Assembly (NCBI GenBank): GCA_937973995.1
Contig: CALJIQ010000368.1
Span: forward strand, 1 to 34,017
Direction: 5' to 3'
DNA length: 34,017 bases
Source: an uncultured Saprospiraceae bacterium
GTDB taxonomy: Bacteria > Bacteroidota > Bacteroidia > Chitinophagales > Saprospiraceae
The position numbers were made by a program, and so were the translations under genes. Below are positions 1-34,017 of the stretch, one piece after another. How positions within the stretch are numbered: the stretch's first letter is position 1; each line of letters begins with the position of its first letter. Under the pieces are notes generated by a model. That model searched no databases and had not been told where the DNA came from. It saw nothing but the letters and a program-made list of their open reading frames with translations.

Positions 1-152
1 TATACTGAACTCGGGATAAATATCCGATTATCCAATACTGTTTATTTGTTGAATTGTTGAACTGTTTATCCAAGTGTAGCTTGTAAACGTATAAACAGAT
101 AAACAAATAAACGAATTATCCATTTTCGGTAATTTATCCCGTCTGTAGTATA
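1..152. repeat. Large imperfect palindrome with word-array arms
   Basis: TATACT....TCGGGATAAAT (1-21) pairs with ATTTATCCCG....AGTATA (132-152). Inner arms TGTTTATTTGTTGAATTGTTGAACTGTTTA / TATAAACAGATAAACAAATAAACGAA. May extend beyond the window edge. Confidence 0.75.
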
Positions 153-165
153 ATTTGCATCCAAC

Positions 166-657
166 ATGAAAATGCCAGTAGGTCTAAAAAAATTAGCCTC
201 CATGTGTGTGCTACGTCACCAAGATCAATACCTATTATTAAAAAGAGGGAAAGAACCCAATAAGGGGATGTATGTACCCGTAGGTGGAAAGTTAGAGCCT
301 TATGAAAATCAGTACGATGCCTGTTTGAGGGAGACGCAAGAAGAAACGGGTATTCAATTAGCAAGTGCAAAATTCTGTGGCACCTTAATTGAAACCTCTC
401 CCACTAAATATAATTGGATGTGCTATATCTATCTAGCAGAAATTGATTTCCGTCCACCCGCCTTTTGTGATGAAGGAGAATTGGAATGGATACCCTTAGA
501 TCAATTATTAAAAGTACCAACCCCACCAACAGATTTTGCTATTTATCAATATATTTTAGAGAATAAACCTTTTGCCTTTAGCGCTGATTATAATGAAGAG
601 ATGACTATGACTAAACTTGTAGAAGAAATCGAAGGAAAGATTTTGGTCGGGGGATAG
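166..657 (+). CDS. NUDIX hydrolase (MutT-like)
   Basis: Nudix box GGKLEPYENQYDACLRETQEETGI. Confidence 0.93.
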   Translation: MKMPVGLKKLASMCVLRHQDQYLLLKRGKEPNKGMYVPVGGKLEPYENQYDACLRETQEETGIQLASAKFCGTLIETSPTKYNWMCYIYLAEIDFRPPAFCDEGELEWIPLDQLLKVPTPPTDFAIYQYILENKPFAFSADYNEEMTMTKLVEEIEGKILVGG

Positions 658-752
658 ATGTTTTAGAAAGCCCAATTCAAGTGTTCAGTCCAAGTTCAAA
701 CTATACTAGATGTTGACAGTAAAATTTATAATAAATCCCAATTAGTAACCCG

Positions 753-1112
753 CTAATACCAATCCCGCTTCCCCTCCAAATAATCCACATAGTCCACACT
801 TCCCAAACGAAACTTTATCGGCATTTTCACTACTTTCTCCATCTTCACTTCCAATTTACAAAAAGGAGCTAATTCTTCATAGCTGTATAGGATAGGAACA
901 GACAGAGAACGAAAGGTAGGATGTTGGTGAGTTGGATGGCTAGTCGTTTGCTTCAATCGAATGGTTGGAATAGCAAATAAAGGAACTTTTTCCTCTTGTT
1001 GATTAATTTGTTTCAAAGCAGGTAAGGAGTGACCAACCAATGACTGCCGGTCCTGAGCAATGGCAATCGTTACAAGAAAAATGCAAAAAATTAAACTGAT
1101 AAAACGCTGCAT
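753..1112 (-). CDS. Small secreted hypothetical protein (signal peptide)
   Basis: N-terminal MQRFISLIFCIFLVTIAIAQ looks like a signal peptide; no recognised domain. Confidence 0.55.
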   Translation of the reverse strand: MQRFISLIFCIFLVTIAIAQDRQSLVGHSLPALKQINQQEEKVPLFAIPTIRLKQTTSHPTHQHPTFRSLSVPILYSYEELAPFCKLEVKMEKVVKMPIKFRLGSVDYVDYLEGKRDWY

Positions 1113-1256
1113 AACATAAAAATAAAGGAATAGTAGTTTAAATCCTACTCCTTTCTATCTTTGTTTTGTTTAATTGTCTTTGTGATACCATAGAGGACAT
1201 TTTTATAATCTACATCGCTCCTACCCAATTGAGGGTGAAATACCATTATACGCTCC

Positions 1257-1302
1257 CGTCGGATGGGAACGCCTACTCATCGGACAGCGTAGCCATCCGA
1301 CG
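1257..1302. repeat. Intergenic palindromic repeat, copy 1 (pairs with 18959-19005)
   Basis: CGTCGGATGG (1257-1266) / CCATCCGACG (1293-1302) perfect 10-bp arms; shares CGTCGGAYGGGAACGC(T)CTACTCATCGGA...GTAGCCATCCG with 18959-19005. Confidence 0.8.
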
Positions 1303-1362
1303 AGAATTGAGCAGTAGGGCTTCACCCGATTATGGAGAGGTGCGATCTTCATTATTCAACGG

Positions 1363-2121
1363 ATGAGATTCAAAAACAAAGTAGTATTGATTACAGGAGG
1401 CTCCAGAGGCATCGGTAAAGCAACAGCGATTGCTTTTGCCAAAGAAGGGGCATCTGTCGCTATCAATTATAGAAGTAATAGAGCAGCAGCCATACAAACC
1501 CTAACCGCCTTAGAGGGAGGCAACCATATAGAGGTACCAGCAGACATCGGCGATCCACAGGCGGTAAAAGAAATGGTCTATCAGGTGGTCCAACACTATC
1601 AAAAAATTGATATTCTTGTCAATAATGCAGGGATTTTCGAGTACCATCCAATTGACAAAGTAGATTACACTACTTGGCAAAAAAATTGGCAGCGCACCCT
1701 AAACATCAATTTGGTAGCGGCCGCAAATCTCACCTACTGCGCCGCTCAATACATGATCGAACAAGGTGGGGGAAAAGTCATTAATGTCTCTTCCAGAGGA
1801 GCCTTTCGAGGCGAACCTTTGCAACCTGCCTATGGTGCCAGTAAAGCAGGGATGAATGCAATGGGACAGTCCTTAGCACAGGCACTTGCTAAATATAATA
1901 TTTCGGTTTGTACGGTAGCACCCGGCTTTGTAGAAACGGATATGGCTACGGAAGTTTTAGAAGGACCAGAGGGCGATCATATTCGAAATCAAAGTCCATT
2001 TGGTCGAGTCGCTCAACCAGAAGAAGTAGCGGCTGGTATTCTTTTCTTTGCTAGTGAGGAAACTACCTTTATGTCGGGAGCGGTATTGGACATTAATGGG
2101 GCTTCTTATTTGCGGACTTAG
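1363..2121 (+). CDS. SDR-family oxidoreductase (3-oxoacyl-ACP reductase-like)
   Basis: TGGSRGIG cofactor motif, NNAG, S...YGASK catalytic motif. Confidence 0.95.
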   Translation: MRFKNKVVLITGGSRGIGKATAIAFAKEGASVAINYRSNRAAAIQTLTALEGGNHIEVPADIGDPQAVKEMVYQVVQHYQKIDILVNNAGIFEYHPIDKVDYTTWQKNWQRTLNINLVAAANLTYCAAQYMIEQGGGKVINVSSRGAFRGEPLQPAYGASKAGMNAMGQSLAQALAKYNISVCTVAPGFVETDMATEVLEGPEGDHIRNQSPFGRVAQPEEVAAGILFFASEETTFMSGAVLDINGASYLRT

Positions 2122-2138
2122 GGCAGGGCTTTTAGCTT

Positions 2139-2173
2139 TAGATTACAAAAGTCTTAGAGCCTTTTGTAATCTA
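2139..2173. repeat. Hairpin TAGATTACAAAAG / CTTTTGTAATCTA (13-bp stem)
   Basis: Perfect inverted repeat 2139-2151 / 2161-2173 just after the SDR stop; related word at 17247-17275. Confidence 0.8.
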
Positions 2174-2225
2174 ATCTCATAAAACTTTTAGCCTTACTAT
2201 TTCAAACAAATTAGGCGTGGATTTT

Positions 2226-2262
2226 TAAACACCTAAGCTGGCTTCGCCAGCTTAGGTGTTTA
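2226..2262. terminator. Bidirectional intrinsic terminator between convergent genes
   Basis: Perfect 17-bp stem TAAACACCTAAGCTGGC-TTC-GCCAGCTTAGGTGTTTA with T-run on the left and A-run on the right. Confidence 0.85.
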
Positions 2263-2304
2263 CCAAAAAAAATATGTGTAATTATTTTTCTTAACAGACC
2301 CGCT

Positions 2305-3378
2305 CTATCCCTTAGGTAATTCACCCGCATAGGTTCCCCAATCTTCTACAAGGGCTTTGACCACCACGCTACCTACCGAATAAGCCGCCTCCAAAGAAGG
2401 AATATAAGCAGAGTAGCCTTTACCTGATAATTTCTCTCCTGCTAGACTTTCATAAGCAGATGCGCCAGTCCATTGCATGGTAAAATTAGAAGCTGTTCGT
2501 AAAACCAGTAATCGGTTCTTATCTACTTTCCCAACTTTATGCAAGCGATCTAAGGCATGGTAAGTGCCCATTTCTTCCATCGCAGAGGTTACAAAATTGC
2601 CTTGCCCCTCTGTCCAATAATCCACCCAATCATTTGCCCAATCATTTAATAATTCGCCGTGCCAGTACGTACTAGCCGCTAATTGATCGCCTTTCAAAAC
2701 AAAGGGTTTCATTTTGGAGGAGGGATGATTGGTATATCGTTCTCGCATTTTTTGGATGGTTTCATCATCGGTTAGCGGAATATCTTTTGTTAACTGATAC
2801 GCCCAATCCACTAAACCGGGATTCAAACGAGTCACCACATCGTCTTTTTCTTTTTCTGGAAAAGGTTTTTCATAAGGCTTCGTTTTCCGCAAAGGAATAT
2901 AACCGGTGGTCCAATCTGACGGCATTTCTCTTGGGTCAATTTCATGCGATAGATCACCGTCAATCAACCACTCTGCCCAAGCGGCAGAACCTGTCGGCGC
3001 ATCCTCTGGGTCTACCCCACTGATGCCTGCCACCAACCAGTAGGCTTGGCTTAAATCAAAGCGAGGGTCAGAACCCAAAGCAGTGATAGAAATACCCGCT
3101 TTGGTATTGCCAATGCCCGTAACGATGCCCAATACGCCTAAGTCTGGATTATACCTCAAGTCTCTATAGCCTTGTGGGAAGGGAAGCGTTTCTTGTAAGG
3201 GCAAGCGCTCTACCCAATTTTGAAATTCTCCTGGGCGATCCCCTTCATCTCCTTCTGGCTCAAACATGCTAACAACCACTACTTTGATTGGGATTTTTGC
3301 GGTACTTTCTTTTGTGGTTGGTTGTTGACAAGCGGATACCATGACTACAATAAAAAGCATTAATTGAAATATTCGCAT
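2305..3378 (-). CDS. Purine nucleoside permease (NUP) family lipoprotein
   Basis: Lipobox VSAC after a hydrophobic signal; NUP-like text VVVSMFEPEGDEGDRPGEFQNWVERLPL, GIGNTKAGISITALGSDPRFDLSQAYWLVAGISGVDP. Confidence 0.85.
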   Translation of the reverse strand: MRIFQLMLFIVVMVSACQQPTTKESTAKIPIKVVVVSMFEPEGDEGDRPGEFQNWVERLPLQETLPFPQGYRDLRYNPDLGVLGIVTGIGNTKAGISITALGSDPRFDLSQAYWLVAGISGVDPEDAPTGSAAWAEWLIDGDLSHEIDPREMPSDWTTGYIPLRKTKPYEKPFPEKEKDDVVTRLNPGLVDWAYQLTKDIPLTDDETIQKMRERYTNHPSSKMKPFVLKGDQLAASTYWHGELLNDWANDWVDYWTEGQGNFVTSAMEEMGTYHALDRLHKVGKVDKNRLLVLRTASNFTMQWTGASAYESLAGEKLSGKGYSAYIPSLEAAYSVGSVVVKALVEDWGTYAGELPKG

Positions 3379-3470
3379 AGTTTTATTTTGATTAGACAGA
3401 GACTTAAACTCAATGAGTAAATGGATAAAGTTGAAAATGAAGAAATAAATAACTTAACCAAATTTTATCT

Positions 3471-3565
3471 CCCGCAAAGTCTCGCTAAGGTTTCGCAAAG
3501 TACGCTAAGTTTGTCCAAGGTCTAGCTTTGCGTCCCTTAGCGTATCCTTTGCGAGACTTTGCGGG
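3471..3565. repeat. CGCAAAG/CGCTAAG word-array palindrome, copy A
   Basis: CCCGCAAAGTCTCGC...GCGAGACTTTGCGGG; same family at 13324-13411 and 30388-30475. Confidence 0.9.
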
Positions 3566-3607
3566 AACTACCTACTATATGGGTAGATTATTTATTGACA
3601 CTTATTC

Positions 3608-5152
3608 TTAATCAGACAAAAGCGTATTTTCAACAAGCATGCGCTCCACAAAAGTATCCCACTGTTTTACCCAAATCCGCAAAGCGGCTACTTTTTCCCT
3701 AACCGTCAGAGAGGAATAATAAATACCATTATAAGACAATTTTTTAAGCGCCGCCAAGTCCAATTCCCAAGCTAAAAAAATCGACCAATAATCATAAGAC
3801 AAACCATGATAATCGAATATCAATGGGTCATCTGAACTAATGGTACAGTTGATACCTCTTCTAAGATAAGTACTAGCAGGATGGTTACGAAGGTCTCGAA
3901 TATATCCCAATACTTGGTTACTCAATGGACTGATTTCCATACAAATATCCTTTTCTTTTACCAACTCTAATAATTTGGGAAAGCGATACAGATTATAACC
4001 ATGACCTATTCGTTTAGTGCCTAATAGCACCGCATCGTATAAATTATCTACGGAGGCCCAATTGCTTTCGCCATCATGTAAATATAAAGGTAACTGCACG
4101 CCATGTGCCCCTTCTAAGGAATCTAGTCGCAAAAATTGCGGCGTATGAAAGAGCGTGGAATGTCCCGCATCTTCTTCCGCTACTAAATCAAACCCTCTAA
4201 CCAAATGAGGAAATTTCTTCCGAGAAGCAAAGACCTCTTCCATTTCTTCCCAAATAGCCGGACCTCCCTTAAACCGCAAACTACAATGAATAATATGAAA
4301 AGAAAATTCAGGATCAATTACTTTCATTCTTCGCCGAATATTTTCATGAATAGCGGCAAAACTTTCAATCCCTAAACTACCTTTTGGATTTTCTAAATCA
4401 TACAAGCGATCTAAAAAAGCCGTTCTCATTTCGCAGTGTTGGATATTATCTTCTACTAAAATCTCCATGCCATGAACGATATAATCTTCGTAGGCAGGTC
4501 GGTAATTTAAAAAATCATTAATTCTAGTAAAAATGACTTGGAACTCGCCCCAAATATCCACTGAATCTCGATCCATTTCTTCTTCAAATACCAATAAGGA
4601 TCGTAGTTCTTGATAAGCAGAAGGTTGCTCTGCTAATAGGGATTTAACTTGTACAAAACCTGGAGGTGCCTCTCCTTTTTTATAGGCGTGAAAGGTGCCT
4701 TTGGGAATATCCGCATTCGTTTTGGAATCCCAATAAATATACATTTCTGGCAAGGATTGAGCTTTTTGTATCATCCAATCTGCATCTCCCATTGCGCCTG
4801 AATGTAAATGAAGCATTCCTCCCTTTGGGAAAGCTTTTATAAACTCAAAAAGTTTGGTTCCTTCTATATGTGCCTTGGATTGGTAAAAATTGCGAGCGGG
4901 TGGGAAAAAATGTTGGTCTTTATAGGTTTGCAGCATTTGCTGTTGCAGTTTCACTAACTGTTGGTTCAAGCGTTGCTCTTTCTCCGATAGAGAAATTGCG
5001 TAATCAAAATACAATTGACTATCTTGTCGCATTAATTTTTGCCGCTCTTCTAGGTATTGTTTGTACGACCGAGGCGTTTGTGCTATTAATTGGAAAGCAG
5101 CTATACTAACAAGTAATAGAATAGTTAGTCTCCATAGTAGTGTTTGTTTCAT
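3608..5152 (-). CDS. Secreted adenosine deaminase, ADGF-like
   Basis: Signal peptide; MLHLHSGA metal motif, LYLHDGES, GTKRIGHGYNL, EISPLSNQVLGYI, TISSDDPLIF. Confidence 0.9.
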   Translation of the reverse strand: MKQTLLWRLTILLLVSIAAFQLIAQTPRSYKQYLEERQKLMRQDSQLYFDYAISLSEKEQRLNQQLVKLQQQMLQTYKDQHFFPPARNFYQSKAHIEGTKLFEFIKAFPKGGMLHLHSGAMGDADWMIQKAQSLPEMYIYWDSKTNADIPKGTFHAYKKGEAPPGFVQVKSLLAEQPSAYQELRSLLVFEEEMDRDSVDIWGEFQVIFTRINDFLNYRPAYEDYIVHGMEILVEDNIQHCEMRTAFLDRLYDLENPKGSLGIESFAAIHENIRRRMKVIDPEFSFHIIHCSLRFKGGPAIWEEMEEVFASRKKFPHLVRGFDLVAEEDAGHSTLFHTPQFLRLDSLEGAHGVQLPLYLHDGESNWASVDNLYDAVLLGTKRIGHGYNLYRFPKLLELVKEKDICMEISPLSNQVLGYIRDLRNHPASTYLRRGINCTISSDDPLIFDYHGLSYDYWSIFLAWELDLAALKKLSYNGIYYSSLTVREKVAALRIWVKQWDTFVERMLVENTLLSD

Positions 5153-5236
5153 GCGGTAAAGTTAAGAAGGGGAAGTTAGAGTTAGGGAGTGTTATTGAAA
5201 GTTATTTTTAAGATTCTTTGACCTATTCCGTACAAC

Positions 5237-5330
5237 TTTCCCTGAAGTGGACATCGAGTCCACTTCAGGGAAACTAGGGTTTCTAAAGGGAGAAGGTAGG
5301 CTGCGCCTACCTTCTCCCATTAGAAACCCT
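5237..5330. promoter_or_regulatory. Two strong hairpins in the divergent intergenic region
   Basis: Hairpin 1: TTTCCCTGAAGTGGAC-ATCGA-GTCCACTTCAGGGAAA (perfect 16 bp). Hairpin 2: AGGGTTTCTAaaGGGAGAAGGTAGGC-TGC-GCCTACCTTCTCCCatTAGAAACCCT. Function not known. Confidence 0.6.
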
Positions 5331-5368
5331 TAATAACAATCAATAACTTATCATAATAGATTTTATTA

Positions 5369-6757
5369 ATGGAGAAATTTTTCAAACTAAGAGAGAACGG
5401 CACTTCCGTTTCTACAGAATGTTTAGCAGGACTGACCACTTTTTTGACCATGTCCTATATCATTTTTGTTAATCCTGCCATCCTTGCACAGACAGGAATG
5501 GACCAACAATCAGTGTTTGTTGCCACTTGTTTGGCAGCTGCCATTGGGACCTTGTTGATTGGACTTTTAGCCAACTATCCTTTTGCACAAGCACCGGGGA
5601 TGGGACTAAATGCCTTTTTCACTTATACCGTTGTATTTGGTTTGGGTTTTAGTTGGCAGCAAGGGTTGGCGATTGTTTTTTTGTCGGGCATCTTATTTTT
5701 AATATTAACTATAACGGGGTTACGAGCCACCATTATCAAAGCCATTCCTAAGTTTTTGAAACTAGCCATCGCGCCGGGGATTGGATTGTTTATTGCCTTA
5801 ATTGGGCTTAATAATGCAGGCTTAATTCATTTCAATCAAGGACCTATTATTGATATAATTTTAAATAACCAAGGTGCAGAAGCTGCTACTCTAATTGAAA
5901 AAATCAATGCCGCCCCTTCACAAGTTATTGAATTTGGTGATCTCAGTAAGCGCTCTGTTCAATTAGCGGCAATTGGTTTTATGATACTGACTGTTTTAAT
6001 GGTCAAACGTATTCGAGCAGCGATGATTTGGGCAATCCTATTGACGACCTTCATTGGCATACCAATGGGTGTTGTACAGTTACCTACCAGCTATGATTTA
6101 AGTAAAATTACTTTAGCCCCGACAGCTTTTCAATTAGATATAGCCAGTTTATTTACCCCCACGAAGGGTCAATCTTTGCTTACAATTTTTTTAGTAATTA
6201 TCAGTTTCACCTTAGTAGATTTACTAGATACTATGGGCACTCTAATTGGGACGGCTGCCAAAGGAGATTTGTTGGATGAAGACGGCAATCTGCCCAATAT
6301 GCAAAGAGCTTTATTTGCAGATGCAACTGCTACTACCCTCGGTTCACTACTAGGCACTTCTTCCGTGACTACCTATATTGAAAGTAGTTCGGGTATTATC
6401 GAAGGAGGCCGAACCGGACTCACCTCCTTGGTAACGGGCTGCTTATTTTTATTAAGCATTTTGATTGCTCCTATTGCTACGCTTATCCCTCCCGCTGCCA
6501 CTGCGCCTATTTTAATAATGGTGGGTATTTTGATGATGGAAAGTATTCGAGATATTGATTTATCGAATGTAGAAATTAGTATTCCTGCCATTCTTACGAT
6601 TATCATTATGCCTTTCACTTATAGCATTGCGAATGGCATTGCCTTTGGTTTATTGTTTTATGTGTTGATCCAAGTGGTGCAAGGAAAGTTTAAAGCGGTG
6701 CATCCTGTTTTGTATGTGTTGATTGGGTTGTTTTTGTTGAAGTATATTTTTATTTGA
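5369..6757 (+). CDS. NCS2 family purine permease (AzgA/GhxP-like)
   Basis: MEKFFKLRENGTSVSTECLAGLTTFLTMSYIIFVNPAIL; DLLDTMGTLIGTA; multi-TM hydrophobic pattern. Confidence 0.93.
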   Translation: MEKFFKLRENGTSVSTECLAGLTTFLTMSYIIFVNPAILAQTGMDQQSVFVATCLAAAIGTLLIGLLANYPFAQAPGMGLNAFFTYTVVFGLGFSWQQGLAIVFLSGILFLILTITGLRATIIKAIPKFLKLAIAPGIGLFIALIGLNNAGLIHFNQGPIIDIILNNQGAEAATLIEKINAAPSQVIEFGDLSKRSVQLAAIGFMILTVLMVKRIRAAMIWAILLTTFIGIPMGVVQLPTSYDLSKITLAPTAFQLDIASLFTPTKGQSLLTIFLVIISFTLVDLLDTMGTLIGTAAKGDLLDEDGNLPNMQRALFADATATTLGSLLGTSSVTTYIESSSGIIEGGRTGLTSLVTGCLFLLSILIAPIATLIPPAATAPILIMVGILMMESIRDIDLSNVEISIPAILTIIIMPFTYSIANGIAFGLLFYVLIQVVQGKFKAVHPVLYVLIGLFLLKYIFI

Positions 6758-6768
6758 GGTTTTTTTAA

Positions 6769-6905
6769 CCACATTAGGGCACATAAGTTGGGTCACATTA
6801 GGGCACATAGAAGTGAAGATCAAGATCAAGTTCAACCAATTAGATGTTGACAAAATCAAATCCCATTTGTGAACTAATGTGAAAAAACTAATGTGCCCTT
6901 ATGTG
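6769..6905. repeat. CCACATTAGGGCACATA palindromic element, copy 1
   Basis: CCACATTAGGGCACATAAG / CTAATGTGCCCTTATGTGG ends; homologous to 32283-32440. Confidence 0.88.
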
Positions 6906-6919
6906 GTCCCCAAAGCCCT

Positions 6920-7990
6920 TTAAAAAACCTTCAACCCATGAATCCCACCATTCGGATAATGCAAATACAATAGATGAGAAAAAGGTCCATGATGGTCTAA
7001 GTCTGTAAAACGATGATAAGTATCTGGTTGTAATTGTTCAAACGGCAGGATTGCTTTCCAAGGACTGTTTGGAGGAGTAGAAAGGGAGATTTCAAATTGG
7101 GTGGGTTGGTTTGTTTTTTCTTGCAAATACAATTGATGGAGCATGTATTGTTGAAAATTGGCGGGACGTACTTGATGCCCATCTTCAAAAAAGAGTTGCC
7201 ATTTAGGAAGGGAGGAAAGTTGGTTGTTGATGTCCATTTCAGGGGTTAATAACAATCCAAAAACGTGGCAAGTCAAAGGAGCATTATAGCGATGCAGATA
7301 GGTATCTACTACTATTTCTTGTATTTCAGTTGGTTGTTCTAAGTGAAAGACCGCTTGCTCACCAAAACCCGTTCTTGCCGATTCCCAACCAACCATGTGT
7401 AGTTCTTTTCTATTGCCCTTTACCGCCATTTCAGGGTTGCCATAATGGACATTTGAAATATTAGAGATGGTGGCTGTCTGTAATAAATTTTTTCGTGTTG
7501 GTAATTGTTTGGTTGCTGATTCTCCAAAGAAATTAATCCTTGAAATACCACCTTCATAAAATATTTTGATATAACATTCAGTCGCAAGAGTGGGGGCAAA
7601 AGAAAAGGTGTGTTCTTGGTCAGGTTGTAGCTCTACCCTAGTCAAAACTTCTAGTTGGGTATTCGATAATTCATCTATTAGTATCACCGAAATAGCTCTA
7701 GCTTGATTGCCTGTGTACCATTTGGTACTGACGGACATGGAAGATAATTCGGCTCTTTCTTGGAAGCCTAATTTCAACCAATTATGCGCATGATGATCGT
7801 AATAGATTTTTTTATCGGCAGGGTCAATTCGAGTCGCCTTATGGCGACAAGTTTCCAATCCCCAATACTTAGCCCCTGCATGTGTAAATACTTTTCGACA
7901 ATCTTTAGGCTCATCAGGTAATACTACTTCATGCGGATTGGTAAAGTCCGAATTGGAGTACCCAATGATATAAGATGGAATAAATTTCAT
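6920..7990 (-). CDS. alc: Allantoicase-like protein
   Basis: Duplicated allantoicase-like repeats: VFTHAGAKYWGLETCRHK ... YIKIFYEGGISRINFFG and NPEMAVKGNRKELHMVGWESART ... LLYLHYPNGGIHGLKVF; purine-catabolic context; start overlaps the xdhC stop. Confidence 0.85.
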   Translation of the reverse strand: MKFIPSYIIGYSNSDFTNPHEVVLPDEPKDCRKVFTHAGAKYWGLETCRHKATRIDPADKKIYYDHHAHNWLKLGFQERAELSSMSVSTKWYTGNQARAISVILIDELSNTQLEVLTRVELQPDQEHTFSFAPTLATECYIKIFYEGGISRINFFGESATKQLPTRKNLLQTATISNISNVHYGNPEMAVKGNRKELHMVGWESARTGFGEQAVFHLEQPTEIQEIVVDTYLHRYNAPLTCHVFGLLLTPEMDINNQLSSLPKWQLFFEDGHQVRPANFQQYMLHQLYLQEKTNQPTQFEISLSTPPNSPWKAILPFEQLQPDTYHRFTDLDHHGPFSHLLYLHYPNGGIHGLKVF

Positions 7991-8949
7991 GTGCGATAAT
8001 TTCGTCCTGTGGGTAATTTCCTATTGGTTTCTAAAATGATTTGCCCTGCGATGCTTACGGCAATTTCAGCGGCTGTTTTGCTATACATATTTATTCCAAT
8101 CGGTGTAAAAACATGCGCTATATCTTTCGCTAAAATCCCTTCTGCTGCTATCTCTTTTTTTAGGGTGGCTATTTTGTGGTCACTTCCCATCATACCGATG
8201 TAGGCAAACGGTTGTTTGTATAATTGTTGGAGTATCAACTTATCACTTCGATAAGAAAAACTAACGATCACCACTATATCCGATGGTGTGGATACCATTT
8301 CTTTTTTTATTTCTGCATAGTTAATCACCTTGATTTCATGGGCATAGTTATTCTTCAAAAGCGTTACCAAATTAGGTCGATCATCATACTGTATAATTCG
8401 ATAATCTAGAATAGCTAGTTGCCTAGCTAAGGCAAATCCCACATGCCCTGCTCCAAAAATGTGTATGGTCTTGGGCGGTGGAATTGGAAGTGCCACTTCA
8501 AAATCATGCGGATCAATGATCGTGATTTTCTCCAATGTTGTATTACTTATGGAGATTCCTGCTTGACTATTAAATTGGACAAAAATGGTTTCTTTCCTGT
8601 TAATAATGGTCCTTATGGTAGTGACATCTTTAGCCGTCAAAGGCATACAAATAACGGTCTGCGCTCCCGAACAAATTAAGCCCGATTGATTTCGAGCATG
8701 TTCTTTATCGTGAAATTGTTCTTTAATAATTCCTCGCCTTTCTCCTTTTTCCATCAGGCTTTTCGCCAATTCTATTAGCTTTACTTCCATAATACCGCCT
8801 CCAATGGTTCCTTCAAAATCTCCTTGCTCATTGACAGCCATTGTAAATCCTTTTCGACCGGGGGAACTTCCTTTACTATCTATCACATAGAGTAAAGAAA
8901 CTAAAATGTCTTGCTTTAAATTCTCTAATATAAAGGACCAAACTTTCAT
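7987..8949 (-). CDS. xdhC: XdhC/CoxI family protein (Mo-cofactor insertion for xanthine dehydrogenase)
   Basis: VIDSKGSSPGRKGFTMAV, GTIGGGIMEVKLIE, IFGAGHVGFALARQLAILDYRIIQYDDRP, YIGMMGS. Confidence 0.9.
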   Translation of the reverse strand: MKVWSFILENLKQDILVSLLYVIDSKGSSPGRKGFTMAVNEQGDFEGTIGGGIMEVKLIELAKSLMEKGERRGIIKEQFHDKEHARNQSGLICSGAQTVICMPLTAKDVTTIRTIINRKETIFVQFNSQAGISISNTTLEKITIIDPHDFEVALPIPPPKTIHIFGAGHVGFALARQLAILDYRIIQYDDRPNLVTLLKNNYAHEIKVINYAEIKKEMVSTPSDIVVIVSFSYRSDKLILQQLYKQPFAYIGMMGSDHKIATLKKEIAAEGILAKDIAHVFTPIGINMYSKTAAEIAVSIAGQIILETNRKLPTGRNYRT

Positions 8950-8957
8950 ATTTTTTA

Positions 8958-8986
8958 TTGTGTTAACACTCTTGGTGTTAACATAA
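8958..8986. repeat. Short palindrome carrying the same asymmetric ends as the 75-nt hairpin family
   Basis: TTGTGTTAACACTCTTGGTGTTAACATAA: TTGTGTTA left, TAACATAA right, as in 26364-26438. Confidence 0.6.
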
Positions 8987-8994
8987 TTTGCTTT

Positions 8995-9134
8995 GAATGT
9001 ATAACAAATTTGGGAATCCTAACTATCAATCAGATGGGCTTAAAGCCATCAGATTGAAGGAAGGCGTCTCATCTTCTCACTTGGAGAGCGCTGATGAGTT
9101 ACTCCATTTGCTTATAATTTATTTCCTCATTCTA
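8995..9134. repeat. Two-hairpin intergenic element, copy 1 (approximate bounds)
   Basis: GAATGTATAACAAATTTGGGA start, hairpin CAATCAGATGGGCTTAAAGCCATCAGATTG, GCGTCTCATCT spacer, GATGAGTTACTC(CA)TTTGC end; same frame at 18727-18865. Confidence 0.65.
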
Positions 9135-9208
9135 GTTATGTTATCTCAAATTTTAACGGTAAGAAAATTAAAAATTTTCCTACCGTTAAAATTTAGAGCT
9201 AACACAAC
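9135..9208. repeat. 74-nt conserved-end/variable-stem hairpin, copy 1 (A...B orientation)
   Basis: GTTATGTTATCTC-AAATTTTAACGGTAAGAAAATT...AATTTTCCTACCGTTAAAATTTAGAGCTAACACAAC. Confidence 0.9.
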
Positions 9209-9227
9209 GATCACCAGTTACCAATCA

Positions 9228-10655
9228 CTAAATCCGCTTCCGCCCCTCCAAAATCTTCCGAAAAGAACGGCTCCGAATTTCTTCTAAGCTCAAGCCCGTA
9301 GCCAACACTTCCTCTTCTGAAATGGCCCCACTATTCAAGCCTCTTAGAAAGTAATTGAGCAATCCTTGTCCAGTAGCAGCATCATCAAAAATATCTCCAG
9401 TTAAGCTCGCCCGTGCTGCTTTTTCCACAAAGGCTTTAAGACGGAGGACTGCATCGTGATAGCTTTCTAAAAAGAAAGCATACACTGCCGCATACCGCAT
9501 AGGCAGTTGTGCAGGATTCAAATCCCAGCCTTGGTAATATCCATTCCATAGCGAATGCCGAATATGGTCGTATCCTTTTTTCCAAGCACGATGAACTACT
9601 GCTTGATTTTCTTGTTGTTGGGCAGGCGTTAAGTCACCTCGATGTGGACCAATCGGCATCGTGTTCGTAGCGCCATCTGATAAAAATATGCCCGTATGTC
9701 CTAAGGCTACCTTGGTAACATGATGCGCAAAATCGCAGACCGGATGATTCATCTCCTGATACATCGCCGTGATATTGCAAGAGGCGGTATAGTCATAAGT
9801 CCCAAAGTGCATGGCAATACAACGACCCTTTGCCGCTTTAATAAATCGGTATAGTGGATTCACGCCATTGATGTCCAAAATGGATTGGGTTGTTTCTACC
9901 ATCATTTCCATCTTTAGACTGCCAGTAGGTATTTGCAACTGGTCTTCTAATAAACTAAAACAGTCCGCTAACGTTTCAGGTTGTTCGGGTATCGTGACCT
10001 TTGGTAGCATGACCACGAAATTGTTGGGCAATTGTCCATCTGTTAGTTGAACTAGGGTGCTCAAGAAAATATCCAACGTCCGTAGTCCTCTATCTTTGGT
10101 TTCCTCTGTAAAGGATTTGATGCGGATACCGATAAAGGGAGGAAGTGAATTTTGTTGCATGCCTTTTGCCACTTCCGTAGCTGCTTGAACGGCTATTTGA
10201 TCTTCTTCCTCATTGGACCGATTGCCAAAGCCATCTTCAAAATCAATTCGAAAGTCTTCTAGGGCTTCTGTTTGTAATTTCTGCAGTACCTTCTGATAAA
10301 TGGCATAGCTCAAATAAGCAGGATGCTTGGTTTGTTTTTTTGTTGGTAATGTCTTTATCGCTGCTTCCACTGCAAGGATGTCTTTTTCTTCTGTGGGTAA
10401 GGCTTCAAATCCTTTTAATTGGAATAGTTTTCCAAATACAGAAAAATTCGGCGCATAGGTTACTAAAGCCTTTAATGATTTTTCTTGGAAGTGCTGGGCA
10501 ATATTTTGGTTAAACAAATGCGCACCTCCATACACCGTATGTACGGGTTGCCGATCAGATTTATCTCCTGGATATAATTGATTAAAAGCCTGATTAGCCG
10601 CACTTAGTTTTCTAAAGAGTTGTGATTTTGCTTGTGGATTGATACTTATATTCAT
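9228..10655 (-). CDS. HpcH/HpaI aldolase / citrate-lyase-like TIM-barrel protein (possibly DUF6986 family)
   Basis: FRIDFEDGFGNRSNEEEDQIAVQAATEVAKGM, GIRIKSFTEETKDRGLRTLDIFLS, VVMLPKVTIPEQ, KMEMMVETTQSI, AMHFGTYDYTASCNI; family number from memory. Confidence 0.75.
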   Translation of the reverse strand: MNISINPQAKSQLFRKLSAANQAFNQLYPGDKSDRQPVHTVYGGAHLFNQNIAQHFQEKSLKALVTYAPNFSVFGKLFQLKGFEALPTEEKDILAVEAAIKTLPTKKQTKHPAYLSYAIYQKVLQKLQTEALEDFRIDFEDGFGNRSNEEEDQIAVQAATEVAKGMQQNSLPPFIGIRIKSFTEETKDRGLRTLDIFLSTLVQLTDGQLPNNFVVMLPKVTIPEQPETLADCFSLLEDQLQIPTGSLKMEMMVETTQSILDINGVNPLYRFIKAAKGRCIAMHFGTYDYTASCNITAMYQEMNHPVCDFAHHVTKVALGHTGIFLSDGATNTMPIGPHRGDLTPAQQQENQAVVHRAWKKGYDHIRHSLWNGYYQGWDLNPAQLPMRYAAVYAFFLESYHDAVLRLKAFVEKAARASLTGDIFDDAATGQGLLNYFLRGLNSGAISEEEVLATGLSLEEIRSRSFRKILEGRKRI

Positions 10656-10684
10656 TATTGAGATTTTAAAAAGGCAGTAATTGA

Positions 10685-10823
10685 CTTGGTATTGTGGTTT
10701 TATGGTCTTTTGGTATTATGGTTGAATTTTCAATATGGGATAAAAGGTTAAAATCCTAAAAAACTTTTGTAAAAGTAAGATTGACCACAATGCCACAATA
10801 CCAAAATACCATAACACCTAACT
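10685..10823. repeat. GGTATTGTGGT word-array palindrome, copy 1
   Basis: TTGGTATTGTGGTTTTATGGTCTTTTGGTATTATGG / CCACAATGCCACAATACCAAAATACCATAACACCTAACT; related to 30567-30634. Confidence 0.8.
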
Positions 10824-10838
10824 AATTAAAATAGCATA

Positions 10839-11708
10839 TCAACTACCTCGATAAGTTGTATAACCAAACGGGTTCAACAGTAAGGGTATATGGTAATGCG
10901 TTTGGTCAAATGTATTAAAATCGATCACTACTTTTGGATAAAAGCTGGTTTTCTCTTGTGCTTCAAAATAGTTGGACGTTTGAAAGTGCATTTGATAATG
11001 ACCAGTGAGCAAGTCAATACCCGCAGGTAATAAGTCGGTAATTCTGCCATCCGCATCCGTAATTCCTAAAGCGACGGTTTGCCAATTTTCTTGTACCTGT
11101 TTTTTTAATTTAATACAAATCCCCTTAGCAGGTGTACCTAAGGAAGTGTCCAATATATGCGTTGTAATCTGACTGACTTTCTGCCAATAGGCTTCTTGAA
11201 ATTGAAATAATTTATTCAATCTAATTAGGGTAATTTTATGCTGTTCGCCTTTGGCAATTTCCAATTCCTCCGAAGACGTATGCCCTACTCTCTCTTTCAA
11301 CAAAAGCAACATTTCTTCAGCACTTTTACCCGTAGCACATACTATAAAAATATAGCCAAACTTTTGAAAATATTGTTCATTATACTCTGCTAATTCTTGA
11401 ATCGTTTGTGCAGCTGCTTGCTTCACACCACTTTGTTCATTCGCCGCCCACTCTTTCGTTGAAGCAAATTTTTTCTTTAAACTTTCTATATCTCCTATTT
11501 TTGGATGATGGCTAAATGCTTCCAAAGCATCGGCTTCTTGCAGTTGTTCATACCAAATATTGTTCACTTGTTCAAACAGGTGTTGTTCACTTTTAAACGG
11601 AAAATGATCCATTAATTTTTCCAACCACGAAGTAGAACCACAGCAGGTAAATAAGGCTGCTTTGGCTTGTTCTATTGATAAATTATTGAAAGCAGATAGT
11701 TTATACAT
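10839..11708 (-). CDS. Bifunctional OHCU decarboxylase (UraD) - 5-hydroxyisourate hydrolase (UraH) fusion
   Basis: N-terminal UraD-like (FSHHPKIGD, ASTKEWAANEQSGV); C-terminal transthyretin-like (ITTHILDTSLGTPAKG ... YHIPLLLNPFGYTTYRGS). Confidence 0.95.
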   Translation of the reverse strand: MYKLSAFNNLSIEQAKAALFTCCGSTSWLEKLMDHFPFKSEQHLFEQVNNIWYEQLQEADALEAFSHHPKIGDIESLKKKFASTKEWAANEQSGVKQAAAQTIQELAEYNEQYFQKFGYIFIVCATGKSAEEMLLLLKERVGHTSSEELEIAKGEQHKITLIRLNKLFQFQEAYWQKVSQITTHILDTSLGTPAKGICIKLKKQVQENWQTVALGITDADGRITDLLPAGIDLLTGHYQMHFQTSNYFEAQEKTSFYPKVVIDFNTFDQTHYHIPLLLNPFGYTTYRGS

Positions 11709-11728
11709 TTATTTAAATTTTGCTTATT

Positions 11729-11800
11729 GCAACGTTTTGCAGTGAGTCACATTCGCCGCCCATCGCCGCTGCGCGACTGCGCCGCCTCGCAAAACGTTGT
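11729..11800. repeat. Inverted repeat GCAACGTTTTGC / GCAAAACGTTGT flanking a GC-rich core
   Basis: Arms 11729-11740 and 11789-11800 (11/12 paired); core GCCGCCCATCGCCGCTGCGCGACTGCGCCGCC is markedly GC-rich against its surroundings. Confidence 0.65.
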
Positions 11801-11845
11801 CAACGTCTAGTACATTCTCAATTCTCAATTCTCCATTCAAACAAA

Positions 11846-13261
11846 CTATTCCAGCCTAGCCCCACCCTCAATCCAACACCGAATTTTTTCCCGTTCCGCA
11901 GGCGTGATACCCGTTTTATTATTTTGGGGCATATCTTTGGTAATCACCACCCGTTGCATAATCTTATCCGTTAATTTCACAATATCCTGAGGCGTATCAT
12001 AGACGATCCCATTGGGCGGGGCAGTCCACACATCATCCGTAGGGGTAGCTGAATGACAGGAGACACAGCGCTCCTGTATGATCGGATAAATTTGGGTAAA
12101 AGAAACTTCTTCACATTCGCCGCCTACCGGTGTCGGTGCCGTGATGAATACCGTTGACAATAAAATAATGGTAGCAATGGGAATCACCCAAACCGACTGT
12201 TGTTCTTTTTCTTTTAAATTTAGATAATGCTTAACCGCCGCACTTCCCAAAGATAGTAAAGCCAAAATCAACCAAGGGTATTCATGACTAAAGGTACTAG
12301 GGAAGTGATTGCTAATCATCACAAAGAGGACAGGCAAGGTAAAATAATTATTGTGATAAGAGCGCAAGCCTGCAAAATTTCCAATAGCGGGATCTAAATA
12401 CGTGCCTTCTTTGGTTGCCTTCACCATCGCTTTTTGGGCAGGGATAATCACAAAAAAAACATTACCTGCCATCAAAGTGCCGATCAATGCGCCAAAGTGG
12501 ATAAAGGCAGCTCTAGGATTAAATACTTGGGTATAGAAATAGGCGAAACCAATTAATATCACAAACAAGGTAATGCCAAACCACAAAGGCTTTTTGAGTA
12601 AAGGCGTTAGACTCAAGAGATGGTAAATGCTATATCCAATAGCTAGTGAAGCCACCCCGATAGCGATTGCTGCCCAAGCCGTTAAGCTAGTAGTTCCCGA
12701 CTTTAGCAGCATGGCTTCTGCATTAAAATAATAAACCACGAAGAGTAAACCAAAACCCGTTAACCAAGTAAAATAGGCTTCATATTTAAACCAATGTACG
12801 CCCTTGGGCATTACTGCTGGAGCCACCTGATATTTTTCAACAAACCAAAATCCGCCTCCATGTAACATCCACATATCTCCTTTTAATTCAGGTCGCTTTT
12901 TATTTTTATGTAGGCTATTTTCCATAAAAACAAAAAAGAAAGAGGTACCAATCCAAGCAATTCCGAAAGTGATGTGTAACCAACGAACAATAATATTCAT
13001 CCATTCTTGGAAGTGCCCTGCATATAGGGTGTCTCGCCATTGAAAATAGGCTAATGCCACTATGGCAAGAAAACAACATACGATTCCTGTGTAAATAAAT
13101 TCATTGGAACTTACCAGTTTTTCTAACATCACTTCCTGCTCCTTTTCTTCTCTTTTTTCGTCCTGTATTACACTCTTTTTGAACTGCTGCGTTCGATGAC
13201 TTAGCTGTGTTAGTAGCAACAGGATAAGTGTTAGAAAAAGTAGTAAGCAAAGTATTACCAT
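11846..13261 (-). CDS. puuD: PuuD-type membrane urate oxidase with C-terminal cytochrome c domain
   Basis: Multi-TM; EWMNIIVRWLHITFGIAWIGTSFFFVFMENSL, PKGVHWFKYEAYFTWLTGFGL; C-terminal haem motif CVSCH and CWIEGGARLE. Confidence 0.93.
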   Translation of the reverse strand: MVILCLLLFLTLILLLLTQLSHRTQQFKKSVIQDEKREEKEQEVMLEKLVSSNEFIYTGIVCCFLAIVALAYFQWRDTLYAGHFQEWMNIIVRWLHITFGIAWIGTSFFFVFMENSLHKNKKRPELKGDMWMLHGGGFWFVEKYQVAPAVMPKGVHWFKYEAYFTWLTGFGLLFVVYYFNAEAMLLKSGTTSLTAWAAIAIGVASLAIGYSIYHLLSLTPLLKKPLWFGITLFVILIGFAYFYTQVFNPRAAFIHFGALIGTLMAGNVFFVIIPAQKAMVKATKEGTYLDPAIGNFAGLRSYHNNYFTLPVLFVMISNHFPSTFSHEYPWLILALLSLGSAAVKHYLNLKEKEQQSVWVIPIATIILLSTVFITAPTPVGGECEEVSFTQIYPIIQERCVSCHSATPTDDVWTAPPNGIVYDTPQDIVKLTDKIMQRVVITKDMPQNNKTGITPAEREKIRCWIEGGARLE

Positions 13262-13323
13262 AAAGAGGAATAAAGATTAAAGAAACGAATCATGAAAAAA
13301 AATTACGCTACATACGATATTAG

Positions 13324-13411
13324 TTCCCGCAAAGGCACGCCAAGGTTTCGCAAAGTACCGCTAAGTATGTCAACGTCTAACTTTGCAGAACTTGGCGAGA
13401 CTTTGCGGGAA
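13324..13411. repeat. CGCAAAG/CGCTAAG word-array palindrome, copy B
   Basis: TTCCCGCAAAGGCACGCCAAGG...CTTGGCGAGACTTTGCGGGAA. Confidence 0.9.
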
Positions 13412-13419
13412 ACCTATTT

Positions 13420-14772
13420 TCATACCTTTCCACCTTTGTTGTTCCCTAGCCATTTCTTTCCAAAAGAAGTATTTGTGATAACTTCCTTTTGATAAGCCCA
13501 TTGCCCATTAACCACCGTGCTATGAACAAGTCCATAGAGTTGTCGATGGAGATATGGGGTCGCCTTATGTTTATGCTCAATCATTCCTTCCTCTACTTGA
13601 AAAGAAATACCTGGCTGCCAAATAGTTAGATCTGCTTGAAAGCCTTCTTTTATTTGACCAATTCGTTCATCTAATCCCAAAAACGCAGCAGGTTTTGACG
13701 TTACTAAAGGTATAAAATCCTCTAAACTCATTTCTTCTTTCAAGGCAGTCCAACTAGCGGAAAGCAAAAATTGTAACCCCGCAATACCGCCCCATGCTTT
13801 GGAAAAATTTCCACCGTCCAACTCCTTAATCTCAGGGGGTGCAGGGGAATGATCGCTGCTAATAAAATCAATAATGCCCGCTTGTAAAGCTTGTTTTAAA
13901 TGTTGTCCATTTTCCTTTTTTCTAATAGGTGGCGCACATTTAAACAGGGTATTTCCATCTGGTATCTCCTCCGCATTAAAAAAGAAATAATGGGGACAGG
14001 TCTCCACTGTAAAAGGAATACCTTCTTGCTTTTTTTGAGCAATCCATTCGATCATTTCATCGGAGGCTAAATGGACGATATGTGCTTTACAATTATGTTT
14101 TTCTGCTAGTGCAATGAACGATTTAATGGCTTCATTTTCCCAAGTCTTCGGTCTTGATTTTAAATAGGCAGTATAGCTCTTTGGCGTAGCTATTATCTCT
14201 TTAGAAGCTGGCAAGGTATCTAATTCACAATGTGCCAAAATGGGAATTTCCAAATGGGCAATACCTGCCATCAATTGATCCAAATCTACTAAAGAAATAT
14301 TTGGAAATTCGTCAATACCAGAGTGAGATAAAAATACTTTTACGCCTAAACAACCTGCTGCTATTAACTGCTCTATTTCTTTCACTGAAGCCGCAGTCGC
14401 GCCAGCCCAAAAGCCACAATTGGCATATAGCTTACCGTCGCTTGCTTGTATTTTTTTTTGGAATGCAGCCATATTGGTTACGACTGGACTAGAATTCAAC
14501 GGCATATCAACTAAAGTCGTTATGCCTCCTTTGATGGCGGCTTTGGTGGCAGTTTCGAAGCCTTCCCAGTCGGTACGTCCTGGTTCGTTGATGTGGACGT
14601 GGGCATCTATTACGCCTGGCATGATTACACTTCCGGAGTAGTCCAATGCTGTTGGTATATATTTACCAAGATGAATGGCTGCTATCTTATCGTCTAGTAT
14701 AGAGAGTGTTGCTGCTTGCAATTTTCCTTTTATGAAGACTTGGTCGCTATATATCTGATAAGAGGTTATCAT
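13420..14772 (-). CDS. allB: Allantoinase
   Basis: VIMPGVIDAHVHINEPGRTDWEGFETATKAAIKGGITTLVDMPLNSSP; amidohydrolase motifs; cluster context. Confidence 0.93.
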   Translation of the reverse strand: MITSYQIYSDQVFIKGKLQAATLSILDDKIAAIHLGKYIPTALDYSGSVIMPGVIDAHVHINEPGRTDWEGFETATKAAIKGGITTLVDMPLNSSPVVTNMAAFQKKIQASDGKLYANCGFWAGATAASVKEIEQLIAAGCLGVKVFLSHSGIDEFPNISLVDLDQLMAGIAHLEIPILAHCELDTLPASKEIIATPKSYTAYLKSRPKTWENEAIKSFIALAEKHNCKAHIVHLASDEMIEWIAQKKQEGIPFTVETCPHYFFFNAEEIPDGNTLFKCAPPIRKKENGQHLKQALQAGIIDFISSDHSPAPPEIKELDGGNFSKAWGGIAGLQFLLSASWTALKEEMSLEDFIPLVTSKPAAFLGLDERIGQIKEGFQADLTIWQPGISFQVEEGMIEHKHKATPYLHRQLYGLVHSTVVNGQWAYQKEVITNTSFGKKWLGNNKGGKV

Positions 14773-14917
14773 TAGTTACTTAGATAATTTTTATTCAGCT
14801 TAGAATGCTCATCTCACCCACATCCCAATGCTGCGACATCAGCCGCCACCAAGCAGGGACATGTTCCTAGATGTTGCTAAAACACTTTCTATAATATCAC
14901 ACTTTTAAGTCTTCTAC

Positions 14918-17230
14918 TCAACTATACAAACTCATCAACACTCGTTCTGCTGTCATGGGTGCTACATATGTAAGTGTAGCTTTAGGATTAAAAGCCAAGA
15001 TGGCATTACAAAGCGAAAAGTAAGCGCCAATGCCATACATTAAAGGAGGTTCGCCCACTGCCTTTGATTTTAGAATGGCTAAGTCGCTACCCGCTGTTTC
15101 TAAGTATTGGACGGCTATTTCCTTTGGGACCGAATAAATATCTGGTATTTTATAGTTGGCTAAATTACCAGATTTTAAGACGCCTTTTTCATCGTAAATT
15201 AATTCTTCCATCGTCATCCAACCCATACCTTGAACCAATCCGCCTTCTATTTGTCCTAAATCCACAGAACGATTCATACTGCTGCCAAAATCATGCACGA
15301 TTTGCACGGAATCAAATTCATAATTGCCTCGAATGCAATCTACCGTACTTTGAAAAATAGCCGTTCCATATACATGATAGGCAAAGGGATGTCCTTTGGA
15401 AGTCGTGTTGTCGAAGTGAATTTTAGGCGTGGCATAATGCCCTTTTGCGCTTAGGTTGATGCGTTTTTGAAAAGCTAGTTGGATTAATGCTTCCCATTGT
15501 ATTTCTTGCGAGTGATCTAAAGCGAAAATTTTATTTTCTTCAAAAATAATAGTATCTAGGTCTTGGCACTTCCACTCGGCAGCGATCATTTTTTTTAGCC
15601 TGTGGAGAATTTGAGAACAGGCATCTTGTAAGGCTTTTCCATTTAAATCAGCCGTTGCACTTGCTGCGGAGGGAGAGGTATTGGCTACCCTAGTCGTATT
15701 AGTCGTTTCTAATTTAATACGTCCGTAATCAATCCCAAAGCTACCTGCTGCTACTTGAATCATTTTGGAACTAACCCCCTGCCCCATTTCAATCGCCCCC
15801 GTACTAACGCCCACGCTACCGTCGCTATATACATGTACTAATGCCCTCGCATTGTTCATCATCGTATTAGTGAATGAAATACCAAAACAAACAGGCATCA
15901 ATGCCAAGCCTTTTTTAATGTATTTATTCGTTGCATTGAATTGTCGAACTTGCTCTTTCCGTTCCCCGAATCCATAATTCTTTTTGGCTTGTACCCAACA
16001 GTTTTGAGCTTCGCAATTTTCTGTTTTCTGTCCATAGGAAAATTCAGAACCTTCTTCCAATAGGTTCCTTTCTTGTATGATTTGCGCATCTACGCCAATT
16101 GCTCTAGCCGCATGATGAATAGCGGCTTCTATCACAAACATTCCTTGTGGACCACCAAAGCCTCTGAAGGCGGTATTCGGTGGCAAATTAGTCTTACAAG
16201 AATAAGCGTTAGTTTTTACATTCGGCACATAATAACTATTAGTAGAATGAAAAAGCGTTCTGCCAAGTATGGCAGGAGATAAGTCCGCAGCTGCTCCCCC
16301 ATTTTGAAAGTATTGTCCCTCAAAAGCAAGTATTTTATAGTTGTTATCGAGTCCTATTTTATAGCGACTTTTATAAGGATTCCGTTTGCCAGTCATTTGC
16401 AAATCTTCCCCTCTTTCTAAGATATATTTGACAGGTCGATTGGTTAGATAAGTGCCTAATGCCACCATCGTCGCCCAAGGAGATGCTTGGTCTTCTTTGC
16501 CTCCAAAACCACCTCCGATCCGATTAACATCTACTTCTATTTGATTCATAGTTACCCCCAATACCCTAGCTACCGTTCGTTGCACGGCGGTCGGTCCTTG
16601 CGTAGAACTATATATTTTAATGCTCTTATCTCCATTGGGAATCGCATAGGCCCCTTGGGGTTCTAGATAGACATGTTCTTGTCCGCCTGTTTCCGCCGTG
16701 CCTTCAAAAATATAGGAGCAATTGGTAAATGCAGTTGTCGTATCTCCAAGTTGAAAGGTTTTAGGATCACTTAAATATTGTTGCTGTTGGTGGGCGACTA
16801 TCGGGTCAGTGATAATTTCTTTTTCTGCTATTTGAATGGTGATTGCTTCACAAGTATGGTGGGCAATTTTTTCCGATTCTGCAATAATCAATAAGATGGG
16901 CATTCCGATGAAATGAACTTCCGTTTCAGCTAGTAACGGTTCATCTGGAATAATCCCTCCAATCTGATTTTCTCCTGGAATATCTTTATAGGAAATGATG
17001 CGATGAACGCCTGGCATTGCCATCGCCTTTGACAAGTCTATTTCTTTAATGATCCCATGCGCCACTTTTGAATAATAGACTTTAGCGTATAGGGTTCCTG
17101 CTAATTCTGGTAAGTCATCTAAATATTGGGTTCTGCCCGTTACGTGTAAGGGCGCATCTATATTTAAGGAGTTCTTTTTTTTCTTTGTTTTTGGATTTAT
17201 GGTCATAATTTGGTTTACTGAAATGCTCAA
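14918..17230 (-). CDS. xdhB: Xanthine dehydrogenase molybdopterin-binding subunit
   Basis: GGGFGGKEDQA, NTAFRGFGGPQGMFVIE, GAIEMGQGVSSKM, KAVGEPPLMYGIGAYFSLCNAI. Confidence 0.95.
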   Translation of the reverse strand: MSISVNQIMTINPKTKKKKNSLNIDAPLHVTGRTQYLDDLPELAGTLYAKVYYSKVAHGIIKEIDLSKAMAMPGVHRIISYKDIPGENQIGGIIPDEPLLAETEVHFIGMPILLIIAESEKIAHHTCEAITIQIAEKEIITDPIVAHQQQQYLSDPKTFQLGDTTTAFTNCSYIFEGTAETGGQEHVYLEPQGAYAIPNGDKSIKIYSSTQGPTAVQRTVARVLGVTMNQIEVDVNRIGGGFGGKEDQASPWATMVALGTYLTNRPVKYILERGEDLQMTGKRNPYKSRYKIGLDNNYKILAFEGQYFQNGGAAADLSPAILGRTLFHSTNSYYVPNVKTNAYSCKTNLPPNTAFRGFGGPQGMFVIEAAIHHAARAIGVDAQIIQERNLLEEGSEFSYGQKTENCEAQNCWVQAKKNYGFGERKEQVRQFNATNKYIKKGLALMPVCFGISFTNTMMNNARALVHVYSDGSVGVSTGAIEMGQGVSSKMIQVAAGSFGIDYGRIKLETTNTTRVANTSPSAASATADLNGKALQDACSQILHRLKKMIAAEWKCQDLDTIIFEENKIFALDHSQEIQWEALIQLAFQKRINLSAKGHYATPKIHFDNTTSKGHPFAYHVYGTAIFQSTVDCIRGNYEFDSVQIVHDFGSSMNRSVDLGQIEGGLVQGMGWMTMEELIYDEKGVLKSGNLANYKIPDIYSVPKEIAVQYLETAGSDLAILKSKAVGEPPLMYGIGAYFSLCNAILAFNPKATLTYVAPMTAERVLMSLYS

Positions 17231-17246
17231 TTACTTTGGTTAGCAT

Positions 17247-17275
17247 ATTACAAAAGTTTCAAAAACTTTTGTAAT
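17247..17275. repeat. Hairpin ATTACAAAAGTTT-CAA-AAACTTTTGTAAT
   Basis: Perfect 13-bp stem between xdhA and xdhB; same ATTACAAAAGT word as 2139-2173. Confidence 0.75.
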
Positions 17276-17301
17276 CTTCATTTATAAGTAAAAGTGATCC
17301 C

Positions 17302-18702
17302 TCAGTCAATAATTTTTTCAAGCTCCAACTCTTTTTCTTGATTCGCCATAAATTGAGCAACAAACAATTGTCTAGCTAATAGGCGTTTATAATCTGCCGA
17401 ACCTCTAGCATCACTGATAGGGAAAATCTCTACATTTAAAATGTCAATGGCAGCTCGAATAGTATCTTCATGAATCAATTTCCCTTTTAAAAAATCACCA
17501 GTTCGGTGCAAGTAAGTAGGAATAGGACCTACGCCTCCAACTGCTAAATGTGCTTCTTGAATAAGGTCATTTTTTAAATTGAAAGAAGAAGCAAAATTGA
17601 CACTAGCAATATCAAAATACTTCCGTTGGCTCACTTTTTCAAAATGAAAGTGGGTAGCAGCAGACGGTATTTTGAATTGAATTTTTTCTAGTATTTCTCC
17701 TTCCTTCAAATCAATTTGTTTGTAGCCTTTATAAAAATTGTTAAGTGCTAGTGTTCTTCTATTCCCTTCTTTTTCTATAATAATTTTACTATCCAAAGCC
17801 AATAATAAAATCGTAAAATCGCCAATGGGAGAGGCATTCACTAGATTGCCTCCGATGGTTGCCATATTGCGAATTTGGGTAGAGGATAGTAGTTTAAAAA
17901 TATACTCTGAATTGGGTAATACCTTTTTAAAAAGTTCCGAACGATATAAATCTCCCATGGTTAAAGAGGCTCCGAAAATACAATGACCCTCCTTGCTTTC
18001 TATCTGCTTCATAGCGGGTCGGTCATATACAGGTAAAGCTTCTGTTTCATACATAGTCCACGGTCGTTGGACGTATAAGTCCGTTCCTCCGCCGAGTTTG
18101 GTCGTTCCTTTCTGTTCTTTTTGAACAGTCGGAATCGCCGCTAAGCGGTTGGGTATTTCTTTGAAATAATCTGGAATATATTTTTTTGAAATCAGGTTAG
18201 AAACAGTCAATTGTGGTAGGTCATTTGTAACTTGTGTTCTAATGAATTCGGCTGCTCGCTCAATCCCTTTGTATCCCGTACATCGACAAATATTTCCATC
18301 AATAGCCCCAATGATTCCTTCCATAGAAACAGTAGCAGTAGAAAGCAAATAGCCTGTCAAAGACACCACAAATCCTGGCGTACAGAATCCGCACTGCGTT
18401 CCGTATCCATCCACCATTGCTTGTTGCACGGGCGTCAGTTTCTCCATATTTAAGCCCTCAATCGTTACCACATGTTTGCCTTGCACATTCACCAAAGGCG
18501 TAATGCAGGAGGTCATCGTTTGATAGAAAATTCCTTCCGCTTTTTGTTCTCCAATTAAGACTGAGCACGCCCCGCACTCCCCTTCTTTGCAAACTAACTT
18601 ACTACCTTTTAACTGTCGGTCCTTACGAATAAAATCCAATAGTGCCATTCCTGTTGGAGCGGATGTTTGTATGGTTTGATTATTTAAAAGGAAGGAAATC
18701 AT
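17302..18702 (-). CDS. xdhA: Xanthine dehydrogenase small subunit (2Fe-2S + FAD domains)
   Basis: CKEGECGACSVLIG, CGFCTPGFVVSL, NICRCTGY; FAD domain IRNMATIGGNLVNASPIGD. Confidence 0.95.
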   Translation of the reverse strand: MISFLLNNQTIQTSAPTGMALLDFIRKDRQLKGSKLVCKEGECGACSVLIGEQKAEGIFYQTMTSCITPLVNVQGKHVVTIEGLNMEKLTPVQQAMVDGYGTQCGFCTPGFVVSLTGYLLSTATVSMEGIIGAIDGNICRCTGYKGIERAAEFIRTQVTNDLPQLTVSNLISKKYIPDYFKEIPNRLAAIPTVQKEQKGTTKLGGGTDLYVQRPWTMYETEALPVYDRPAMKQIESKEGHCIFGASLTMGDLYRSELFKKVLPNSEYIFKLLSSTQIRNMATIGGNLVNASPIGDFTILLLALDSKIIIEKEGNRRTLALNNFYKGYKQIDLKEGEILEKIQFKIPSAATHFHFEKVSQRKYFDIASVNFASSFNLKNDLIQEAHLAVGGVGPIPTYLHRTGDFLKGKLIHEDTIRAAIDILNVEIFPISDARGSADYKRLLARQLFVAQFMANQEKELELEKIID

Positions 18703-18726
18703 TTTCTGTAATGATGATTATTAAAT

Positions 18727-18865
18727 GAGTGTAAAACAATCTGGGGGCATCAAATTTATTCATCAGCTCACTTTGGAGTGAGCAGATGAAATGAGAACGT
18801 CTCATCTGATGACTGCCAAAGTCATCTGATGAGTTGCTCGTTTGCCCCCGTTCTGTTATACACTC
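18727..18865. repeat. Two-hairpin intergenic element, copy 2
   Basis: Outer ends GAGTGTAAAACAATCTGGGGGCA / TGCCCCCGTTCTGTTATACACTC; hairpin 1 CATCAGCTCACTTTGGAGTGAGCAGATG; hairpin 2 CTCATCTGATGACT-GCCAA-AGTCATCTGATGAG. Confidence 0.85.
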
Positions 18866-18958
18866 TTATTAAATGATGAATGGAAATTCTATTTGTAATA
18901 TAATACTATTTTTGATTCCTTGATGATTTTTGCAATGCACCTGTTCGATGGCTATCGC

Positions 18959-19005
18959 CGTCGGACGGGAACGCTCTACTCATCGGATGGCGGTAGCCAT
19001 CCGGC
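18959..19005. repeat. Intergenic palindromic repeat, copy 2 (pairs with 1257-1302)
   Basis: CGTCGGACGGGAACGCTCTACTCATCGGATGGCGGTAGCCATCCGGC. Confidence 0.8.
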
Positions 19006-19016
19006 AAGTAAGTAGT

Positions 19017-19493
19017 TTAATACTTCACCTTGTCCGTTTTAGTCGCCCATTCTTCAAAAACTTCTTTACCTTCTTTATTCATTAATTGTACAGTTTTTAG
19101 AGTACGGTCAGGTATCGCAAGATTCAGTTCTTTATAAATAAAAGCATCATCGAACCCTATTTCCGCAGCATCTTGTTTGCTGCAAGCATAAAATAATTTT
19201 TCAGGTCTTGCCCAATAAATAGCACCTAAGCACATAGGGCAAGGTTCACAAGAGGTATAGATCGTACAACCGTCTAACTGAAAAGCATTCAACTTTTTAC
19301 AAGCATTTCGGATCGCTACCACTTCTGCATGCGCCGTAGGATCATTGGTGGAAGTTACACAATTATTCCCTTCTGCTATTATTTTCCCATCTTTTACGAC
19401 CACTGCACCAAATGGCCCTCCTTCATTGGATTGCATCCCTTTTCGGGAGAGGTCTATGGCACGTTGCATAAAGTATCTATCTTTATTTGACAT
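19017..19493 (-). CDS. guaD: Guanine deaminase (nucleoside/cytidine deaminase superfamily)
   Basis: HAEVVAIRNA, SCEPCPMCLGAIYWARPEKLFYACSKQDAAEIGFDDAFIYKEL resembles B. subtilis GuaD; C-terminal WATKTDKVKY. Confidence 0.88.
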   Translation of the reverse strand: MSNKDRYFMQRAIDLSRKGMQSNEGGPFGAVVVKDGKIIAEGNNCVTSTNDPTAHAEVVAIRNACKKLNAFQLDGCTIYTSCEPCPMCLGAIYWARPEKLFYACSKQDAAEIGFDDAFIYKELNLAIPDRTLKTVQLMNKEGKEVFEEWATKTDKVKY

Positions 19494-19522
19494 GTTTTTT
19501 TATTTATTATTTAAGTAGTGGG

Positions 19523-19610
19523 ACATTATTAATTATTAATTATTAATTATTTTCCAGACGCTACTGAACACGCCTAATTAGCTAATAATCACTAATTAAT
19601 AATCAATCAA
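19523..19610. repeat. TAATTA word-array imperfect palindrome
   Basis: ATTAATTATTAATTATTAATTATTTTCC ... GCCTAATTAGCTAATAATCACTAATTAATAATCAATCAA. Confidence 0.6.
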
Positions 19611-19703
19611 CTGAAAAGCAAAGTTGTTAACTTATTTTTGTCAGACTACTTAGAGTTTGGATTTACAACTCCTAACTCTACATTCTTCACTCCACATTCT
19701 CCT

Positions 19704-22700
19704 CTATTCCACTAACGCTACATCTCCTCGAATCATTAAATCCCGATCATCAATCATCTCCACTTCGGCGAAATAGACAAATACTTGTGGGCGCATTTGC
19801 TGGTTATTAAAGCGCCCATCCCATCCAAGAGTAGGATCATTCGGATCGAAATTCGCTTTTTCAAAAACCAGCGTTCCCCAACGATCAAAAATGCGTAGGG
19901 TCTTCACTTGTCGAATACTGCTAGATCTAGCAAATACCGTAAAGCGATCATTCACCCCATCCGTATTATTAGGACTAAATGCATTGGGTACATAAATATC
20001 TGGATTCGTATCTACTAAAAAATGAACGGTGGTCGTCGCTTCACATCCATTCGTATCCATTACTCTAAGATCATACGTTTGACTTCTAATGGGTCTTGCC
20101 ATAGGCTCCAAACAATCATCACAACTCAAACCAATTGCAGGAGACCAAATAATATCTGCTATTTCATTAGCAGGAATATTCGTATAGGGTGTGATTGTCG
20201 TAGAATCACCTAAGGCTATATTAATCTCTGGATCAATTTCTAATTCGATCTCTTCTGGGGCTATGATAGTTACTTGATCGGTTAATTCACATTCATTGTT
20301 ATCCATAATGGAAATGGCATAAGAGCCTGCTGGAATTCGATCAAAGGATTGGACACTTTGATAAGAATTACCGCCATCTATGGAATATCTGTAAGGACCA
20401 ACACCTCCTTCTACGCCGCTTACCGTAATCGAACCCGTTTCGTTTGGACATAATGGGTCCGCTTTCTCCACCACAGCAGTCCTTGGTACATTTTCTTCTA
20501 CAATAAGTGTTTGCGCTTTACTGCACCCATTTTTGCTACTAGTGATTAACAAAGAGTAAGTTCCTGGTTCACCAATTATTGGGAATAAAGAAGTAGCATC
20601 TGATTCTATAGAACCATCTTCCGTATTCCAAGCATAAACGAAATCTTCTCCTTTACTAGAGCCGGTACCATCTAGCTGCATGGTAGTCGTATAACAGTCA
20701 AAGGCTTTAGCAGGATTAATATTGGCAAGTGGGGCAACGGTATCTAGCACGACTTGTACTTCTGCTATACCTACACAGTTGCTCTCCATATTGGTGATTT
20801 GTAACTGATAAGTTCCTTCTTTACCGATAATGGGTTGCAAGGGATTAGAGGAATCCACTAAGACACCATCGTCCGTTCTCCAACGAAAATCCATGATAGT
20901 TCCTTGGCTAGAAGCACTGGCATTCAATGGTAAGGTGGAATTGATACAATTTAATGCTGCAGGAGCCGCAATGATCGCTTCTGGACGATTCGGATCCTCT
21001 AATATTTCTACCCTTGAGGTTGCGGTACAACCATTGGTATTGCTGATTACTTTTAATTCATAATTTCCTGCTTGGCTAATCGCAGGTCTTAACGTTTGAA
21101 CGCCATCTTCGATACTACCATCTTCAGTGGACCAACGATAATCATTGTCTCCATCGGAAACACCTTCTAAATCAGCCGTTACTAAATCACAAGTAAATAT
21201 GAAAGACGTACCTGCATCCGCAAGTGGTGGAAGGGTATCTATGGACACCCTAGCCGTAGCTGTACTTACACAAAAGTTAGATAAATTATTAACCGTTACC
21301 GTATATTCTCCAGGTTGATTCACCACTGGCTCTAGGGTGTTTCGATTACTAACGATGCTTTCTGGATTTGGAAAACTCCAAGAGAAAGCTCTTTCCTCTT
21401 CTTGCAAATCCGCTACAGTTGCCATAACGGTTACATTTTGAGCCGTACAAGTAAGCACTGGATTTTCTTGAATCGTAATATTAGGAGCGTCAATGTCTTG
21501 TACAATGTTCACAGAGGTAGAATCCTTACAGCCATTTTCTTCATCTGTCACAACTAAGCGATACATCCCTGGCGCATCTACGGTAGCACTCCTATTGGTT
21601 TGACCATCCACTATATTTCCCGCTTCGGTTTTCCATTCGACTGTGTAGTCAGTGATCGGACTTACCACCGTTCCTAGAATATTCGTTTCTGTTACTTGGC
21701 AATTTAAAGTACTTGGATCTGCTATTTCACTTTGTGGTTTGTCGTAATTCGCAAGGACCATTTCTGAGTCCTTTCCTTGACAACCATTTGTTAAATCTGT
21801 AACTACTAATTGGTAAACCCCTGGCGCATCAATGATAGGAGCAAGGGTCGTTTCTCCACTGACCAGATTGCCATCACCTGTTGACCAAGTGTATATATAG
21901 CGTCCTTCTTCTTCGCTACTCCCTACCCCACTCAAATTGGTTTCTAGTATTTTACAACTCAAATTATCTTTTCCTCTGGCTTCTGCAATTGGTTTGATGG
22001 TGTCTGGTTGAACGATAAATGATTCTTCCAACTCACAGCCTGCTGCATCGGTTACTTGCACGCTATACGTACCCGCACCGATTTGGTCCGCTTCTACCAC
22101 TTCCCCACTTTCATTCATTATATTAAAAACGTGCCCTGGCGTACCTCCTTCAATAGTAATTGCTGGTTCTGGGATAAAAGGATCAATACAGTTTATTACT
22201 TCTTCTGCAACAATAGCGGCAGTAATAGCAGGTGGAGCGATCAGTTCGATGGAATCCAAGCTAAAGACACACTCAAGATTATCCGTTATGCTCAGTCCAT
22301 AAAATCCTGCTTCTAAGTCTAAAATATTTTTTTCCGTGCTTCCATTAGTCCATTCGTATTGTAGGTCTTGTCCATTTCCTCCAATGGTCGTAGTGATATT
22401 CCCATCCTTTGTATTAAAACAAGAAGGGCCTTGTGGGGTATAGTCTATGGAAAGTTCAGAGACTACTAAAGAGGCTTCCCCTTCTACTTCTGCGATACAA
22501 CCTCCTGATTCAGCTTCCACTAGTTTGTAGGTGCCTGCGGTGCTTTCCTCTAAAGAGAATGGACTTTCTAAAACTTGGATGACTGGTTGTACTTCATCAT
22601 CTCTAGTATAGGTCAAATTCCAAGGTCCTACACCTGATAGATTAATTTCTATCTCTCCTTGCCGTTCTCCGTTACATAATTTTTGTGCGCCTTGTATGGA

Positions 22701-24506
22701 GGCTGTTTGTTCTTCAATAGTTATCAACGCCGTTGCTTCTGCCGACACATCACATTGGTCCGTCACCGTAACGGTATAGGACACTTCTTGGTTAACCGTT
22801 ACCTCAATAGAATCCAGATTTTGTCCATCATCCCAACTATATGTTTTCGCACCTACCCCTCCTTCTAATGTTGGTTTTAAAGTAATTTCTCCTCCTTTAC
22901 AAGTAGTAATATCGCCTAAATTAGCGGAGAATGGAGGTGCTTCTACAATGAAAAATTCTATGGTCTTTGCCTCACAAGAACAAGCCTGATCCAATTCAAA
23001 TACGATAGACTCTGTTGGTTCATCTACATCATCTTTAATGGTAACGATAGGTAAGGAAAAAGACATTTGTCCTCTTGGTATAGTAACAGAATTTTGAAAA
23101 GGTAGATAGTCGACACCTACAACTGCCGAACTACTATCAGCAATACTAAAGGTAACTTGCAATGGTTGAGAGGCATCATCTTCTGAACGACTAAAGGTAA
23201 TAGACGCGTCTTGGCAACCCTCAAAAGCGATACCCGCTGTGGGATCAATAGCATCTGGTACATTCACACTAGCGGTAGCATTTCCACCTGCATTAAAACT
23301 ATTGGCTTTTAAAAAAACTGCTGAGTCTAACGCTTTGTCCTGCACATCGCCAATCACTAATTTAATATGATATGTTTCACAAGGTATTACATCTGCTACT
23401 GCCGTAAGGAGTGTGGTAAATCCATCAAACTGAATATCATCTGCATAAGGTGCAGATTCAAAAATCTCAGCAGAGGTACATCCATCTCCGAAGATATCAG
23501 CGAGATCTTGAAAAATACCTAAGATGCCTCCAGGTTGTTTAATATTTGACTTATAATATTGGTTCGTTTCTTCGTAATTAACAGAGTTAATGGCTACATA
23601 ATTAGCTGACCCTGGAATTTGGGCAATATTAATAGCATTATTGGTAAATGTGCCATTTATACCTGGACCGCTGATAAAAAAGCCAAACACATCGTTAAAA
23701 TCTGAATTCACATATTCACAATATTCCTCAGAAGCAAATACATATTCAAAAGACACTTTATCTACCGTAGGTGTAAAATCAAATTCTAAACTCACGACAT
23801 CTCCTATACCACCTGAACCCGCTGGTAATAAGGCATTTAAGTCTGGGTCTCCTCCTGCAGTTGGAAAACCTGAAGAAGCGCCCCTATCATCATTTGGACC
23901 TCTTGCATCTACTGCTTTTCCTGTAGATAAAATAATACCCTCAGCTGCATTTAGAGAGGCCGCCCCATTCCTAAATACACCAAACTGATTAGCCGCACCT
24001 TTTTTAGTAATGTTATCCACTTCAAAACAACCCCCTCCAATAAATACCTCCTCAATTAAATATTGCTCGTCATCATTTTGAGTTACCTGAATGGGGGCAC
24101 TTGATCTAGCAATAGCTTTACTAGGACAATCCATACAAACAACAGATAACATATAGTCTTTGGGTTCTTCTATTGCGCAAGAGGTACTTAATTCTAGTTT
24201 TTCCGTTCTTCCCGTTGCTTGAAACTCATAGGTGATGAATTTAGCTTTCTTTTCAAAGGAATGTAAACGAGAATTGCTTTTTGTAAGAAATGGAAAGCAT
24301 TCTAAAGCGGCATCCTGTTTGGTAAACTGCAGCAGATAGTTGTTACCTTTTTGAAGCCCCTCAATTAAAACGGAACTTTCAGCGGGTATCTGATACAGGA
24401 AAAGCCTAGCATCAGAAGTAGATAAGGTATCTGTAGATTGACTAAATAGAGCAGGCAAACTAAAAATAGAAAATACCAGAAGAAGAAATGTAGAGTGTCT
24501 ATGCAT
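19704..24506 (-). CDS. Large secreted repeat protein: choice-of-anchor-L-like N-terminus, Calx-beta-like segment, PKD/Ig-like repeats, CHU_C T9SS type-B sorting domain
   Basis: Signal peptide; choice-of-anchor-L-like FIGGGCFEVDNITKKGAANQFGVFRNG...FEYVFASEEYCEYVNSDFNDVFGFFISGPG; C-terminal PNAFSPNNTDGVNDRF...LRIFDRWGTLVFE...GWDGRFNNQQMRPQVFVYFAEVE. Confidence 0.93.
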   Translation of the reverse strand: MHRHSTFLLLVFSIFSLPALFSQSTDTLSTSDARLFLYQIPAESSVLIEGLQKGNNYLLQFTKQDAALECFPFLTKSNSRLHSFEKKAKFITYEFQATGRTEKLELSTSCAIEEPKDYMLSVVCMDCPSKAIARSSAPIQVTQNDDEQYLIEEVFIGGGCFEVDNITKKGAANQFGVFRNGAASLNAAEGIILSTGKAVDARGPNDDRGASSGFPTAGGDPDLNALLPAGSGGIGDVVSLEFDFTPTVDKVSFEYVFASEEYCEYVNSDFNDVFGFFISGPGINGTFTNNAINIAQIPGSANYVAINSVNYEETNQYYKSNIKQPGGILGIFQDLADIFGDGCTSAEIFESAPYADDIQFDGFTTLLTAVADVIPCETYHIKLVIGDVQDKALDSAVFLKANSFNAGGNATASVNVPDAIDPTAGIAFEGCQDASITFSRSEDDASQPLQVTFSIADSSSAVVGVDYLPFQNSVTIPRGQMSFSLPIVTIKDDVDEPTESIVFELDQACSCEAKTIEFFIVEAPPFSANLGDITTCKGGEITLKPTLEGGVGAKTYSWDDGQNLDSIEVTVNQEVSYTVTVTDQCDVSAEATALITIEEQTASIQGAQKLCNGERQGEIEINLSGVGPWNLTYTRDDEVQPVIQVLESPFSLEESTAGTYKLVEAESGGCIAEVEGEASLVVSELSIDYTPQGPSCFNTKDGNITTTIGGNGQDLQYEWTNGSTEKNILDLEAGFYGLSITDNLECVFSLDSIELIAPPAITAAIVAEEVINCIDPFIPEPAITIEGGTPGHVFNIMNESGEVVEADQIGAGTYSVQVTDAAGCELEESFIVQPDTIKPIAEARGKDNLSCKILETNLSGVGSSEEEGRYIYTWSTGDGNLVSGETTLAPIIDAPGVYQLVVTDLTNGCQGKDSEMVLANYDKPQSEIADPSTLNCQVTETNILGTVVSPITDYTVEWKTEAGNIVDGQTNRSATVDAPGMYRLVVTDEENGCKDSTSVNIVQDIDAPNITIQENPVLTCTAQNVTVMATVADLQEEERAFSWSFPNPESIVSNRNTLEPVVNQPGEYTVTVNNLSNFCVSTATARVSIDTLPPLADAGTSFIFTCDLVTADLEGVSDGDNDYRWSTEDGSIEDGVQTLRPAISQAGNYELKVISNTNGCTATSRVEILEDPNRPEAIIAAPAALNCINSTLPLNASASSQGTIMDFRWRTDDGVLVDSSNPLQPIIGKEGTYQLQITNMESNCVGIAEVQVVLDTVAPLANINPAKAFDCYTTTMQLDGTGSSKGEDFVYAWNTEDGSIESDATSLFPIIGEPGTYSLLITSSKNGCSKAQTLIVEENVPRTAVVEKADPLCPNETGSITVSGVEGGVGPYRYSIDGGNSYQSVQSFDRIPAGSYAISIMDNNECELTDQVTIIAPEEIELEIDPEINIALGDSTTITPYTNIPANEIADIIWSPAIGLSCDDCLEPMARPIRSQTYDLRVMDTNGCEATTTVHFLVDTNPDIYVPNAFSPNNTDGVNDRFTVFARSSSIRQVKTLRIFDRWGTLVFEKANFDPNDPTLGWDGRFNNQQMRPQVFVYFAEVEMIDDRDLMIRGDVALVE
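20500..21990 (-). repeat. Six tandem PKD/Ig-like protein repeats within the large surface protein (approximate bounds)
   Basis: Successive starts DNLSCKILETNLSGVGSS, STLNCQVTETNILGTVVS, PVLTCTAQNVTVMATVAD, FIFTCDLVTADLEGVSDG, AALNCINSTLPLNASASS, KAFDCYTTTMQLDGTGSS, each followed by W(S/R)TEDG-like and APGxYxLxVT. Confidence 0.8.
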
Positions 24507-24649
24507 AGTCTATGAATCGGTTGTAAGTGTAGTAATATGAATATTCAGCTATTCAGAAAATACAATTGCTAAATTACGCAGCAGAAAAGCTGCGGGTAGA
24601 TATGCTAATCAGGGATAAAATTTGAGGGGGATTAAATATAGACTTTTTT

Positions 24650-24690
24650 CGGTGGACGGTAGACGGTCGCTTTGCTTGACGGTGGACGGA
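24650..24690. repeat. GGTGGACGGTAGACGGT...GACGGTGGACGG direct-word repeat
   Basis: GGTGGACGGTAGACGGT CGCTTTGC TTGACGGTGGACGG. Confidence 0.65.
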
Positions 24691-24878
24691 CTACAGCTAC
24701 ACAAAATTTGTCTTGAGTGGTTTTTTAAAATATAGCACCAATACAGATAGGATGCTTTGAATAAATAGAAACCACTATTCAAGCCGTGAAGATAACTGCC
24801 CTTTCACTATAAAAAGTCTAAAAAGTATGTTAAGATTGTATAATTCTATACAAATATTATACATTTCCAAAAATTCTA

Positions 24879-26354
24879 ATGAGTAAGGACTTCATAAAGA
24901 TACAACAGGCGACATTTCGGCATAGAAATCAGACGTTTTATGATAATTTTAACTGGTCTATCCGAGCAGGGGAGCATTGGGTCATCACAGGTAATTGTGG
25001 GGCAGGTAAAACGAGTCTAGTCCATGCGCTTTCTGGTAAATATTTTCCAGTAAAAGGTACGATAACATATCCTTTTTTAGCGAACCAACAAGAATCTTAT
25101 CTAACATTAAGACGGCAATTAATACGAGTTGTCTCCTTTAGGGATGATTCGAGGGTATTCCGTCCCAATTTATATTTCTATCAACAACGCTATAATGCTT
25201 TTGCAGCAGATGGGACCTTAACGGTGTGGGAATATCTAATGAATGCAGGTTTTGATGAAAGGATTGAAGACCATATAAAGTTAATTAAAAAAACGGGTAT
25301 TTATCCACTATTAGATGTAGAACGCATAAAATTATCCAGCGGACAATCTCGTAAATTACTCATTACCAAAGCCTTATTACAACATCCAAAAATTTTAATT
25401 ATTGATAATCCTTATTTAGGACTCGATGCACCTAGTAGAAAAGAATTTAATGGCTTATTGGACCAGTTGGTGGATGAGGAAGAACTACAACTGATCTTGG
25501 TAGGACAATATGAAGTATTGCCAACCTGTATGACGCACTGCCTGATATTAGATCAGTTTAAAATAACTTATGAAGGTTCACTCTTATCTATTCCAACTTC
25601 CACTATCAATAACCACAACCCCTCCCCTTCTCCAATTCTGGATCAAATTCAACAACTCTATCTCCCACCAGAACAAACAAAGAACCCAATATTTGATTTA
25701 CAAAAGGTAAGCGTTCAATATCTCCAAAAACCCATTCTTCAAGGTATTAACTGGACCGTACAAAAAGGAGAAAAGTGGGCACTAGTAGGGCATAATGGCT
25801 CTGGTAAGTCCACCATTCTTTCATTATTATTTGGCGATCATCCCCAAGCATATGCCAACGATATTTATCTCTTTGGTCAAAAACGAGGAATGGGACAAAG
25901 TATTTGGGACATCAAAAAACATACGGGCTTTACTTCTCCTGAATTGCATTATTTTTTCAGCTATTCTATCAGTTGTTTACAAACCGTTATTACTGGCTTA
26001 TTCGACCATGTGTATTTAAAACGATCTCCTACAGAAAAGGAGCAACAACTGATAGATCTCCTCTTCCAATATTTTGAAATCACCCATTTAAAAGATCGTT
26101 CTTTTCAAGAGGTATCTACTGGTGAGCAACGAACAGTTTTGTTCCTTCGAGCTTTGATTAAAAATCCGCCCTTACTTTTATTGGATGAGCCATTTCAAGG
26201 ATTTGATCCTCCTACGATTACCAAAGCAAAGCGATTATTGGATACGATTTTGACGGATGCTCACACGCTCGTCTTTATCTCGCATTACCAGAAAGAGATT
26301 CCAGCTTGTGTGAAGAAAGTGGCTTATTTGGAAGATGGGAAATTAAGACGGTAA
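24879..26354 (+). CDS. ABC-type protein with two ATP-binding domains (ModF/PhrA-like)
   Basis: Two Walker A motifs (GNCGAGKTS; GHNGSGKST), signature-like LSSGQSRK and VSTGEQRT, Walker B LLLLDEPFQGFDP; no TM segments. Confidence 0.9.
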   Translation: MSKDFIKIQQATFRHRNQTFYDNFNWSIRAGEHWVITGNCGAGKTSLVHALSGKYFPVKGTITYPFLANQQESYLTLRRQLIRVVSFRDDSRVFRPNLYFYQQRYNAFAADGTLTVWEYLMNAGFDERIEDHIKLIKKTGIYPLLDVERIKLSSGQSRKLLITKALLQHPKILIIDNPYLGLDAPSRKEFNGLLDQLVDEEELQLILVGQYEVLPTCMTHCLILDQFKITYEGSLLSIPTSTINNHNPSPSPILDQIQQLYLPPEQTKNPIFDLQKVSVQYLQKPILQGINWTVQKGEKWALVGHNGSGKSTILSLLFGDHPQAYANDIYLFGQKRGMGQSIWDIKKHTGFTSPELHYFFSYSISCLQTVITGLFDHVYLKRSPTEKEQQLIDLLFQYFEITHLKDRSFQEVSTGEQRTVLFLRALIKNPPLLLLDEPFQGFDPPTITKAKRLLDTILTDAHTLVFISHYQKEIPACVKKVAYLEDGKLRR

Positions 26355-26363
26355 GCACTCAAG

Positions 26364-26438
26364 GTTGTGTTAGCTCTAAATTCTTTTATTTTAAAAATTT
26401 ATCAATTTTCAAAATAAAAGAATTTGATATAACATAAC
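26364..26438. repeat. 75-nt conserved-end/variable-stem hairpin, copy 2 (B...A orientation)
   Basis: GTTGTGTTAGCTCTAAATTCTTTTATTTTAAAAATT...AATTTTCAAAATAAAAGAATTTGATATAACATAAC. Confidence 0.9.
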
Positions 26439-26452
26439 TCAATGAAAGGGAA

Positions 26453-26527
26453 ATTATGTTATCTCGAATTTGAGTTACTAGAATTTTTATCAAAATTCTA
26501 GTAATTCAAATTCAGAGCAAACACAAT
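26453..26527. repeat. 75-nt conserved-end/variable-stem hairpin, copy 3 (A...B orientation)
   Basis: ATTATGTTATCTC-GAATTTGAGTTACTAGAATTTT...AAAATTCTAGTAATTCAAATTCAGAGCAAACACAAT. Confidence 0.9.
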
Positions 26528-26536
26528 GACTCCTAC

Positions 26537-27637
26537 CTACGGAAAAGGCTTAAACAAATACACCTCAATTCGCCGATTCTTAGCTCGACCTGCTGGGGTA
26601 TCATTAGACGCAATAGGATATTGATCGCCGACTCCTTTGAAGAGTAATCGTTCTTTATCAATACCTTTAGTTATTAAATAATTCGCAATAGCTTCTGCCC
26701 TTTTAGCAGATAGGCGTTCGTTCGTAGTCGGATTACCAGAGCTATCGGTATGGCCATAAATCCCTAAATTATTGTCGGGATGAGATTGCAAAAAAGCGAC
26801 TAATTCGTCTAACTCTCTTTGCGTATCAGTGGACAATTGAGTTTTGCCAGAGGAAAAGGTAGTGGCAGCCAGCGGCACTATTTGATTATCCAATAAAGCC
26901 GTTTCTATTTTTTTAAAAGAGCTGGTTGCGATAGCAGAGGCAGGATTGAATCGAATATTTTTAAAACAAACCTTATGCTGATTAGAGTATTGACCAGTAG
27001 AAGAAGTCACCCCCCAAAACACTTCTGAGGTTCCACCAAAAATTTCCTGTATGATGTCTTTTTGTAAACGGATGAGTTGTTTTCCATCTAGCGTAACCGT
27101 CAAGGTTTTCTCCAGTGCCGACCAATTGATTTTTAAAGCGTGATTTTCGCAGTCATCTATGTTAGGAATGGTAATAGGTTGCGTTAATCCATACCGATGA
27201 TGTACTACACCATCTTGTAAAACCGCCAAATGGTCCTCTGGGGGGTCGTATAAATGTCCATTTTGCCAAGTATCTATTTCGATGCCGATAGAAGGACTAA
27301 CGCCAGAAAACCCCATACCTTCTCCTTCTCTCCCCATTGCCATTTTAGGGCTAAAAATAAAAACCATTCCATCTGCCCCATCGCCATCCTTACAACCCAA
27401 GAATACCTCTAAGTCCATATTGAAATTGCTATTCAAGTCGATTTTATTCGGGTAATAAATGGACCCACCTGCCCAGATTCGATCTTCTGTTAGTTGGAAG
27501 CAGTTATCTGACAGTTTTGCTGCATTAGCAGATAACTCAATCAATCCCCTGATCAAGTCCCAACCCTTGTTCTGTGCAAAAGAAAAGGTGCTAATAAAAC
27601 CAAAGAGAAAAACAGAAATAAAGTAGCGAATAGTCAT
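26537..27637 (-). CDS. OmpA-family protein with N-terminal L-type-lectin-like domain
   Basis: Preferred start at MTIRYFISVFLFGFISTFSFAQ (signal peptide) inside the longer ORF 26537-27721; lectin-like DGADGMVFIFSP...IGIEIDTWQNG; OmpA-C LGIYGHTDSSGNPTTNERLSAKRAEAIANYLI...NRRIEVYL. Confidence 0.9.
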   Translation of the reverse strand: MTIRYFISVFLFGFISTFSFAQNKGWDLIRGLIELSANAAKLSDNCFQLTEDRIWAGGSIYYPNKIDLNSNFNMDLEVFLGCKDGDGADGMVFIFSPKMAMGREGEGMGFSGVSPSIGIEIDTWQNGHLYDPPEDHLAVLQDGVVHHRYGLTQPITIPNIDDCENHALKINWSALEKTLTVTLDGKQLIRLQKDIIQEIFGGTSEVFWGVTSSTGQYSNQHKVCFKNIRFNPASAIATSSFKKIETALLDNQIVPLAATTFSSGKTQLSTDTQRELDELVAFLQSHPDNNLGIYGHTDSSGNPTTNERLSAKRAEAIANYLITKGIDKERLLFKGVGDQYPIASNDTPAGRAKNRRIEVYLFKPFP

Positions 27638-27832
27638 GGCAAGCGATTGAGATGAAGCAATGCGAAAGTTCTCAATGTCGAATTTTGAAAAGGCTAAGAT
27701 GTAAGGCAACTGAACATTCAAAATTGAGAGCTTACAGCAATACAGTCTATAGAACGAAAAATCGGAGATTTCCGTTTAGAGGATGTCGAAAATTCATATC
27801 GAGTTGAAAATCAATATCAAATCAGCCCTCTC

Positions 27833-29485
<1,653 letters not shown>

Positions 29486-30009
29486 TTAATTAAATCATTC
29501 TCGGATTCACGCATAAAATAATGTGTGTAGCAAATAGTTGTTACGGGACGCAAAGGTAAGAAATGATTTGGCTAAATTAGGGGATTCGGTGTCATAGAAA
29601 ATCATTAAGAGTAATTTTTTTCAAAAGGGCAAAATAAGAACTTGCTTAGAAGATAATACTGCCGCTAATAAACAGCCCATCCGCCTATTTTCTCTCCTCA
29701 ATAACTCTAAAAAATTGACCCTGTCATTTTCGTTTGTAAATTCCATATATTTCACAAAATAAGTAGATTACCTACTTTTATTACTAAAAGTGACCACATA
29801 CTCAAAATTAAAACTTCCTAAAAGTGTTAAAGTTTGAAATATTTATTTTTTTATAATGGAAAAATTTTGAGAATTATTTAAATCATATTACCTTTCCAAC
29901 ACATTTTACGGAATACCTACCGAATACCTTTACACGGAATGCAAACGAGCATTCTACGCTTAACTTTGACGTCTATTTTCCTTTATTCTCAAACAAAATT
30001 TATTAATCT

Positions 30010-30279
30010 ATGATTATCACCTTTGAAGAATTAAGAAACATCAAGCACAGCCTGCCTACAGGAAGTATCAAACGCATTGCGAAAGAATTGAAGATGGAAG
30101 AACAGACAATTAGAAATTATTTTGGGGCAAAGAAAAAATCCCCACAAAGCATCCCTGATTGGCACAAAAGTCCAGGTCCAGGTGGTGGTATCCTTAGAAT
30201 TGAAGATTTAACCGTTTTAAACCTCGCCAAGCAAATTTTAAAAGAAAAGGCAACTGTAGCTAGCGTTTCAAAGGGGTAA
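30010..30279 (+). CDS. Small HTH-like putative DNA-binding protein (89 aa)
   Basis: SIKRIAKELKMEEQTIRNYFGAKKK resembles a helix-turn-helix; family not identified. Confidence 0.65.
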   Translation: MIITFEELRNIKHSLPTGSIKRIAKELKMEEQTIRNYFGAKKKSPQSIPDWHKSPGPGGGILRIEDLTVLNLAKQILKEKATVASVSKG

Positions 30280-30307
30280 CTTTTTTGAGAACAGCCTACA
30301 AAAAACT

Positions 30308-30347
30308 AATGGGTTATCAAATGTATATTTGATAACCCATTTTTATT
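30308..30347 (+). terminator. Intrinsic terminator
   Basis: Perfect 15-bp stem AATGGGTTATCAAAT-GTAT-ATTTGATAACCCATT followed by TTTATTT. Confidence 0.92.
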
Positions 30348-30387
30348 TGTATTAGGGAAATTCGGTTTTCCTACCCAAAAATCTATT

Positions 30388-30475
30388 TCCCGCTAAGTTG
30401 CGCTAAGGCCTCGCAAAGTAACGCTAAGCTAGGCCTTTGCGAGACTCTGCGAAACCTTTGTGAGACTTTGCGGGA
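30388..30475. repeat. CGCAAAG/CGCTAAG word-array palindrome, copy C
   Basis: TCCCGCTAAGTTGCGCTAAGGCCTCGCAAAGTAACGCTAAGC...GCGAGACTCTGCGAAACCTTTGTGAGACTTTGCGGGA. Confidence 0.88.
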
Positions 30476-30566
30476 GATAAATACTCAGTAGATTATTTTA
30501 CCTTCCTACTTAAATATTAAAAAACCGTAAGTTTGATGCTTCAAAATTTAATCGGATTTATGGCAT

Positions 30567-30634
30567 TTAGGTTTTAGGGTATTGTGGTGAGCAACCATAC
30601 CACCAAAAAACCAAAATACCACAACACCTACTAA
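30567..30634. repeat. GGTATTGTGGT word-array palindrome, copy 2
   Basis: TTAGGTTTTAGGGTATTGTGGTGAG...CCATACCACCAAAAAACCAAAATACCACAACACCTACTAA; shares ACCAAAATACCAYAACACCTA with 10685-10823. Confidence 0.78.
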
Positions 30635-30637
30635 CAA

Positions 30638-30913
30638 ATGGCAAGTAAAAAAGAAATACTAGGAAAGATCAGAATCCTCATCACGCAAAAATTTGAGGAC
30701 CCACAAGAAGCATTCAATTTCTTTGATAAAAACGGGGATGGGTATTTGAGTAAAGCGGAATTAATAGAACTAGTCAAAAGTGCAAAAGTCAATAGATTTC
30801 TGTCTAAAGTAGTCGCTAAAACGATCATAACCGGACTGGATAAAGACGACAATCAAAAATTGAACTGGAAAGAGTTTAGCAAAGCCGTTAAAGTGTTACT
30901 TACCGAAAAATAA
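30638..30913 (+). CDS. Small EF-hand protein
   Basis: DKNGDGYLSKAE (canonical EF loop) and DKDDNQKLNWKE (second loop). Confidence 0.85.
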   Translation: MASKKEILGKIRILITQKFEDPQEAFNFFDKNGDGYLSKAELIELVKSAKVNRFLSKVVAKTIITGLDKDDNQKLNWKEFSKAVKVLLTEK

Positions 30914-30927
30914 GCCTACTTATATCC

Positions 30928-32280
30928 ATGAGAATACACCTAATCGCCACAGGGGGCGCCGTTATGCACAACCTTGCTATAGCCCTCCATTTATTGGGTC
31001 ATAAAGTAACGGGATCAGATGATGAAATCTACAATCCCGCAAGAGATAGATTAGCCAAACATGGCTTATTACCTGATACAATGGGTTGGGATGAGAAACG
31101 CATTTCTACAAACCTCGATTGTATTATCTTGGGAATGCACGCCCGAATCAATAATCCAGAATTGAAAAAGGCGCAGCAGTTGAAAATTCCGATCTATTCC
31201 TTTCCAGAATATATTTATAAAGAAAGTGTAAACAAACAGCGAGTGGTGGTAGCAGGTAGTCATGGTAAAACCACGACCACCTCCATGATTATGCACGTAC
31301 TGAAAGAGAATCAAGTAAAATTCGATTATCTGGTAGGGGCACAATTGGAGGGCTTTGAAACAATGGTGCAATTAACGGATGCCCCTATCATCGTATTAGA
31401 AGGAGACGAGTATCTCTCCTCTCCTATTGACCGTCGCCCCAAGATTATGCACTATCGCCCACAGGTAACCATTATTACGGGTATTGCTTGGGACCATATC
31501 AATGTGTTTCCTACGTTTGAAGGCTATGTAGGCGAGTTCAAAAAATATGCAAAAACGGTCCAAAAAGGAGGCACCTTTATTTATTATGCAAAAGATGAGC
31601 ATCTAGCTACAATAGCCAAAGGAATTAAAAACAAAGAGGTAATTGCTTACGAAGGATTTGGTAGCAAAATTAAAAATGGAAAAACTTATTTGCTCAATGA
31701 CGCAGGAGACGCCTTTCCTTTACACATCTTAGGACAACACAATTTAGAAAACTTGCAAGCCGCTTATCACGCTTGTAAAAAGATAGGGATCAGCGATCAG
31801 CAGTTCTTCGCCGCTATCCAAACTTTTAAAGGGGCCCATAAGCGATTAGATTTATTGAAAAAATCTAAAACGGCTATCGCTTATCGAGATTTTGCTCATG
31901 CACCGAGTAAAGTAAAAGCTACGACTACTGCCCTAAAGGCTCAATATCCCAAACGAAAATTAGTAGCTTGTGTGGAGTTACATACCTTTAGTAGTTTGAA
32001 TAAAAAATTCCTTCCTCAATACGAAGGGGCATTAGCGGAAGCAGATACTGCCTACGTCTTTTTTAGTAAGCACACTTTAAAAATGAAAAAGCTGCCGCCT
32101 ATTACCAAAGATGATATTCACCAACATTTCAAGCATAAAAATCTAAAAGTATTTAACCATAGAGGACGCTTACATGCCGCCTTGAAACGACATAACTGGC
32201 AAAACAAGAATCTATTGATGATGAGTTCAGGTACTTTTGATAAGACCGATTTTACAGAATTGGTTCATCAGTTGTTTTAG
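30928..32280 (+). CDS. mpl: Mur ligase, Mpl-type (UDP-N-acetylmuramate:tripeptide ligase)
   Basis: MRIHLIATGGAVMHNLAIALHLLGHKVTGSDDEIY, GSHGKTTTTSMIMHVL, WDHINVFPTFEGY, DFAHAPSKVKATTTAL. Confidence 0.9.
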   Translation: MRIHLIATGGAVMHNLAIALHLLGHKVTGSDDEIYNPARDRLAKHGLLPDTMGWDEKRISTNLDCIILGMHARINNPELKKAQQLKIPIYSFPEYIYKESVNKQRVVVAGSHGKTTTTSMIMHVLKENQVKFDYLVGAQLEGFETMVQLTDAPIIVLEGDEYLSSPIDRRPKIMHYRPQVTIITGIAWDHINVFPTFEGYVGEFKKYAKTVQKGGTFIYYAKDEHLATIAKGIKNKEVIAYEGFGSKIKNGKTYLLNDAGDAFPLHILGQHNLENLQAAYHACKKIGISDQQFFAAIQTFKGAHKRLDLLKKSKTAIAYRDFAHAPSKVKATTTALKAQYPKRKLVACVELHTFSSLNKKFLPQYEGALAEADTAYVFFSKHTLKMKKLPPITKDDIHQHFKHKNLKVFNHRGRLHAALKRHNWQNKNLLMMSSGTFDKTDFTELVHQLF

Positions 32281-32282
32281 GT

Positions 32283-32440
32283 TTTAAACCACATTAGGGC
32301 ATATTAGTTTTTTCACATTAGTACACATAAGACTAAAGATCAAGAGCAAGTGCCAAGTACAAGTTCAACCTATTATAGGTTTCTCAGAAGCTTTATTTCG
32401 TGGACTAATGTGTCTCAACTAATGTGCCCTAATGTGGTTA
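32283..32440. repeat. CCACATTAGGGCATATTAG palindromic element, copy 2
   Basis: AAACCACATTAGGGCATATTAG...ACTAATGTGCCCTAATGTGGTT; homologous to 6769-6905. Confidence 0.88.
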
Positions 32441-32482
32441 AAATACAATCAGCAAAGCGATACCATCAAACAATCTTCCAAT

Positions 32483-33508
32483 ATGACCATCAACCTTTCC
32501 AGCGATACCGTCACCAAACCCACCCCTGCTATGTTACAAGCCATGATGCAGGCAGAAGTAGGGGATGATGTTTTTCAAGCAGACCCGACCGTAAATGCAT
32601 TAGAAGAAAAAGGGGCCAATTTATTTGGAAAAGAATCTGCCTTGTTTTGTCCTTCTGGAACGATGACTAATCAGATTGCCATCAAGGTCCATACCCAGCC
32701 ATTAGATGAAGTGATTTGTCATGAGTACTCCCATATTTACCAATACGAAACGGGTGGACCTGCTTTTAATTCAGGAGTGTCTCTAAGTTTATTACCTGGA
32801 AAGGAAGGAAAAATAACCGCCCAACAAATAGAAGCAGCCATTAAGCCCGTTTATGATTGGTTGCCGATCACCAAGCTAGTTTCCTTAGAAAATACGGCGA
32901 ATAAAGCCGGAGGCAGTTATTATACCCTAGATGAAATACAACCCATCACCCAACTCTGTAAAGAACGAGCCTTAAAATTGCATTTGGATGGGGCAAGGCT
33001 ATACAATGCTTTAGCCGAAACAGGAGAAAGCACGCAAGAGGTAGGCAAGCATTTTGATAGTATCTCCCTCTGTTTATCCAAAGGGCTAGGCGCACCAGTT
33101 GGTTCCTTACTCATTGGAGACGCTGATTTTATCCGACAAGCTAGGCGATTTCGTAAAGTCATGGGTGGCGGTATGCGACAAGCAGGTTACTTAGCGGCGG
33201 CAGGAATCTTTGCCTTAGATCATCATATTGACCGACTCAAAGAAGACCACCTTCACGCTAAAATGATTGGGGAAGTACTCGAAACCCTATCTTATGTTGA
33301 AAACATCCGCCCTATTCGTACCAATCTGCTATTTTTTGATGTGAAGCCTCCTTATACCGCTGCTTCTTTTTTAGAACAACTCTCCCAATATGGCATCCAT
33401 TCCGTTCCGATGGGACCTCAGACGGTGCGATTTGTTACGCATTTGGATGTGACTCGGGAGATGGTGGAAAAGGTGATAAAAAGCTTAGCAAGGATAGGTC
33501 AAGCTTAA
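32483..33508 (+). CDS. ltaE: Low-specificity L-threonine aldolase (PLP, beta-eliminating lyase family)
   Basis: MTINLSSDTVTKPTPAMLQAMMQAEVGDDVFQADPTVNALE...HLDGARLYNA...CLSKGLGAPVGSLL; longer start at 32432 lies in the palindromic repeat. Confidence 0.95.
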   Translation: MTINLSSDTVTKPTPAMLQAMMQAEVGDDVFQADPTVNALEEKGANLFGKESALFCPSGTMTNQIAIKVHTQPLDEVICHEYSHIYQYETGGPAFNSGVSLSLLPGKEGKITAQQIEAAIKPVYDWLPITKLVSLENTANKAGGSYYTLDEIQPITQLCKERALKLHLDGARLYNALAETGESTQEVGKHFDSISLCLSKGLGAPVGSLLIGDADFIRQARRFRKVMGGGMRQAGYLAAAGIFALDHHIDRLKEDHLHAKMIGEVLETLSYVENIRPIRTNLLFFDVKPPYTAASFLEQLSQYGIHSVPMGPQTVRFVTHLDVTREMVEKVIKSLARIGQA

Positions 33509-33559
33509 ATCCAATTACTTCGTACGTTATCATCTTCTGCGGATTCGAAGAACTCAAGA

Positions 33560-33802
33560 CTATAAGCCATACTTCTTAATCATTTTTTCATTTACAGTCG
33601 AAGCAGAGGTAGTCTTCATTTTACCTTCTTTATATAATTGTATTCTTCGATCTAGTTCATTTTCTTGCTCGGATGTGATCCCATTTTCGGAGTTTTTACT
33701 TTTCTCCTCTGCAGCAATACTTTCTGCAATTAATTGGATTAACTGTATCCTTTGTAAAGGAGTTAATTTCAGTACCTCTGATATGATAATTTCCATTGAC
33801 AT
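33560..33802 (-). CDS. Putative addiction-module component (antitoxin-like)
   Basis: EVLKLTPLQRIQLIQLIAESIAAEE resembles the addiction-module component family (TIGR02574-like). Confidence 0.65.
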   Translation of the reverse strand: MSMEIIISEVLKLTPLQRIQLIQLIAESIAAEEKSKNSENGITSEQENELDRRIQLYKEGKMKTTSASTVNEKMIKKYGL

Positions 33803-33993
33803 GATACTAAAATAATACTTTTTAGTCAGTTTTTCAATAAAAAACTTTGTGTATTTAGGTCATTTCTAAATTCCCTATTCCCCATTAACTAACCTGCCAT
33901 TTCGTCACCCCACCTGTTAAGCAAATCTTATAAAACTGCCTGATTTGTAGTCATTTCTGACCCTTTGGCACTTGGAATTCTCTAATATGGCAC

Positions 33994-34009
33994 TGGCACA
34001 GCTATTGAG
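33994..34009 (+). promoter_or_regulatory. Candidate sigma-54 (-24/-12) promoter
   Basis: TGGCAC-AGCTA-TTGAG: exact -24 half and spacing, TTG of the -12 half; further TGGCAC at 33966 and 33988. Confidence 0.45.
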
Positions 34010-34017
34010 GATTCAAT

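Follow-up and report, generated by a model that had tools for sequence, protein, structure and literature searches.

A stretch of 34,017 nt (the window) from a Saprospiraceae MAG of 5.4 Mb (the source genome) carries three hairpins that share their ends and differ in their inner stems, which raises the question of what kind of element keeps its ends and its pairing while its interior sequence changes. Inspection of the sequence gave the coordinates, the ends (RTTATGTTAKMTC and GAGCTAACACAAY in all three) and the bulge exactly as an earlier note on this DNA had claimed (Table 1). Read on the strand that runs from the A end to the B end, the B-side bulge is an extra A, and position 4 of the ends holds an A.C mismatch that is likewise conserved. 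A doublet architecture, two hairpin types and a short form, which were absent from the earlier note, were found in addition.

Table 1. Members of the hairpin family in the window and the spacer of the tight doublet.
Feature	Position	Strand	Description	Support
Short form, 31 nt	8957..8987	-	Ends ATTATGTTAACACCAAGAGTGTTAACACAAT, the same as those of the long hairpins	
Hairpin, 74 nt	9135..9208	+	G-type body (GTTATG...CACAAC)	Sequence; covariance model R1, 85.4 bits
Hairpin, 75 nt	26364..26438	-	G-type body; left half of doublet	R1, 78 bits
Doublet spacer, 14 nt	26439..26452	.	First base T, last base A	
Hairpin, 75 nt	26453..26527	+	A-type body; right half of doublet	R1, 81.3 bits

Searching the source genome with the pattern TTATGTTA-N-TAACACAA returned 101 matches (52 forward and 49 reverse), so further copies exist, and the reversed-pattern control returned none in the same genome. 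A covariance model built from 64 copies reached E=1.2e-15 for its best match in this genome, where the matches were mostly the model's own input copies. Among 299 genomes of the family, clear copies were found in the same genus only (101 in the source genome, 16 in G296 and 6 in G065), the scattered matches in other family genomes being at control level, and when DNA across GTDB was scanned with the long-form pattern, the only additional genome retrieved was CAKZUM, an uncultured Saprospiraceae MAG. The copies are dispersed and mostly extragenic, with few sites inside predicted ORFs. We extracted 76 hairpins from 40 contigs plus the window. Most copies measure 69-77 nt, and to this extent the constant length claimed in the earlier note holds, but forms of 31 nt and of 54-59 nt also exist.

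Pairing in the inner stems is preserved to a degree that chance and shared ancestry do not reproduce. In an alignment of 64 full-length copies, the ends are nearly invariant, including the position-4 A.C mismatch and the single additional B-side A, whereas all 18 inner pairs show changes on both sides. Standard pairs occupy 96.1% of cells, compared with 67.2% after shuffling and 37-46% in slid structures, and the covariation score reaches 0.675, where shuffled data give 0.151±0.009. Shuffles overstate significance because the copies are related; the slid controls preserve this relatedness, yet they fail as clearly as the shuffles. Mid-stem columns have a pairwise identity of only about 0.23-0.51 but are 79-100% paired. 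The outcomes that would have spoken against the earlier note, a lack of further copies or interiors that are conserved or unpaired, were thus not observed, and stem covariation was very strong. Furthermore, among the closest copies, which differ in 1-3 columns, 67-78% of those columns already show changes on both arms, about half of the pair-to-pair changes are transversions with no possible G.T intermediate, and the stems contain no excess of G.T over A.C mismatches (10 versus 21), hence no RNA signature. These data speak against RNA-level selection through wobble intermediates; they favour either DNA-level copying of arms or selection during mobilisation.

Neighbouring hairpins lie almost always head to head, with A ends inside and B ends outside, and are usually separated by 12-22 nt; longer spacers may contain other palindromic repeats (L057, L069). 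Every full-length doublet joins one G-type body (AAATT...TTTAGAG) to one A-type body (GAATT...TTCAGAG), three apparent A/A doublets being A plus G when judged by body sequence. The 31-nt short form ATTATGTTAGCACCAAGAGTGCTAACACAAT, which has the ends of the long form, also makes doublets, and the one at 8957-8987 is the head-to-head partner of the hairpin at 9135-9208 across a gap of 147 nt, forming a mixed doublet. The earlier note had regarded the inner stems as unrelated, a view that did not survive the comparison of more copies: the stems fall into drifting subfamilies, that is, groups of doublets with both stems in common and small compensated differences between members. Because these groups keep both stems together, doublets spread as units. 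One such subfamily (G AAATTCTTTACTATTC with A GAATTTGATTCAACTAG) includes the window doublet 26364/26453 and has at least eight members in the source genome, and a doublet of G296 is 82% identical to the window doublet and has unrelated flanks.

Among the contigs fetched, we found no orthologous insertion site common to the source genome and G065 or G296. At the orthologue of the window site 26364-26527 the doublet is absent from both species, and a different palindrome (ATCTTACATCATAAATC...; L157, ~2070-2180 in G065; L158, ~3820-3920 in G296) follows the same gene in both and in G065 lies between the same convergent genes. This site is thus variable between species, yet it is no clean empty site. 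We saw neither an excised nor a newly inserted copy, nor a clean empty site for a window-family doublet with which flanks could be compared; in the listed flanks, no target-site duplication was visible.

The window doublet at 26364-26527 fills the gap between two convergent genes and ends about 10 nt from each stop codon. This placement, together with the different palindrome that occupies the orthologous gap in G065 and G296, speaks for RNA-level elements (bidirectional terminators or stabilisers of mRNA 3' ends) held under RNA-folding selection, with spread as a secondary matter. Gene orientation at the hairpin sites is mixed, however (14 >>, 12 ><, 11 << and 6 <>), and its bias is weak as evidence for terminators; the stems have no G.U excess, an Rfam search gave no match above the gathering score and sequence inspection found no T-tract downstream of the hairpins. 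In addition, the doublets, which spread as subfamilies, are found on either side of a transposase gene, and we consider an RNA-level origin very improbable.

The co-occurring transposase that the earlier note expected was found in the same genome as a RAYT gene (REP-associated HUH tyrosine transposase) with flanking hairpins. It lies below the Pfam Y1_Tnp threshold and was reached only via a sister species. A covariance search of the genus revealed in that species, G159, a second family of heterodimeric head-to-head doublets (GTTGGGTTAGC...GCTAACCTAAC - spacer - GTTAGGTTAGC...GCTAACCCAAC), whose ends are unlike those of the window family and which shows the same position-4 mismatch, extra B-side bases and variable inner stems, with 108 end sites versus 16 for the control. 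A 243-aa ORF of G159 sits exactly between such GTTAGGTTAGC hairpins; this RAYT matches the REP-associated tyrosine transposase model NF047646 (NCBIfam REP_Tyr_transpos) at E=1.3e-14 and 54 bits, below the cut-off of 80, and Y1_Tnp at 0.002 only. Its counterpart in the source genome is a divergent RAYT of 240 aa (contig C155:4010-4732, outside the window), 58% identical to the G159 protein. Hairpins of 75 and 54 nt lie on its 3' side, one of them touching the stop codon, and hairpins of 71, 75 and 54 nt on its 5' side, while a 31-nt hairpin is located in frame within the ORF (L037:4119-4149), after the Y motif, in a stretch whose length varies among relatives. Flanking of a RAYT by its own elements is the REPtron arrangement, a mark of REP/RAYT systems (PMC6006769). 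The motifs read NHFH...YIHRNP, with LFQ in place of WQ, and at the level of sequence match no published subclass exactly; for a clade profile of 24 relatives, E. coli TnpA-REP (4ER8) was the sole PDB match (E=3e-8). Genus members without a RAYT of this type have few or no hairpins (6 in G065, 16 in G296 and none in G222 and G266). Pfam Y1_Tnp searches in the source genome and five relatives gave other genes of RAYT/IS200 type, which were ruled out as candidates, as they have no flanking hairpins of the present family. Another RAYT of the source genome (L074, C226) is surrounded by its own TCGAAGTTTGCAACTTCGA-type repeats, so several RAYT-REP pairs may coexist in this genome.

With copy number, heterodimeric doublets, fixed ends bearing a mismatch and a bulge, compensated stems, a flanked RAYT and a parallel in a sister species all established, we conclude that the hairpins are very probably REP elements in REPIN/BIME-like doublets, non-autonomous and spread by the divergent RAYT (TnpA-REP) of the source genome. 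The flanked RAYT in both the source and the sister genome is the reason to class them as REP/REPIN-type and not as attC sites, terminators or DDE MITEs. An ordinary MITE of a DDE transposase, with terminal inverted repeats of ~75 bp that are palindromic by chance, would also present its doublet hairpins in inverted orientation, but the listed flanks show no visible target duplication, the hairpin-bracketed gene is a RAYT in two species, and the mismatch and bulge strand-mark each unit as expected under single-strand recognition, so that we give this origin hardly any credence.

Several observations go against the REP reading, among them the missing GT[AG]G tag, RAYT motifs that match no published subclass exactly and the lack of any observed mobile event. 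Neither GT[AG]G nor CGTC was found at the hairpin foot and nothing is fixed 3' of the B end, the only fixed flanking base being a single A 5' of the A end (64 of 64 aligned copies). Elements of RAYT subclass 2.6 and class 3 have already been listed without a tag (PMC6006769), and because such tagless subclasses are published, the tag marks canonical REPs and not all RAYT-associated elements. Additionally, the copies of G065 and G296, which have no flanked RAYT, need loss, relics or assembly gaps to be accounted for.

The reference systems are the REPINs (Bertels & Rainey 2011, PMC3116915) and the BIMEs of E. coli with TnpA-REP (PMC8266576). Like these, the present elements are dispersed inverted doublets of imperfect palindromes that flank a RAYT gene, with fixed ends, compensatory changes and an interior in which length and pairing matter; unlike them, each unit is ~74 nt long and has no GT[AG]G tag, the mid-stem is almost random in sequence yet ~95% paired, the doublet always combines a G-type and an A-type body, and a 31-nt short form coexists. 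Among the TnpA-Y1 of Bacteroidetes, subclass 2.4 likewise has a REP in frame in tnpA, and its 'double foot' REPs carry inverted tags at both ends, whereas subclass 2.6, also of Bacteroidetes, has 'atypical secondary structures' without GT[AG]G (PMC6006769), a type to which the present elements may belong. The present RAYT differs from both in its NHFH, YIHRNP and LFQ (for WQ) motifs, and from subclass 2.4 in the location of its in-frame hairpin after the Y motif. The text consulted (PMC6006769) records these atypical structures of Bacteroidetes RAYTs and contains no copy-by-copy analysis of them. The earlier comparison with integron attC sites stands as far as action on a folded single strand is concerned, with conserved ends, an extrahelical base and a variable stem in common; it fails in that the enzyme is an HUH RAYT, the RYYYAAC/GTTRRRY boxes are absent and the ends (GTTATGT...ACACAAC) have the opposite orientation. 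Hairpins made by template switching and quasipalindrome mutations also show compensated changes of several bases in a single step, as well as new perfect stems (PMC8794818), but the present family is mobile, its ends are fixed and deliberately imperfect, and the link between the two is one that we infer. Double-hairpin elements of mitochondria were considered as an analogy, and a literature search found no paper on these elements. The REP/REPIN kind and, in outline, compensatory change within REPINs are therefore already known, while the long units, the missing GT[AG]G tag, the obligate heterodimer, the extreme compensated variability and a RAYT outside the exact published subclasses are new, as is the clue provided by copy-specific complementary arms in a related RAYT genome.

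This clue comes from RAYTs outside the genus. RAYTs were detected at E<1e-30 in 32 of the 299 family genomes, and strong palindromes flank most of those inspected. The closest one outside the genus, in G264, is 46% identical, and the G264 REP core (CCCTGTTAGGG-TTTCGAAA-CCCTAACAGGG) has TGTTAG in common with the window family. The G264 core CCCTGTTAGGGTTTCGAAACCCTAACAGGG (loci L305-L328, ~position 1500 in each) occurs at 12 sites, and at 11 of these it is extended by arms of 12-28 nt that are specific to the copy and exactly complementary. One copy forms an in-frame part of the linker in a LytTR response regulator, whose orthologues in three species have neither core nor arms. Another lies between nuoC and nuoD, a gap that in G305 contains a related core flanked by different arms of ~25 nt; the right arm there, TTTCACAAAGGCTTCTTCTGAAC, is similar to TTTCACAAAGCTTAGTTATTCTG, which in G264 is present unduplicated. 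This short match at one site hints at one native arm and a second that arose as an inverted copy. Palindromic repeats in the nuoC-nuoD gap differ between related species (G264 L306, G305 L360, G302 L361, G304 L363), which suggests rapid repeat turnover at this gap. The G264 arms are consistent with fold-back copying of neighbouring DNA, and our literature search found no published account of inverted duplication at REP insertions. Together with the compensated stems and the conserved mismatch and bulge, the copy-specific arms bear out the earlier idea that structure rather than sequence is selected or produced.

In the mechanism that we favour, the RAYT would recognise, on single-stranded DNA, the hairpin as a whole together with its fixed asymmetric ends, and the mid-stem would serve as a sequence-neutral spacer on which pairing is the sole demand. 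For E. coli TnpA-REP, the upper stem-loop is reported to play a non-specific, structural role, and the mismatch bulge and the tag matter (PMC8266576). Compensatory changes have been reported as common in REPIN interiors (PMC3116915), and template switching is a known maker and keeper of perfect stems (PMC8794818). Pairing may be kept largely by such fold-back copying of one arm from the other, beyond slow paired point mutations, and this would account for the scarcity of intermediates. Any arm copying must spare the ends or be filtered by selection, because the mismatch and bulge persist there. The same RAYT system could also operate with no arm-copying step, complementarity being kept solely by selection in each round of mobilisation; the ends retain their mismatch and bulge as selection would have it, and the variable stems derive from inheritance within doublet subfamilies rather than from local DNA, although the closest copies differ on both arms in at least two thirds of the differing columns, with half of the changes transversions, and the copy-specific exact arms of G264 are hard to explain by selection. 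We regard this selection-only account as quite possible, somewhat short of an even chance.

A more specific and tentative proposal, which we hold as possible rather than probable, is that REP mobilisation by RAYTs of this clade is coupled to fold-back synthesis that writes inverted adjacent DNA across the hairpin. Each event could then mint a new, exactly complementary pair of arms. In G264 and G305 such arms would flank the core; in the window genome and G159 they would have accumulated over lineages, between the fixed ends. In the window genome, the variable stems showed no excess of capture from local DNA over swapped controls, and outward palindromic extension of the G264 kind is absent from this genome and from G159 (at most 2 nt); because the stems of the window genome have neither outward extension nor local origin, we can only infer their link to the G264 arms. 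If the coupling is true, what this mobile DNA copies would be its structure and not its sequence, and the copy-specific arms of G264 make the fold-back step directly testable. The system touches two open questions, the way in which RAYTs mobilise REPs and the reason why pairing in REP hairpins persists while their sequence drifts. The genus offers two sister species whose RAYTs are homologous and whose substrate ends, about 100 in each, have diverged in sequence; they amount to a natural saturation experiment that can separate the features which the enzyme would read (ends, mismatch, bulge and length) from the mid-stem sequence, which it would ignore.

Lastly, the window contains other repeats. 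Positions 5273-5333 belong to a second palindrome family (ACAAGGGWTTCTAAAGGGGCA...), with 9 copies among the contigs fetched; here too the outer arms are fixed, and the inner segment (AACTGAGGC, AGGTCAGGC or AGACAGACTGGC) varies with compensation. Two long, partly complementary repeats with ACATTAGGGCACAT-like units, at 6768-6907 and 32283-32443, probably represent a further repeat family of this genome.

Follow-up and report, generated by a model that had tools for sequence, protein, structure and literature searches.

The pair of hairpins at positions 26364–26527 of the window (the whole 34,017-nucleotide stretch of Saprospiraceae DNA that was analysed) is very likely a dimeric, non-autonomous element of the REP/REPIN kind, one of a population carried by this genome together with a cognate RAYT (HUH/Y1) gene on contig C155. 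Judging from the sequences, a RAYT-type transposase acting on single-stranded DNA has very probably spread the family. The first-pass annotation of this region had proposed a repeat family with variable stems, arranged as an inverted pair with two possible folds, that could act as a two-way terminator or 3'-end stabiliser. Our analysis supports the structural part of this interpretation but not the dedicated terminator or stabiliser.

Structure of the hairpin pair

Direct reading of the sequence confirmed two opposed 75-nt hairpins with their A ends facing each other, 14 nt apart, lying between the stop of an ABC gene (26354) and that of a lectin/OmpA gene (26537). The distance from the B foot to the adjacent stop codon is 10 nt on both sides. 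The features are as follows.

24879..26354, + strand: ABC-transporter ATPase gene 5' of the pair (context, outside the element)
26364..26438, + strand: unit 1, 75 nt, G...C foot, stem AAATTCTTTTATTTTAAAAATT, B foot TTGTGTTAGCTCT, A foot GATATAACATAA followed by C; identified by sequence reading, model match (71.5 bits) and fold
26439..26452, no strand: spacer separating both A feet, 14 nt, tcaatgaaagggaa
26453..26527, − strand: unit 2, 75 nt, A...T foot, stem GAATTTGAATTACTAGAATTTT; identified by sequence reading, model match (83.9 bits) and fold
26537..27721, − strand: L-type lectin/OmpA gene, convergent (context, outside the element)

Folded as single-stranded DNA, unit 1 gave −17.7 kcal/mol (z = −7.3) and unit 2 gave −21.6 kcal/mol (z = −10.5) relative to dinucleotide shuffles, and the whole gap folded as RNA gave z = −12.5. 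Both units and the gap as a whole are much more stable than shuffled sequence. The suggested alternative, in which like ends pair (B–B and A–A), is real: the minimum-energy DNA fold of the pair is this cloverleaf (−45.5 kcal/mol) and not the two separate hairpins (−38.8 kcal/mol). A search of the window against Rfam matched no family.

A dispersed hairpin family

The idea of a repeat family was borne out by the genome searches, which revealed far more copies than are visible within the window. BLASTn of the 164-nt pair against the genome, whose assembly is fragmented into 562 contigs, gave 44 matches, including at least 10 full-length pairs with 66–81% identity. A covariance model trained on 21 gap-free units found 137 matches counted over both strands, which corresponds to roughly 70 units. 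In other genomes, a few matches were found in three of the eight from the same genus and none in the 32 from elsewhere in the family or order. An exact-pattern scan of the named genomes added one further contig, which represents the same place as the copy in sister species G008.

All doublets are ordered B...A, spacer, A...B, that is, head-to-head with the A feet inside; the opposite layout was found zero times. The core-to-core spacing in most other pairs is 15–22 nt. Single units and mini-units, each with one B and one A foot, also occur. The short versions measure 29 nt or 49–57 nt, and the 29-nt hairpins consist of almost nothing but the feet. Two further members lie in the window, head-to-head with each other:

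8958..8986, + strand: mini-hairpin, 29 nt, with the family feet and no long stem (TTGTGTTAACACTCTTGGTGTTAACATAA)
9135..9208, − strand: full unit of the G...C-foot type in a codirectional gap (82.3 bits)

Full-length units sit between called ORFs (the gene calls are open frames only), some of them slightly overlapping a gene end. The clear exception to the intergenic placement is a mini-hairpin in the RAYT gene. Beside the G-type foot, the outer flank shows a weak AAGTNNTCNATG signal, with its own position scoring best in 14 of 32 flanks; this is possibly a target preference or a host repeat.

Conserved feet and variable stems

The foot consensus of the family is [GA]TTGTGTTAGCTCT ... GAGATAACATAA[CT]T. 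Identity between copies is 96% in the feet and about 53% in the 22-bp stem above them, so the earlier description of the stems as variable was correct: the copies share their feet and differ in the stem. Among 66 full units, position 3/71 is a G·T wobble in every one, and T13 is an unpaired extra (bulged) base in 65. The outermost foot pair is A-T in 35 units, G-C in 30 and G-T in one, and largely tracks two stem types. The wobble and the bulge are strand-asymmetric and fixed in the feet regardless of gene context.

Pairing of the stem has been held despite its divergence. A total of 97.8% of the stem cells are paired, and double changes were counted in 155 cells versus 46 in shuffles, with a covariation score of 0.61 versus 0.13. 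The guide tag of known systems is absent: GT[AG]G was found at the two feet in 2/66 and 2/66 units, against a background of 4.5%, and CGTC in 1/66 and 0/66.

The RAYT gene and its counterpart in a sister species

Contig C155 (L084) carries a 240-residue open frame (4010–4732, − strand) encoding a RAYT-like HUH/tyrosine transposase. Five units surround this frame, at 3761, 3958, 4766, 4876 and 4990, and a 29-nt mini-unit of the family (4120–4148) lies within the reading frame itself (NYVSTKSANT), past the Tyr motif, leaving the frame intact. The protein has the HxH and Tyr motifs of the RAYT/TnpA_REP proteins, and in an alignment with seven relatives the HxH (HFH) and Tyr columns are invariant, but its scores lie below the curated thresholds: it matches the NCBIfam model REP_Tyr_transpos (NF047646) with E 4.8e-16 and 59 bits (curated cut-off 80), and PF01797 with 19.2 bits (cut-off 23 bits). 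A PDB search with the single sequence found no match. Its profile, however, matched 4er8 (E 9.8e-5), and the best fold match of the predicted model was again 4er8 (E 1.7e-7, 14% identity), the structure of a REP-associated tyrosine transposase in complex with a REP hairpin.

No family unit was found near the six other Y1 or RAYT-like loci checked in this genome. The four genes retrieved with the Y1_Tnp profile, whose cut-off the C155 RAYT just misses, do not lie near units.

In sister species G001, the closest RAYT, with 58% identity, lies on contig C97 and is flanked on both sides by TTGGGTTAGC...GCTAACCTAA units. The G001 genome has 49 exact matches to the TTGGGTTAGC...GCTAACCTAA pattern, whereas a reversed-pattern control gave none and three other genomes gave none. 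The family of G001 retains the TTG versus TTA asymmetry of the feet and the bulge in the B arm, and the feet of the two species differ by one base pair (TTGTGTTAGC in the present genome, TTGGGTTAGC in G001). The strongest argument for calling the family a RAYT system is that parallel families adjoin orthologous RAYTs in these two species. Among 248 genomes of the family Saprospiraceae, a protein search found only two more relatives with E < 1e-40, at about 41% identity, and the hairpins beside them are short, GC-rich and of a different kind.

In the mechanism that we propose, the RAYT would bind the folded single strand through the foot, where the wobble pair (G·T) and the T bulge would mark the strand. 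It would then cut and rejoin single-stranded DNA, by which new copies would be placed between genes. The upper stem would be required for its shape and length, not for its sequence.

Maintenance of the paired stems

Differences between the stems of related copies are compensated at 315 pair-positions and one-armed at 82. The loops were compared as well. In 49 comparisons of related stems, nine loops were clearly inverted and two had the same sense, versus four inverted and two in the same sense in 501 comparisons of unrelated stems; these counts are drawn from overlapping sets of copies, and the comparisons are not independent events. In the near-duplicate pairs of C228 and C409 (91% identity over 323 bp), each of the two loops is reverse-complemented while the arms hardly differ. 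Inverted repeats that undergo template switching are known to have their arms homogenised and their spacer inverted (PMC8604942), and maintenance of RNA hairpins by template switching has been proposed (PMC8794818). Inverted loops and joint arm changes are characteristic of template switching, and it is probably this DNA-level process that mainly maintains the pairing. During replication, switching between the arms of a hairpin would copy mutations from arm to arm and flip the loop, so that stems would drift yet stay paired.

Alternatively, selection on RNA or DNA structure alone, acting through compensatory mutations, could keep the stems paired in elements that are still driven by the RAYT. 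We consider this rather unlikely. The covariation is strong, as such selection would have it, and among the stem imperfections G·T is somewhat commoner than A·C (26 vs 13, p = 0.053). However, G·T accounts for only about 2% of stem cells, and block inversion of a loop between near-identical arms is not produced by selection on pairing alone. The excess of G·T over A·C amounts to no more than a weak preference, and some selection on the folded B-to-A strand is possible.

Gene context

A bidirectional terminator or mRNA 3'-end stabiliser between convergent genes, maintained for the function of its RNA hairpins, is improbable as the explanation of the pair. The closeness of both stops, the very stable fold and the T-runs in the spacer of some other pairs speak for it. 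At the focal pair itself, however, no terminator-like site was found at 26300–26600, and no U-tract follows the stem. Among 34 non-redundant loci with both neighbours called (same-locus duplicates merged by hand), 19 gaps are codirectional, 10 convergent and five divergent. Most loci are therefore not convergent, most genes at the divergent loci can be recognised, and the 10:5 ratio of convergent to divergent gaps is not significant (p = 0.30). The fixed asymmetry of the feet, whatever the gene context, and the units surrounding a RAYT also argue against a terminator.

Two sister species, G003 and G008, keep the ABC gene and the gap, and G003 also retains the lectin gene facing it. Their gap on the ABC side has no unit but an unrelated long AT-rich palindrome (AAATCAGAAATCTTACATCATAAATC...; L112 2061–2167 and L113 2316–2430). 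That another palindrome occupies the same gap could be taken in favour of a terminator; its being unrelated to the hairpin pair counts against one. Gaps of this kind may simply tolerate palindromes. A passive effect of the pair on transcript ends is possible, but it is not what maintains the family, and the focal copy probably does little for its neighbouring genes.

Search for signs of insertion

These relatives are only about 75% identical and have other sequence in the gap, so the comparison of filled and empty sites gave no clean site pair. No target duplications were seen by eye at the flanks of the units. Their absence is expected of a RAYT/IS200-type process. It does not fit a classical DNA-transposon MITE mobilised by a DDE enzyme, in which the outer B feet would be terminal inverted repeats. 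The pairs resemble such an element in their length of 164–170 bp, inverted ends and non-coding interior, but the units and mini-units that stand alone with one B and one A foot, and the Y1/HUH enzyme as the associated gene in two species, make a MITE very improbable. An integron attC-like recombination site shares the fixed ends, the variable palindromic interior and the asymmetric unpaired base, but was rejected as hardly credible at all, since the end polarity of the unit, GTTA...TAAC, is opposite to that of attC and gene cassettes are absent, the loci lying between ordinary genes of differing orientation.

Comparison with known REP/RAYT systems

The family shares with REPs and REPINs its high-copy intergenic palindromes, inverted doublets, conserved ends with a compensated interior, and a RAYT flanked by repeats. 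The REPINs and RAYTs of Pseudomonas fluorescens SBW25 are likewise dispersed extragenic inverted doublets near a cognate RAYT, with conserved ends and a length-constrained hairpin interior; their spacers are reported to conserve their length and hairpin form and to show compensatory changes (PMC3116915). The sizes are also similar, at 71 bp for GI and 73–75 nt per unit here. In contrast to the SBW25 elements, the present family is without a GTAG-type guide, its conserved ends are not small palindromes themselves, its stems diverge almost fully, and its units themselves form head-to-head dimers.

The REP/BIME sequences of E. coli and TnpA_REP (group 2, PMC8266576; 4er8) offer a second likeness: a long hairpin whose lower stem is conserved, as is its bulge or mismatch, and REP types in inverted pairs flanking the gene of an HUH/Y1 enzyme. 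E. coli TnpA_REP depends on the bulge in the stem, and for the upper half of its REP a non-specific, structural role has been described (PMC8266576). Here, however, there is no GTAG, the unit is about twice as long, the sequence of the upper stem is free, and the RAYT is distant (14% identity).

The TnpA_REP proteins of subclass 2.4, from Bacteroidetes and Cyanobacteria, are alike in lineage, in having a REP-type hairpin in the RAYT reading frame, and in long 'double foot' hairpins, which have one foot at each end (PMC6006769). Unlike in the present family, the feet of this subclass are of the GT[AG]G and C[TC]AC types, and its insertions are usually between the HUH and Tyr motifs whereas the mini-hairpin here comes after the Tyr motif. 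The GTAG- and CGTC-tagged palindromes (PMC3733652) are also high-copy, extragenic and present as singles and head-to-head dimers, but the family described here carries neither tag.

Other repeats and genes in the window

Several other features were noticed. A second palindromic repeat family (TCCCGCAAAGTCTCGCTAAGG...) is intergenic, at 3447–3570, 13317–13411 and 30380–30480 of the window. The third consists of imperfect palindromes of about 150 nt built on CCACATTAGGGCACAT (6762–6907 and 32282–32443). The fourth (ACCACAATGCCACAATACC...; 10784–10828 and 30594–30638) resembles an inverted repeat (L129 1594–1693) that lies about 1.2 kb away from a different Y1/RAYT gene of the genome. Just upstream of the CTP synthase/lectin lies a repeat of about 45 nt (27769–27816) with about 10 matches at 82–91% identity in the genome and some more in G003. 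The near-duplicate pairs at L085 1700–2300 and L038 1400–1757 (91% over 323 bp with flanks) are nested in a further AT-rich inverted repeat, ATTACTGATTATTAATTATT / AATTAGCTAATAATCA, which resembles window 19525–19607. The window also contains a purine breakdown gene set (2305–18702), with xanthine dehydrogenase-like subunits, urate oxidase, OHCU decarboxylase/HIUase, allantoicase, an amidohydrolase and a permease.

A probable REP/RAYT system without the usual tag

Against the REP/RAYT reading stand the missing GT[AG]G/CGTC guide, a RAYT below the curated cut-offs and the lack of a clean filled/empty pair. REP/RAYT systems are best known from Proteobacteria, and GTAG is the usual search motif by which they are detected. 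Our literature search on Saprospiraceae and repetitive extragenic palindromic sequences found no paper in the collection searched.

We tentatively propose that a clade of Saprospiraceae RAYTs without a GTAG-type guide may read a strand-asymmetric foot, made of a G·T pair and a one-base bulge, below an upper stem that is free in sequence. The elements may evolve by template switching, with arms drifting together and loops flipping, while the feet diverge between sister species in step with the RAYT (TTGTGTTAGC vs TTGGGTTAGC).

We regard the family as a variant of the REP/RAYT kind, which works like the described systems but fails the GTAG/CGTC test. Its copies form a within-genome data set for asking whether selection or template switching keeps the stems paired. 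As a REP/RAYT system lacking the GTAG tag, with two parallel element–transposase pairs whose feet are distinguished by a single base pair between sister species, it offers a ready test of the rules of recognition.
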